Positions 1 to 64,000 of a stretch of DNA of 64,000 nt are shown one piece after another. The stretch comes from Nitzschia sp. pyKryTriq1 (Eukaryota; Bacillariophyta; Bacillariophyceae; Bacillariales; Bacillariaceae). The notes below the pieces were generated by a model that saw only the letters and a list, made by a program, of their open reading frames with translations, was not told the DNA's origin and ran no database searches. The translations under genes were made by a program, and so were the position numbers. Every line of letters begins with the position of its first letter. The stretch's first letter is position 1. The stretch is from contig OY101123.1 of NCBI GenBank assembly GCA_956465555.1, positions 682,001 through 746,000 of the forward strand, written 5' to 3'.

Positions 1-1
1 T

Positions 2-1264
2 TGGGAGTCACAGCAGTACAATCGAGCCATCAATCAAGCCCATGGGGAAGCCATCAAGAATATCAAACTGCAAGCTTTGTTTGGAAGTGCGATGCAGTTG
101 GTCGTCAATTTGGCGCTCTTGTGTGTGTTGGGATTTGGCGGCATGTTGGTTCAACGAGGGGTATTGTCTCCAGGGGATTTGGCGAGCTTTGTCATGTACT
201 CGGTAATGATGGGAGGAAATATCAGTGGGATCTCTAGTCAATATGTGGATCTCATGAAGGCGGTCGCTGCAGCTACCCGAGTCTTTGAGATTGTGGATAG
301 AGAGCCACCCATCCCGCCACCAGACATTGTGAATCCTCCAGAAAATGAGATTTTGTGGAGCGCAGACGATCAGAACACAACTGATAGCGCTACAAGTATT
401 CGAGAAAGCACTGTGCGACTAGATGATGATTCGTTTGAAAGGCTGGAGACGGGTGACTTTTCAAGTGACGAGGGGTCGTTGCACCACGTTACCGACCAAA
501 AAGAAGCAATGATCCCCATGTCCGTCCAGTTTGAGAATGTAACCTTTTCCTATCCCACAAGAATCGACTCCAACATTCTGAATGGTCTCAATCTCTCTAT
601 CCAAGCCGGTCAAGTGGTGGCGCTCGTTGGCACGAGTGGGACGGGAAAGTCAACTATAGCTTCCTTGCTGACCCGGCTGTATGATCCACAAAGCGGAAAC
701 ATTCGAATTGACAACACCTCTATACGGGACATGGAGCCTCAGGATGTTCGACGCAAGATTGGTATTGTCGTTCAGGAACCCCTATTATTTCCAACAACGA
801 TCGAGGCCAACATCCGGTACGGTTCTCCACATGCCACCCACGAGCAAGTACGAGAGGCTGCCCGACTTGCCTTTGTATTGGAATTTGCCGACAAATTTCC
901 AGATGGGCTTCAGACAGTTGTTGGTCCCCGAGGAACTATGCTCTCCGGGGGACAAAAGCAGAGAGTAGCGGTTGCTCGTTGCATTTTGAAGAATCCCCCG
1001 ATTGTTATTTTCGATGAAGCGACCAGTGCCTTGGACGCGGAAAGCGAGTCGCAGGTACAAAAGGCCATTGACACTGCTTGCAAAGGCAGGACAGTCATTA
1101 TGATTGCGCACCGACTATCTACGATTCGCAATGCTGATGTCATTGCCGTACTACGCGAGGGACAAGTGGTAGAATTGGGATCCTTTGATTCACTCATGAA
1201 AAAGGATGATTCCGAAGGTGCATTTCGGCAGCTCATGGAGAAACAGCTAGTATTGCAACAGTAG
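2..1264 (+). CDS. ABC transporter, ABCB-type half transporter (3' part)
   Basis: The gene is cut by the left window edge and stays open to base 2. The first ~85 residues are the end of a transmembrane domain, including an EAIKN...ALFGSA stretch and two hydrophobic helices. An acidic linker follows (about residues 115-170), then a complete nucleotide-binding domain: Walker A GTSGTGKST, Q-loop VVQEPLLFP, signature LSGGQKQR, Walker B VIFDEATSALD and H-loop IAHRLST. This order (membrane domain, then NBD, then stop) is that of ABCB half transporters of the TAP/ABCB8-10 type, or of the second half of a full P-glycoprotein. The stop at 1262-1264 is just after the usual C-terminal helix. The missing 5' part prevents telling half from full transporter, or naming substrate and membrane. 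The family identity itself is secure. Confidence 0.93.
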   Translation, partial: WESQQYNRAINQAHGEAIKNIKLQALFGSAMQLVVNLALLCVLGFGGMLVQRGVLSPGDLASFVMYSVMMGGNISGISSQYVDLMKAVAAATRVFEIVDREPPIPPPDIVNPPENEILWSADDQNTTDSATSIRESTVRLDDDSFERLETGDFSSDEGSLHHVTDQKEAMIPMSVQFENVTFSYPTRIDSNILNGLNLSIQAGQVVALVGTSGTGKSTIASLLTRLYDPQSGNIRIDNTSIRDMEPQDVRRKIGIVVQEPLLFPTTIEANIRYGSPHATHEQVREAARLAFVLEFADKFPDGLQTVVGPRGTMLSGGQKQRVAVARCILKNPPIVIFDEATSALDAESESQVQKAIDTACKGRTVIMIAHRLSTIRNADVIAVLREGQVVELGSFDSLMKKDDSEGAFRQLMEKQLVLQQ

Positions 1265-1867
1265 TTAAAGCTACTATCCAGAGTATCTTCTCTCTAGAGG
1301 TCAAATTAGACAGTGCACTTTTTTGCTGCTTTACGATAGGATGCGTCGTAGTTCTAGAGAGCTCCAGAGTAAAAAGTAGTGACATTTTGAGCAGATCTCG
1401 ATACTGTATGGCATGTGTCGTCGAGAGTGCTGATACGCATAGATATCAAGCATCCGCACCCTTGGACAGATTGGATTAGACTTCTCTAGTCTAGTCTAGT
1501 CTAGTCTAGTCTAGCCAGAGGGAGAGGGAGAGGATAAGAGCTATTGGACGGCCTTGGATCTTGCATCCGTCCTCATTCATTCACCCGTGGATCGACGACG
1601 ACGACTCGTTTGACTGGGATACGCGCTCAGCTGTCGCACGATTGGACGCGATGAGGATCTTTTGTGTGGTTCCGGAAGCAGGTCTGTCACGCGGGTCGAG
1701 GCAATTGTCGCAAATGCATGATGTCGCTGCTTTGCTCTGGTGTCTATGGTGTCGTGTGTTTTTATCATAACGTTTGGCGTTTGTTGTTGCTGCTGCTTCC
1801 TTGGACCGTGGAATCATCATCAGTTCCACAATAAATCAAACAACGAAACCGCTGTACGAAAATAATA
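1265..1867. other. Intergenic, with a CTAGT tandem repeat
   Basis: This 603-bp stretch lies between the ABC transporter stop and the Met-tRNA synthetase start. It must hold the terminator of the first gene and the promoter of the second. About six tandem CTAGT units lie at 1487-1515, followed by a short purine-rich GAGAGGGAGAGG run. No conserved ORF was recognised. Confidence 0.7.
1487..1515. repeat. (CTAGT)n microsatellite
   Basis: Roughly six perfect tandem copies of the pentamer CTAGT. The unit overlaps the self-complementary tetramer CTAG, so the run can pair with itself. It lies about 350 bp upstream of the Met-tRNA synthetase start. Confidence 0.85.
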
Positions 1868-4357
1868 ATGACAGAGGAAACAAATCCTGCCTACGATCGT
1901 TGGAATCTCCGCGACGATTCCGAAGTGGAATATGGACACTTGAGCAAAACCTCGGGAGCTGGTATCGCGGATGCACCGGACGGATTTTACATTACGACAG
2001 CCATCAACTACACCAATGGTCCTGCTCACATGGGGCACGCATATGAGGCCACCACCTCTGATGTCATTGCCCGTTTTCAGCGATTGAAGGGGACACGACC
2101 CACCTACTTTGTCACGGGTGCCGATGAGCACGGTCAAAAGATTGCCAATACAGCTGCCGAGCAGGGCAAGGAGCCGATTGATATTTGTAATCAGGTGAGA
2201 AAGAAGAGGCACGATGGTATGGCATGGTATGACATGGTATAGTTTTCGCTCTATTCGGGCCCTCGTTCGATCTAACGTCGCCTCTGCTACACGTTTTTAT
2301 CGATAGTATGTCACTGGTTTCAAATGCTTGAATCAGCGAGTGCTCGTCACGAATGATGATTACATTCGAACGACCAGCGATCGCCACAAACGACTTGCTC
2401 GAGAATTGTGGAAGCGTTGTCACGCGAATGGGGATATTTACTTGGATACTTACAGTGGTTGGTACAATATTCGAGAAGAAACCTTTGTGACAGATTCCGA
2501 GGCGGAAATGAATAACTTCCAAGACCCAGTCAGTGGCTTGCCGTTGAAGCGTGTCGAGGAAGAATCCTACTTTTTCAAAATGTCAGCCTACAAGGACCGC
2601 TTGATTCAGCACATTCAAGATAACCCTGATTTCATTCGTCCGGAGCAACATCGCAACAATATCATGGCGCGATTGACAGCCGATGACCTACGAGATCTAT
2701 CAATCAGTCGTACTACCTTTTCTTGGGGAATTTCCGTCCCGGAAGGATTCAATGACAATCACGTCATGTATGTATGGATTGATGCCTTGTCCAACTATTT
2801 GACTGGCGTTAATGGATTGGGTGTCAATGAGGATGGAAGCATCGAAGGGCTAGCCAAGTTCTGGCCGGCTGACGTTCATATTATCGGCAAGGACATTTTG
2901 TGGTTCCACACTGTGATTTGGCCCTGTCTCCTCATGTCGGCCGGAATCCCACTTCCCAAGGCGGTCTTTGCTCACGGATTTGTCAATGATAAAGATGGAA
3001 AGAAAATGTCCAAGAGTCTAGGGAATGTCGTGGATCCTCATGATATGCTGGACAAATTTCATGTCGATACTTTCAGATGGTATCTATGTAAAGAAGCTCC
3101 CTACGGCGGAGAACTGGCCTTTAGCGAAGATTCCATGAGGGATATGCATAATGCGGATCTTTGTGATACCCTGGGAAATGCCGTCAATCGTGCCACGAAC
3201 CTTTGCAAAAAGTACTGCGATGGAGTCATTCCCGACGTTCCTCCGCCAGCGAATCCCCCCATTAACCTGGAAGAAATCATCCCAGCCTACACTGAAAAGA
3301 TGGATGCCTTTGAATTGGAAGGCGGGGCAAATATTGCAATCCAAGGCTTTAGGGACGTCAATCGGTATTTGCAAGAGGAAGCTCCGTGGCTGAAAAAGGG
3401 CGATGAACACGCAGAATTCCGTCAGGTGGTAGTCCGCGCCTCCCTCGAGGCTATTTATGCATTGACCCACTTGCTGTTGCCCTATTTACCGGTTGGATCA
3501 GCGAAAGTCTTTGAAAAGCTGGGTAAGGCTCCTGTGGCGTTGAAGGATCTGAGTCGAGATTGCCGAAATCTCCAAGTAGGAACCGAAGTTCAAGTGGGAG
3601 AGGTCCTGTATGAGAAGGTAAGCACCTCTATGTTTGTTTGTAAATCGAGGAATATACATCTCTAGATTGGGCCAAAAGAACTCATTCGAAAGGTTTAATT
3701 GTTTTTGCTATTCAGTCGGTATCGGAAGAAGAGTTGAAGGACAAGGATGCTGCCGCTGCCAAGAAAAAGGAGTCCTACGAGGAAGCCCAACGTCGCAAGA
3801 AGGAAGACAAGGCTCGGCAGCAAGCTGCATCCAAACAAGGCAATGACGCTTCGAAACAACCAGAGTTTACTAAGATGGAAATTCGAGTAGGCAAGATTAC
3901 AAGAGTGTGGAACCATCCAACCGCGGACAAGTTGTTTTGCGAAACTATTGATGTCGGTGAGGAGACGGGACCACGGGAAATCGCCTCTGGACTTCGGGAG
4001 CACTATACTCTGGAAGAAATGCAGGATCGTCTAGTTTTGGTAGTTTGCAATCTCAAGGCAGCCAAGATTGTGGATTTTATGAGCAATGGTATGGTATTGG
4101 CGGCCAAGAGTGACGATGGTAAGGCAGAACTCATTACGCCCCCGGAAGGATCAAAGATTGGAGAGCGTGTATTCATCGAAGGCCTCGAAGGCGAGCCCTT
4201 CTCGTCATCCCAGACAAAGAAGAAAAAGACATGGGCAGAGGTCGCCAAGGACCTCAAGACAGGCGAAGGCGGTGTGGCTACTTGGGAGGGAAAGACTATC
4301 CAAACTTCGGCGGGTCCCTGCACAGCGGCCTCGCTCGTAGATGCTCCGATTTCGTAA
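1868..4357 (+). CDS. Methionyl-tRNA synthetase, cytosolic, with C-terminal EMAPII-like tRNA-binding domain
   Basis: This class I enzyme charges initiator and elongator tRNA-Met. Three exons are read: 1868-2194, 2307-3617 and 3716-4357 (759 aa). Introns are GTGAGA..ATAG and GTAAGC..TCAG, both phase 0. The HIGH-type motif is HMGH at residues 54-57; the KMSKS loop is exact at about residues 342-346, followed by LGNVVDP. GADEHGQKI is the usual Rossmann motif. A lysine/glutamate-rich linker leads to a tRNA-binding OB fold (MEIRVGKITRVWNHPTADKLF), as in plant MetRS, Trbp111 and EMAPII. There is no targeting peptide before the catalytic domain, so it is most likely the cytosolic form. The first intron spans a stretch with repeated GGTATGGCATG motifs. 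Identity is very secure; the splice sites restore the conserved reading frame on both sides. Confidence 0.96.
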
Positions 4358-4694
4358 GCAATGATTAGCTGGGTACAATATCCCGAATAAGTAATTCAGA
4401 CATGATACTACTTGGGTTTACTGTACTGTAGTGCTGTGCCTATTGAAGTAAGAACGACAAGGAGTTTGGTAGGATATTGCACGTGGCTCAACAGCACTGA
4501 CGAGACTACCAAAGATTTCGTGAGGCTGCATGGTTATCGGTATGACATCTTGCTCTCCCACAAGTCACAAACAGGACACCGGTTGTCGAATGATGGGTTG
4601 ATTCTATAATTTCAGAAGAGGACTGGTAATACGATGTTGTGATTTGTGATCTGTGTATGGTATGGAAACCTTAGCAAATGAATAAAACCTTCCT

Positions 4695-5550
4695 CTAACA
4701 GCAGCCACCTTCGTCTTCTTCTTCCAGAGCACTAGGTCGTTTGATTTGCATTTTGGGCTTTCCAGGAACCGCATTCGCCAGCGCATCGGGGTTATCCAAA
4801 ATCTTTTGCACGACTTCCATAAAGACTTGCCGAATCCCCAATTTGGTCTTTGCCGACGCTTCCAAAAACAACATCCCGTGAGATCGAGCCCAGGCATCCG
4901 CTCGTTCTCTGGATACTTTTCGTTCCAAATCAATCTTATTCCCCACCAGCAGCTTAATGACGGAATCTCCGTTGTTCGGAGAATAAAGCTGGACTTCCTT
5001 GAGCCACTGTTCTAGATTTTCAAAGGAGTCTGTTCGCGTCACGTCGTAGACCAAAACGACCCCATGCGCCCCTCGATAGTAACTACTTGTCAACGTTCGG
5101 AATCGTTCCTGTCCCGCCGTATCCCAAATGGTCAATTTCACACGTTTCCCGTCCATATCAATGTGTTTCACTTTAAAGTCCACGCCAATCGTCGATTGAA
5201 TGTGATCGTCAAAGGAATCGTCCGTAAAGCGGAGCAACATGGAAGACTAACAAGCGAGAGGAGGATGTGAGACGCTGGAAGCAGGAAGGAAACACCATCA
5301 CGACCTGACTACATTACTCTATTCATTCGAACGAATTTGGTTTGGATCGTCGTCGTCCCAACTCAGAGTAACCTTTGCATAGGAAAAGCTCGATTCATTC
5401 GAACGAGTCCTTGCGCGGCAAAATACACGGAACATGGCATTATTGATTTGACCTTACTTTTCCGACGGATGCATCTCCAATGATCAAAACCTTGAAGAGG
5501 TAATCATAAGGAAAGGTCCCGGGTGCTGCTGGTGGAGGTGGGGCTGCCAT
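4695..5550 (-). CDS. Rab18-family small GTPase
   Basis: Two exons on the minus strand, 5550-5458 and 5246-4695, with a 211-bp phase-0 intron that falls inside the P-loop after GDASVGK. The product is 214 aa. G1 is GDASVGKSS, G3 is DTAGQERFR, G4 is NKID and G5 is ASAK. The switch region STIGVDFKVKHIDMDGKRVKLTIWDTAG and the LVGNKID...GMLFLEASAK pattern fit Rab18 (plant RabC), which works at the ER and lipid droplets. The C-terminus ends in EGGCC, a double-cysteine geranylgeranylation site. A proline-rich leader (MAAPPPPAAPGTF) precedes the G domain. It faces the PT-rich protein gene head to head. The Rab family is certain; the Rab18 subfamily is likely. Confidence 0.93.
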
Positions 5551-6034
5551 GGTTGAGAGTGGTAAAATGAGTGAAGTTTATTGAAAATCGCAAGAGTAAT
5601 TTGGCAGAAGCTTTGGTTCAACAACGGGGGTGCTGTTTTTTTTCTCGTGCCCTGCCTATCGCGATGAGATGCACCTGCTTGCTACCGGCTTGTGATTGTG
5701 CCTCCGCGACGAGCTCTGCATGCCGAGCCGGCGCCCCGTGTCATTTCTACACGGCCAGCACGATTTGAATTTTTACTACGGCATGTACGAAGATTCTACG
5801 TGATGACGAAGGGTTCGTGAACCAAATATTGAATTGGTACGACTGAGGACTCATTTGCTGGGACTGAGAAACGAGCGTCGTCGCGAGGAACAACGATGAA
5901 CAATGATGGTTCAATGTCGACGATGATGAAAGAGAGCAAAAGCACCGCTGGCTTCTCATCACTCTTGATTGTTGTGCAATGATACCACCCCGCTCTCTTC
6001 AGCTGACGCACAAGCCACTCCTATCATAGGTACC
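5551..6034. other. Divergent intergenic region
   Basis: These 484 bp separate two divergent start codons (Rab18 and the PT-rich protein), so both promoters must lie here. No repeats, RNA gene or conserved ORF were recognised. Confidence 0.6.
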
Positions 6035-6784
6035 ATGATTCAGGTTTCGAAACCGCTACTCTTTCTGTGTCTGATCGCATCAGTCTTCGCTTGGGAAGAC
6101 ACGAATGACCAAAATGCTGCTTTCGTCCGATCGAGTTTCCGCGGAGATGCGAGCAACGCCACCAACGGTCCTACCACCACCCCCTATCCTACTATTTCTC
6201 CATCACCTACCGCAGCTCCTACCAATCATACGACGACGGCTCCAACTCCATCCAACTCATCGGCAGTGCCCACATCGAGTCCAGTAGCGCCGACACCAGC
6301 TCCCACCAATGCTACTGTTTCACCGACGACACCAGCCCCCACCTCAGCGGCTCCCACAACGCCCGCACCCACTCTAGCCCCAACAGTCAAACCGACTCCA
6401 GCTCCAACAGCCAAACCGACTATAGCTCCAACGTCAAAACCCACGCCTTCCCCAAAGACACCAGCGCCCACTTCTTCACCCGATGACAAGAAAAAGAAGG
6501 AAGACCATCCCTCCCTGTTGCGAATTCTGGGCAAGACGATCGCTTGGTTGTTCATTATTGCGCTGGCACTGCTCTTGTTCGGTTTTCTCATGAGCAATCG
6601 GTATCGAATTTATTACTATATGAGAAGTGCCTGGTTTCGATTTTTGCGATGGGACGGGACCCAATGGTTCTTACGGAAAACAGGTCTGGGGCGAGTTTTG
6701 GGCTTACAGTCGGCGAATGAGGACTTGAATTCAGTCATTTTTGACAATGATCTCGATCAAGGACTGCTGCTACAAGACACATAA
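6035..6784 (+). CDS. Secreted/type I membrane protein with Pro-Thr-rich ectodomain
   Basis: I start at ATG 6035 because it opens directly into a signal peptide (MIQVSKPLLFLCLIASVFA). The 249-aa product then has about 130 residues dominated by PT, APT and PTP repeats with several N-x-S/T sites, so it is probably heavily glycosylated. A short lysine-rich segment follows, then one transmembrane helix (IAWLFIIALALLLFGFLM, about residues 170-187) and a cytoplasmic tail of about 60 residues containing aromatic and basic stretches. Mucin-like PT-rich ectodomains are common in diatom cell-surface proteins, but I do not recognise a named family. Topology is well supported; function is unknown. Confidence 0.8.
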   Translation: MIQVSKPLLFLCLIASVFAWEDTNDQNAAFVRSSFRGDASNATNGPTTTPYPTISPSPTAAPTNHTTTAPTPSNSSAVPTSSPVAPTPAPTNATVSPTTPAPTSAAPTTPAPTLAPTVKPTPAPTAKPTIAPTSKPTPSPKTPAPTSSPDDKKKKEDHPSLLRILGKTIAWLFIIALALLLFGFLMSNRYRIYYYMRSAWFRFLRWDGTQWFLRKTGLGRVLGLQSANEDLNSVIFDNDLDQGLLLQDT

Positions 6785-7245
6785 TAATACATAGATACTT
6801 TTATACGCTCTAAGTTCTGTGTAGCTATAGTCATTTTCTTGTGTACTTTTTCATTCGTTGGTACTCAGGGGTATTTGCAGGATATTGCGACATGGCGTAG
6901 GTCTCTAAGGTATTCCATATCATAGATGCTACAATACTGTACATAACAGGAGATGACTTGAAGGATACAGCATAATACCTGTTTCTTATCTTGCCGAATC
7001 CTCTTTTCCGTTCGCACGAACAAGAGCTAGACTGCCTGGTACCGTAAGTATGCTACGAGGGCTCTTGAACGTCACCAGAGGGGATCGCGACAGTACTATT
7101 GCTTATTCGTACCCGTACTCGTGGTCACATCTTCATTACTGCCAAGAAATTAATGTCACGATGCTCTAGGTACAGGTAGACAAAAAGATAATATGTAATG
7201 TTTTTACAATGATGTGGATGATTCTATAGGTGTGAATTTGTTTCT
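6785..7245. other. Convergent intergenic region
   Basis: These 461 bp lie between two converging genes (PT-rich protein and HMBS) and should hold both 3' ends. The sequence is AT-rich with several AATAAT/ATAATA motifs. Nothing else was recognised. Confidence 0.6.
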
Positions 7246-8507
7246 TTATTTGGTGATTTGACCCAAAACTTGTTGAGGAGACATTTCCACCATCATTTCA
7301 AAGAACTTGTCTCCCGCTCGAGCCTTGAGCGTCTGTCCGGCTTCTAGGCCGATCTTTTTGGCATCGGCAATCTCGCCCTCCGATTCAATCTCGAATTTTT
7401 GAGATCCATCGGGCATGGCAATCAACCCCCGGAATTTGATCATTCCGTCCACAATGCGCGCTTGTCCGGCAATGGGAGTCTTGCAGTTTCCGTCAAGGGC
7501 CTCCAAAAAGGCTCGTTCGCAGTCCACACATACCTTTGTTGGTTCGTGGTTCAAAGCGCCAATATATTTCAAGCTGCGTTCATCGTCAGATCGACATTGG
7601 ATTCCAATAGCACCTTGGGCGACGGCGGGGAGCATTTCATCCCATTCCAAGACGGAAGTGGCGCATCCGTCCATGTCCATGCGCTTCAAACCAGCAATAG
7701 CCAACAAAGTGGCATCGACAACACCATCATCCAGCTTTCGTAGACGAGTTTGCACATTGCCTCGGAAGTTGACGCACTTCAACGTGGGATTCTTGGCCAT
7801 AATTTGGGCCTGTCGACGAAGCGAGGCAGTACCGATGACAGAGTGATCGGGAAGGTCTTCAATTCGCTTAATTTCCCCGTTGCCACTGATAAAGGCATCG
7901 TTGGTATCCTCACGGGGAAGATTGCATGGAAGAACGGTTCCATCTGGCAACCAAGTGGGGACATCCTTCATGGAATGCACGCAAATATCGACTTCGTTTC
8001 CAAGAAGAGCCGTGTCCAATTCCTTGGTGAAAAGACCCTTTCCTCCGAGTTCCATGAGGGATTTGTCGAGAATCATATCACCCTGTGTCTTCATGACGCA
8101 AATTTCAATAGCACCATCCTCGCACAATTCAGGGAAGATCTCTTGCAACCTTTTGCGGGTCTCGAAGGCTTGCGCCATGGCAAGAGGGGATCCTCGGGTT
8201 CCAATTCGAAAGGGTTCGACACCACCTTCGGCCATGAAAAGAGCCTAGAAATAAAATGATAGACCCGAGCAACAGAAAATGTGAGAGATCGACAAATGAA
8301 CCAGACACCCACCAAGAAGAATAACAATGTAACGACGCCTTCCGAAATTTCATCAAAGACGACGACGGCGAGTTGCAATCGAGAAAGATGGTCTGACAGT
8401 TCCCAGAAAAAACTCACAGTCGAAGCATCGCTGTGCGTTCTGGCAGCAGGTGCAGGCGCAAAGGCCGAGACCGAAGAGAGAAGAGCGATGGCAATGTAAA
8501 ACTTCAT
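7246..8507 (-). CDS. HMBS: Hydroxymethylbilane synthase (porphobilinogen deaminase), plastid-targeted
   Basis: Joins four porphobilinogen molecules to hydroxymethylbilane in tetrapyrrole (haem and chlorophyll) synthesis. Two exons: 8507-8418 encodes the signal peptide MKFYIAIALLSSVSA followed by FAPAP, and 8244-7246 encodes the enzyme. The intron (8417-8245, GTGAG..TAG) separates the pre-sequence from the catalytic part, consistent with exon-level acquisition of targeting. The S-A-F-A-P junction is the classic diatom plastid signal, so the protein should be imported through the four plastid membranes. The enzyme part has IGTRGSPLAMAQ, the KxxGDMILDK stretch, GTASLRRQAQI and the dipyrromethane-cofactor cysteine in GNCKTPIAG (about Cys284). 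The product is 362 aa, a normal length. It lies head to head with the plastid-targeted RlmH gene. Confidence 0.96.
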
Positions 8508-9063
8508 TGTTAATTCAAGGCTTGGAGGAAAAATGTAACGCGGTGGAGATGTATGTCTAGACTGCAAAGCCGACGATGCCAAGAAACAAAAAGTTCAACG
8601 TTATGGACGTCGACCGCCCACCGGACGAAAGAAGGAACGTGAAGCAAATCTTCATCCCAAGCGGTGTGTGGAAGTGCGTCTTCTGCGCAAGACTTCCACC
8701 TGTAATTGCTACCCCCCTTCACCTTTCGGTTTATCTTGGTCAGCGATTGCAAAATGTCGTTGTTCACATTCTATTTTTTCCGACCATTAGGGAGTATCCA
8801 TTTCGACGATGCCTCGAAACGGAACTTCAACTTGCCGGATTGATCGAAAATTTCTGAGTTTTCCGAGGTATCTTTCACCCTAGAAATTCCCTATTCCGTA
8901 TTCTTGACTCAACGGACTTCTTTTGCGAACCGCTCCAGCCCAAAAATGAACCACCCGCGATCTTGAAGATGATCAACAGAAAGATGCGTCCTCCTTCGAC
9001 CATGAGGAGGAGTATGGATGCCTTGTTGTCTAATAGCACCAAAATGAGTTTTAGTAATTCAGC
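8508..9063. promoter_or_regulatory. Shared divergent promoter region of HMBS and RlmH
   Basis: These 556 bp lie between the divergent starts of two plastid-targeted proteins. No ORF in it looks real. Placement as a two-way promoter is inferred from geometry only; no specific element is recognised. Confidence 0.5.
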
Positions 9064-9699
9064 ATGATAGACGCGAAACATGTATCTGGGGTGAAACTGC
9101 TATTTTTTCTCTACGCAGCCTTGTGGACGAGAATCGAGGTCGCCGCGTTTCCATCGCCGACAGGGCTGCGAGCTAAGTCATGGTCGTCGTCACGATCGGG
9201 TCGTCGTACACACAAATCATCGAGGGTTTCATCATTGTACATGGGAATGAAAATCAATATTCGAATTGTTGGAAGAAAATCCAGTGAACCCTGGCTTGAG
9301 GAGGGCTGTGAAATGTACGAGACTAGATTACGACCATCCAACGTCGAAGTGGAAACGACTTGGCATAAAGACAATCCAGCCCTGATCAAGGGAGTCGAAG
9401 GTGATCAATCCAAAGGTCATTCTATAGTGTTATTGGATCCTTTGGGTGCTACAAAAACAAGTGAACGATTCACGGAAGACATGTACGAATGGCTGGATCG
9501 TGGAGGTTCGCGATTGTCGTTTGTGATCGGTGGTGCCGAAGGGTTGCCTTCAGAACTCAAGTATCCTGCACAGGGATCCAAGCCTGCCATGATCAGTTTG
9601 AGTGCGTTAACCTTCACGCATCAGTTTGCACGCATGCTGTTGATTGAGCAAATATATCGTGCCACTGAGATTCGAAAAGGGTCCGGCTATCATAAGTAA
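9064..9699 (+). CDS. RlmH-like SPOUT rRNA methyltransferase, plastid-targeted
   Basis: RlmH methylates pseudouridine in helix 69 of the large-subunit rRNA in bacteria. This 211-aa product begins with a hydrophobic segment (LLFFLYAALWTRIEV) ending in VAAFPSP, then a Ser/Arg-rich transit-like stretch to about residue 60. The enzyme follows from MKINIRIVGRK. Diagnostic RlmH features are LLDPLGATKTSERF, the SAM-binding knot FVIGGAEGLP, and the C-terminal ISLSALTFTHQFARMLLIEQIYRA ending GSGYHK (compare the bacterial ending with YH). There is no intron. The pre-sequence implies action on plastid 23S rRNA. The only weak point is the A-F-P motif, less canonical than in HMBS. Confidence 0.92.
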   Translation: MIDAKHVSGVKLLFFLYAALWTRIEVAAFPSPTGLRAKSWSSSRSGRRTHKSSRVSSLYMGMKINIRIVGRKSSEPWLEEGCEMYETRLRPSNVEVETTWHKDNPALIKGVEGDQSKGHSIVLLDPLGATKTSERFTEDMYEWLDRGGSRLSFVIGGAEGLPSELKYPAQGSKPAMISLSALTFTHQFARMLLIEQIYRATEIRKGSGYHK

Positions 9700-10243
9700 G
9701 ATTGAAATGTTGATTCATTCGGACGACGACAAACTGTTCGACGGTTTCCTACTGGTGCTGGTGAAACAGCATGCTGCTCTGCCGTCTCCCGATATTTCCT
9801 ATCACAGCACTCCAGTCAAAATCCGCCGCACATTGTTTATTGCGACTTTCTCTCGGAATTTTTGTCGGTGACACCTAATGACCCTCAGAACCGCCAAACA
9901 GCAGTGATTCTGGAGCTACACGTAGTCTCAAACTTCTCGAGAAATTATTCTCATATTCGCTTGAAGGGGAACTGACGCAATCCCACCACGATCCAGTTTT
10001 GAATTGAATCCGTCTCCTCCAATCATCCGAAGGTGTATACAGGGATATGAATGATCGCCCCAAGTGCGAAGAGGCGTCTGTGCAGATGAGTGAAAGAACT
10101 ACTGGTAGACATACTACTCCTAGTACTTCCATACGAAGCGTACACGCCCGCAAAGCAAATATTCATAGTTGTGTCATCATTCTTAGTATTAGTTTAAATT
10201 TTGTAAGTGGTTTGTAATAGGAAACTGTTTCCTTTATATGCTT
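9700..10243. other. Convergent intergenic region
   Basis: These 544 bp lie between the stops of the RlmH and F-box/SPRY genes. No conserved ORF, RNA gene or repeat was recognised; the longer open frames have low-complexity translations without family features. Confidence 0.55.
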
Positions 10244-12289
10244 CTATCGTTTGGAAGTGGAACGTCTTGACAGACGCGAGGCGAGACTGCCGCTGCTGCT
10301 ACTCCTCGATCCCAAACTTCGATGACTAGTAGTAGTAGCAGCAGCACCACCACTACTATTCGATGCTCCTCGTTGTGATGATTTTGTGGAGAATTGATAC
10401 TGGGGAGCAATCAAGTTGGCATGTTTTTGATGAAATTCCGACAAGTCATATTGGAAGGGTCTCGAGGTTCCCATGTTGAGTGAAATGGGAGCATTCGTAT
10501 CAATACCCACGACGGGATACAAGTCATTGTGTAGAAATTCGACACCAATATTCTTCCAACCATATCCCAAGAATTTTCCATTTAAAGTGAAAAAGATACC
10601 TTGTGCCACATAGTCAATACCACAGCCAATGGTATCGCCCGCACCAAAAGTCGGACCAAACCGTTCGACCATGCCTCCACTGGAATGAAAGATGCCACCG
10701 TCATCTCCATGATATCCAAAACTGAGAGAATCCCATCCAGGCATGCGAGTGTGAACATGGAAGGATTCGGTGGCGATTCCCACAGCAACGCATTCAGATG
10801 GGTGACGAGTAGTAGTTCGAGTCGTCACTGGGGGAGTGGAGGTTACCGAATCATCATCATCGTTGTCATCTTCCTTTGCCGGTGGTTCCAGAATATCCAC
10901 TTCATAATAGGCCACAAGAGCTGGAGTGACATCCAAGGTGCCGTCTGCTTGCCAATGGGGGGCCACAAAGGGTCGCCAATCCACCATTCCTCGTCTCGAC
11001 ACCGCTCTAGCTCCCTGGCAGATCAAATCAAACAAACTGCTTGCCCCGCTACCGCTCTGAGCGCTCTGCACACCCTCGGCAGGAGAGGGATGCGCATTCA
11101 AAAGAAACTTTGGTTTGTTCATGTTCATCATCCTCCATGTGGTGGTAGAGTTCGATTTACGAATGGGACGTGGAAGAGGAAAATTCGCCCGAATGCATCG
11201 GTCTCCCGACCCAATAGGGCCCGTGTAACGAACGAGAGGTGGGCTATTCGAAGAAGCATTGGCGGATGATGATGATGATGGTTGATGATAGACTTCCAAT
11301 TTGGTGGACGATCTCGGTGCTCGCATCAACTGCTGAGTGATACGCCGAGTCATACTAGATCGCCGTGATCCCAAGGCTCCTCCTCCTCGAGTGTTGCGAG
11401 TGTTGCTGTTGTTAGGATGATTTGAATTATTTCGCGGATGATCCAATAGGGTTTGATCCACTTCGGTGGGCAGTTTTCCCGGAGTCATACTCAACAAAAG
11501 TGGAACATTCACTGCACTTGTGTCGTGGTTTGCGTTGTTGCTCGTCGCGGTAGGCAACGAGTAGGCATCTACCAGTAGTCGGCGGCGTCCCATAATACAA
11601 TTAGTAGTAGTAGTCGTAGTAGTATCATCATCGGATTTCAAGTTCAATTTTGTCATGGGCCAGCGCTTTTGCAATTGCGGCATCCAAATATCCGCCGTGG
11701 CTTCAGGGCTGAGAACCAATGTACGGTATTTGTGGTTGAGACCCAAGACGGAACGCAAACTCACAAGGTCCAAAAAGGAACAGATTTGCAGCTGCACATC
11801 GTCCACCAAATCCTCCAAAGAACAAGCAGAAGCAGCAGCAGCAGCGGCGGCGGCGTTATTCTCTGTAGAGGCGATTTCCCACGCAAAGCTGGGAACCACA
11901 GCGGGTGGTCCATGGTGCTTGCGACGTCCTCGCTTTTTGTGCCGTGCTGGTAGTTGTGCTGCTAATGCTGCCCTTGGTTCTTCTGTGATGACGCTGTTCA
12001 GGAGTGAAAGGTCGCGCACCGAACTCGTATCGGAAGAATCATCATCGTTGATGTTGATGTTGTGGTCCAGGGAAAAAGAACCGGTTCTCGTGGCGGTGTG
12101 CATCATCTTGGCTGCCATGACCAACATTTCGACTTCGTTCGCCGTGGTGACTGCTGCGTCTGAACAGGAATACTCGTAGTCGCTGCTGTCCGAGAGGTCG
12201 CTGTTGTTGTCTCCTTCTCCTCCTCTTGTAGCAGTGGCATCAAAGGCGTCCCATGATACTAAACGTTGGCGCGAAGATACTCGTCGCAT
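10244..12289 (-). CDS. F-box-like and SPRY-domain protein
   Basis: I start at ATG 12289 (MRRVSSRQRLVSW); an upstream in-frame ATG at 12370 would add a hydrophobic leader and is less likely. The 681-aa product has a Ser/Asp-rich N-terminus, then an F-box-like segment (SLEDLVDDVQLQICSFLDLVSLRSVLGLNHKYR, about residues 160-195), a long low-complexity middle with Asn/Ser runs, and a SPRY/B30.2 domain near residues 440-620. The SPRY domain is marked by CVAVGIATE, MPGWDSLSFGYHGDDG, FGAGDTIGCGIDY, FFTLNGKFLGYGW and LYPVVGI. An F-box plus SPRY suggests a substrate adaptor of an SCF-type ubiquitin ligase, the F-box by inference. The C-terminal tail is Ser/Arg-rich. SPRY is certain; F-box is probable. 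Confidence 0.88.
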   Translation of the reverse strand: MRRVSSRQRLVSWDAFDATATRGGEGDNNSDLSDSSDYEYSCSDAAVTTANEVEMLVMAAKMMHTATRTGSFSLDHNININDDDSSDTSSVRDLSLLNSVITEEPRAALAAQLPARHKKRGRRKHHGPPAVVPSFAWEIASTENNAAAAAAAASACSLEDLVDDVQLQICSFLDLVSLRSVLGLNHKYRTLVLSPEATADIWMPQLQKRWPMTKLNLKSDDDTTTTTTTNCIMGRRRLLVDAYSLPTATSNNANHDTSAVNVPLLLSMTPGKLPTEVDQTLLDHPRNNSNHPNNSNTRNTRGGGALGSRRSSMTRRITQQLMRAPRSSTKLEVYHQPSSSSSANASSNSPPLVRYTGPIGSGDRCIRANFPLPRPIRKSNSTTTWRMMNMNKPKFLLNAHPSPAEGVQSAQSGSGASSLFDLICQGARAVSRRGMVDWRPFVAPHWQADGTLDVTPALVAYYEVDILEPPAKEDDNDDDDSVTSTPPVTTRTTTRHPSECVAVGIATESFHVHTRMPGWDSLSFGYHGDDGGIFHSSGGMVERFGPTFGAGDTIGCGIDYVAQGIFFTLNGKFLGYGWKNIGVEFLHNDLYPVVGIDTNAPISLNMGTSRPFQYDLSEFHQKHANLIAPQYQFSTKSSQRGASNSSGGAAATTTSHRSLGSRSSSSGSLASRLSRRSTSKR

Positions 12290-13153
12290 TGTGATTGTGA
12301 CCTTGATCGTGAATATGAATATGAATGAGAAGGACGAAACTGATGAGAAGCAAAGGACGGGTCTCAACACGATACCAGTAGACTACCGCACTGTGCACCC
12401 CGGGTAGAATGGATCTCGAATATGATGGGTGGGTTTTGTGATGGGTGGACGAAGAATGCTATCAATCCATCAACCATCCGTACGAAATAGCAGGAGGCAG
12501 GAGACCCGCCTCGGTAAATGAGAGTGTTCTTCAGTTCTCATCATCTATCAGCGCGGGATAATAAAGCGAGGTTTGGCGTCTTTGAAATAGAGCCAGCCGC
12601 CCCCCGCCCGCCTCCCGCCATGCCAAGGCGAAGAAATGGGAGGGCTTATCTATTTCTCTCCAAAAAGAACAATGAAGACGGCAATAGCCAATCAACTGTA
12701 AGTATCATTGACACTACCGAAGCCCATGCTCCCGATTGATCCAATCAAATAATGATATTCCTTGTTCCTTGGATTTGTGCAGAATTCCAAGACAGCTGTT
12801 TCGCTCGTGTGATGCGGTCGGTTGTTTTACCGCCCTTTCTAGCAGAGACCGACTTTGTTCCGCGCGCCAGCCGGCCGTGCTGGATGTTGATGCGAAAGAT
12901 ACCCTTCGGGTTCAGGAGGGGTCCGCTCGTCGTCTCGCATTTTACTTTACTATTATTTTTACTACTAGTCTACTACTACTAGTCTGTAGATTTTTCATCC
13001 TTTGCGAAACAATGCAAAGACGAATAGCTACTAGTAGTAGGCTTGACATCCATATGGAATCAAAATGTATCTACTTTGGATTGTTTGTTTATGAAGAGTG
13101 CGATTTCGCTCTCTCTAGAGTGCTGTAAAGAAGACACCGCTTCTGGCGGCAAA
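12290..13153. other. Intergenic region upstream of the F-box/SPRY gene
   Basis: These 864 bp separate the start of the F-box/SPRY gene from the stop of the next minus-strand gene. A palindromic CTACTAGTCTACTACTACTAGT cluster lies at about 12960-12985, with a further CTACTAGTAGTAG copy near 13030. No ORF is convincing. Confidence 0.55.
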
Positions 13154-16100
13154 TCAAATTTTCTGCGAGTTGTTGTTGCTGCCGTCTTTGGTGAGCAGGC
13201 AGCTGGCGTTCGTCCACTGTGGTTTGCCACTTGGATACGCGCACCATTCAAAGGGCGCTGCCGCTAATCCACCGTGATCATCGGGCCCTCCCATCCCATT
13301 ATACAAAATACATTCGGGGCGAGGTTCCCAGGCATAGCGAATCCCAAATATCTCAGGGACCGTCGTGAACAGGTGGATCTCGTCACCACTATTTCGAACA
13401 TCGGCCTTGGCGACCCGCGTCCAGTTTCCACTAGCATCCAAAACAAAGAAGGGAGGGTCCTCACAACAATTCTTGCATGCAGCCGCCCCAGCCAAATGAA
13501 GCGTGTGAGCCGTCCCGGGCTGGAAGCTCAACACAATGGACGAATGGGTGGGACTACTTGTGAGTCCAACACCTGCCAGCTCGGGGCCTGTATAGCTGAA
13601 CTGAGCTACGGGATCTCTATACTGGATCGCCCGCATGGTCAGAGCCAATCTGCGACCCACTTCTTGTTTACGGCGGGGATGAATATCCCCATTGGCTTTA
13701 TTCGAAGGGTCTCCGAGATCTATGGCAGTCGCCATGCCTACGCCGGGGAGCTGAAGGGCAGCCCCTTGTGCGGCACGGACCCACGGCCACGTACTACCCG
13801 CATCAAACCCTGCCAGTTGGACATACACGAACGAAAGGTTCGGGAGGTTGAACTTGACCCGCCAATCCGTAATCATAGCTGGGAAACGGCACGAATACGA
13901 AGTGGCATCCTGTGCGTTCGCCTCACCCTGATACCAAAGTGCGGCGACAAAGCGCATGGGAAGCAATGGGTGAATCATGGCATTCCAGAGTTGCATCGAT
14001 TTCGGACCATCAGCAAGATCAGCAGAATCTTCGTAATCGGCCGCATCCCAATACGGTAAACCTTCCCGTACGTTGTAGTAGTTGTTGCCGCCCAGCCGGG
14101 CACGAGGAAGAGTCCCACCACAGGTCTCATCCGCCAGAGCATCGGCGGAAGAAAACGTTTCGACTTTCTGGCCTCCCCAGCAGGAAACAAGTAGACCGAT
14201 CGGAACCGTCCCGTTCATTGACTGGTAAAGATCGCGTCCAAAAAAGTAACATGTGGCTGAAAATACAGCTTTCCACCCGAGTGTAGAATTTCCCGTGATC
14301 GACTCGGGTGAACTTCGAGCCCATGAGTAGTACGTCGGGGAGGCTACGTCGTCCATGGGAATATCGGAGGTTGCCTTGGCCACTGTGGCCAATCGCACGT
14401 TCGGATAATTGATGGCATCTTTAACTTCCTCCTCGGCATCAAAAACAGCGCCCACCGTCATTTCCATATTAGACTGACCCGAACATAAAAAGACGTCCCC
14501 AAACGCAATATCGTCTAGAACAATGGTACTGGTCCCATCCGTGATTTCGATTGCATGCCCGTCTCCTGCTGGTTGGGGAGGGAAATCAATAGACCACGCT
14601 CCATCCTCCGGATCTGTTATGACACGGATATTAACATCGATCTTCGTCAGAGTCGCCGTGACGTTGGCACCCGGTTCTGCCCATCCCCATATCCGCGCCT
14701 TTTGTGGTTCTCGCTGTAGCACCATGTGAGAGTCGACAAAGCTAGGAAGCCTTAGCTTGGCTGGATCAGTGTTCGTACTTTGGCCAAGCAAGGAGCCGTC
14801 GGTGGCCGCAAAGGGAGAGCTATCATCCAATACAGCATCAGTTTTTGGAGTGTTTTCATCGTTAAGGGGTACTTCGCACGCTGAATTCGTCCACTTTGCT
14901 TTGCCACTGGGATAGGCACACCATTCAAAGGGCGCCGCAGGGAGACTCGCGTAGTCTTCGGGCCCTCCCTTGCCATTATAGAGGGCACATTCGGGCCGAC
15001 CCTCCCACGCATACCTTATTCCGTAGATCTTAGTAACATTCATGATCAAATAAACTTCGTCCTCGTTTCTAATTTGGGCCAACGTCGCTCGTACCCACTC
15101 TTGATCCTTGGTCAATATTTCAAATGGCGGCTCAGTACAACAGGCTAAGCAAGCAGCGGTACCCCGTAGATGAAGACCACGGGCCGTGCCAGGCCGGAAA
15201 CTCAATCGAGCGATGGAGTGTGCGGGATCTGTGTGCAACTCCACGCCCGTAAATTCGGGCCCACTATACATTTGTTCCGCCGATGGATCTTTATAATACA
15301 TCGCTCTCATGGTAACGGCGAGCCTTCGTCCCACTTCTTGCTTGCGTCTCGAATGAATGGGCCCATTGGGAGAATCGGGATCCCCCAGATCGATCGCCGT
15401 CACTCTACCCACATTGGGCAAGGCCAGCGCTGCTCCTTGTGCAGCACGTAGGGATGGCCATACTTTGCCCCGATAATCGTTTCGAAGTGCCGCCAGTTCG
15501 ACGTACAAAAAGGTCCAATCCGGCAATTGGAATTTTCGTCTCCAATCGGCAATCATGGCTGGAAACTGACAGGCATACGCGGGTCGGTTACTCGCGTTGG
15601 ATTCTCCTTGGTACCAAATGACACCGGTAAATCGCATGGGCAAGAGGGGGTTAAGCATGGCATTCCATATTTGTTTGTCAGTGGGATGAAGATTGTCCAT
15701 ATCATTTTCATTCATCGAATCTTGCTCGATACGTTTGGCTAGTTCCAGATCCAATGATGCCAGCGAAGAATCAACATTACTCGTATCGTCCTTCTCTGAC
15801 CCACGGCTTCGTCCACTGTTAACTGCTGGAGCCAACCCCCCACAGGTTTCATCAGCCAAAGCATCTGCCGAAGAAAAGGTCTCAATTTTCATACCTCCCC
15901 AGCAAGATGTCACCAGCCCGATGGGCACTGTTCCATTCATAGACTTGTACAGTTCACGTCCAAAATAGTAGCACGTGGCCGAATAGACTCCCCATTTTCC
16001 TCCATCCACCGATGACTGATTCAAGGCGTCGGGAGAAGACTTTTGCCAAATATACAAGGGTGTCTTGGATCCCACATTATCCATGGTAGAATTCGAAACC

Positions 16101-16720
16101 GTTTTATTGACAGTCGCCAACCTTAAGTTGGGATAGTGAATGGAATCGGCAATCTCTTGTTCGGCGTTCATGGAAGCATTGACTGTGAATTCCATATTGG
16201 ATTGTCCCGAACACAAAAAGACATCCCCAAAGGCAATATCCTCGAGTGTGATGGTCGTCGCACCGTCCGTCACTTGAAGTGTATGCCCCGCTCCGGCGGG
16301 TTGGGGAGGCAATTCCAAGGTCCAGGATCCGTCCGAGGGAGATGCCAAATCAAAGGCCAAACGACTTTCATTGTCGATGTTGTTGTGTTTGTTGTTCATC
16401 GTCGTTAAGGTCGCAGTGACATTGGCTCCGGGCGCGGCCCATCCCCAGATCCGAGCCGAGTGTGGCTCGCGTTGGAGGACCATATACGAGTCAACAAAGG
16501 TGGCCAGTCGCAATCCAGAGGCAGGAAGATCACCACCATTATCATTATCATCATCCACATCCACATCAACAGTATTACTGTTCGAGTGATAGCGGCTGCT
16601 GGCGTCTTGTGCTTGCGCTGTCACTGACGCGACAAGCAAAGAAACACTCAATACCCAAAAGAGCATCCTTGTTGGAACAAACTTTGGACAACAAGGACTA
16701 GCATTCGTTGTCGTAGCCAT
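13154..16720 (-). CDS. Secreted tandem sialate O-acetylesterase-like protein (two SGNH domains)
   Basis: I start at ATG 16720, which precedes a signal peptide (core RMLFWVLSVSLLVASVTAQA); the longer open frame upstream lacks a plausible N-terminus. The 1188-aa product contains two homologous units, about residues 69-640 and 654-1188. Each starts with FVDS-hMVLQREP..ARIWGWA.PGANVTATLT and ends with a Cys-rich tail (WCAYPSGK.WTN). Each unit has block I FLCSGQSNME with the nucleophile Ser (about Ser174 and Ser750), a WYQGES/ANA motif, and IHxRRKQEVGRRLA with the catalytic His. Both active sites therefore look intact. The SIAE family removes acetyl groups from sialic acids in animals; in a diatom the substrate is more likely an acetylated cell-wall or algal polysaccharide (inference). 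The two halves read as an internal duplication. Confidence 0.93.
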   Translation of the reverse strand: MATTTNASPCCPKFVPTRMLFWVLSVSLLVASVTAQAQDASSRYHSNSNTVDVDVDDDNDNGGDLPASGLRLATFVDSYMVLQREPHSARIWGWAAPGANVTATLTTMNNKHNNIDNESRLAFDLASPSDGSWTLELPPQPAGAGHTLQVTDGATTITLEDIAFGDVFLCSGQSNMEFTVNASMNAEQEIADSIHYPNLRLATVNKTVSNSTMDNVGSKTPLYIWQKSSPDALNQSSVDGGKWGVYSATCYYFGRELYKSMNGTVPIGLVTSCWGGMKIETFSSADALADETCGGLAPAVNSGRSRGSEKDDTSNVDSSLASLDLELAKRIEQDSMNENDMDNLHPTDKQIWNAMLNPLLPMRFTGVIWYQGESNASNRPAYACQFPAMIADWRRKFQLPDWTFLYVELAALRNDYRGKVWPSLRAAQGAALALPNVGRVTAIDLGDPDSPNGPIHSRRKQEVGRRLAVTMRAMYYKDPSAEQMYSGPEFTGVELHTDPAHSIARLSFRPGTARGLHLRGTAACLACCTEPPFEILTKDQEWVRATLAQIRNEDEVYLIMNVTKIYGIRYAWEGRPECALYNGKGGPEDYASLPAAPFEWCAYPSGKAKWTNSACEVPLNDENTPKTDAVLDDSSPFAATDGSLLGQSTNTDPAKLRLPSFVDSHMVLQREPQKARIWGWAEPGANVTATLTKIDVNIRVITDPEDGAWSIDFPPQPAGDGHAIEITDGTSTIVLDDIAFGDVFLCSGQSNMEMTVGAVFDAEEEVKDAINYPNVRLATVAKATSDIPMDDVASPTYYSWARSSPESITGNSTLGWKAVFSATCYFFGRDLYQSMNGTVPIGLLVSCWGGQKVETFSSADALADETCGGTLPRARLGGNNYYNVREGLPYWDAADYEDSADLADGPKSMQLWNAMIHPLLPMRFVAALWYQGEANAQDATSYSCRFPAMITDWRVKFNLPNLSFVYVQLAGFDAGSTWPWVRAAQGAALQLPGVGMATAIDLGDPSNKANGDIHPRRKQEVGRRLALTMRAIQYRDPVAQFSYTGPELAGVGLTSSPTHSSIVLSFQPGTAHTLHLAGAAACKNCCEDPPFFVLDASGNWTRVAKADVRNSGDEIHLFTTVPEIFGIRYAWEPRPECILYNGMGGPDDHGGLAAAPFEWCAYPSGKPQWTNASCLLTKDGSNNNSQKI

Positions 16721-17531
16721 GATGGATGGGAGAGGGTTCGGTTGGAAGGTGAACAGTACAAGTACCGTACCTGAGAACTGAGATCGTTGGGTGGCCGGAA
16801 GATGAGGGCGTTTGAGCCTATATTTTAGCGGTTCGTACGCAAAAAGAGATATCGCGGTACTGCATACTGTATAATAGATCGTATCTTCGTCGCAAAAAAA
16901 GCATGCGCTTTTTACACGGATGATATCTTTGACTCCCACGACTAAATTCGCTCATCCTGTACCGTACACTGGCGCAGGCGCCAACAAACCCTCAACTCTC
17001 TCGGACACTGTAGACCGATGGTATAGTACTGTTAGTGAAATAATTCGTTGGCCTATGCCCCTGATCGATTCCGATTTGCGTAGCAGGATCGTCCTCTCTC
17101 GGGGATACCCTTGGGTACACCATCTCCTTGCCTCGTCCTTGTCAAGGTGTGAAGGGATGGCGGGCGGGTTTTTAAAGCTAATTAATCTAGAATTCCGAAG
17201 TTGGGATTTGCGATACCGAGGTTGACTCGATGATCTTATGAGGTTCATCGGTCGTCTCTCTTGGTATCGGTTTCGGGTTTGGGTGTTCGTTCGACTTCTT
17301 GTCTGTCCTTCGTTCGTTGGGGGTAGCCACGTATTCTACCGACGATATGTTAGATCAGGATGATCATCGTCGGTTTTTGGTTTTATTTCCTCTTCGTACG
17401 AGTTACCTGATGATGTTGTCGACAGCCGACAGCACCACGCACTAATCATATTATCTCAGACCTTGTTTCGCCTTTCGGCCATCACGATGGAACAGTACAG
17501 AGCATAGCGCGACATTATAAGGGAAAAGGGA
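16721..17531. other. Divergent intergenic region
   Basis: These 811 bp lie between the start codons of the esterase and Tex-like genes and must contain both promoters. No repeats or conserved ORFs were recognised. Confidence 0.55.
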
Positions 17532-20117
17532 ATGGTTAACCTGTGGAGGTGCACGACCTTGATGATGTCGCTATCGAAATCCAGCAAGATAAGACGATCG
17601 GCTCATACCGGCACCACGACTTTGTCTGCGTCGAGTACTCGTATGAGTAGTGCAAGTACCACCCGTACTGGTACCGTGGACGCCATGATGGCATCGATAT
17701 CCCCGGCCCTTCTCGCCCAAGCATGGACTCCCGAGATCCTCCAGTGGAATGATAGCCCAGAGAATAGCGATTCCAAACTCGTTGCCCAGGCTGTCGCGCG
17801 GACGTTGCCTCTGTTGGGCGAGGGAGCCGACTCGGTTCCGTTTGTGTGCCGATACCGCACCGAAATTGTCCATCCGTTGTCGACCAAACAGGTCCACTTG
17901 TTACAGTCGCTAATCACGCAACACTCTGCACTCTCATCACTCCGATCCAAGCTCTTGCAAGCCCTGCCTACTGAGAACCCGCCGCCCTCACAAGTTTTGA
18001 CTTCGACTTCCAAAGCCGAGTTGGAAGATTGGTACGCTCCTTACAAGCCGCCGCCGAAAGGATCCATTTTGCAACGGATTCAAACCGAACACCCTCAGCT
18101 GGTACAGGCAGTAGAAGATTTGTGGTGGGGCAGGTCCGTGAAAGTGCCCTTTTCCTTGGGTCCGAAGGACGCCTTGCTCCATCTCTTGAGCTCCAAAATC
18201 GCAGCCGACCCTCGCATTGTCTCGGTCGTGACGGAAGAACTTCAAAAGCATTGTCGCATCCATACTAAACTTGTCAAACCAAAAGAAGAAGAAACTAACA
18301 GCAACAATAACACAAAACGAAACAAGTCTAATAATAATAACAATGCGCAACAACAGCAACAGCAGCAACAACAACAAGCGGAAAAGTATACACATTATGA
18401 CGACTATCGAGGGCATTTGATGTATTTGAAAGACCACCAGGTACTCGCCATTCGACGGGGGGTCGATCAAAAGCAACTGAGTATTAGCTATGACATTGAT
18501 GGAACCAAGATGGAATCTTGTATTGCTTATCATTTGCGGTCGTCGGCGCCCAAGGTACTGGTAAAAGATCATCGGGAACTGTTGAATGAAGCGATTCATG
18601 ATGCTTGGACAAGGCTACTACGACGAAGGGGGACATCCCGTCTCTGGGCTGCCAAATGTCAGCAAGCGCAAGAACGAGCCTATCAAGTCTTTCAAGACAA
18701 TCTAGGGCGGGCTTTGCTCGCACCCCCTTTGGATCTTCGACGACAGCTGCAACATAATTCTATCGATTGGGCATCGTCACTGCTGGCCTTGGACCCCGGA
18801 TACCAAGCAGGAATCAAGTGTGCCATTCTCGATTTCCAAGGGACACCCCAGCGACTTGATACCATTATCTTTTTAGGCCCTCGACGTCAAGCTGGAATCG
18901 ACAAGTTGATTGCGTTGCTGAAAGAAGCTCGTGGCGGCAAAAATGAGCAGGAGTCAAAAGTGCTAGTGGCGTTGGGCAATGGTCATGGAAGCCAAGAATG
19001 TCGAATGCTACTCCAAGAGGCAACCACTATCAGTGAAATTCCAGTGGACATTCAGCTGGTCAATGAGGCCGGGGCCAGTGTCTGGAGTGTCACCGAGACC
19101 GCCAAGCGAGAATTTCCCGACGAGACTCCGGCGTCCATTGCTTCGATATCGATTGGCCGGAGATTGTTGAATCCACTATTTGAACTGGTAAAGGTGCCGC
19201 CGCGGAGTTTAGGGCTGGGCATGTACCAACATGATTTGGCCGAAAAAGAATTGGACGAACGATTGCATCTCGGGAGCGTCGATGCGGTAGCTACGGTGGG
19301 GGTCGACGTGAATTCGTGCAGTTTGGAAATCTTGGAAAAGGTGCCCGGTATACAAAAGTTGGCACCGAAAATTATGGCTGCGCGTCCTTTGAGTCAGCGT
19401 ACCGATCTACTACGGGTGTCAGGTTTCGGCCCAAAGACCTTTGAGAACTCGGCTGCGTTCTTGCGTCTGACCCCCCCGGTGGTGGAGCCACTCGATGCGA
19501 CGCTAGTCCATCCCGAGTCCTACGATTTGGCGCGATGGCTTTTGAAGAAATTATCATGGAAACTAGATCAGCCGATTTCAGATCTTCCACCCAGATCTGA
19601 ATGGCGTCAAGTGTGGGATACGCTTCTACGGGAGGCGTCCGCCAAATGCCAAGTCAGCCAAGGCCGTGTCCTGGCAGTACTTGGCAATCTTGTCGATTCA
19701 ATCAACCATGTGGATCCTCGCATCAAAGATTTAGAAACGAGCTCCACAGATCCGTGTAAAGCATCAACCGAAGGCTGTTCCATGCTCCCTCCCGATTTGG
19801 CTGAATCGTCTAAGGTACTTGCATCCGCCGCTCCAAAAAGGGGCATTCTCGGCGTGGTTCGAAATATTTTGGATTTTGGCGCTTTCATTGACTTTGGCGG
19901 ACCCAACGATGGACTATTGCACAAATCCTATCTTGGATCCAATCTACGCTTGGAAAATTTATTGATAGGTCAGTCGATCGGTGTGGATATTCTAAGTGTA
20001 CGGGGCGACAAGGTTTCGTTGGGAGTTCATGGGATGCGGTCCGAACCACGACAAGAGGCAGTGCCGCGTCAGTGGGGACAGGCCGTGTCCTCACGGAAAC
20101 GAAAGCGACAAATATAG
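17532..20117 (+). CDS. Tex/SRBD1-like S1 RNA-binding protein
   Basis: The 861-aa single-exon product has the full order of bacterial Tex and animal SRBD1: an N-terminal helical region with FVCRYRTEI and a region resembling Tex HtH domains, a YqgF-type RNase H-like fold (ALDPGYQAGIKCAILDFQG, LGNGHGSQECRMLL), a helix-hairpin-helix pair (VGVDVNSCSLEILEKVPGI, LLRVSGFGPKTFENSAAFLRL) and a C-terminal S1 domain (GILGVVRNILDFGAFIDFG...GLLHKSYL). An Asn/Gln run interrupts the N-terminal part at about residues 255-284, an insertion unlike bacterial Tex. The first ~60 residues are Ser/Thr/Arg-rich and could be an organelle-targeting sequence. Role: probably RNA or transcription-related; Tex itself is poorly defined. 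Family identity is firm. Confidence 0.92.
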   Translation: MVNLWRCTTLMMSLSKSSKIRRSAHTGTTTLSASSTRMSSASTTRTGTVDAMMASISPALLAQAWTPEILQWNDSPENSDSKLVAQAVARTLPLLGEGADSVPFVCRYRTEIVHPLSTKQVHLLQSLITQHSALSSLRSKLLQALPTENPPPSQVLTSTSKAELEDWYAPYKPPPKGSILQRIQTEHPQLVQAVEDLWWGRSVKVPFSLGPKDALLHLLSSKIAADPRIVSVVTEELQKHCRIHTKLVKPKEEETNSNNNTKRNKSNNNNNAQQQQQQQQQQAEKYTHYDDYRGHLMYLKDHQVLAIRRGVDQKQLSISYDIDGTKMESCIAYHLRSSAPKVLVKDHRELLNEAIHDAWTRLLRRRGTSRLWAAKCQQAQERAYQVFQDNLGRALLAPPLDLRRQLQHNSIDWASSLLALDPGYQAGIKCAILDFQGTPQRLDTIIFLGPRRQAGIDKLIALLKEARGGKNEQESKVLVALGNGHGSQECRMLLQEATTISEIPVDIQLVNEAGASVWSVTETAKREFPDETPASIASISIGRRLLNPLFELVKVPPRSLGLGMYQHDLAEKELDERLHLGSVDAVATVGVDVNSCSLEILEKVPGIQKLAPKIMAARPLSQRTDLLRVSGFGPKTFENSAAFLRLTPPVVEPLDATLVHPESYDLARWLLKKLSWKLDQPISDLPPRSEWRQVWDTLLREASAKCQVSQGRVLAVLGNLVDSINHVDPRIKDLETSSTDPCKASTEGCSMLPPDLAESSKVLASAAPKRGILGVVRNILDFGAFIDFGGPNDGLLHKSYLGSNLRLENLLIGQSIGVDILSVRGDKVSLGVHGMRSEPRQEAVPRQWGQAVSSRKRKRQI

Positions 20118-22041
20118 AGAGCTAGTTGGACTAGACTCTATAGTAAAGCAGTACTTGCGGACTATCTAAGCTGCTATACGAAGTACCGGTAGAGACTATG
20201 GGGTGGACGTTGTTTGTCCGGACAAGGGAATAACAATACCAGCTTCAACTTCAAGACTTTATTTCTCGGCTGTAACAGGAGTGTGATGAACCCATCGGTT
20301 CATGCACTGTTCGCAACCAAGCACTTTGAACTTGTTTGGCTGTCTACTGCGTACGACTATGAGTTCAGCGAGTCCGCTAGAAGGGAGCGATATGCACTTG
20401 CGAGCCTTTTCATTTTGGCACAGAAGGGGCGAGTCATGGGCTCAGTCGGACAACTGGCTTTTAGAATCATCGTATGTGTGCAGTTGATTCGGAGTCACGT
20501 GCATCGCATCCAAGACCAACGGGACTCTTGCGACAAAGACCAGCAAAACTAATACTTGTGCTGTACTGTACTGTACGAATACTTGACGAAGGAGGCTACG
20601 ATAGCAATCGCACCGCCGACGACGAAACGAATAATGACGAAGAAAGAGGATACGATAGCAACAAACGACCACATCGTTCACGGAAGACAGTGAAACATCA
20701 TACTCCGGTAGCAATCAAATACTACTATTAGAAGAATAGAGCTATATTTCTATCATTGTTCCATCGCTGCGTCAAACACTCTCGACACCCCCGCTAGTAT
20801 AGAAAGTTGCACACCGCCAAACCAACTTACCCGCGTGATGATCAAGTCCATGGTCAAGCGCCTCTTCCATCGCAAGTGTTTGTCAGTAGATTTTTTAATT
20901 GTGGCTGCACGGAACCGCACCATTTCTGATGCGGGTCCATGGGGGGACGTAAAGTAGCATGTCATACAAGCTTCGGACGGGGCTGTGGGCAACCCAAAAC
21001 TGTCCGGCTCTCAACGCGCTTTCTCCGGAACCCCAAACCGGCTCCTCCCACATCAAACGACCTGACAAAGTCGCTCGACGCTTACGGGAATCTTTCAACT
21101 TTACCACAATTTCTACTATACACAGCACGGAAGGGAGGCTCACACTCAGAGACGCGATCAACACGCGGGTGGGCTGGTCCAGCGGCGCGGCAACCTCAAT
21201 TCCAACAGGGGTGACGAAAATGACCGAAGTCAAAATAATGATCCCAAAATGAGCGGAAAAGTGACGACGATGCAAGGGCTTTCTGTCGAGTTCGGATCGA
21301 TCCAAGATCAACTGTAACGGTATTTTGTCTACTGCGGAGCGTAGGATTGAACGAAGGTGGTGATCGTTTCTCGTCGAGATTGCAAACGACCGAGGCAACG
21401 GTGTTCGGGCGGCCAAGTGTACGGACGGACGTAGAAAGTGAACGGTGTCGCCAGTCGTTTTTCTTCAAATTCGGACATCTCGCACATGATTCAATGCAAC
21501 GGTGAGAGGGTGTATGTAGCACTTTTACTGCTACTGCATCATGTGTGCCACGGAAGAAACCGATGCTTTTGAGATGCTTTTGAGTTCGAAACGGATCAGT
21601 TCGTCGGCGATTTTGAAAAATCGGTCGATGCTTCTTCTTCTCTGGTTCTGTTTTGTATATTCGGCGCTTGTGCTCCTCGCGGGCATCGGAATCATCGCAC
21701 CCGACTGTCTGCTGCATGCTGCGACCTGCGCGACTTGCCGCCGTACAAGTACTGTACTTGCGTACAGTACCGGTGCGGTACGTACGCCGTACACCTCCAC
21801 CCCGCGGTATACTACCGGTACCAGTACACGGGCCCCGCACACACCCTATACCGGTATCATACCCGCCAGACCCAGTAGACCGGTACTAAATGATTCGTTC
21901 GACTTGCGACTTCTCCTCGTTTTACGATGATGATTGATTCTTCTGCACCCCCAACAGCTAATAGCCAGAAGAGGAAGCATAGCACTACGGCATTACGAAT
22001 TAGCTCCATTTGTTTTTCACACAAGGAAGAGAGTTCAGAAC
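20118..22041. other. Long intergenic region with palindrome-rich stretch
   Basis: This 1.9-kb gap separates the Tex-like stop and the PsbQ-like start. An open frame at 20895-21416 on the minus strand (173 aa, one hydrophobic stretch) shows no recognisable family and I do not call it. From 21740 to 21880 the DNA is dense with TACCGGTA, GTACGTAC and ACTACCGGTACCAGTAC motifs. No RNA gene was recognised. Confidence 0.5.
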
Positions 22042-22692
22042 ATGATTGCTCTACGTTTCGCCATTGCGATGCTGACGGTGTCGGTCACAGCGGCCTTTCT
22101 TCCACCGACGAGAGCAGTCGGAAGAGCGAGCAGCCAAATCGAGCTCCCCCTGCACTCTCCTTCGCAAGGCAGTGATGTTGAGTTGTCTTCGACATTGAGT
22201 CGCCGTGCGGTTTTCGGTGCCACAGGAGTCTTGGCGGGGACATTTTTTGTTGGCAGCAGTCCGGCCTGGGCCAAGTATGGGTCCTCGTCAAACATGGAGC
22301 TTCCGAACTACATTGAATATCTCGTGGAAAAGAATAGCCAGGGCGCCAACCAGGGGAAAGCCCTGTACAAGGGCGCGGATCCTATTGTTCTGCTGCGTCG
22401 TCTGCAGGAAGCCGACAGTCGGTTGCAAGAGGTCCCCAAACTGGCCGAAGCAAGAAAATGGTCACAAATTCAGGGATTGCTGACGGGACCTCTTGGCACA
22501 CTATCGCAAACGTTGAATCAAATTGCAACCCCCGATTCCGACCCCAAGGTTCAAGGGGCGTCAAAGAAACTCAAGGCGGATTTGATTGCCATCGGGCAGG
22601 GGGCATCCAAGAAGAGTGATACGGCGTGCATAGCCAATGCGCAGGCAGCGTCCAAGGATCTGGTGAGTTTTCTTGAATTGGCTTTTGAATAA
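22042..22692 (+). CDS. PsbQ-like thylakoid lumen protein of photosystem II
   Basis: I start at ATG 22042 because it opens straight into a signal peptide (MIALRFAIAMLTVSVTAAFLPP); the open frame upstream is extra. The 216-aa product has three-step targeting: signal peptide with an A-A-F-L-P junction, a transit stretch, then a twin-arginine lumen signal (SRRAVFGATGVLAGTFFVGSSPAWA, RR at 54-55, cleavage after about residue 77). The mature part of about 140 residues is helical with KWSQIQGLLTGPLGTLSQTLNQIA, typical of the four-helix PsbQ family (PsbQ' of red-lineage algae). It would act on the lumen side of the oxygen-evolving complex. The targeting is very clear; the PsbQ assignment rests on size and helix pattern and is likely rather than certain. 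Confidence 0.78.
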   Translation: MIALRFAIAMLTVSVTAAFLPPTRAVGRASSQIELPLHSPSQGSDVELSSTLSRRAVFGATGVLAGTFFVGSSPAWAKYGSSSNMELPNYIEYLVEKNSQGANQGKALYKGADPIVLLRRLQEADSRLQEVPKLAEARKWSQIQGLLTGPLGTLSQTLNQIATPDSDPKVQGASKKLKADLIAIGQGASKKSDTACIANAQAASKDLVSFLELAFE

Positions 22693-22800
22693 GTCACACA
22701 GTGTAGATATCTACTTGGACGAAGAAAGTCAATTGCTAGCATAGCTTTTATACATCTTTTTATCAGGAAATGCATCGAGGGTCGCTACTCTACGAGTCTA

Positions 22801-25176
22801 CTAGGTCCATCGTAAGTCACACGCTAGTGACACATGATCGCTAGGATAGTCTTCATTGGGAATAGCAGGATAGTTCTCCATTTCGGCAATTGTCGGTATC
22901 GGTGCTGAAGAACTAACTTTCCAGCCGTGTTTGTCCCCGGTATCAGAAAGGAAGATGTAGTCGAGGGTCTCAGTAAATCCGACAACATAGTTGGAGAACT
23001 CAGGGATAGGATCGTAACCAGATATGAGCCGAGGAAACGAGTCTGGAAATTCGATGGTGGGAGGCTCGACGGACCAGACAGTATCACGCTTGGGTGGCTG
23101 GAAAGGTGCCAGGGCGTCGTCCAGTGCAGGGTCGCTTTCGTATTCGCATGCATTCTCGGTGTCGAAATAGCTATCACTGCTATCCCATGAGTATTCATCG
23201 AGATTCCTCCAGGTCTCACATTGATCTGGGTCGACTTTTCTATCGCGAAGCAATTTAAAGGCGCCTGAGCTTGGGCAAGAGTTTAGGTCACCACAAAATA
23301 GCAACTGATTTCGTGTCGCAGTGTCCCGGCCCTCTGAACTGCACCAACTATCGAGCTTTTTGCAGACAACGAATGCTTGCATGAGCCGAACATGATCCGC
23401 CAGCGGGTGATAAAACAAATGAGTATTCCCGACTACCAAAGCTGCCGATCCACCCTTGGAAGTACCGCCGGTAACTTCTTTTAGGTGGAGCCGTGCGACC
23501 TGAAGAATCTGGCCAACATTTTCTTCCACGACTTCTCTCAAGTCAGGAATCTTCTCCAGGAAGTGCCGGATATCCTGCATTGAATGCCAATCCCTGTCAA
23601 AGACCGGGGACTCCCTGAACAGATCCCGTATTGGGTATACCTCCATTTCCACGTCGGGCTCAAAAGTTCGAAGAGACCAGAACATAGCGCATCCTATCGT
23701 ACCGATGACAGTTATCAGTAAAATGTAGCAGACTGCGATCTTGCTCATTTCTTTTTACGTACCTTCCAGCTGCGAGGTTGCTTTGTTGCTGTAGAAACCA
23801 GAGAAGCCATGGGCAAGAAGTGCTGGAGAAAGTAACTGCTCATAAACCGTGGCATCGACCTCCTGAAGGCAGATAATGTCAGCGTCGTGCTGAAGAATCT
23901 CGTAAAGGAGAAGCGGCACACGCCTTGTACGGGCCAGAAATGCAACATCACAGTCTGCATACTTGGCTCTACGCTCCACTTCAGGCGACAAGTGAATGTC
24001 AGCCATCAAATTATAGCTCAAGACACGAAGGCCTTCTGAGTGCCCTTGGTCACCACGAACGATCCAGGACGATCTGCGATCCAAAATGGGGAGATTGGGT
24101 CTTGCTGAGACTGTGTTCTGAAATTCGTAGACTTCTTCGTAGCCAATCTTCCGGTCCTGACGAATCGGAGAAATGAGAGCTGTGATTTTCTTTCCAAAAT
24201 CATTCTGGGTTGGCGTGTAACAATGTGAATCAAAACAGACTTGCTGGGCGTCCGCAAACCACACAACCAAAGCCCGGTCTGCATGCAATATTTTTGTCTC
24301 AATCACCAGTGGCACGCCCACAAAGACATCCGCCGTGAAATCTTCAAAGTTGCGTACATACAGAAGAGTCGGAGGGCACGGGTCCAGATCCAAAGTAATG
24401 CCTGACTCAGTGATGATATCCACCCAAAGACGACTCTTTGGACCGTGCATGAGACTGAGCCACAAATCTTTATTTTCCATTCCTTCTTCGAGCTGGAGCT
24501 TTCGATACCCATCGAGATCATCATCTTCTTCTGGATCCCCATCACATGTCTCCGAATTCGGGTCTAGGACTAGAATCGAGGAACTCGTCTCCCCAATTTG
24601 AGAAGTACTACTTAACGTTCTTCGTTGCGATTTGGGTTTCTTTCCTTCCAATTTTCGTTGTGTGGATATTTCGATCCTACGTAACGTTCGTTGTGCTGTT
24701 TCCGTAGAATCGCGCTGCAGAGCTAGAATCGTCGTGACCGGCTGGAAGCTCTCTGTTTCAGGGTCGAAGGCGGACGTCTCGAGCTGAATATCGAGGGTGA
24801 CGATCTGATTCTCAACGTCCTCATATTGATCACTTTGTCGTTGATAAGTTCCGGTGAGTCTTTTGTTCGGCCACACGATTCTTTTTCTCCAGATGTCCAC
24901 TTCCCCGTCCTGCAACCTGCGATCTATCGGTTTGAAACGCTCAAAGTCGATGTACTCTTTCGGGATGATTCTGGCACTGAGCTTTCCATCGATAGCATGC
25001 ACCCGTTGCTGATCTTGTTGGTTGATAGTGGACATCATTATTATTTGTGATGCGTAAGGTAAGTAGTTCCATCTTAGCGGTATTCGTCGAGGTGAGATGA
25101 ATTGTTGTTGTGGTAGTAATGATCCCGCCCTTTGAAGCTTCGCTACTGCAAGCAAAAGCATTCGGACAAATAACAT
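22801..25176 (-). CDS. PDE12-like endonuclease/exonuclease/phosphatase (EEP) protein, copy A
   Basis: Two exons, 25176-23763 and 23693-22801, with a 69-bp intron (GTACGT..GATAG). The splice restores the conserved QLEGCAMFWSL stretch, matching the neighbouring paralogue (NQEGTAMFWSL). The 768-aa product starts with a likely mitochondrial presequence (MLFVRMLLLAVAKLQRAGSLLPQQQ). The N-terminal half has a PDE12-type beta domain (VWFADAQQVCFDSHCYTP). The EEP domain carries LRVLSYNLMAD, CLQEVD, NTHLFYHP, FCGDLNS and YPSDHVSLACDLRW, so metal and catalytic residues are present. PDE12 trims poly(A) and 2'-5' linked RNA in animal mitochondria. This is the most diverged of three related genes in the window and the only one with an intron and clear presequence. 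Confidence 0.9.
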
Positions 25177-25893
25177 CGCTTCTCATTTCGCTCGTGTCCG
25201 TTCCCACGCCGCCAGTGCACGGTCCCATCGAAAGATAGCGAGTACTCGTGTAAACAGTTGACCCGAGAATGGGATCACACATCACGTCTCTTCGGAAAAA
25301 GTCGTCAACGATGACCTTGCTTTTGATGCCAGAGTTCTGATAAAGTGGCGGGAAACATGAGCGCAGTATTCTTCATTCTTCAGAGACAACATATTACCTG
25401 GACCATATACGTACGGAAAGACGATCACGACTCACTCGACTTCTAAATCGGTTAGTAGGCGCATGAGTAGTAGGCGCCTGCACTAACATACCAGTAATTC
25501 TTCAATAGAAGTCGTCCGGTACACTGTACTGTAGCATCGTACAAGTACCGGTACCTCGTAGACACCGTGCCGTACAGTACTGGTACAGTTTACACGCACT
25601 TGTATCGATCCACCATGACGATGATGCAACAAGCATGGGCCTGCTAATATATATGCAACGCTGGCAACTGCGGCAACTGGCAACCAGCAACGATCAACAA
25701 TACGAGCACCTTCCACCACCACCAACTTCTGTACGAGAGTACAGTATCTACGTGTATCGACAGTGGACTGCTGCTCCAGCCTCAGTTGCTAACGTCGAAG
25801 AGAAACGCAGGACCAATAGAGTTCGAGAGAGATCTGTCACGTGTTGTCTCATTGTTGGGTGCTTGTCGCTCGACACAAAAAAACATTTCCATC
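25177..25893. other. Divergent intergenic region
   Basis: These 717 bp lie between the start codons of EEP copy A and bL27m. GTACCGGTAC-type palindromes cluster at about 25520-25590. The rest shows no recognisable element. Confidence 0.5.
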
Positions 25894-26241
25894 ATGTCAC
25901 TTTCATTCCTCGCGGCCCGACGGTTGACCTTTTCGACTCCTCCCCCGTTCACGTCCCTTACCAATAATGTTATTACACGAACCATGGCCACCAAGAAGCA
26001 AGGAGGATCAACCTCCAACGGACGCGACTCCGCCGGTCGACGTCTCGGGGTCAAAGTCTTTGGTGGGCAAAAGGTAACCGCAGGATCCATCATTGTGCGA
26101 CAACGGGGACAAAAGTTTCGACCAGGCGAGAATGCTGGTATGGGAAAAGATCACACCATTTTTGCCAAGCAAGATGGAACTGTACACATGACCCGACTAC
26201 CGACCAACAAAAAGCGCAACGTAGTCCATATTCTGGCCTAG
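25894..26241 (+). CDS. Mitochondrial large-subunit ribosomal protein bL27
   Basis: I start at ATG 25894, which gives a short basic, Ser/Thr-rich presequence ([14 protein letters not shown] to about residue 30). Then comes the bL27 core: [27 protein letters not shown], followed by [31 protein letters not shown]. The GSTxNGRDS and RQRG motifs are hallmarks of the protein whose N-terminus reaches the peptidyl-transferase centre. The product is 115 aa. In red-lineage algae the plastid bL27 is usually encoded in the plastid, so a nuclear copy with this presequence is probably mitochondrial. It sits between two EEP genes. Confidence 0.94.
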
Positions 26242-26402
26242 ATCGCTGTACTCTTGCTGACTATCTCCTACTGTACGGTATGCTAGAGGGAGATCCAAAA
26301 CATTGCTACTGAAATTACTTTTTGGAAGTATACTACGTGGAAAATGGGCTCTAGTCACTCCTACTTTATAGCGCATTGATTCAATAGTTATCTATCTATT
26401 TT

Positions 26403-28427
26403 CTATATCCTTGGTACCCATTCTAGATCAGCAACCACTGATATGTGATCGCTGGGAAAAGATTGACTAGGCATCGCTTGGTCCCTAGTGACCTGTTCCA
26501 AAGTCGGCATCTCTGCTTGTCTCAGGAATCTCAACTCACCACAGGCAGTTTTTGGCGTCATCAAGATGTGATCGAGAGCTGCGTTGAAGCCAATAATGTA
26601 GTGTGTGAAGTCTGGACATTTCGGGTAGGCAGTCGCCAACTCGGGAAATGATTCTGGGAGTTTCATTTCTGGAAAGTCGTAATCAAACATGTTTTTTTCG
26701 TTTCGTCCCTTGTCTGCCGCCTCCCACTGAAAGGAGTTGAAACACTCACGGTAATCTCGATGGTTCTGTGGAACATATCGATTCATCAAAAGAGCGCCAC
26801 AATTCTTCAAGGAAGTATTCAAATCGCCACAAAAGATAATGGGCTTGGATTGTGAGCCCTGTTCTACCGAAAGTTGGTGGGCGATGGCAAACAGTTGCAT
26901 CAAACGTATATGGGGAGCAGTCGGGTGGAAGAAAAGGTGCGTGTTGGATACCAATAGCGGCGCGCCGTCCACGAATCTTCGGAGATGTGCGGTTTGCACG
27001 ACGTGACCAAGTTTGGTCTTGACTGTATCCTGCAAGTCGGGTCGCTTGCGAAATATCTCTGTAATAACCTCAGCACATGGTTTCCAGTCAGAATCGTCGT
27101 CCTCCAAGGGTGTATCATAGCGCTCCAAGAGTCGACTAAGTGCATAAGTTTGGTAGTCCTTCTCTCCTGCCTCCTGGAACGTGTCCAGGGACCAGAACAT
27201 GGCAGTGCCTTCTTGATTCCCAGCCGTTTGCTTCACGCCATAGAAACCCTGGTACTTGTAGTGACGAAGAACGGGCTTTAGGAGGGTATCAAAAATGATC
27301 TGATCGACTTCTTGAAGACAAATGACATCCGCTTGGTAAGCCAAAATTTCGTGAAGAATCAAAGGCATTCGTCGACTCCGCTTCAGGATATCTACCCCCA
27401 CCCAAGGAAAGAATGATTCCCGATTCGGCCCGGAGAAAGCATTCTGATCCGCCAGAATATTAAACGATATTATCCGAAGAGTGCCGGTGTTGGGTTGCCT
27501 GGGCCCTTGCCAATCGGGACGGATGTTGAGCACCGTATTTTCAGGCCTGGAAGCCGCCACCCGTTCTTGGAACTCATATGCTTCCTGGCAACCGTCGCCG
27601 TTGTGCCCTAACCGCACAGGGGTCACCATGACAGATAATTTCTTACCAGAATCATCAATAGTCGGAGCATACACCCGTGAATCCCTGCAAACCAATTGCT
27701 TGTCGGCATACCAGTCCACCCTGGCACTTGTGGCGAACAGGGTCTCGACCTCAACCAGGACTGGCACATCGGGAAACAGTTCTGACCCAAACTTCTCGAA
27801 GGTAGATATGCCGATAATTGTCGGGGGATTCACTTCAACATGCAAGGTAATGCTCAAGTCGTCGATCGAAACCAAGACAGAGAGAGCACTTCTCACTCCA
27901 AGACTCCAAAACTGTAAATTCGTCATTCCGGCAGGATCGATCTGGTCTCTTTCCCCTTCCAACAATGCGACGCACTTGGCTGGTGGTGCACGAGCATTCT
28001 GGTTGGACCTTTTCCCTTCAATGCCACGATTTTGCTTCGATTTGAATTTTCTTGCGATGCTAAGGCCGAGCCGATTGAGGCAATTATCAGCAGCTTCACC
28101 GTATTGTCGTGTCAGGGTGACGACAGATGTTGGAATCCTTGTTGCTCGACCCCCTGGGGCAGATCTTCTTGGTGGGAAGATATAAATGTCCAATCTCATT
28201 GAGGCGGTTGAATCTTGTGTATCGCTGATATTATTATCGAGCTCTGGTGATGATTCCTCGTGTATTATTGGTGCAGCGGGCCTGAAGTTCAGCGCCCCAC
28301 TTCCCTCGACCAACGAGCAGGGATCGGACTTCGCGTCTGGCTTTCTCTTTTGGTCGTAGTCATTCTCTATTTCTTTGCCAAGAAATCTGACGACGAGCCG
28401 GCCTGTCCATTCAAGATCACTCGACAT
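26403..28427 (-). CDS. PDE12-like EEP protein, copy B (complete)
   Basis: Single exon, 674 aa. I start at ATG 28427 (MSSDLEWTGRLVVRFLG) since the frame above it is a GGAT microsatellite coding for PSIHPSIH. The beta domain (VDWYADKQLVCRDSRVYAP) and EEP domain match copy A: RIISFNILAD, ICLQEVDQIIFD, NTHLFFHP, FCGDLNTS, SFPSDHISVVADLEW. All key residues are present. Unlike copy A there is no presequence and no intron, so a cytosolic or nuclear location is more likely. Bases 26710 onward belong to the duplicated block; the last ~300 bp of the gene (26403-26709) are unique to this copy, which makes it the whole version of the truncated copy at 35829-37548. Confidence 0.9.
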   Translation of the reverse strand: MSSDLEWTGRLVVRFLGKEIENDYDQKRKPDAKSDPCSLVEGSGALNFRPAAPIIHEESSPELDNNISDTQDSTASMRLDIYIFPPRRSAPGGRATRIPTSVVTLTRQYGEAADNCLNRLGLSIARKFKSKQNRGIEGKRSNQNARAPPAKCVALLEGERDQIDPAGMTNLQFWSLGVRSALSVLVSIDDLSITLHVEVNPPTIIGISTFEKFGSELFPDVPVLVEVETLFATSARVDWYADKQLVCRDSRVYAPTIDDSGKKLSVMVTPVRLGHNGDGCQEAYEFQERVAASRPENTVLNIRPDWQGPRQPNTGTLRIISFNILADQNAFSGPNRESFFPWVGVDILKRSRRMPLILHEILAYQADVICLQEVDQIIFDTLLKPVLRHYKYQGFYGVKQTAGNQEGTAMFWSLDTFQEAGEKDYQTYALSRLLERYDTPLEDDDSDWKPCAEVITEIFRKRPDLQDTVKTKLGHVVQTAHLRRFVDGAPLLVSNTHLFFHPTAPHIRLMQLFAIAHQLSVEQGSQSKPIIFCGDLNTSLKNCGALLMNRYVPQNHRDYRECFNSFQWEAADKGRNEKNMFDYDFPEMKLPESFPELATAYPKCPDFTHYIIGFNAALDHILMTPKTACGELRFLRQAEMPTLEQVTRDQAMPSQSFPSDHISVVADLEWVPRI

Positions 28428-28953
28428 GCGGTATGTACCGGTATTGTTGACTGGATGGATGGATGGATGGATGGATGGGGAAGTAGTTACAATCGTTTTT
28501 CTGGAGCAGATTGGAGTTGCCAGCAATCATTTCCTCCTACTCCAGCATAATGATGGTAATAATAATGACGAACGCGGGAACGCGATGAGAGCGGAGACCC
28601 CGCGACACCCGCACATTATTGCGGACGAGAGATTCTTCGGTCTCCTTGGTCGATATGGTCAATTTTCAGTCGTTGACACCGCAGAAAAATGAGGCATCAT
28701 ATCCAATCATCGTCATCAAATTCATGCTATGTATGTCTCCCACTCCGCTGCCGTCATCACAAAATCGATTTCATTCATCCATACATAGGCCTAGTTCCAT
28801 TGCAAGAACCTCCCTAAAATTCACAGTACTGTTGGCCTATCACTAGGCTGGTGTATGAAAGAGCGGTTTGACCGACACAAGTAGTTGTCCAAGAGGTAGT
28901 AGTCTCGTCCTGCCTCTTCCTTGCATACCATACAGCTTCCATCGGGACAGTGG

Positions 28954-29088
28954 GTTGATCGGGACACAGGCATGGACCTCTGTGCGTATATTTATACATA
29001 CCTTTGTTTCATGTATGAGCATACATATGGTTTGAACTATCCTCTATTACATATGAACATAAGTAACCGTGCCCGTGTCCCGATCAAC
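28954..29088. mobile_element. 135-bp inverted-repeat element (MITE-like)
   Basis: The ends are GTTGATCGGGACACAGGCAT and its near-perfect complement, about 22 bp with two mismatches. The inside is AT-rich and non-coding. A second copy is at 38081-38215. Pieces of a further one, partly inverted, lie at about 38650-38716 and 38770-38840. No target-site duplication is evident. Confidence 0.65.
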
Positions 29089-29479
29089 AACACGTAATAT
29101 CGCGCGGAAAGGTTCAATGGGGTGCTTGCCCCATTGGGGTTCAATGGGGTACTTACATACCACAATGATGTGATGCGCGCCCATGAAATTTTTGATTCTG
29201 ATGAGTCATTCGGTTGTGGGACTGTAACGGGATTCCGATCGACCATAACGGAATCCGATCGACTAGCTGGACTCGAAATAAATCGGATGACGTACAGACG
29301 GTATTCTACCACCAAATCAGGAATTTGTTGATTATTGACCACGAAATCAGGAACCACGAAATCAGGAAGTCGTGATGACCCTACCACGAAATGGAAACGA
29401 GGAGCCGTGCGAGTCCTGACCACCACAATGGGTGGGCAAGCACCCCATTGAACCTTTGAGCGCGATATTACGTGTTGTT
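29086..29479. mobile_element. 394-bp element with ~45-bp terminal inverted repeats (MITE-like)
   Basis: The left end, starting AACAACACGTAATATCGCGC and continuing into GGTTCAATGGGGTGCTTGCCC, is repeated inverted at about 29432-29479. The inside is non-coding and includes the ACCACGAAATCAGG tandem repeat. The right duplicated block has only the left end of it (about 38213 on); the right end is replaced by unrelated sequence. The length and arms fit a non-autonomous DNA transposon, family unknown. Confidence 0.7.
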
Positions 29480-29753
29480 AACCACAATGGGGTGAAAGAA
29501 GTCATGCAAGACTAATATTTCCCCAAGTCAGCGCAATATCTTTTCTCAACAAATTGATTTTGAAACAAGTAGTTCCAAAATAACAATTCATTTCTAGCTC
29601 ATAATTTTCACTTTCAATCATTCTTGTCGACTACCTCGTGCATAGGGCAACGGAGGACCCTAGTTCGTAAGCTTCGAACCCCCCTTGGCTAATCCCTGCA
29701 TTGCTCGGCTTCGCCTCGCTGTTGTTGCTGCTGTGCTCGGCTGACGCCTCGCA

Positions 29754-29754
29754 G

Positions 29755-29786
<32 letters not shown>

Positions 29787-29787
29787 G
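29754..29787. repeat. (GTT)n microsatellite
   Basis: About eleven GTT units. The right block has only about five at 39219-39234, so the run changed length after the duplication. Confidence 0.9.
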
Positions 29788-30531
29788 GTTGCGTTGCCCG
29801 CATCGACCCCGCCGACCGACCGACCGACCGAGACGATTTTGATGAATAGACTGTACCGACCGTACTCGTGTGTACACATTGCAGTACAGTACATACATAC
29901 CTACCGGTATGTACAGAGTCTACCGTAGACCCCCCTTCTCCACACATACCGGTACAGTACAGGACTACAGTACGGGTGCGTGGTCGGTGGCCATCTGCTC
30001 GACGACGCATGGCGGCGGCATTAGGATCTATTTATTAAACCACGTACTTGTATTCGCCGTGCAGTAAACACATTATTTATGTAGTCGGGATCTATCAATC
30101 GCATCTCAGTTCTTGCCACCTCAGTTTCTTGAACACTTTGATTGGCTCAAAAGTATCACAGTCTTGTCACAAGGCAACAGTTACCGGTGTGCGAGTATGT
30201 ACCGACCGGTAAAGAACATCACAAACAGGAAGAACGAAGAACGCTGATGCGGAAATGCATATAAGCCCATTTGCACCACGTCGATGGGGAATGGGGAGTG
30301 CGGTTTTGTCCGATCACTTTTTCCCAGTCTTTTACTTGTACAGCGTACCGGTACTGTACACCGCCATGCATCGCATACAAACGAATAATAATAATGGTGA
30401 TGGATGAAGCACAAAAAAGCACACCACTTGTGTGGTAAAAATACAATACTTGTTCCACCTTATCTTGACGCCCACAATAAAATAATAAACAAACCAGACT
30501 TATCTCTTCGACATCTCATTGGCAGCGGCAT

Positions 30532-32248
30532 TTATGATAACTCGACCGACGTTTGAATTCCTCTTGGAGCCACGCCGCACTCTTTTCCGAGGATATCGTG
30601 ATTGTTGGAGCCGAGCCATTCTTCCACATCCATGTTCGACTTACTATCAGAAGCAGTCGACATTCCCCCACCACCCTTTTGTAAATACTTGTTCCAATCG
30701 TTGGAGGTCATTGGGTCTGAGGAGCGTTGTGGCATATCGCTGACACTTCGAAGCATGGATCCAGGCTTGGCAATGGAAAATTCCGCTTCCGTCTCGAGGG
30801 TCGCACTCACCGTGTACTGGCTGGAGCTACCACATGCCGCCTTATTAGCCCCCATGACCAAGTCGCCTACAATCGCAGCTGCGCCGGAAGCTGCCAAATC
30901 CACAGCATCCGAAAGAGTTGACTGTAGCTCTTTCAAGGCTACACCAGATGAGACACGTTTCACTGCCGGTTCGGAGAAGCTACGGTAGGCCATAGTCTTG
31001 GGTTTCTCAATGACGAGATTTTCTTCTTTCGATTCTGGCTCTTCAACACTCACAGCTCCTTGGGGATGAAAGGGTGCCACCACCGTTGGCTTTTCTTCCT
31101 CGGACGATGATTCTATCGGGTCTTGTGCGAAAGGTGCCACACGACGGACTCCCACATTTCTGCTGGGATACTCTTCTTCGTCTCCGTCCTTCCCTCCACC
31201 GAGATTCTCGACAATTCCATCGGGAGATATCATGGGTCGAAGAACATTGGGCGTTTCAGTCTCTTTTGTTTCGTCGATAGGAACATCTTCCTCTTCATCA
31301 TCGTCGACCATCATCACATTCTCGGGAGAAGGAGAGACAACGGCCTTGCTTTGAGGAGGACTCGTTTCCTCCTCATTCTCCGACTTGGTGGTGGCGGTGG
31401 TAGTGGGCATAATGGGAGTATCCCAAGCCATGGTCTGCTTGAGGATGTTGGGCGGGGATCGAAGCTGCTGAATTGGTGTTGAGATGATCGCCGTAGTATT
31501 CAATGGTCCCGGCTCTTGTTCTTCTTCTCCTCCTTCGTCGGCGGCGTCATCATCATCCTCGTCGAGCGGCGCCTCAGTGGACTGCATCATCAGCCTCATC
31601 ATGGCTGCCATTTCTTCTTCCGGATCTTCCGGTTGTTCTCCAGAAAATGTTCGTCGAGGACTTGGTGTCATGAGCCGGTCGCTGGTCCACTGAGCTACTC
31701 CTCCATCTACCGGCTCTTCAATTTCGGACGTCAAGGATCGGTCGACCGCCAGCGAAGGAGGCTGACTTTCATCATCGTCACCGTCACCGTCGTTGTCCTT
31801 GTCGCCGCCTGTCACCTTGGCAGGATCGCTAGCAGGAGCAGTGCTAGTATAAACAGAAGAAGAATAGGATTCATTGACCTCGCGTTGGGCTTGTTTACCC
31901 ATCAATTCATCTCCACCCTCCGGTTCCTTCTTTTCGTCCATCTGTAGTACTTTGAGCATTCTCCCGCCGCCTTCATCGAACGGAGCTTCTGTTTTGAGAG
32001 GCAAGCGCGGTGGCTCTTCTTCTTCGTCTTCTTCGTCGTTCAGCGATGCATCCAGGTGTTTTCGAGGGGGAGTTCAGAGGAAGAGGCGAAGAGTCGTCCT
32101 CATGGTTGTCTTTGGAAATAACGGCTGCTTCGACTTCGTAAGAACTCATTTCAGCGGCTCCAACGAGGACTTTGACTTCTGCTTCTTCTGAGTCATGATG
32201 ATCATTGCCGAGTGTGGTGGTGGTAGTGCTTTGTTTGGCTAGAAACAA
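30532..32248 (-). CDS. Acidic, disordered protein of unknown function (frame break near 5' end; 3' end at duplication edge)
   Basis: The main frame 32004-30532 encodes 490 aa rich in Glu, Asp, Pro and Ser with no recognised domain. A conserved-looking stretch is LSDAVDLAASGAAAIVGDLVMGAN, and there is a basic SFSEPAVKRVSSG patch. Upstream, 32248-31973 holds another frame starting MFLAKQSTTTTT...MSSYEVEAAVISKDNHEDDSS. That frame would run smoothly into an acidic NDEEDEEEEPP segment of the main frame if the GGGGG at 32066-32070 were one base shorter. The gene is therefore either frameshifted, affected by a sequence error, or truly starts near 32004. The last four codons and the stop come from the duplicated block, so the original C-terminus was probably replaced. 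I do not recognise the protein. Confidence 0.6.
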
Positions 32249-32671
32249 GAGCGATCTCGGTCGCTCTTCCCTGTAAAGATCTCTCGAGAGTAGAGCGATG
32301 GCTCTCTCTATGATGCGACAATCCCATCGATGACGAGCAGAAGATCTTTTTTCTCGGCTTCGTTCGTCGGTCGCTCGTTCGTATCGTCTTCAGAGGAGAA
32401 TGACGTCAGTCGTCTGTCCTGTCACTCGTGGGCGAACGGCGAACGAAACGCTACATAATGCACTCCATGTGTTCCTAGCCAATCAAATCACGATCCCACG
32501 GGCGAAACCGGCGAACACGAGCAAACCATAACAAAGCAAACCGTACATCAACGGCCATTCACACACAAAACAAGAACATCATCGCTCACATTGCTTGCAT
32601 TTCACCCCACAATTTCCGAATTGACCCACTTTGTTGAACACAACATCATTGCTAATATTGCTACTATCACC
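32249..32671. other. Divergent intergenic region
   Basis: These 423 bp lie between two divergent hypothetical genes. The part from about 32260 to 32400 has repeated CGATCTC/TCTCTCGAGAG motifs, including a short palindrome at 32279-32292. No conserved ORF. Confidence 0.5.
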
Positions 32672-33658
32672 ATGATTTCCATGATCACCATCATTGTTTC
32701 CTACCTCGTTGCCATTGTTGCTTCAGCCATTCTTGTTGCGTCCGTCCTTTGCAAGAAGGCCATCGTCGCTCCTGCTCGTCCTGTCGCTTCGTCGGATGAA
32801 GTCGTCGTCGCCGCGGACGACGTCGACTACAGCGCTATTCCTTCCATCCGATCATTCGCTCCCATTGTCATCCCGACCCGCCTCTTCAATGGCATCGAAC
32901 GTTCTACGCCCGGATCAAAGACCCAAAAGATCCGAATCGGCCACAACACGCCCCTTTCTGTCTTCGATATCCCCGTCTACGCCGTTCACATGAACGCAAG
33001 GGCCGCGAAACAGTACCAAGCTTCGTGGCGACCCAATTTGTCCTCGATCGCGGAGCTTCCTCAAGTCCCTGAAAATGGCTTCATGGCTGTCGGTGAGGCT
33101 CCTCCTGCGCCCACCAAGAATTTGCTTCCTGGACCCAAGAACTTATACTGGGAACTCTGTCGCGAGGCCGATCTTGCCGATGAGAAGAAGACGCTCTTTG
33201 GTTTTGAAGAGCCAGTTTCGTCCAATGTTTCGAAGTATGTTCCATCCGCACCTTTGAAGAGAAAGAAGGGCGATGTTACGAAAAAGGATCGATTTGGTTT
33301 TGCGTCGGTCCAGCACTTTTGGACTTGCGCGACCGACGATGGCGAGTGGTCCGCACCGGCGGAGGAAGAAAGTGTTGTCGTCGTCGCGGATGAAGGTAAC
33401 GACTTGTCCTCGCCGTTTCCTGATGCTGAATCGGACTCGGAAGACGAAGACGAAAATGAAATGGAAGATGAGAACGACAGTGACAACAATGAAATTTCTA
33501 TTGTCGACGAGACAACTCCCATTGTTCTTCGTCGATCACCTCGTTTGGCCGCCCGCCGAAATGAAACGCAAGATGTTGCCTCGTCGTCAGAATTGTTGGG
33601 TCTCGTTTTTTTGAATGGTCGACGACGATCCCTTCGATTGATGCACCGCACTTGTTGA
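32672..33658 (+). CDS. Hypothetical membrane-anchored protein with acidic tail
   Basis: The start at ATG 32672 gives an immediate hydrophobic helix (MISMITIIVSYLVAIVASAILVASVL), a signal anchor or signal peptide. The 328-aa product then has a conserved-looking middle (PSIRSFAPIVIPTRLFNG..., FDIPVYAVHMN), a basic patch, a strongly acidic run (SDSEDEDENEMEDENDSDN, about residues 258-280) and RRSPRLAARR near the end, echoed by GRRRSLRLMHR. No family is recognised. The GC-rich, Ser/Val-biased coding region looks like a real gene. It lies in the 5.3-kb segment between the two duplicated blocks. Confidence 0.65.
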   Translation: MISMITIIVSYLVAIVASAILVASVLCKKAIVAPARPVASSDEVVVAADDVDYSAIPSIRSFAPIVIPTRLFNGIERSTPGSKTQKIRIGHNTPLSVFDIPVYAVHMNARAAKQYQASWRPNLSSIAELPQVPENGFMAVGEAPPAPTKNLLPGPKNLYWELCREADLADEKKTLFGFEEPVSSNVSKYVPSAPLKRKKGDVTKKDRFGFASVQHFWTCATDDGEWSAPAEEESVVVVADEGNDLSSPFPDAESDSEDEDENEMEDENDSDNNEISIVDETTPIVLRRSPRLAARRNETQDVASSSELLGLVFLNGRRRSLRLMHRTC

Positions 33659-34239
33659 TTGTTTTGTTGATGAATTACTATGTTTGCTTGACTATGATTG
33701 CTGCTTGACTGTTTTTGCTTGAATTGTTGGGATTTGTTTTTTTGCTTCGAACGGAAAGGTCCCTCGTCGAGGATCCATCCACCACAAAGATTTATTGATT
33801 TACCTCGCCAGCACATGATCGATTGATTGTTGTTTCTTTTCGTCTTCGGTCCTCTCGCTACTCTTCGACTATCATATGTGAGCCTCGTTAGTCCGTCCTA
33901 ACCACCACGGCAGGGTTTTATAATTCACATCAATATGATTTCAAGAGAATGATGACACAACGAACGATGACTTAGATCAACTATATTCACATCGCATCTA
34001 CGCAATATTGGCAACCATCACTACCACTTACCACTACTACCATCACTACTACTACTGCTACTACTACCTTTTAATAGATCCATTCATCTATACAACACGT
34101 CCTGCGATTTTAGTAGTTAAATTCTGCCTTTCGATGAACAAGAAGTAGTGGAATGATTATTGACCGACACGAATCGCACCGTCATGAAGAATTTATTTTA
34201 AAATAGGGTGGGTTCATCTCGTGGGCGCTACTGCTGATG
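33659..34239. other. Convergent intergenic region with trinucleotide runs
   Basis: These 581 bp lie between converging genes. ACT/ACC trinucleotide-rich DNA occupies about 34018-34072. The first 180 bp is rich in TTGTTGATTG-type imperfect repeats. No gene seen. Confidence 0.55.
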
Positions 34240-35746
34240 CTAGTTAGCACCTTTCTTTTTCCGAGTCGAAGTGAGAACTTTCATCACTTTGTTCTTTTGG
34301 TTCTTAGTTTTCTGGAGTGAGTGTTGATTTTGAATACTCGGCGAAGCTCGATTAACTTTTGCTTCTCTCCTTTCTCCCTTCGGTGGTGTGGAGGGCTTTG
34401 GATCTTGTTGTTCAGGAATCGAAAAGGTTTTTCGAAGTTCCTCTACGGCCTGCTCGAATGTAGTTCCACGGCTCTTTACCATGTTGATCTTGTCAGCAGT
34501 TACGTAGCACCTTCGATCGTGAGCTCCGTATTCTTTCTGCTGCAGGTCCAAAATGCGGCCAAACCTCTTTGAAGAGTCGAAATGTGTCAGGACTCCTTCA
34601 GTTACTCGGCCGCGAGGAGAACCTAGACAAGTTGTGCACGTACCATTGCTGCCTTCTGTGGATCGCCATTAAGAAGATTGGTCACCGCCAAATGATCCAT
34701 GGTGGCGACAATAGTAGAGTTGGCACCTTTCACAAGAAGTTGTTGTTCCTGTCACGAAAAAGAGGATTCGAGAGCTAATTATCTCGGATCGACAAGAGAA
34801 TACTACTACTGATACTTCAGCGCACTTACCATGAGTGCATTTTCCAGCGCTGTCACGGCCATAGGTAGTTCGCTTGTGACAAGTTTCACGAATCCGATGT
34901 TGGCACGCGTAATGGAGATATTGAGGGAGATCGATTGACCCACCGCAGCCGAGCTGAGGTACAAACTGTGGCTCAGAACGCCGAATTGTACATCCAATGA
35001 CTCGCGATAAAACGTGTTGGCTGCCCCTGGCTGACCGCACATGTAAGCAAGGCAGCCGAGATTGTTCAAAATTTCTGCCATTTGCATCCGATCTCCCAAG
35101 TCCTTTGCAAAGCTCCTGGCGTATACCAATGCCTGTTCAAGCTTGGCATGAGCCTCCGCGAATTCATTTAGCGCGTACATGCAAGTAGCAAGCTTTACCA
35201 AAGATGCCTGAGAAAATCAAGAAACGAGGTGGGTAAGTTTGGAAGCGATCAGGCAACAGATACTCCTACGATGTAAAAGAAACGTACCACGTGGTCTGGG
35301 TGTCCTTCGCCCAAGCAGGCTTTTCGATTCTCCACGGCCCGTCCAAAGTAGGACAAAGCTTCCTTGTATTCTCCATTGAGGAGATTGAGGAGATGGAGGA
35401 TACCGAGGTTGTGCAGTGCGACGCCAATGTACGGTCGAAAATCGGTAATGCCTCCATTCCCCATACCTGGATTTGCTTCTCTCGCCTTGAGAGATTTTTC
35501 AAAGTAGGCATAATATGCAAAGATAATGTCTTCAAAGAGTTCCAAGGCCTCATCGATTTCGTCGTGCTGCAAATGACCAAGTGCCGCCTGCTGGGTGGAC
35601 TGTACCGTTCGGACCCCGCCTGCTACACGGGCTTTGTCCATATCGACGGGCAAAGAGGACCTTCCTCGTGCCGGACTTCCTGGCGTACGTTCGTCTTCTG
35701 GGGTAGGTACTTGTATGCTTCCAATGCTTCCCATGCTTCGCCTCAT
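34240..35746 (-). CDS. TPR-repeat protein (kinesin light chain-like TPRs)
   Basis: Four exons fit: 35746-35288, 35207-34830, 34748-34644 and 34566-34240, all with GT-AG introns in phase 0, giving 422 aa. The ATG at 35746 (MRRSMGSIGSIQVPTPEDE) is chosen because it is the first in-frame Met after the duplication edge at 35829. TPR-like pairs are seen in ALGHLQHDEIDEALELFEDII, GVALHNLGILHLLNGEYKEALSYFGRAVENRK, MYALNEFAEAHAKLEQALVYAR and EILNNLGCLAYMCGQPGAANTFYRESL. A Lys-rich tail ends the protein. Such proteins are usually scaffolds; partners are unknown. The frame stays open upstream into the truncated EEP gene, so automatic annotation could merge the two. The intact start argues that TPR is a gene of its own. 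Confidence 0.78.
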
Positions 35747-35828
35747 CCGACGGCATCTCCAAATGGCACCGTGAACCCGGTTTGCCCAGGTTGCCTTTTT
35801 GGAGGTGTCGACTCGTCCTGTATTCTCA

Positions 35829-37548
35829 TTGTCTGCCGCCTCCCACTGAAAGGAGTTGAAACACTCACGGTAATCTCGATGGTTCTGTGGAACATATCGA
35901 TTCATCAAAAGAGCGCCACAATTCTTCAAGGAAGTATTCAAATCGCCACAAAAGATAATGGGCTTGGATTGTGAGCCCTGTTCTACCGAAAGTTGGTGGG
36001 CGATGGCAAACAGTTGCATCAAACGTATATGGGGAGCAATCGGGTGGAAGAAAAGGTGCGTGTTGGATACCAATAGCGGCGCGCCGTCCACTAATCTTCG
36101 GAGATGTGCGGTTTGCACGACGTGACCAAGTTTGGTCTTGACTGTATCCTGCAAGTCGGGTCGCTTGCGAAATATCTCTGTAATAACCTCAGCACATGGT
36201 TTCCAGTCAGAATCGTCGTCCTCCAAGGGTGTATCATAGCGCTCCAAGAGTCGACTAAGTGCATAAGTTTGGTAGTCCTTCTCTCCTGCCTCCTGGAACG
36301 TGTCCAGGGACCAGAACATGGCAGTGCCTTCTTGATTCCCAGCCGTTTGCTTCACGCCATAGAAACCCTGGTACTTGTAGTAACGAAGAACGGGCTTTAG
36401 GAGGGTATCAAAAATGATCTGATCGACTTCTTGAAGACAAATGACATCCGCTTGGTAAGCCAAAATTTCGTGAAGAATCAAAGGCATTCGTCGACTCCGC
36501 TTCAGGATATCTACCCCCACCCAAGGAAAGAATGATTCCCGATTCGGCCCGGAGAAAGCCTTCTGATCCGCCAGAATATTAAACGATATTATCCGAAGAG
36601 TGCCGGTGTTGGGTTGCCTGGGCCCTTGCCAATCGGGACGGATGTTGAGCACCGTATTTTCAGGCCTGGAAGCCGCCACCCGTTCTTGGAACTCATATGC
36701 TTCCGGGCAACCGTCGCCGTTGTGCCCTAACCGCACAGGGGTCACCATGACAGATAATTTCTTACCAGAATCATCAATAGTCGGAGCATACACCCGTGAA
36801 TCCCTGCAAACCAATTGCTTGTCGGCATACCAGTCCACCCTGGCACTTGTGGCGAACAGGGTCTCGACCACCTCAACCAGGACTGGCACATCGGGAAACA
36901 GTTCTGACCCAAACTTCTCGAAGGTAGATATGCCGATAATTGTCGGGGGATTCACTTCAACATGCAAGGTAATGCTCAAGTCGTCGATCGAAGCCAAGAC
37001 AGAGAGAGCACTTCTCACTCCAAGACTCCAAAACTGTAAATTCGTCATTCCGGCAGGATCGATCTGGTCTCTTCCCCTTCCAACAATGCGACGCACTTGG
37101 CTGGTGGTGCACGAGCATTCTGGTTGGACCTTTTCCCTTCAATGCCACGATTTTTCTTCGATTTGAATTTTCTTGCGATGCTAAGGCCGAGCCGATTGAG
37201 GCAATTATCAGCAGCTTCACCGTATTGTCGTGTCAGGGTGACGACAGATGTTGGAATCCTTGTTGCTCGACCCCCTGGGGCAGATCTTCTTGGTGGGAAG
37301 ATATAAATGTCCAATCTCATTGAGGCGGTTGAATCTTGTGTATCGCTGATATTATTATCGAGCTCTGGTGATGATTCCTCGTGTATTATTGGTGAAGCGG
37401 GCCTGAAGTTCAGCGCCCCACTTCCCTCGACCAACGAGCAGGGATCGGACTTCGCGTCTGGCTTTCTCTTTTGGTCGTAGTCATTCTCTATTTCTTTGCC
37501 AAGAAATCTGACGACGAGCCGGCCTGTCCATTCAAGATCGCTCGACAT
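35829..37548 (-). pseudogene. PDE12-like EEP gene, copy C: 3'-truncated and frameshifted
   Basis: Nearly identical to copy B from the ATG (37548, MSSDLEWTGRLVV) on, but it ends at the duplication edge 35829, so the last ~100 residues, including the SDH active-site motif, are missing. Compared with copy B, one T is lost in the run near 37071-37074, which stops the frame soon after CVALLEGE. An in-frame 3-bp insertion (one extra Val) lies near 36870. From about 37096 down the old frame is open again and runs without a stop through the edge into the TPR leader. Without the SDH block it should not be an active nuclease. I call it a recent pseudogene; a chimeric transcript is possible. Confidence 0.82.
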
Positions 37549-38080
37549 GCGGTATGTACCGGTATTGTTGACTGGATGGATGCATGGATGGATGGATGGA
37601 TGGATGGGGAAGTAGTTACAATCGTTTTTCTGGAGCAGATTGGAGTTGCCAGCAATCATTTCCTCCTACTCCAGCATAATGATGGTAATAATAATGACGA
37701 ACGCGGGAACGCGATGAGAGCGGAGACCCCGCGACACCCGCACATTATTGCGGACGAGAGATTCCTCGGTCTCCTTGGTCGATATGGTCAATTTTCAGTC
37801 GTTGACACCGCAGAAAAATGAGGCATCATATCCAATCATCGTCATCAAATTCATGCTATGTATGTCTCCCACTCCGCTTCCGTCATCACAAAATCGATTT
37901 CATTCATCCATACATAGGCCTAGTTCCATTGCAAGAACCTCCCTAAAATTCACAGTACTGTTGGCCTATTACTAGGCTGGTGTATGAAAGAGCGGTTTGA
38001 CCGACACAAGTAGTTGTCCAAGAGGTAGTAGTCTCGTCCTGCCTCTTCCTTGCATACCATACTGCTTCCATCCGGACAGT

Positions 38081-38215
38081 GTTGATCGGGACACAGGCAT
38101 GGACCTCTGTGCGTATATTTATACATACCTTTGTTTCATGTATGAGCATACATATGGTTTGAACTATCCTCTATTACATATGAACATAAGTAACCGTGCC
38201 CGTGTCCCGATCAAC
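38081..38215. mobile_element. 135-bp inverted-repeat element, second copy
   Basis: Same ends (GTTGATCGGGACAC and its complement) and same length as the copy at 28954-29088. Both were carried by the segmental duplication, so they do not represent independent insertions. Confidence 0.65.
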
Positions 38216-38519
38216 AACACGTAATATCGCGCGGAAAGGTTCAATGGGGTGCTTGCCCCATTGCGGTTCAATGGGGTACTTACATACCACAATGATGTGA
38301 TGCGCGCCCATGAAATTTTGGATTCTGATGAGTCATTCGGTTGTGGGACTGTAACGGGATTCCGATCGACCATAACGGAATCCGATCGACTAGCTGGACT
38401 CGAAATAAATCGGATGACGTACAGACGGTATTCTACCACCAAATCAGGAATTTGTTGATTATTGACCACGAAATCAGGAACCACGAAATCAGGAAGTCGT
38501 GATGACCCTACCACGAAAT

Positions 38520-39030
38520 CAGGAAACGAGGAGTCGTGCGAGTCATCGTCACATAATATGAAGAGTTGACTGCTAACTACAGAAATGACCGAGAGACATT
38601 CCCTCAATGCCGCTTTTGTGCTCTACATAGTGTATTCATGTCGGTAAATTTGGCTTGAACTATCCTCTATTACGTATGAACATAAGTAACCGTGCCTGTG
38701 TCCCCCGATCAACAATCAATAAAGCGATTCTAACCGCAGTGAAAAACAAGACGGTGGCCAGGCCCCTAGATGATGAAACAAAGGTATGTATAAATATATA
38801 AAGATCATAGACATGACAACCACGCGCACAGAGGTGGGGGATGGACTAGACGTACAGACGGTATTCTACCACCAAATCAGGCATTTGTTGATTATTGACC
38901 ACGAAATCAGGAACCACGAAATCAGGAAGTCGTGACGACCCTACCTCGTCGTCATTACGATGATTGGCCAAGGATTGGACTGAATGTGAGGAGAACAGAT
39001 CCGCCATCCTGGAGATTCTGCGCCTCAGAT
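38520..39030. other. Rearranged stretch unique to the right duplicated block
   Basis: This stretch replaces the right arm of the 394-bp element found in the left block. It contains half of a 135-bp-type element in direct orientation (about 38650-38716), the other half inverted (about 38770-38840), and another copy of the ACCACGAAATCAGG repeat (about 38869-38945). No gene is present. Confidence 0.6.
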
Positions 39031-39484
39031 GAAGTAGTTCCAAAATAACAATTCATTTCTAGCTCATAATTTTCACTTTCAATCATTCTTGTCGACTACT
39101 ACCTCGTGCATAGGGCAACGGACCCTAGTTCGTAAGCTTCGAACCCCCCTTGGCTAATCCCTGCATTGCTCGGCTTCGCCTCGCTGTTGTTGCTGCTGTG
39201 CTCGGCTTACGCCTCGCAGTTGTTGTTGTTGTTGGTTGCGTTGCCCGCATCGACCCCGCCGACCCACCGACCGACCGAGCTCTACGATTTTGATGAATAG
39301 ACTGTACCGACCGTACTCGTGTGTACACAGTACAGTACAGTACATACCTACCGGTATGTACAGAGTCTACCGTAGACCCCCCTTCTCCACACATACCGGT
39401 ACAGTACAGTCTTGCGGAAAGTTATACAAGTCCGATGAGTCGTGGACACGTGGTTTTCTCTGTTATACAAGATTTGTATATTTT

Positions 39485-39575
39485 TCCGAAAGTACTGGAA
39501 GTATTTGCTTGTGTAAATTCTACTTCAATGGGCCATCCCTGCCAGTACTTTCGGAAGATTATACATCTGGCTGTA
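39485..39575. repeat. Inverted repeats near the left end of the insertion
   Basis: CCGAAAGTACTGG (about 39486) and CCAGTACTTTCGG (about 39541) form perfect 13-bp arms. Beside them GATTATACA and TGTATAATC (about 39554-39577) form 9-bp arms around a 6-base spacer. A similar TATACAA/TTGTATA pair is at about 39464-39481. These lie just upstream of the element's coding region and could be binding sites or its promoter. Confidence 0.7.
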
Positions 39576-39630
39576 TAATCATCCGCAGTACCTCATTTTC
39601 CTGCAGTACTACTATTAGTACTACAGCATC

Positions 39631-41260
39631 ATGTCGGCACAACGAGGAGGACATCGTGGTGGCCGCATTCACCCCCAACAACGAGAAACGAATGATGCTG
39701 TTGCCACGATTGGAGCAGATCTTGCGCCACCGTCTGATTTAGCAGAGCGCTACAATGAGACCGAACGACAGTCAATGGACGACAAGTGCCGCAGGAACTA
39801 CCGGCAAAGGATTGCACGGATCATTCGGTTCTGGCAGGATGAGTCGCCTGAGTATTACCAGGTGGGAGTGCACGATGTTTCTGCTACAGAGCTAGCAGAT
39901 TCATCAAAGTATTATTTTGGCCAGTATGACAAGGACCTATGGTACGAGGGCCTCAATGATCAGTTCGTCCTCCATTTCCTAGTATGCACGAAGCGCAAGG
40001 ATACTGGGAAATTAAAGACCGTTGACGACCTTCGCAAGTACAAAGATGCTATTATGTGGGGGGCTAAACGGGCAGGTGTACTTCTGCCCGCCAAATTCTA
40101 CACAATGTTCGACAACTTCCTGTCGGGGTATAAAAAGGAATATACAAAAGCAAAAAAAGACGGCAATGTCGATGAAACAGCTGCTGATCCGATTCCTGTG
40201 TCCTTATACAGGCTGTTGCTACATACCCGAGGACTTCGAATTTCCTCGGGCCAATCTACAAGAAGCTTTGCGGTTTTGGCTGTTGGGCCAGACCATCAGC
40301 CAATCCGGAAACCGAGTTGTGCGACCTTTTAGGAAATTGTCGGTATCATTTCTTCCAAAAAGATTGGGGACCAAAATGCGAGTTCAATGGTCCCCAATCT
40401 TTCGTTTCTTGGAAGGGAACACAACAGCCCTTCCACAGGACACCAGCACGATGTCCAATGCTGCTATTGAGCAGTACTACAATGAGTGTGTCGATGTTCT
40501 GAAAAGGAAGGTCTCGTACTGTTTTGCCAAAGGGAATCCCACCACTTGGACCGTGGCCACTTGGTCCAACCGTGTTCAAAGATCAACAATTGAACGCCTT
40601 GGAACCGAAGAAGACAAGGCCCAGTTGGGTGATGCGACAAGTCGTAACCAAGCACACAGTGGCGGGCCTAGAAAAAAACGGCAGGCGAAAACCACTCTCT
40701 ACCCAAGGCGACAACAACGGCGTGCTCGTACTGCTACTACTACTACTACTACTACTAACAACAACAACAATGAGAATGAAAACAACAACAACAATGAGAA
40801 CGAAAACAACAACAACAATGATGAGGAGACCGACATGAATGAGAACGAGAACGAGAACGACGAACATAATTTTGTAGCATGTGGCGCGGGGACCACATGC
40901 TTATTTGGGGGCAGGGTTGCCGCCTTTGGCTCTGCCTGCAGAAAGTGCAAGGTGCATTTTCATGCCCCCTGCGGAGGACGCAATCGGCAAGGTGAAGACA
41001 GTGAGCACTGGGAATGCAACAGCTGCTTCGCTACCATTAGTACTACTACCGGTACTACTGCAGGTACCGCTACTACCCGTACCGCTACTACCGGTAGTAG
41101 TAGTACTAGCCGTTTGCAGCCCTGTGCCAACCCCAACTGCCTGTTCGGTGGCATGGCAGATTCCACCCATAAATGCAAGAAGTGCAGGAAGCACATCCAT
41201 GCTCCTTGCGGGAAAGAAACGGATGAGGTAGCATTCGTGACGTGCCCAAAGTGTATGTGA
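39631..41260 (+). CDS. Mobile-element protein region: helical DNA-binding-like N-terminus and two zinc-finger-like modules
   Basis: ATG 39631 opens a frame to 40332; its N-terminal part (about residues 48-195, from MDDKCRRNYRQRIARIIRFW through FYTMFDNFLSGYKKEY) is helical and basic. From memory it resembles the N-terminal domain of tyrosine-recombinase-like proteins abundant in diatoms. The following part lies in another frame, open to 41260. It starts around EDFEFPRANLQEALRFWLLGQ and contains a basic KKRQAK stretch, Thr and Asn/Glu runs, and two related Cys/His modules with spacing C-x5-C-LFGG...C-x2-C-x4-H-x2-PCG...C-x2-C. I see no recombinase Arg-His-Tyr set. The two halves may be joined by a frame change or be separate products. 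A non-autonomous or decayed element is likely. Confidence 0.55.
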
Positions 41261-41334
41261 GTAATTAATATTATAGTAAACGATTTGCATATCACGCGAG
41301 GAAGTCATTATTTTTTACAACAATCAGCCGGCCG

Positions 41335-41760
41335 TAGTAAAATCGCGCGATAATTTTTTTGTGATGCGCGCCTCACATTTTCACAACCTCAACTTGCCAC
41401 TTGGGGCGTCCCGTATTGCTCGTTCCAGGGGATGAGTTGGAGGCCGCCGTAATTCGAGCGTTACTATCAATATACGAACTAATGATTTCCCGGGCGGTTT
41501 TTTATTTGGAGCTCTGTAGCAGCCTCGGGATTGCTACACATAGACAGACAAAATTGAACAAATTTTCAAAACGCTAGTAAAATCGCGCGATAATTTTTGT
41601 GATGCGCGCCTCACATTTTCACAAACTCAACTTGCCTCTTGGGGCGTCCCGTATTGCTCATCCCAGGGGACGAGTTGGACGCCGCCGTAATTCAAGCGTC
41701 AATATCGATATACGAACTAAAGATTGCCCGGGTGGTTTTTTATTTGGAGCTCTAGAGCCG
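41335..41760. repeat. 240-bp direct repeat inside the insertion
   Basis: About 185 bp starting TAGTAAAATCGCGCGATAAT at about 41334 recurs at about 41574, with a 240-bp offset and a few differences. Each copy includes TGATGCGCGCCTCACATTTT and CGGTTTTTTATTTGGAGCTC. It is non-coding. Confidence 0.88.
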
Positions 41761-42019
41761 TCGCGTAATTACGAAATATAAAATGCAAATATTCGTGCCA
41801 CTACTAGCAGTATCGCGTGATTTTGGCCATTTGGCGTCTCGAATATTTTATTCTTGACGCCACGAATCCGGATACTTTACAGCACTAATTCGTAGAGGAT
41901 ATAAAAGAGTAGTATTATGTAGTAGTAGTGTTGCTATATCTCTTATGGTTAATACGGAAGAGGGCGTCGTTTCGAACTAAAATGGCGCGACGATGAACGA
42001 AAATCACGCGTTATCATGC

Positions 42020-42690
42020 GGAGCACGAGAAAAGTACGCGTTATTTTGTTATTATTATGTCATGTTCATGTTCTGAAGCACGGGAAAAGCGCGCGTTATT
42101 TTGTTATTATTATGTAATGTTCATGTTCTAAAGCACGGGAAAAGCACGCGATATTTTGTTATTATTATGTCATGTTCATGTTCTGAAGCACGGGAAAAGC
42201 GCGCGTTATTTTGTTATTATTATGTAATGTTCATGTTCTAAAGCACGGGAAAAGCACGCGATATTTTGTTATTATTATGTCATGTTCATGTTCTGAAGCA
42301 CGGGAAAAGCGCGCGTTATTTTGTTATTATTATGTAATGTTCATGTTCTAAAGCACGGGAAAAGCACGCGATATTTTGTTATTATTATGTCATGTTCATG
42401 TTCTGAAGCACGGGAAAAGCGCGCGTTATTTTGTTATTATTATGTAATGTTCATGTTCTAAAGCACGGGAAAAGCACGCGATATTTTGTTATTATTATGT
42501 CATGTTCATGTTCTGAAGCACGGGAAAAGCGCGCGTTATTTTGTTATTATTATGTAATGTTCATGTTCTAAAGCACGGGAAAAGCACGCGATATTTTGTT
42601 ATTATTATGTCATGTTCATGTTCTGAAGCACGGGAAAAGTACGCGATATTTTGTTATTATTGTGAAGCACGGGAAAAGCACGCGTAATTA
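42020..42690. repeat. 55-bp minisatellite with 110-bp higher-order unit
   Basis: About twelve monomers of 55 bp (core AGCACGGGAAAAG-CGCG-TATTTTGTTATTATTATGT). Two monomer types alternate strictly: one with GCGCGCGTT and TGTAATG, one with GCACGCGAT and TGTCATG. TTCTGAAGCA recurs exactly every 110 bp at 42071, 42181, 42291, 42401, 42511 and 42621. The dimers are almost identical, while the first and last monomers are degenerate. There are no unique spacers, so it is not a CRISPR array. Confidence 0.95.
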
Positions 42691-42755
42691 TGTCTCAGCC
42701 CTCCGTAGTCAAACGTCGTGAGAGTCGGCAGTCGTGTGACGAGTCTTGAGTCATG

Positions 42756-42774
42756 TTATACAACCGTTGTATAA
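42756..42774. promoter_or_regulatory. 19-bp palindrome near the right end of the insertion
   Basis: TTATACAAC-C-GTTGTATAA: 9-bp arms around one base, about 15 bp inside the right end. It shares TTATACAA with motifs at the left end, which suggests a recognition site for the element's own protein (inference). Confidence 0.6.
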
Positions 42775-43318
42775 TATTCCTCCTCACTCTACAGGACTAC
42801 AGTACGGGTGCGTGGTCGGTGGCCATCTGCTCGACGACGCATGGCGGCGGCGTTAGGATCTATTTATTAAACCACGTACTTGTATTCGCCGTGCAGTAAA
42901 CACATCATCTCAGTTCTTGCCACCTCAGTTTCTTGAACACTTTGATTGGCTCAAAAGTATCACAGTCTTGTCACAAGGCAACAGTTACCGGTGTACGAGT
43001 ATGTACCGACCGGTAAAGAACATCACAAACAGGAAGAACGAAGAACGCTGATGCGGAAATGCATATAAGCCCATTTGCACCACGTCGATGGGGAATGGGG
43101 AGTGCAGTTTTGTCCGATCACTTTTTCCCAGTCTTTTACTTGTACAGCGTACCGGTACTGTACACCGCCATGCATCGCATACACAAACAAATAATGGTGA
43201 TGGATGAAGCACAAAAAAGCACACCACTTGTGTGGTAAAAATACAATACTTGTTCCACCTTATCTTGACGCCCACAATAAAATAATAAACAAACCAGACT
43301 TATCTCTTCGACATCTCA

Positions 43319-44005
43319 ATGGCAGCGGCATTTATGATAACACCCACTATACCGTCGGTTGCGAAACGGTCCACGCCGGGAGCGTCTCGCGGATTTTCAT
43401 CTTCATCGAAATCCCAGCACCTTGCCAAGAAGCAACGTATGCAAGAAACATCACCGATTTCCGTCCTTCGATCAATATTCGGAAATGCCGGTGTTGTGAA
43501 TGTGCCACCCAAGCCTTTCAAGAAACCATCAAACGAGGAAATCGACGCCTATGATCTGGACGTTGTGCGTGCCGTTCGCTCGGGTGACTTGACCAAACTG
43601 AAGCTGCTTCACGCTGCGGGGAAAAACCTCAATTGCACAAACAAATTCGGTGAATCCCTGCTGCACATGGCTTGCCGCAGAGGGAACATTGATATACTAT
43701 CATTCATGCTGAAAGAAGCGAATGTCCGAGTAGACATTCGAGACGACTTTGGGCGCACCCCACTTCACGATGCCTGCTGGACTTCCTCACCGAACTTTGC
43801 GATAATGGATGCCCTGATCGAGCGCGTAGATCCTTCCATGTTTTTGTCGGAAGATGTTCGGGGAAGCACGCCCTTTGAATATGTTCGACAGGATCACTGG
43901 TGTGGGTGGGTGAAATACCTAGCGGAGAGAAAGGAAAGACTAGGACAAAGAATACGGGAAGCGCAAGACATTTCTTCGAAGGCGGAATCACGGGCTGACG
44001 ATTAG
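43319..44005 (+). CDS. Ankyrin-repeat protein
   Basis: Single exon, 228 aa. The ATG at 43319 (MAAAFMITPTIPSVAKRS) has its upstream ~500 bp duplicated at about 29960-30520. Residues 1-75 are Ser-rich and basic. Two to three ankyrin repeats follow: DVVRAVRSGDLTKLKLLHAAGKNLN, FGESLLHMACRRGNIDILSFMLKEANVRVDIRD and FGRTPLHDACWTSSPNFAIMDALIERV, each with the TPLH-type turn. A charged helix (KYLAERKERLGQRIREA) ends the protein. It is probably a binding or scaffold protein of the diatom ankyrin expansion; the partner is unknown. It converges on HAT1, 108 bp away. Confidence 0.85.
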   Translation: MAAAFMITPTIPSVAKRSTPGASRGFSSSSKSQHLAKKQRMQETSPISVLRSIFGNAGVVNVPPKPFKKPSNEEIDAYDLDVVRAVRSGDLTKLKLLHAAGKNLNCTNKFGESLLHMACRRGNIDILSFMLKEANVRVDIRDDFGRTPLHDACWTSSPNFAIMDALIERVDPSMFLSEDVRGSTPFEYVRQDHWCGWVKYLAERKERLGQRIREAQDISSKAESRADD

Positions 44006-44113
44006 CCCTCTGAATGACGCCCATCAACCTGAAGCTAGAACGAACGCCCCTTCTATTAAAACTTTGCTATTAATGTTGGGAATAACTTCTAAAGCAATAT
44101 CTGGGTTGATTTG

Positions 44114-45820
44114 TCACGATTTTGGCTCACATGGCTCGATATTCTCGTTTGTTTCTCCATCGTGAATAGTGGGTAATGAGCTCTGAGCTTTGCGCTTCTG
44201 TAGTCTCTGCTCTTGCTTATTCATCCATGTCTTGTATGGTTCCATTTCCTCGTCGTACAAACGAGCCAAATACGCTTTCTTCTCATCCTTGGTTGGGTAA
44301 CAACTCATTTCCTCTCGGTGTTCTCGATTCAGTCGCTTTTTGACCATCAATCGAAACCTCTTTTCCAGCTCCTCTTTGTCACCAGATTGTTTTTCATAAC
44401 CCCCTAATGATGCCAGTAAGAATTGGAGATGTACCAGCTCGTTCACAATTTGGACTTGCCGTGGTAGAATCTTTGCTTTGGAACTGCCTTGTAGTGCTTC
44501 TTCCTCTGACAAGGCGCAGAATGCGTCCTTGCAGTCTAGAAATGCATTCATACTACTAGCTTCGGTAGCATTCTCCCCGGATTGCATTATTATTTTGGCG
44601 ATTGGGCTCCCAGCCGGCCACCATTGTTGGAGGGAATCCAAGCGGGTGAGGAATCGATAGTCCACAGTGTTGCGCAAGAAGATGAACCCAGGAGACGGGT
44701 CTTCCACATTGACTTGAACGATGGTGCCGTTTTCGCCTTTGCAGCAAATATCATTGCTGTACTTGCCATGAGCCATGTCGTACACGCATTGCATCATCCG
44801 AGTTCCATGCCCCTGGCCTTGAAATGGTGGCAGCACCAAGGCTTGACAAATTCGAACGATGATGCCAGGGGTGGGTTTGTGAAAGGGGGCATTAAAGTGA
44901 AATAATGTCATGTATCCGACCAAGGAGTACTTGTTCACCAAACTTTCCGCTGTCTCGTGCTTCTGAAAGAGATACACAACCTTCCAAAACCCCGACTGGT
45001 CGTCGCCAATATCGACATCATCAGCATTCTCAATAAACCAAAGGGCCAGTTTCTGAACCTTGGAATGAAACTCCGTAACCGATGGGCCATCAGCCACTGT
45101 CACCACAAAATGTTGCTGATCTTTGCCCTCTCGCCGTCTGCAGGAATATTCTGTCAAGATGCTTCCAACGGGTTCATCGAGAAATTCTTCTTGGCAATCC
45201 TCCTCTGTAATGCTCGGGAGTGCCTTGGCGATTGACGCCTTGATTTCTTCTTCTGTCAGCGGTTGTACCAGTGGTGGCGGCTTTAATTTCTTGGCCGGTG
45301 GTTCGGTTGCGTTATCGCTCATCTCGCTAGTACAAGAAGTAGTAGTGATGGGTGTTCGCTTGATGATAACTTGACACTTCTGACAACTCGGAGCCAGCCG
45401 GATCTGGACGTCCAAAAAATAGGTGGCCTTCGAGTGTAGCTCGTGCGACTTGTGCAGGAACGCGTCTGGATGGTAGAGCGAATGATTTTTCTCCTGCATG
45501 ACACTTTCTCGCGGACAATGACCTCGATACATTTCCCCTGGAAGACATTGGTGGGTGAACTCGGGTCGAAATGAATAATCATCATTCAGAAATTGAAGAG
45601 TCGTCGAGAGGGCCGCACTCGATAGTGATGGCTCGTCACTCAGAACTCTGAGATCGGTGCCGGAAGTGATTTCGTTGCTCATTTTTGGGAACTGCAGCAA
45701 GGGACGTGAGATGATGTGTTGCTCCTTCTTGATGAAACACTGTTGTGGTTGTCGTTTGTGGTTATGTTCATCTTCATCTTTGAACGCAAACTTGTCTTTG
45801 TCGGCGGTAAAAGCCGTCAT
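44114..45820 (-). CDS. HAT1: Histone acetyltransferase type B catalytic subunit (HAT1)
   Basis: HAT1 acetylates newly made histone H4 at Lys5 and Lys12 before deposition, with an RbAp48-type partner. The start at ATG 45820 (MTAFTADKDKF) keeps the HAT1 N-terminal domain, where FRPEFTHQ matches the family's FFPEYTHQ. The GNAT core is clear: VGYMTLFHFNAPFHKPTPGIIVRICQALVLPPFQGQGHGTRMM, with the acetyl-CoA loop QGQGHG, and VQVNVEDPSPGFIFLRN holding the catalytic Glu. The C-terminal helical region (RQVQIVNELVHLQFL...FRLMVKKRLNRE) matches HAT1 too. The product is 568 aa, longer than human HAT1 because of inserts in the N-terminal domain (about residues 55-150). Single exon. It lies head to head with the LRR gene, 260 bp apart. 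Confidence 0.93.
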   Translation of the reverse strand: MTAFTADKDKFAFKDEDEHNHKRQPQQCFIKKEQHIISRPLLQFPKMSNEITSGTDLRVLSDEPSLSSAALSTTLQFLNDDYSFRPEFTHQCLPGEMYRGHCPRESVMQEKNHSLYHPDAFLHKSHELHSKATYFLDVQIRLAPSCQKCQVIIKRTPITTTSCTSEMSDNATEPPAKKLKPPPLVQPLTEEEIKASIAKALPSITEEDCQEEFLDEPVGSILTEYSCRRREGKDQQHFVVTVADGPSVTEFHSKVQKLALWFIENADDVDIGDDQSGFWKVVYLFQKHETAESLVNKYSLVGYMTLFHFNAPFHKPTPGIIVRICQALVLPPFQGQGHGTRMMQCVYDMAHGKYSNDICCKGENGTIVQVNVEDPSPGFIFLRNTVDYRFLTRLDSLQQWWPAGSPIAKIIMQSGENATEASSMNAFLDCKDAFCALSEEEALQGSSKAKILPRQVQIVNELVHLQFLLASLGGYEKQSGDKEELEKRFRLMVKKRLNREHREEMSCYPTKDEKKAYLARLYDEEMEPYKTWMNKQEQRLQKRKAQSSLPTIHDGETNENIEPCEPKS

Positions 45821-46080
45821 TTTTCTCCAAGCGGCGCGCGCATGTACGCACATCGGTTGCTATCGACCCATTCGACCAATTTATCGTCGCACGCCGGACG
45901 CACGCCGTTTCCCGCCATTTTCAATTTTCATTTTCGGCTGAAGACAGCGAAAGAGAAACACGAAACACAACCATCCTGCAGATCTTCAATCCTCAAATAT
46001 ATCGAAGCAAGCACTCTTGTTTTTAGTCATAATCACAACGGTGGACATGTGAGGACTTCCTCACTGCGCAGATAAAAAAT

Positions 46081-47157
46081 ATGGATTCCCTGATCGCTCG
46101 GATCGAAGAAGGAGATTCCGATTTGACCGTCTTGGCGTTGACATCAGAATGCGAGTTGAGCGACCAGGTCGACCGGCTGTTGGACGCTTTGAACTCGGGC
46201 GGTCATCACGTACACAGTATTGTCTTTCGAGAGTCCTTCTTTCCGCTGCGTCGAATTCGAGAACATTTGGATCGAGATGAGTTTGTCCGTATGATCCATG
46301 GAGTATCCATGCACGCAACATCTGCGCTACGACTCCCTCCTTCTATGTTGGGTATGGTTCTTGGTCGACTGGCCAGTTTGACAATAGGACCTTTGGTCAA
46401 GTGCTATCATGCTGATGAAGCCATTACATTTGCTAAAGATACGGATGTATTGGCAATGGCAGAACGTTTGGAAGAGTGCACACAACTTGAAACTCTAGAA
46501 CTGGGCGATTCCTTTTTTGCGCGAACCAGACCACCCTCTTTGGATCCTATACTGAAAGCCCTCTCAACAAACACTTCCTTGACACTCCTGGAACTCTCCA
46601 GCCACCCCGAACAACGTATCAAAGAACCGCTATTTTCGGCATCTGGTCTAGAATCGCTACTGTATATGACCGACCTGCAACTCAATACCTTGAATCTGAG
46701 TCGAATGGGTCTATTGGACGAACATTTTTGGACGATTTCGAATGCTCTGAGACAGACGAGGACGCTTCAGTGGCTATGTTTGGACGGAAATCGCCCTAGT
46801 CGAGCCGGACTTGAAGTGCTGGTGGAGGGCCTGTCGTCTTCCACCTTGATAGGCTTGTCGATGTTGGAGACCTGGCAAACCGACCGGGTTGATTGGGGAC
46901 GAATCTTTCCATCTAATTGGTTTCTACAGCACCTTGAAATCGATCATTCTGTATCCACTGAAGTAGAATCATGGCAAGTCATGAATCAGCAAGGGCGTTC
47001 GCACTGGATGGAAGACGGGATGATTTCGCCGTTAAGTCTATGGCCGTATGTCTTGGAAGAACTCTCGGACTCCCCGTCTACTGCGTGGTACATTCTTCAA
47101 ACATTTTCGGAATCTTTGCTGCTTCCTGTAGCTAGTACTGGTACTCGCACATCATGA
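46081..47157 (+). CDS. Leucine-rich repeat protein
   Basis: Single exon, 358 aa, starting MDSLIARIEEGDSDLTVLAL at 46081. It has irregular LRR (RNI-type) units between residues 10 and 270: LETLELGDSFF, LTLLELSSHPE, LNTLNLSRMGLLDEHFWTISNALRQ, LQWLCLDGNRPSRAGLEVLVEGL and LIGLSMLETW. There is no signal peptide or transmembrane helix. The C-terminus is not repeated. Such RNI-like LRR proteins are numerous in diatoms and mostly uncharacterised. The stop is only 56 bp from that of the converging membrane-protein gene. Confidence 0.82.
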   Translation: MDSLIARIEEGDSDLTVLALTSECELSDQVDRLLDALNSGGHHVHSIVFRESFFPLRRIREHLDRDEFVRMIHGVSMHATSALRLPPSMLGMVLGRLASLTIGPLVKCYHADEAITFAKDTDVLAMAERLEECTQLETLELGDSFFARTRPPSLDPILKALSTNTSLTLLELSSHPEQRIKEPLFSASGLESLLYMTDLQLNTLNLSRMGLLDEHFWTISNALRQTRTLQWLCLDGNRPSRAGLEVLVEGLSSSTLIGLSMLETWQTDRVDWGRIFPSNWFLQHLEIDHSVSTEVESWQVMNQQGRSHWMEDGMISPLSLWPYVLEELSDSPSTAWYILQTFSESLLLPVASTGTRTS

Positions 47158-47213
47158 CAGTTTTATTTTTACAAGGATCAAAAAGTTGTATCTATCTATT
47201 GTATTTTAATCGT

Positions 47214-48041
47214 TTAGAGATTCTTGTCCCGATGAATACTCTCGCCAACAGTTGCGTTGTCCGGATGGTCTTTTTGGTCTCCTCGATCTACGATGACGGC
47301 TCGAGGAGGTTCCCGCGGTGAAGCCCTAATGTGCCCATCAAAGACCGTATACTGATCAGACTGGTGGGCATCAGCCGAGTATTTTCCACCGAGACTACCC
47401 ATTTCCACCTGCATTCTTCGTGAGAAGTGGTCACCCGACCGTACCCGAAGGAACTCTTCCGGTGACGGGCCTCCTTGCGATGGTCTCCTTATCTTTACGA
47501 AAGTAGAAGACACGGATCTATAGATCCATGCATTGAATGATATAAAATATGCATGTATCCTTTCGATCGATTCGGAAAACCACTTTCGAGACGTACTGGT
47601 AGCACTTTGGTTGGCTTCCGACAGCGGTGGTGGTGGTGGCGCGTTGTCATCGCCGTCGGACACACGGTGACGGAATGGTGCAGCAATATATCGCCAAACC
47701 TGGTAAATAATAGAATGTGTAGAAGTTGCTATTCTCAGTATGATATTCTCTAGACGAGAATGCCATAAAATGGAACTAGCAGGGCATTGCAGAAAGATCC
47801 CGCAAAGCACCAAACGTCCAACAAAGACCACCCAAGCTCCCAAATTCACGGTAGCCACAATCGACTCCATCAACGGGTAGATAGTAGGTGTGGACTTTGC
47901 CAATGAGAGCAGAATGATGGAAATCACTCGTAACACCACAAGGCCCTGCAGCCACGTGTGGCGACGAAGGAACTTGGCCGGTGGAGCTAACAAGCCTGCA
48001 TCGCCCTGTCGTCTGTCGTAGCATGTGGAAGAGTCGTCCAT
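47214..48041 (-). CDS. Hypothetical membrane protein
   Basis: Single exon, 275 aa, starting at ATG 48041 (MDDSSTCYDRRQGDAG). Hydrophobic helices are at about residues 33-50 (LVVLRVISIILLSLA), 60-87 (IVATVNLGAWVVFVGRLVLCGIFLQ) and, weaker, 93-115. The second half is soluble, with a Pro run (APPPPPLSEAN), a basic SSTFVKIRRPSQ stretch and an acidic/basic tail ending IHRDKNL. No family is recognised. Location could be the endomembrane system. The codon pattern and the tight convergence with the LRR gene support it as a real gene. Confidence 0.65.
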   Translation of the reverse strand: MDDSSTCYDRRQGDAGLLAPPAKFLRRHTWLQGLVVLRVISIILLSLAKSTPTIYPLMESIVATVNLGAWVVFVGRLVLCGIFLQCPASSILWHSRLENIILRIATSTHSIIYQVWRYIAAPFRHRVSDGDDNAPPPPPLSEANQSATSTSRKWFSESIERIHAYFISFNAWIYRSVSSTFVKIRRPSQGGPSPEEFLRVRSGDHFSRRMQVEMGSLGGKYSADAHQSDQYTVFDGHIRASPREPPRAVIVDRGDQKDHPDNATVGESIHRDKNL

Positions 48042-48633
48042 TCTTCAGAAATCGAATATGAAAGCCATGATCTAGCTTTGAATGCACATACTCGTAGCCA
48101 TCAGGGTAGACGATGGGAGTATATCGAAATAAGTTCACGTTACCCGAAGTAAGAATAAGAGTATTTCTTTGACATGAACTTGCTCAAGAAATGGCGGTAC
48201 CAGTACCGCGCCATACATAATACTGTACCACCGGTACCTGGTACGAGCGGTAGATAATATACCGGTGTGGATGTCTTGGATTTCGTGGTCGGTGTGAAGG
48301 ACGGACTTTATAAACCCCTAAGTACTGATTTCGATTTATTATTCCTTATGAATTATGGAAAATTTATTGGAAAGTCGACTCATCAACTGGGGGGTTGATG
48401 ATGTCATAGATACGATTATTTTATTTTTCGCCGCATGCCGCACACATGCCATCACTTCACCGCCGCCAAGAAAAATCTTTTCGAAGCGGCGAAAAGCGAA
48501 AACCGATGATTTCAACCCGAACGGAAACAGATGATAGTAGCCTCTCATCAACGACCACAACTAACTGTCGACCGCACCGTCATTGTGAACAATTCGTACA
48601 CCAAAAGCATTCCACACACATTGAATTCTCAAT
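48042..48633. other. Divergent intergenic region
   Basis: These 592 bp lie between the membrane-protein and dihydroorotase starts. Several GTACC/CCGGTACC motifs cluster at 48195-48265. The AT-rich stretch 48330-48430 is directly upstream of a region with an open frame that is not convincing as coding. Confidence 0.5.
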
Positions 48634-49959
48634 ATGGCGGATGAACCAGCCGAAAAGAAACAAAAGACGACTGTGGACTCGATCACCATTCGTCGTCCCG
48701 AGTAAGTGGTCCTATAGATCGAGATTTATTCGTACACCGCAAGAGCTCGCAGTAGGTAATAGTCTGACAGTTTGCCCTCGTCCTTTTACTGTTGATGCCA
48801 GTGATTTTCATCACCATTGTAGGGATGGGAAAGCGACCGCTTCAGTGCTGAAGCACGCCTTTCCTCGATTCACCCGTTGTTTGATGATGCCGAATCTTCA
48901 GCCCCCTGTCACGACGGTAGACCTGGCGTTGGAATACAAGAAAAGGATCCTGGCCAGTATGCCTGAAAAGACCACACATAATACCTTTCAGCCACTTATG
49001 ACGCTTTACTTGACCGATAACACGAGCCCAGATGAAATAAAGAAGGCTGCGGATCTCAAGAACGAGGACGGCATTACCCCTACCATTATCGGATGCAAGT
49101 TTTATCCCGCTGGTGCCACTACCAATTCTGCTTCTGGCGTGACTGACATCAAGAAATTGTATCCAGTGTTGGAGGCCATGCAAGAAGCGGGCATGGTGTT
49201 GTGTATCCACTCAGAGGTGACCCATGCGGATATCTTTGAACGCGAGCCCGTATTTATTGAAGAAATCATGAAGCCGTTGGTAGGAGACTTTCCCAAACTC
49301 AAAATCACCATGGAGCACATTTCCACCAAAGAGGCTGTTGACTATGTACTTTCAGCACCGGGCAATGTCAAGGCCAGTATCACGCCGCAACATTTGCTTT
49401 TCAACCGAAATCGTACGTGAAACTACTGTGACGCCCATTCTTCAGCTACTTTTTGACGTTTCGTCAACTTGTCTCTTATGTCCTACTCACACCTCATTCA
49501 TGCATCTATCGATCTTTTTGTCGCCCTCTAAAAGACTTGTTGGTTGGCGGTATTCGTCCCCATTTGTATTGCCTCCCTATTCTGAAAGCCGAAGTGCACC
49601 GCCAAGCTCTCGTGGCTGCGGCTACCAGTGGAAGCCCCAAATTCTTCTTGGGAACGGATTCGGCTCCCCATGCCACTCATACCAAGGAATCTGCCTGTGG
49701 ATGTGCGGGGGTATTTTCGGCTCACTGTTGTATCGAAATGTATGCGCACGTCTTTGACGAGCAAGGCAAACTCGACCTGTTGGAAGATTTTACTAGTTCG
49801 TTTGGCGCTGATCATTACGGGTTGCCTCGCAGCACAGAAACCATTACCTTGGAACGGAAAACATGGACTGTACCGAAAACCTATGAGTTTGGAGAATTTA
49901 CTGTCACACCTCTCAAAGCGGGGGAAGAAGTGCATTGGAAGATTGTAGGGTTGGAGTAA
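48634..49959 (+). CDS. Dihydroorotase, bacterial class II type
   Basis: Closes carbamoyl-aspartate to dihydroorotate in pyrimidine synthesis. Three exons: 48634-48701, 48802-49412 and 49535-49959 (367 aa). The introns begin GTAAGT and GTACGT and end GCCAG and AAAAG; the first splits the codon before DFHHHCRDG, the second the codon for His in NRNH. The metal site is complete: HxH in DFHHHCRDG, the carboxylated Lys in GCKFYPAG, His in LCIHSEV and TMEHIST, and the Asp of LGTDSAPH. The match to E. coli PyrC is close ([31 protein letters not shown]). No targeting peptide is seen, so cytosolic. Plant-type dihydroorotases are also of this class. Confidence 0.95.
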
Positions 49960-50076
49960 ATTATCTACTGAGGAATCATCTGCTACGTGTACGGTCGAAA
50001 TAACTTGAAGCACTCTACCTAATAGATACATCGTAGATGCATAGGAGACCTGATATTGTATGTTCAAAGTTCCTCT

Positions 50077-50811
50077 CTACTTTTTGGAGAGTTCTGTCTC
50101 GCAAGCATCCAATAGCATGGCGGTTTCTTCATCCGAGAAGCCGCATAAAGTAATCGATTTCAAACTTGACGATGAAGAATCAAAATTATCATCGGCATCG
50201 TGTTGCGACCAGTCTCGTATTGCCGTCACACCAATACGGAGTATTTCTTCTGGTTGACGACGACCTCGAAAAACTCCCGCACTCAGCAAAGCGAACGCCA
50301 CCTCCGTAATCCCCTTTTCTCGGCATCGATCCAGCGAAGATTGATAGGCAGCCCGTAGCAGCCTATCCGCCGTTTCAAAGCCATTGTACATGTGATAGTT
50401 GGGTCCCACAGCATGAATCACAAACGGAACATGCAAGGCTCCATAATCCCCCGGTCCCGTGATAACGGCACCTCCCGTCGGACAACGAACTTCTTCTTGC
50501 ATGTAAAACTCATCGTCTTCTTCCTCTCCGTCGTTACGACAATCAGCACTACCGCTGCTGCTCATTTTTTTTGAAATCAGCGGTAGTGCGTGACGATCTC
50601 TGGCCAAGTTCCCACCTCCTGCCGCACTGATGGCTCCATCGACGCCACCTCCTCCTAGGCATTGTTCGTTGGCAGCATTGACAATGGCACCGGTTTTCGG
50701 GCTGACAAAATCCACGACGGATCCTCGCGCCACGCAAAGATTCGTGTTACTATTATTTTTTCCCAGCACGTAGGTTGCCAGTGTTTTGAGCGACCTCCCA
50801 GAGGCTGCCAT
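50077..50811 (-). CDS. Macro-domain protein (ADP-ribose-related hydrolase)
   Basis: The start at ATG 50811 (MAASGRSLKTLATYV) avoids an unlikely hydrophobic leader above. The 244-aa product is one macro domain: VARGSVVDF, GAIVNAANEQCLGGGGVDGAISAAGG (the ADP-ribose loop and catalytic Asn region), CPTGGAVITGPGDYGALHVPFVIHAVGPNY, and LLSAGVFRGRRQPEEILRIGVTAIRDW. The match is to the MacroD/YmdB type that hydrolyses O-acetyl-ADP-ribose or removes ADP-ribose from proteins. An insertion of about 35 acidic and Ser-rich residues (KKMSSSGSADCRNDGEEEDD) lies between the two loops. Single exon, converging with dihydroorotase. Confidence 0.92.
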   Translation of the reverse strand: MAASGRSLKTLATYVLGKNNSNTNLCVARGSVVDFVSPKTGAIVNAANEQCLGGGGVDGAISAAGGGNLARDRHALPLISKKMSSSGSADCRNDGEEEDDEFYMQEEVRCPTGGAVITGPGDYGALHVPFVIHAVGPNYHMYNGFETADRLLRAAYQSSLDRCREKGITEVAFALLSAGVFRGRRQPEEILRIGVTAIRDWSQHDADDNFDSSSSSLKSITLCGFSDEETAMLLDACETELSKK

Positions 50812-52072
50812 TGTAGAGATGAAGATTATGAAATGATACGGGAACCCAGCCGTTGATCTCACTACTACTATAGTCTAGCTCTAGTAACTCATCTACCAGT
50901 ACACTGTCTGTATAGTCTGTAGTCTCTACCTTCGGGCTTCATCGGGGAAAACATCACCCCAGCGCGTCGCACAGTGTTATTGCCAAACAGGGGTTGGGAT
51001 TTACCAGGCGCTGGTTCGACCAATCATAACGCTCCATCCAGGCTATATCGTAAGGTCCGACTAATCGACTTTTCATTGGAATCCGGCCGGACTTCGCGCC
51101 AGCCTTCTCAGTTTGGCGCCAAGTATCGGAGGCAAAGAGTAGGGCCGACGCTTTTCAAGCAACACAAGACAGCGACATTTTATTTTTTCACAAGTCTCAT
51201 GTCATTACCATCATCATTCTTCTCCCCACCTCCTCGTTCTTCTCATCTTTTCCTCTCTCCCTTGCAGAAATCTGGAAATATCCGCTCTACCCAAGCAAGA
51301 ACATGGCAGAAAGATGAATAATCAATCCGTATCCAGCGGGCACAAAACGTCAAAAGACGCAACAACAAGCCGAAACAACAACAATAAGCAAGAATCGAAC
51401 ACTACTTGCGATATGTACGCAAGATGGCCTCTCGGCCTGGGCGAACCCGTTCAAATGTGGTTATGCCCCTACATGCAAAGCACGCAAAAGCACGCGATAA
51501 TGTATTATTAAAGACGGAGGGATAGACAAAAGCGAATCGGTGTTCGTTCCTATCTCCGTTGTGAACGCCTCTATCAATCGTTGTACGGGCTTTCGTTGTG
51601 GCGGGCTTGTCCTGCCTGAGAATTATGAGCTTTTAGTCTCTACTTTTAATAATGAAATGATCTCGTCCATCATCTCTATCGTTCTAATTCTTGTTTCGAA
51701 AGATGTCTTTTACTTTCTTTCATCATCTTGGCGTTTCTCAGATAGTCTTCGAGTTTCTTAAGTAATCGTGCGTCCTGAGTCGTGCGCCTCTCGTGAATGC
51801 ATCTCGCGTCTGTCCGTTGTAGGTAGTTATTTGAACAGTACTGTACCTGGTAAGAACGCGCGGTGCCATATTAGTCGAGCCTGATGATGAGACAAGCAAC
51901 CCACAACGATGATGATGTTGTACCGTAACAGGTATAAGAATGAGTACGGAGCAACGCAGACGGGCCACATGAATTTCGATTTTTGATCAAGGGAATAGGA
52001 AGAAGGTTGACAATGACGCAAGACACAAACGGGGATACTTGGTTGATTGGTCGTTTGATTTCTTGAGCAATA
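50812..52072. other. Long divergent intergenic region
   Basis: These 1.26 kb lie between the macro-domain start and the fusion-gene start. A TAGTCTAGCTCTAGTAACT stretch is at about 50870, a pyrimidine-rich TTCTTCTCATCTTTTCCTCTC run near 51230-51260. AAAAGCACGCGATAATGTATTATT at 51487 resembles the minisatellite core of the 3.38-kb insertion. A 65-codon open frame at 51314-51511 is not convincing. No RNA gene was recognised. Confidence 0.5.
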
Positions 52073-54025
52073 ATGGTTCGGAAAATGATGATGATGCGTC
52101 GGTCGAACTTGTCGGTTGGATTCTTGCTGGGTTGCATTGCCATGCTGACCTTGCAATCCACTGTTCTGCGGCCTCCTCTGCCCACTTCTCTCAGCTTTGC
52201 GATGTCAAGTAGTATGTCCTCTTCGTCATTGTTATTTGCTTCAGACTGCCACGGGTTGGCTGGAATGAAGGTGTTGCTCTTGGATGTCCACTTAGAAGGA
52301 AATCTCGGAGATGAAATGGAAACGACGCCTCTCTTGCAGGAGTTGAAGCGATGCAACATTCATATCACAGCCGTCTTGAGCCGCTGGTTGGAACGACCCG
52401 AACAACGAATAGGATCGGGATCGGCGCGAGAGCATGCTCTGATCGACGTGATCCTCCATTCTTCCTCTCTGGAGTATCATCTTTCGATGAAAGATTATCA
52501 GGCGGTACTCTTGGCGCCGGGACCATGGCGTTTGTGTCCGCTCCAGGAGTACTGGCCCTATCATATCGATGTCTTTATGAGCGGTTCTATCCTTCCCGAG
52601 CAGCCCGACCGCGATTGTGACTTATCGAAACGCTTCAAGAGCTGGAACCCATCGTTGGTAGTCGTCCGGGAGCCATTTTCGCTAGGCCTTCTTCAAGGTA
52701 TCCCATCTTTGGACGGTGTGGCCATGTATATGAGTGGTGACTTGTCTCACAGTTTTCAACCTGTCGATTCCACGTTGAATTACTGGAAAAGCATCTACCG
52801 AAATCTAGACCAACGCATTCTCATTTTTGCCAGAGGTTCCAACGCGGAAAATGTGCTACATACTACCAAGGGATCGACCACTATCGAGTTGACGACACTC
52901 ATGGATGGAAAACTGTCCTTTCCAGCCATGAAGGTGATATTTGCCACGAGCTCTCCCTTCGAAGATGGCGCTTGGATGCAATCATTCCAGCAACAAAATA
53001 TTGCTCACTATCAAGAACAGCAGTTTGTTCAATGCCAGACTGTCGAACAATTGTGGGCCCTCATTTCTGCAAGTACCCACGTCTACACGGATCGATATCA
53101 CCCCGGCGTCATTGCTCACATGTTTGGCAAACCAGTGACTGTCTTGGAGTATAAGGAAGAACAAACGAAGTTGGTTGGTGTGGCGCAACTGACAGCATCT
53201 CAAACGTATTCTCCTGTTGCTATTCGGAATGAGTTCAATGTCCAAGCATTTCAACGACTAAGAGACACATTACGTCGTCTGAAGGATCGAGTCCCCCCAA
53301 CCACGTATACAAATGGTGGTGATTCGCCGGCCAAGAAGGTGGAAGATGATGCTGTAGTGCATGAACATACCGGCGAGCAACCGTACGCCATTGTCGTTGG
53401 AATGCCCAAGAGTGGGACTACCAGTGTCTATCAATTCTTTTCTTGCTCGGGGTATCGCACCTCACACTATTGCTGTTGTGGCTCGAATGCAACGGAATAC
53501 CCCTGCACCGGAGGCAAACTATTCAGCCAACAATTGCGGGAAAACCTGCAAGCAGGTCGCTCCTTGTGGGAAGGCACAGGAGACATGTTTGTGCACGCCC
53601 AACTAGATGGAGAATCCAAGACGGAAACCTACTTTCTGCCTCAGCACTACAATTTGAAAGAGTTGCACGAGTCGGCGCCCAATGCTGTTTGGATTCTTCC
53701 CTTGCGTCCTGCCGCCAAATGGAAAAAATCGGTTCAAAACTGGCTGGACCTAGAGCAACGATTGCGTGTGCTATACGAGCGAAACTATCCGTCAGAAGCA
53801 GCAGAGTTTGATTTGGAAACTTTCTACGAGAATCATACCGAAATCATTCGAAATTATTGCAAGAACCATCGAGGAAAAGATTCAAAACTTTGCGTAGAAG
53901 TGGGTATCGACGACCCCGATGCAGGCCGGCACTTGGGAAAATACTTTCGGCACACCGTTCCCTCATGTTGGGGACGACACAATACGGGTCCCTTCTTTCA
54001 AGGATTTCCTCCTCCCAAAGTATAG
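52073..54025 (+). CDS. Fusion of polysaccharide pyruvyltransferase and sulfotransferase
   Basis: Single exon, 650 aa, with a signal anchor near residues 14-32 (VGFLLGCIAMLTLQSTVL), so probably a Golgi type II membrane enzyme. Residues ~65-370 are a polysaccharide pyruvyl transferase domain: LEGNLGDEMETTPLLQEL, APGPWRLCP, ILIFARGSN and YTDRYHPGVIAHMFGKPVTVLEY. Residues ~430-650 are a P-loop sulfotransferase: VVGMPKSGTTSVYQFF is the PAPS 5'-phosphosulfate loop, followed by a Cys-rich segment, YFLPQHYNLKELHE, and ILPLRPAAKWKKSVQNWLD resembling the 3'-phosphate loop. Both domains look complete, so one protein may add pyruvate ketals and sulfate to the same glycan. The substrate is unknown; diatom extracellular polysaccharides are a reasonable guess. 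Confidence 0.87.
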   Translation: MVRKMMMMRRSNLSVGFLLGCIAMLTLQSTVLRPPLPTSLSFAMSSSMSSSSLLFASDCHGLAGMKVLLLDVHLEGNLGDEMETTPLLQELKRCNIHITAVLSRWLERPEQRIGSGSAREHALIDVILHSSSLEYHLSMKDYQAVLLAPGPWRLCPLQEYWPYHIDVFMSGSILPEQPDRDCDLSKRFKSWNPSLVVVREPFSLGLLQGIPSLDGVAMYMSGDLSHSFQPVDSTLNYWKSIYRNLDQRILIFARGSNAENVLHTTKGSTTIELTTLMDGKLSFPAMKVIFATSSPFEDGAWMQSFQQQNIAHYQEQQFVQCQTVEQLWALISASTHVYTDRYHPGVIAHMFGKPVTVLEYKEEQTKLVGVAQLTASQTYSPVAIRNEFNVQAFQRLRDTLRRLKDRVPPTTYTNGGDSPAKKVEDDAVVHEHTGEQPYAIVVGMPKSGTTSVYQFFSCSGYRTSHYCCCGSNATEYPCTGGKLFSQQLRENLQAGRSLWEGTGDMFVHAQLDGESKTETYFLPQHYNLKELHESAPNAVWILPLRPAAKWKKSVQNWLDLEQRLRVLYERNYPSEAAEFDLETFYENHTEIIRNYCKNHRGKDSKLCVEVGIDDPDAGRHLGKYFRHTVPSCWGRHNTGPFFQGFPPPKV

Positions 54026-55483
54026 CACGTGCATAGTGCTGTGCAGACTCTTCCAGGTCGAACCAGCTGCCTCTTCATCGTTCCATACTACTTGTACTAC
54101 CCCCTTTGAGGTCTGCGTTACTATCTTCTTGGAAAACGGCAATCAACAACAGGTTACACTACGACGAGAGCACTCTACCCAGCAACGACCACTCCGTAGT
54201 GCAATACTCGTATAACGCCATGTAACAGACATTCCCGAAAGCTAAATGTTTCGCACTACCCATCTTATATCAGACGTAGTCCGTGGAATGAAAAGAGGAC
54301 GCCCGGGAGCCGGGAAGAAGCAATGACGGGGAACGTCGAGGAACAAGGAGTCTCGAGGAAAACGGCGATCTCAACTTGGAGAGATCGCTAGGACAGAATC
54401 GATCTAGTAGTAGTGTCTAAAACTACTAGTAGAGAAGAAAAGGCAAAGTGAATGTGTAGGCTGTAGTCTAGTAGTCTCAACAATCCGACAAGGTCTACGA
54501 AGGCAGACTGCAAGCGGATCAAAGTCAAGAAAGAAGAAAGAGTGAGAGTGTCGACAAACTGTCGGCGTCCCGCTGTCAATCCATCACGAATAAATCTAGC
54601 CAGAGAGTGTAGGATAATTGCAAGTAGTAACATGAAAGTTATGAAAGTATTACGACCAGCAACAAGCGATCGGTACGAGTAACAGTCATTCTCAAATGAC
54701 CCGACCGCTACTAGTAGTAGTCAGTCGCCCCTTCACTCCCAAATTTTTCCCCAAAGGCTGCGCAACTACGCGCGTGTGATTATATATTCCCGTTGTACCT
54801 ACGTATGGTGCAGCTTTCAACCGTTCTACAGGTTCGTTGTCGAATCCTCGTCCTGTGGGGAGCAGACTATTGCAAGTACGAGTGGCCACCTGCTACTCGT
54901 AACACAATTCCATGCTAGTCAGTATCCATACCGGTACCGGTACCAGGTACCGGTATTCATCGTGCAGCTCACCTTCAAGTTGTGTCTTCATCCTCGTGCT
55001 CCGCCTGTGTGCAGTAATTCGTTTTTGAAGAATATAAGTGAGGAACAGAGAAGAACATCTAGGCATAATTAATCTTACCAGGTTCGCCGGTCTTTGGTCC
55101 TTTTTTACCAAGAACATTTGGGGTTCGCTTCCTTACTTGTCGAGTAAATTTTTTAGCTCTTCGAGCTACGTACAGTTAGTACCAGTCTAGTTAGTAACGC
55201 GAACACGAACACGAGAATACTGGGATCACAGTGTACACTGCATGCATGCTGTAACGTCGGAGAAAACAGACATCAGTGTAAAATAATACGGTACCAGATA
55301 GCCATCATCTCAACACTCAACAAAATGCTCCCCTCCCTCTCTCACCCCAGGCCCCTCGCGATTACAACAAACAAGAAACAACTCAAGATACAACATTCGC
55401 GCATCGCAAAGTAGATGAATAAAACAATTGTATCTCCAAAACAAAGTGTTGTTTGGAACCTGGACCTCTACTTGTAGAAGATA
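54026..55483. other. Long intergenic region
   Basis: These 1.46 kb lie between the fusion gene and the histidine kinase. A CTACTAGTAGT palindrome is at about 54705-54720. Tandem CCGGTACC motifs, including TACCGGTACCGGTACCAGG, are at about 54932-54955. Only short, unconvincing open frames; no RNA gene. Confidence 0.5.
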
Positions 55484-58063
55484 ATGGTGAAGGATACTAC
55501 AGGTATAGAAGCTTTGCGTCAGCACGTTTCTTCATCCACGAAGGGCCTGCGCCTGCGTTCTGTTACGAAGGAAGAAGAAGAAGAAGTGTCTACGGATCAA
55601 TGGGATACTTCCGATCGCTCCTATAGAAGCTCGAGCCAGACAGAGGATAGGCACATTCGAATCGGGAGGTCGAAATGGCTGGTAACAACTTTAATCATGT
55701 TCCTTGGGGCTGCCGCGTGCGCCTCATTCCTTGCGTTTGGAATCACATCCATCTTCAACGATTCGAGTAAGAGTTTCACCACAAAAGGAGAAGAGCTCTT
55801 CTATCATATGCAAACCTCTTGGGCAACCTTCGAGATGTTTGGTTTATGGATGTTTGAATCGTGCCATAAAAGTGACACACCAAACCTCAGCATTGATCCT
55901 TCCGAGGACATTGCATCGCATTTGGGTTACTGCTCGCGAGATGAGTTCCGGAACCTTTACGAATACATCAGGTCCCAAGGTGTGGAGTTTGCATCGGCTC
56001 AATTTGTACGCAACATCACTCATGAATATCGCGAAATCATTGAGGCAGAATCTCGGGCGTACTATGCTGAGCACTATCCAAACTTCACTTATAATGGGAT
56101 AACCGGCACGGTTCCCAAGGCCAACGGTGAGAGTGGTGTTGAGATTGTTCCTTGGCAGAAAGCAGATTTCTACCTACCCATACATTACGTCGAGCCTCTA
56201 TTGGGAAACGAGCGGGTAGTCGAACTGGACAAGAGAAGCGTTGCTGGACGCCTCGAGGTCCAACAAGCAATGACTACCCGCCTGCCTGTCCTAACACAAA
56301 GAATCAAACTTGTGCAAGAGACAGACGTAGAGGCATATGGGGTTATCTTGGTACATCCCGGCACCAAAACCTCTATTCAACCTCTAAATCAGACGAACTC
56401 AGCGGCGCAGATTGTTGTCCGAATACCACAGTTCCTACAGTACGCCCTCCGAGCCAGCAGTGAGTCTGCTACATTATATTTATATGATGCTACCTATGTG
56501 GACACCAACGGCGAAGAAAAGAGCCCGCCTGAGTTTCTCGGCGCTGTCAGATCCTCATATCATGGATATCCAAGAGCTCGGCCTGTGTTCGAATCTTTGC
56601 GTGAGGTCGGAATCGAGGAAATTACCAATACTGGTGAACGCTACTACCAGGCTTCCTTTGAAATCAACGGAAGAACCTGGACAATGGTCAAGTTTTCCGA
56701 CGAGAACGATGAAGACTACCTCTTTGTCATCTTAGGTGGCAGCATAATCTTTGCCGCGAGTCTGTGCTTTGCATGCTGGTTCCATTCCCACCTCTCGCGT
56801 CTGGCCAAATACAACAAGTTGAAGTCCGATGCTCAAGCTGAAAAGGCGGAGAACGCCCGCATCCAGGTCATGAAAGAGAGGGAACTGAACGATTTTATTG
56901 CTCACGAAGTCCGTAACCCTCTGGCCTCGGCGCTGTCTGCACTAAGTTTTGTCTCCTCTGGGGTTTCGGATCATGTAGAAGACTCAGTCAAGCGAAAGGC
57001 AATCAAGGATGATATTGCTATAGTGGATTCAAGTCTTCAGTTCATCAATGAGCTCCTTCGCAACATGCTGGACGTGCATCGTACCCAAAGCCATGAAATT
57101 AACCTGCAGATGAGTGTCTTCGATGTCAGAAAGGACATTCTCGATCCGGTAGCCGCTATTCTCTTCATGCGAGGAGCCAAGGTAGACATTACGGTGGACT
57201 GCCCCGCAGATCTACATGTCGAGAGCGATCGAATGCGGGTGAAACAAATCATGCTAAATCTTTCGGCAAACTCTACCAAGTTTGTAGAACAAGGCTTCAT
57301 TCGACTACGGGCAGCTGTCCTCGACGATGGTAGGGTGGAACTCTCAGTTGAGGATTCCGGTCCGGGTATTCCAGAAGCAAAACGAGGACATCTTTTTGCT
57401 AAGTTCCAAGAAAGTTTGGACTCGTTGAATCAAGGAACTGGCATCGGATTGTGCATCTGCAAGAACTTGAGCGAGCTTCTGAAGGCTGACATTGGTCTCG
57501 ATGAGAATTACGACAGTGGTATCTTGGGTTATCCCGGAACCCGTTTTATTTTGAATCTGAACAAACCAGCAGTCGAACACACGTCGAACGAGCAAAGAGA
57601 GACGGAAGCCAACCATCATTTGTCTTGCACATCTTTGAAACTGTCACCTCCTCCTCTGCCCGAAACCATGTCCATCTTGATTGTTGACGATGACACTATG
57701 ATTCGCAAGATGTTCAGACGTGCTGTTATGCGAGTGGCTCCAGAATGGACGGTCGAAGAGGCCTGCAATGGGGAAACAGCGCTACAGGTGGTTGATTCCA
57801 AGACTTTTGATTTGATTTTTGTGGACCAATACATGGCGAGCATCGAAAAACAATTGTTGGGCACAGAGACTACACGAGCGTTGCGCTCGAAGGGAGTTCA
57901 AAGCTTCATAACGGGTCTCTCCGCGAACGATATGGAAACACCGTTCCTAGACGCTGGTGCAGATTCTTTCATGATCAAACCTTTCCCTTGCAAAACGAAC
58001 GAACTTCAAGCCGCTCTACAACACCTGTTGGAGCTAAGAGATCAAAAGATATCGATGGTATAG
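55484..58063 (+). CDS. Hybrid histidine kinase with extracellular CHASE-like sensor and receiver domain
   Basis: Single exon, 859 aa. Order: acidic cytosolic N-terminus, TM1 (residues ~67-88), an extracytoplasmic CHASE-type domain (~100-400, with AEHYPNFTYNGITG and YLPIHYVEPLLGNERVVELD), TM2 (~415-437), coiled linker, HisKA dimerisation domain (phospho-acceptor His474 in FIAHEVRNPLA), ATPase domain (N-box QIMLNLSANSTKF, G1 DSGPGIP, G2 GTGIGLCICKNL) and a C-terminal receiver (VDDD at start, Asp781 in LIFVDQYM, Lys in MIKPFP). All catalytic residues are present. CHASE domains bind small ligands such as cytokinins in plants. Here the ligand is unknown. A phosphotransfer partner is not encoded nearby. 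Confidence 0.93.
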   Translation: MVKDTTGIEALRQHVSSSTKGLRLRSVTKEEEEEVSTDQWDTSDRSYRSSSQTEDRHIRIGRSKWLVTTLIMFLGAAACASFLAFGITSIFNDSSKSFTTKGEELFYHMQTSWATFEMFGLWMFESCHKSDTPNLSIDPSEDIASHLGYCSRDEFRNLYEYIRSQGVEFASAQFVRNITHEYREIIEAESRAYYAEHYPNFTYNGITGTVPKANGESGVEIVPWQKADFYLPIHYVEPLLGNERVVELDKRSVAGRLEVQQAMTTRLPVLTQRIKLVQETDVEAYGVILVHPGTKTSIQPLNQTNSAAQIVVRIPQFLQYALRASSESATLYLYDATYVDTNGEEKSPPEFLGAVRSSYHGYPRARPVFESLREVGIEEITNTGERYYQASFEINGRTWTMVKFSDENDEDYLFVILGGSIIFAASLCFACWFHSHLSRLAKYNKLKSDAQAEKAENARIQVMKERELNDFIAHEVRNPLASALSALSFVSSGVSDHVEDSVKRKAIKDDIAIVDSSLQFINELLRNMLDVHRTQSHEINLQMSVFDVRKDILDPVAAILFMRGAKVDITVDCPADLHVESDRMRVKQIMLNLSANSTKFVEQGFIRLRAAVLDDGRVELSVEDSGPGIPEAKRGHLFAKFQESLDSLNQGTGIGLCICKNLSELLKADIGLDENYDSGILGYPGTRFILNLNKPAVEHTSNEQRETEANHHLSCTSLKLSPPPLPETMSILIVDDDTMIRKMFRRAVMRVAPEWTVEEACNGETALQVVDSKTFDLIFVDQYMASIEKQLLGTETTRALRSKGVQSFITGLSANDMETPFLDAGADSFMIKPFPCKTNELQAALQHLLELRDQKISMV

Positions 58064-58522
58064 GACGGCAACGTCCTTAAACGATTAGATTTTGAGACTC
58101 ACTACTACGAATAGTATATCGTAAAGCAGCGAAAAAGTGCACTGTCTAATTTAGTTGCTACCTTGACACTTTTCCACAAGTTGTCGCAGGACAACGAGAT
58201 CGCTGCAAGACTCATGCGACTCTTCCGTCTGTCGTCGACCGAATTTGCGCGCCCGTTTCATACGAACGTTTCTGACCGTTACGAGGAAGAACAAAATCAA
58301 AATCAAGATCTTCTTGATCGATCGCTTCTTCCATCGTACAGCAGCAGCATTGGTTCCTAGATAGCTTTTCTCACAATTCTATGAAATAGATCAATTCTAT
58401 CAACATTGTCACCGCTATTTTAGTTTCACTATCATACTTCTATTCGATCCCGATCTAATCAGACTTCATCTCTGATAGTATCGTGACAGGTTACGAGCCC
58501 ACGTCGTAGAAATCTTGCTACC
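58064..58522. other. Intergenic region
   Basis: These 459 bp hold only a 65-codon open frame at 58163-58360 (rich in Gln/Asn and Ser), which I do not call. No other feature seen. Confidence 0.5.
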
Positions 58523-59077
58523 ATGACCACTCTAGAGACGACTATTCCAACGTACCCGAATGCGGAGTATGGTACCGGCGGAAAGGTGTACTCGTACGAT
58601 CTCAAGATGGAGATAGGAGTCGAAGAAGGGATGTCAACCGTCCCCGTACCGGTGATTTTCAAGGATTTGATTAAAACTTTAACGGATGCCGTGGGCCATT
58701 CCCTTGTTATTCTCGATACCAAGGACCATCCATACAAGGATACCGAAGTACTCACCAGCGCCCAGTACGAAGCAGCGTTTTGCGTGGAGACAACCGAAGG
58801 ACGTAATCGCAAAGTAGCGATGGGATTCAAGATGAAAATGACGACCCCGATTTCGACCCTGAAATCGCGCACGATGGAATATTTGTCGGCTCGCCACATC
58901 TATCTCCGCATCCACAAAGGAGGTTTTTTGAACGCGAGGCGCGCCTCGAGTTCGCTCTCGTTCCTTCATTCCGACCTCTCACCCTTCTACGTCTGTCAGG
59001 CGGGCGATAGGAACGGTCCGTCCTTTGATACGGCTCCTTTCCTCTCAGCTCTACCGAACCAGAAAGTAGACAGATAA
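58523..59077 (+). CDS. Hypothetical protein, possibly repeat-family fragment
   Basis: Single exon, 184 aa. The frame opens MTTLETTIPTYPNAEYGTGGKVYSYDLKMEIG and includes VFKDLIKTLTDAVGHSLVIL, KVAMGFKMKMTTPISTLKSRTMEYLSARHIYLRIHKG and HSDLSPFYVCQAG. From memory this pattern recurs in diatom repeat-associated ORFs, where the proteins are longer, so this may be a fragment. The last third becomes Ser- and Pro-rich and loses the pattern after about residue 155. No function is recognised and I would treat it as uncertain. Confidence 0.45.
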   Translation: MTTLETTIPTYPNAEYGTGGKVYSYDLKMEIGVEEGMSTVPVPVIFKDLIKTLTDAVGHSLVILDTKDHPYKDTEVLTSAQYEAAFCVETTEGRNRKVAMGFKMKMTTPISTLKSRTMEYLSARHIYLRIHKGGFLNARRASSSLSFLHSDLSPFYVCQAGDRNGPSFDTAPFLSALPNQKVDR

Positions 59078-59506
59078 AATAGGATCATAATTTGGAAAAC
59101 GAAACATTCGTAACTCGTACGACTTATCAGACTAGAGACTTCGCAACACACGCACCGCACCCCCCAGCACGCTCTCTACTGTAATTCTGGCTATTGTACG
59201 TGCTGTACATGCGAATACAATACCGGTCTACTACTCTAGAGTAGAGAGTAGAGAGTAGACGACCCCTCGGGCGTCTCAAACCGGTGACCGGTACAGTACC
59301 AGTACGAGTACGGTACTCGTCGTCTCGCGTCACAGACAAACAAAAACAACGAACAAAAATCGACTATAGACCATGGCATGGCCGCAGATGGACGTGAACG
59401 TGGACCATTCAATTTTACCCGTTGATGTTCATTGAAGATTCGACACCTGCTGCTGCATGATTCAATAGTAGTCAAAGCACCCGCCTCTCGGAACAACATC
59501 ACCAAC
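59078..59506. other. Intergenic region with GTAC-rich palindromes
   Basis: These 429 bp hold tandem TAGAGTAGAG pentamer-like repeats (59235-59256) and ACCGGTGACCGGTACAGTACCAG at about 59281-59303, with further GTAC repeats to 59325. No gene seen; this is the promoter side of the GPKOW gene. Confidence 0.5.
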
Positions 59507-61123
59507 ATGAACAATAAGTTGAGTTTCTCGTTGAAATCCACCAAGAAAAAGTCTACGAGCACCACAGCAGCTGCGGCGTCGGAGTTTGATGCGGATCCAG
59601 AACCACGGAATGCCCATGATGAGATCAACACCGATCTTCCGAAGGAGCCATTGGTGATTCCTGTGCAAGAAGACGCCCGGCAGTCCTTGCAAGAGCAAGC
59701 ACGTTTGCGTCGACAGCAGCAGCAGCAGCAGCAAGACGAGCCCATACAGGAAAATGATACTTCTGGTGTCAGTAACAAGGAAGAACAGGCAGCCATTGAG
59801 GCTTTGAATGCACAAGCCGGTCGATCCGCCGACGATACCACTACAGAGAAATCTTCCAAAATGGTTATTCAGGGAGCTCAAAATACCTTTCAACGTGGTG
59901 GAGCCAAGGGCGAAGAAGAGCCAGATTCGGATGCCAAGCAACTGCAACAGGATTTGGAACGTTTGGCGCCGGAGGTTTCGGTGGATTCTCAAGTCTATCG
60001 GCACGTCCCGATTGCAGATTTTGGGGCTGCTATGCTACGTGGAATGGGATGGACGGGTCAAGTAGACAAGAGTGACCTCGACACCAATTTGCCTCGCCCC
60101 TCTCGGCTCGGACTGGGAGCAACTCCCAAACTTTTAGATGCTCCGACCCACGGACGCCGTCCTCGTCGGCAAGATCAAGTGAAACGGGAAGAACAGCTCA
60201 AGCAACAGCAAGAAGAATTTGAAAAGCAGAAACTGCAACAACTCAAGCTGGACAAGCAACGGACGATACAGGAGGGAAGCATTGTAAATGTCCAGGGCTC
60301 GAGGCGGGCAGTCATTCGCAAGTGGCAGGGGGTCCCAGGGCTAAATATGGTGTTGGTTCACGTTGAAGGCGAGAAAGATCCTGTCAAGGTCAAGAAGGGG
60401 GATGTGCACCTTGTGGGACGACAAGAACTTCAAGATAATCCCTTCCGAGAACCCAAGTACGAAAGAGAGGAAAAAGTAGAATTTCTAGGAGAGCAGAAGG
60501 ACACGCACGACAGAAGCAAGGAGCGCGACCACCGTCGAGACCAAGATCACGAAAGAAACCAGCATCGTTCCAGGAGGCTGGAGGAAGACTATGATAGACG
60601 GAGACCCGACGACGGCCGTGCAAGCAGCATTGACGATAGTCGACGACGGCGAGAGAAGAAAGATGATCGTGAAGACAGGCGCGACAGAAAGCGCCACCAC
60701 GATCGGGACCGCCACGATGACCGCAAAAGACACAAAGAAGAGGAGCATGCATCTGGAAATTCTACGTGGTTAACTCCACACATTCGGGTAAGAGTAGTCT
60801 CGAGCAAAGTCGGGAGAGAGTACTACAAAGAGAAGGGAGTGGTTGTTGATGTAACGAGAAAAGGAACGGCTACTCTGAATATGAGCAACGGCCAAGTCAT
60901 ACAGGTACCTGAACGCTATTTAGAGACCGCGCTTCCCAAAGTTGGAGGAAACGTTTGTATCCTTACCGGAGAAAACAGACTTGCAAAGGGACGACTTTTG
61001 GAGCGCGATTCAAGAGCTAATCGAGGAGCCGTCCAGATTTTTGAAGACATGAATATTGCTACGACCTCCTTGGATGAGATTTCCGAATGGTGCGGACCCC
61101 TCGACGATGACCTAATGGAGTAA
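59507..61123 (+). CDS. GPKOW/Spp2-type G-patch splicing factor
   Basis: GPKOW/Spp2 activates the DEAH helicase DHX16/Prp2 during spliceosome activation. The start at ATG 59507 (MNNKLSFSLKSTKKKS) begins with the KLSFSLK pattern of Spp2 N-termini and drops an open leader. The 538-aa product has ELVIP-like KEPLVIPVQ (about 45-53), a Gln run, the G-patch (HVPIADFGAAMLRGMGW, about 165-195, continuing RLGLGA), a KOW motif (GSIVNVQGSRRAVIRKWQ, ~257), a charged Arg/Asp/His-rich RD stretch (~330-420), and a second KOW-like region (HIRVRVVSSKVG, ~423). Domain order and the FGxAMLRGMGW core are diagnostic. It should act in the nucleus. Confidence 0.93.
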   Translation: MNNKLSFSLKSTKKKSTSTTAAAASEFDADPEPRNAHDEINTDLPKEPLVIPVQEDARQSLQEQARLRRQQQQQQQDEPIQENDTSGVSNKEEQAAIEALNAQAGRSADDTTTEKSSKMVIQGAQNTFQRGGAKGEEEPDSDAKQLQQDLERLAPEVSVDSQVYRHVPIADFGAAMLRGMGWTGQVDKSDLDTNLPRPSRLGLGATPKLLDAPTHGRRPRRQDQVKREEQLKQQQEEFEKQKLQQLKLDKQRTIQEGSIVNVQGSRRAVIRKWQGVPGLNMVLVHVEGEKDPVKVKKGDVHLVGRQELQDNPFREPKYEREEKVEFLGEQKDTHDRSKERDHRRDQDHERNQHRSRRLEEDYDRRRPDDGRASSIDDSRRRREKKDDREDRRDRKRHHDRDRHDDRKRHKEEEHASGNSTWLTPHIRVRVVSSKVGREYYKEKGVVVDVTRKGTATLNMSNGQVIQVPERYLETALPKVGGNVCILTGENRLAKGRLLERDSRANRGAVQIFEDMNIATTSLDEISEWCGPLDDDLME

Positions 61124-61255
61124 CTTGACGTCGCTTTTCTAGCAAGAGTAGTACCTAATGGGCGGCTTAATTTTAACAGTGTTGTTATTTGCAATCCTGG
61201 TCCCCAGTACAATGTAAATGCATCCCTATCCCCCCACAAAAATATGGGTCCCCCA

Positions 61256-63763
61256 TTATCGTCTAGCCATCGATCTCGCCGAAAGTCTATTCAAAGTATC
61301 CCTTCGCTTTTCCTTGGCCTTTGAGTTCTGCCGAACTGCTCGTGCGATCTCTTTTCTTGAGTATCCACAGTCCTCTAAGATATCTTCTCGTTCGCTTCTA
61401 GAAAGACGAAAGCCGCCATTGCCTGGACTCTTCTTTTCATCCGAAAGGCTTAGAGGACCACGCTCTTCATATGACCAACCTAGACCAATACTTGGCCCAG
61501 AAGAAGTCGAAGGATTTAGATCCAGGCATCGGTCATAAACCCGGATTTGTAATGCTCCAAAGGAAACACAGGATTGGCGTCTCGAAGAAGCACGACTCCA
61601 ATCATCATCTGTGTAAATATCTTGTATGAGCTGGGCGGCGTTTGTGAGCATTCCAGAAACGATCGAGTTGTTGCGAACAGGAATTGCTGGAGCATCCATA
61701 TGCGCGCCGACTCCTTCAAAACGTGAATTGCTAACAGCATTTTGGATTTCCTCTCCCTCTGCCATTGCTGGTAGACTCGGACCGTTGGCCCTGGTTGTAG
61801 CAACGATGGAACCGTGGCGAACAGGTACTCGGGGAGCTGTTTGTCCCATAGAGGGCTCCGACCAACCACGTACTAGCGGCGGCTGACGCTGTATAGGACT
61901 GGTGGCTGAATACGACGGCATCTGAGTTGGAAACGAGGAGCGCAAGCTTGACTTTGAGGCTCTGCTTGTTTGTGATAGTGGTGACGATAATTGTGAAAGC
62001 GATGACTGCTGACTCGAAACTGAGGACCGCAAGCTAAAATTCGAGGTTCTCCTTGGTTGCGAAAGCGGAGATGATAAGTCTGAATCGGATGACTGTGATT
62101 GCAACGACCACTGATTAGTAAACGAGGCCCGCAAACTCCACCTTCTTAAGTTTGCCGGGGCGACGGGAAGTTCCCGTTCCTGAGATTGTATGGGTGATGA
62201 TTCTGGTGACATCTGTCCTTTGTCTGTCAAATAGCGATAGAACAAATTCTCGTCTTTGAACGGATGATGAAATTTGACGTGCGCGAATAATGAGAGCTCT
62301 TCCGCAAGCCGCTGCCCAAGAAACACTGCCTCATTCCGGGTCTTTGCTATGCCTGCTTCTAGCATCTTGTCAACAGCCTCTGACCCAGAAAAAGTATTCT
62401 TGTACTTTACGAAGTGATGAGTATGTGTGAAAACAGGTACAGCTTTCTGAAATTTCTCTGCAGCGACTTGAAGGTCTTGGGCAAAAAAACCACACGAGTT
62501 TGCGGTGGATAGTGTCGAAGTAGGTTTCTCCCCCGTGGTTTCATCGATTGATGATGAATGGTGGAATGCTTCTAGAGCTGTATTGGGTGTTTCCGAGGAA
62601 GCCACGTCGTAGGTATTACCATCGGTGAAGCGGTAAAAAAGGTAATCATCTTTGAGGAATGTGTGATCCCAGTATACATGATGAAACAGGTTTAGCTCCC
62701 TCACGAATCTTTGGGCGAGAAATACAGCATCTTCTCTCGTCTCGACCATGCCGCTGTTTACCATGAAGTCAATCGCCTCCGAGCCGACAAAAGTGTTCAC
62801 GTATTTTTTGAAGTGGTAGATGCGATTAGCCACTGGGACCCCTTCTCGAAATTTTCTAGCCAGCTTGGTGAGGGCGGATTGATGAAGAGCAAGTTTGGAT
62901 TGGGATGGGGCTTCGTCGGAATGTGCTTTAGCGTTTTCCCTTTCGTTTCTAAGGCGTTCGGTTACAGACATATTCTCCAAGAATGCAGGATTCGGATCAC
63001 CAGAAGCGACAGAATATTCATCATCATCACCCCTTTCACTCATTCCCAACGCGGATATAATTGATGTGCGTTGAAGCGGTTGTCCTCCAGAAGTAAACTC
63101 CTCACTTGGAATGGTGGTGTCCTCCGAAAAAGCTGTCCGCAGATCAGTTGGCGTTGTCAACGCGGATATATCGGATGTGCGCGGGCGCGGTGGCTCGCCA
63201 GGACCTTCTATAGAACGATCAACTTCCTTACTTTCGATGGTGTCTTCCGAGAAGTCCGGTTGCAATTCTGTTGGGTTAGTAAGGACAGAGATAATTGATG
63301 TTCGCTTCAGCGGCTCCTCGTCAGAAGCGACAGTAGATTCACCCATGTCTGATGGGAGGGATATCGCGGATATGATTGATGCCCGCTTTAACATGGAGTC
63401 TGGTGGCATAGGTAATGAAGGACTCGCAGAATGTCGCTTGGGAAGGTTTGGCTGGAAGTCCCGCCTGGCATCTGCAACGAAGGAATTAAACATGTCCGTC
63501 TGACGCACCAACAATTCATAGGAGCTTGAGCTTCTTCTCGGTCTGGGTCTCTGTTCAGTGAACGAAACCCTGCTATTCAGGCTGACAGTCCTAGGAACCG
63601 ATGGCCGTTTCTTCTCTCCCACTTCGTTTGGCATAGCTTGGCCCATCCTCCTCGCGAACTCTTGAATCTTCAAGTCGTCGGGGTCCTCATTGTTTGTGTT
63701 GAATTCAAACTCGTGGCTTTCCAGAGGCACGCCGCCACCAGTTAAATGCAATTCAGGATCCAT
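61256..63763 (-). CDS. Protein with two DEP domains and an SIIS-motif repeat region
   Basis: Single exon, 835 aa, starting MDPELHLTGGGVPLESHEFEF. Residues ~128-250 contain four repeats of a [KR]R-[AT]S-xIS-A/V motif (KRASIISAI, KRTSIISVL, PRTSDISAL, QRTSIISAL) spaced by acidic SEDT stretches; these look like basophilic kinase sites. Two DEP domains follow: ~298-375 (REGVPVANRIYHFKKYVNTFVGSEAIDFMV...LFYRF) and ~430-513 (KAVPVFTHTHHFVKYKNTFSGSEAVDKML...NLFYRY). The rest is Ser-rich and disordered with SLSQLSSPLSQ runs and a basic C-terminus. DEP domains bind membranes or GPCR-linked partners; a signalling role is inferred. The gene converges with the GPKOW gene, 132 bp apart. Confidence 0.9.
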   Translation of the reverse strand: MDPELHLTGGGVPLESHEFEFNTNNEDPDDLKIQEFARRMGQAMPNEVGEKKRPSVPRTVSLNSRVSFTEQRPRPRRSSSSYELLVRQTDMFNSFVADARRDFQPNLPKRHSASPSLPMPPDSMLKRASIISAISLPSDMGESTVASDEEPLKRTSIISVLTNPTELQPDFSEDTIESKEVDRSIEGPGEPPRPRTSDISALTTPTDLRTAFSEDTTIPSEEFTSGGQPLQRTSIISALGMSERGDDDEYSVASGDPNPAFLENMSVTERLRNERENAKAHSDEAPSQSKLALHQSALTKLARKFREGVPVANRIYHFKKYVNTFVGSEAIDFMVNSGMVETREDAVFLAQRFVRELNLFHHVYWDHTFLKDDYLFYRFTDGNTYDVASSETPNTALEAFHHSSSIDETTGEKPTSTLSTANSCGFFAQDLQVAAEKFQKAVPVFTHTHHFVKYKNTFSGSEAVDKMLEAGIAKTRNEAVFLGQRLAEELSLFAHVKFHHPFKDENLFYRYLTDKGQMSPESSPIQSQERELPVAPANLRRWSLRASFTNQWSLQSQSSDSDLSSPLSQPRRTSNFSLRSSVSSQQSSLSQLSSPLSQTSRASKSSLRSSFPTQMPSYSATSPIQRQPPLVRGWSEPSMGQTAPRVPVRHGSIVATTRANGPSLPAMAEGEEIQNAVSNSRFEGVGAHMDAPAIPVRNNSIVSGMLTNAAQLIQDIYTDDDWSRASSRRQSCVSFGALQIRVYDRCLDLNPSTSSGPSIGLGWSYEERGPLSLSDEKKSPGNGGFRLSRSEREDILEDCGYSRKEIARAVRQNSKAKEKRRDTLNRLSARSMARR

Positions 63764-64000
63764 TTTACTCTCTCATCAATACGGCAAACCGAAACCCCTA
63801 TAGGATAACCAATGACTGCCGCTGCACCCCCACCCCCTCTCAATGCTACAGTACGTAGCCCTCTATGGAGGAGTACTCTTCTGACAATCTGCACAGGGCA
63901 ACTGACTGCAATTGCGGCCTCTGGAGTTAAAATATGTATGTAAATAGAAAGTAGATCGGCTCGAGCAGTTTTGAAATTGAGTCGCAGGAGGGGGGGAAAT
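63764..64000. other. Upstream region of the double-DEP gene, cut by window edge
   Basis: The 237 bp from the start codon to the window end are probably the promoter and leader. No other feature is recognised. Confidence 0.5.

Follow-up and report, generated by a model that had tools for sequence, protein, structure and literature searches.

A 3.38-kb insertion with 5-bp direct repeats and a broken gene in a diatom genome: a possible relative of the Crypton class

The window, a 64-kb stretch of the genome of the diatom Nitzschia sp. pyKryTriq1, contains a duplicated block whose right copy carries 3380 bp (39410-42789) that the left copy lacks. In a BLASTN comparison of the window with itself, 26710-29415 pairs with 35829-38544 at 98.8% identity over 2.7 kb. 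The sequences flanking the insert pair as 29567-29962 with 39032-39409 (91%) and 29958-30541 with 42790-43341 (93%), the differences being mostly gaps. The blocks are further set apart by small indels and substitutions. In the left block, the two flanking pairs share five bases, TACAG at 29958-29962. This overlap sets the limits of the inserted element (39410-42789, plus strand), with one TACAG on each side, at 39405-39409 and 42790-42794 (both plus strand). The empty site (29567-30541, plus strand) holds the single relevant TACAG. The bases adjoining TACAG differ on both sides of the insert, so the target duplication is exactly 5 bp. There are three TACAG within 18 bp at the target; we estimate that ordinary sequence would show a chance repeat of at least 5 bp at a junction in roughly 0.5% of cases, and a TACAG-rich target such as this in more. 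The comparison with the left block confirms the insertion, the exact ends and the 5-bp duplication that the initial annotation had described. No second copy of the element was found in the window, either by BLASTN for DNA or by tblastn for protein.

Neither LTRs nor a long inverted repeat joining the ends were found by self-BLASTN and a repeat search. Both had been reported as absent; the statement on LTRs stands, while that on long inverted repeats has to be supplemented, as short inverted and direct motifs are common to both end regions. TTATACA-type inverted motifs and palindromes are present at both ends of the element. On the left, motif copy 1 (CGGAAAGTTATACA, 39415-39428, plus strand) starts 5 bp from the end. 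Copy 2 is inverted (39475-39488, minus strand) and is joined by the palindrome TTATACA-5-TGTATAT (39463-39488), one mismatch away from the perfect form. Copies 3 and 4 constitute two inverted 14-bp arms (39552-39585), which are 93% complementary, separated by a 6-bp spacer and located 45 bp upstream of the ATG at 39631. On the right, the palindrome TTATACA-5-TGTATAA occupies, with a motif copy, 42756-42781; this inverted copy (42768-42781) is weaker, with two mismatches, and lies 8 bp from the right end.

With at most one mismatch, CGGAARRTTATACA has five matches in 64 kb, of which four fall within the leftmost 176 bp of the element (0.06 expected). With up to three mismatches, GTTATACAANNNTTGTATAA is found at two places, one near each end and on both strands at each (0.09 expected). 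As the element itself was the source of both patterns, the figures measure recurrence inside it and are not blind tests. At up to three mismatches, the end motif has 6 occurrences in the element and 11 elsewhere in the window. By inspection, GGAAAGTTATACAA (39416-39429) agrees with the inverted GGAATATTATACAA (42767-42780) at 12 of 14 positions, and five of the outermost nine bases coincide between TCTTGCGGA on the left and GAGTGAGGA on the right (read inward). In the two palindromes nearest to the ends the spacer is 5 bp long, and TACAG, the core, lies outside both, indicating that they are not simple crossover sites.

The gene of the element is broken. What had been annotated as a single coding region consists of two ORFs in two frames, the coding frame shifting from ORF 39631-40332 to ORF 40022-41260 near 40219-40225, a break that the initial annotation missed. 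The best-scoring switch point is 40225, and the 15 best all fall within 40201-40249. The N-terminal coding part (39631-40218, plus strand; residues 1-196 of ORF 39631-40332) ends in DPIPVSLYRLL. The middle module, in the second frame (40220-40618, plus strand; YIPEDFEFP...TEEDK), starts one base after it. Each module is coding-like in its own frame and negative in the other two when stops are charged in the coding score, and the distinction of an N-terminal from a middle module is upheld. An intron joining the two frames is not favoured, because both keep a coding-like score until the switch point.

Downstream, a low-complexity linker rich in T, N and E (40730-40864) leads to two zinc-finger-like modules (40865-41038 and 41111-41257; all plus strand), both of which had been recognised earlier. 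Module 1 has a PHD-like C4HC3 spacing and matches PHD_2 at E=2.2e-4, below the Pfam cut-off; the best Pfam match of module 2 is RH_dom, also below the cut-off (E=8.2e-4). The two are related to each other: their alignment has 16 identities in 35 positions, with E=3e-9 when only this pair is compared. Their similarity to PHD fingers is weak, and the score of the second frame is just +2.8 across the zinc fingers (from about 40880). The right half, described as repeat-rich, contains two copies of a 238-240-bp repeat (41335-41793, plus strand; 91.7% over 181 columns by BLASTN) and a tandem array (42022-42661, plus strand; 35% G+C) in which a 55-bp unit is present 11.6 times, grouped into 110-bp dimers. 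The broken gene, the inverted end motifs and palindromes, and the 110-bp dimer array are new over the initial annotation.

Homology searches returned no recombinase. A profile check of the N-terminus against tyrosine recombinases (crypton) had been suggested; P0001 and its pieces matched none of the Pfam families at E values up to 10, and the middle module gave one unrelated match (E=0.16). In the 12 segments scanned, out of 38 open segments of at least 45 residues, Pfam detected no recombinase, DDE transposase or reverse transcriptase, in line with the earlier remark that neither of the last two is visible. The best PHROGs match (E=0.14) is of unknown function and no recombinase was among the matches, and the best matches to PDB sequences (E=0.11 and 0.095) are not recombinases. 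AlphaFold models predicted from single sequences were poor, with mean pLDDT of 42.4 and 36.2. Foldseek with the N-terminal model gave 10 matches, none with E≤0.001, which we regard as noise. Of the "basic helical N-terminus" proposed initially, the module is real and the word helical comes solely from a low-confidence model.

Pattern matches in viral_contigs numbered 3 for P0001, 6 for the middle module, 4 for a 69-residue core piece and 28 for the zinc-finger alignment, and genome_contigs gave 25; none was a relative, within the limits of two collections not intended for eukaryotic genomes. Nothing was found by tblastn against phages, and a plasmid search returned 11 records with E of 1 to 4, taken as noise. 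In viral_contigs, degenerate DNA patterns for what we take to be the Crypton catalytic motif (GTHSIRKG type) hit 0, 2 and 0 stretches. The motif matches L001 and L002 were judged to be chance: no ORF of at least 100 residues overlaps 9000-10300 at the former, and the four listed ORFs around the latter are, by eye, unlike a recombinase. Rfam detected no structural RNA in 38500-43500 at the gathering score.

The initial annotation could name no fitting family. The ends and a protein signature point to a Crypton-like element, a reading that the profile searches do not confirm. The signature, YKDAI.W ... F.SGYKK....K..G ... DPIPVSLYRLL, resembles what we take to be Crypton core-binding regions. 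We propose, with a probability of about 50%, that the element is a non-autonomous relative of the Crypton class, nearest to CryptonS, which lost its catalytic domain, was moved in trans and was inserted after the block duplication. What is proposed is descent as a Crypton derivative, not an intact Crypton, and membership in Crypton or CryptonS is unproven. An intact relative elsewhere in the genome would supply the recombinase, which would bind the inverted TTATACA-type arms near both ends and cross over within the 5-bp core TACAG. The element would be released or taken up as a circle, and integration would leave one TACAG on each side. In the 39410-42789 copy, the catalytic domain may have been lost at 40219-40225, between a putative core-binding region (the N-terminal part) and a putative C-terminal region (the middle module). 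The frame would have been broken at this loss, leaving a copy incapable of moving on its own. From the paired inverted arms ahead of the ATG, it seems that the protein may also regulate its own promoter, and the two PHD-like fingers might serve to anchor it on chromatin or on partner proteins.

The 98.8% identity of the blocks, together with the broken gene, suits movement in trans, and the coincidence of the switch at 40225 with the module border at 40218/40220 counts for the Crypton reading. However, a protein without a catalytic domain from the outset would, after a one-base frameshift, equally show modules one base apart. It would then be a single DNA-binding protein, with the mobility function elsewhere or of an undescribed class. 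The coding of each module in its own frame and the lack of a known catalytic domain in the scanned segments agree with such a frameshift. It requires an unknown mobility machinery, though, and would make the Crypton signature a coincidence, and we consider it unlikely. Against the Crypton derivative itself count the silence of the libraries on recombinases with poor models and noise in Foldseek, the TACAG core lying outside the two end palindromes with their 5-bp spacer, the 11 end-motif occurrences outside the element, the two mismatches of the right-end copy, the low score of the second frame over the zinc fingers, and the lack of relatives in the contig collections.

DDE systems, too, are known to have subterminal binding sites of this kind. 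The element could accordingly be a non-autonomous one moved by an unrelated DDE transposase that binds the subterminal TTATACAA motifs, its gene encoding a passenger DNA-binding protein. The 5-bp duplication and the inverted order of the motifs near both ends, including the 12 of 14 positions shared by GGAAAGTTATACAA and GGAATATTATACAA, are compatible with such a history, but no inverted repeat joins the ends and their outermost nine bases agree at 5 positions only. The scanned segments contain no DDE domain, although a non-autonomous element is still compatible with this. We regard this origin as improbable. Precise excision by a site-specific recombinase can leave a single copy of the core, and the resulting site would look like the empty one. 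Precise excision from the left block, instead of insertion into the right, would require the element to predate the block duplication; sequence alone is indecisive here, and we give this order of events a low probability. The choice between excision and insertion does not affect the classification. A CTRR end is a criterion for Helitrons; a Helitron was rejected because of the 5-bp repeat, the non-CTRR end and the lack of a Rep or helicase match in the scanned segments. An LTR or DIRS-type element was also rejected, with LTRs absent and no reverse transcriptase match in the scanned segments.

Kojima and Jurka (2011, PMC3212892) describe Cryptons as devoid of TIRs and of long direct repeats, which makes their boundaries hard to define. 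They carry short terminal direct repeats, of 4 or 6 bp in those first described, which are held to be the recombination substrates, and a circular intermediate is proposed. The same paper states that the sites of tyrosine recombinases typically consist of two inverted repeats, 11-13 bp long and 6-8 bp apart. The 5-bp direct repeats, the lack of TIRs and the one 14+6+14 inverted-arm site fit these published traits. CryptonS, reported there from oomycetes and one diatom, lacks a GCR1_C domain and ends in direct repeats of 5 or 6 bp (PMC3212892), and Cryptons are annotated in two diatoms (PMC5859163, PMC7466962). Our element resembles CryptonS in its 5-bp terminal direct repeats, in lacking TIRs and long direct repeats (it has only short imperfect subterminal motifs) and in the absence of a GCR1_C match in Pfam; the presumed core-binding signature may be a further likeness, Pfam profiles being silent on it and on the putative C-terminal region. 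It differs in lacking a match to the R-H-R-Y tyrosine recombinase catalytic domain (Pfam, the same 12 of 38 segments). TACAG also counts against the assignment, as TATGG is found at the termini of the majority of CryptonS, though not all (PMC3212892). The two PHD-like fingers and the 110-bp tandem array are not mentioned in the available portions of that paper.

The same paper also records the non-autonomous CryptonI-1N1_RPro, CryptonA-1N1_OL and -1N2_OL (PMC3212892). Our element shares with them a broken coding capacity and presumed movement in trans; they have named autonomous parents, whereas none is known for this one. It looks like a crippled relative of a known but little-studied class, with its recombinase core apparently missing. 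The copy itself is defective, and its importance is modest in the absence of further ones. Thanks to a natural empty site within a recent duplication, the exact ends can be seen together with the core sequence and the candidate binding sites, which opens a way to test how a Crypton-like recombinase recognises its ends.

The organisation can be likened to that of the yeast 2-micron plasmid (Flp, FRT and STB). Both have inverted-arm sites and a tandem array of units of about 60 bp beside a gene, which in the element may be recombinase-derived. Unlike the plasmid, the element is integrated and a recombinase core was not found. As a long shot, it could stem from a stramenopile line of recombinase elements living partly as circles, with arm sites at the ends and promoter and the 110-bp higher-order iteron array as a maintenance or partition locus, as in Flp/FRT/STB. 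Such a line, if real, would link Cryptons to plasmid-like selfish circles.

The window contains a duplicated block, with one copy at 26710-30541 and the other at 35829-43341. Their main aligned piece is 98.8% identical across 2719 columns, while the pieces flanking the insertion point share 91% and 93% identity, with the shortfall mostly due to gaps. The right block contains 3380 additional bases (39410-42789). The TACAG of the insertion point is single in the left block, the empty site (29958-29962), and stands on both sides of the insert in the right one (39405-39409 and 42790-42794). Because the bases next to TACAG differ on either side, the direct repeat is exactly 5 bp. The comparison with the empty site confirms the exact ends and the 5-bp target duplication proposed in the initial annotation. 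The target carries three TACAG motifs within 18 bp, which weakens the evidence for duplication a little. Window-wide, the motif is not over-represented: a rough estimate from base composition predicts about 65 on each strand, and there are 57 on the plus strand and 68 on the other. The element itself occurs only once within the 64-kb window. Unless the left block lost the element by precise excision, which is conceivable, the insertion took place after the block duplication.

The window is eukaryotic DNA; one ORF, for example, encodes a GPKOW C-terminal domain along with a G-patch. The style of the sequence suggests a diatom. Three minus-strand ORFs within about 14 kb match Exo_endo_phos: 22801-23748 (below the Pfam cut-off), 26403-28526 and 35249-37096. 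Since the latter two lie largely inside the duplicated blocks, the block duplication may be part of a growing tandem gene family. Another minus-strand ORF (13154-16939, 1261 aa) contains two sialic acid esterase (SASA) stretches, and its internal DNA repeats are about 77% identical, suggesting a duplicated domain.

The coding region of the element is split between two ORFs that overlap but are read in different frames: one of 233 aa at 39631-40332 and one of 412 aa at 40022-41260. We scored coding potential as codon-use log-odds trained on nine ORFs of the window, with 10 charged per stop. The first frame scores +22.8 over 39631-40210 and the second +12.6 over 40232-40700, while with this stop charge the frames other than the coding one are negative over both stretches. 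The zinc-finger part of the second frame (about 40880 to 41258) reaches only +2.8. The best single switch point is 40225, a position that is approximate: the top 15 points all fall in the range 40201-40249, with scores less than 2.5 units apart. A single base separates the end of the N-terminal module (DPIPVSLYRLL, to 40218) from the start of the middle module (YIPEDFEFP, from 40220). The gene is thus broken, by either an out-of-frame deletion or a frameshift.

On the basis of a Crypton-like sequence signature, we tentatively take the N-terminal module for the core-binding region and the middle module for the C-terminal region of a putative Crypton-type tyrosine recombinase. A profile check of the N-terminal region for tyrosine recombinases or other transposases, suggested in the initial annotation, did not bear this out: neither module matched a meaningful Pfam family, whole or in pieces. 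No recombinase, DDE or RT match to Pfam was found in the 12 segments scanned out of 38 open segments of at least 45 aa. AlphaFold models of the element proteins were too poor for use, and a fold search with one of them returned only noise. The two zinc-finger-like modules did hold up. They form a related cysteine-rich pair with C4HC3 spacing, identical at 16 of 35 positions across an aligned stretch and at 39% over the whole alignment. Module 1 matches PHD_2 below the Pfam cut-off (E=2.2e-4). Module 2 has no PHD match in Pfam; its best matches, RH_dom (E=8.2e-4) and a SCAND3-type zinc finger (E=0.0091), are also below cut-off, as is the best match of the whole 40022-41260 ORF, a LITAF-like zinc ribbon (E=2.6e-4). 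A joint profile of the modules gave weak matches in the PDB, with PHF2 PHD fingers first (best E=0.041, 9 listed). 'PHD-like' is the best, weakly supported, name for these modules.

Within its first 176 bp, the element carries four matches to the subterminal motif CGGAARRTTATACA with no more than one mismatch, distributed over both strands. The window has one more such match elsewhere, against 0.06 expected per 64 kb. The palindrome TTATACA-5-TGTATAA lies near each end, the left copy with one mismatch (0.17 expected). Both patterns were taken from the element itself, and these expected counts are not blind tests. The outside match (18379-18392, one mismatch) lies within a Tex-like ORF and is probably due to chance. 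With up to three mismatches, CGGAARRTTATACA occurs 6 times in the element versus 11 in the remaining window. An inverted copy with two mismatches is found at the right end, and a 14+6+14 bp site is located 45 bp upstream of the ATG. We read these end motifs and the promoter site as predicted recognition sites for one protein, which would bind both ends of the element and its own promoter. The end regions further share two short direct repeats: 39408-39429 pairs with 42742-42763 (82%), and 39461-39487 with 42754-42780 (81%).

Past 41261, the longest open segment of the element is 70 aa. The right half contains a 238-240-bp repeat pair and a tandem array (42022-42661) of 11.6 copies of a 55-bp unit, organised as a higher-order repeat of 110-bp dimers. 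Adjacent units are 91-93% alike, and those two apart show no difference in 8 of 9 comparisons, which suggests recent expansion or homogenisation. The element has 12 copies of CRCGCGWTAWTTT, ten in the array and two in the repeat pair, and the rest of the window has none.

Searches of viral, phage, plasmid and prokaryotic collections returned no relatives. The end regions show an inverted 12/14 match by inspection, which would also suit a less likely alternative, a passenger element moved by a DDE enzyme. Judged by title or start of abstract, none of the literature matches listed concerns a Crypton with PHD-like fingers. PMC3212892 describes Cryptons as lacking TIRs, regards their short terminal direct repeats as recombination substrates and proposes a circular intermediate; the repeats measure 4 or 6 bp in the earliest Cryptons described and 5 or 6 bp in CryptonS, the stramenopile group. 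The ends of the element agree with these traits, and therefore it was most likely moved by a tyrosine recombinase. Because none was found in the present copy, the enzyme would have come from another copy and acted in trans.
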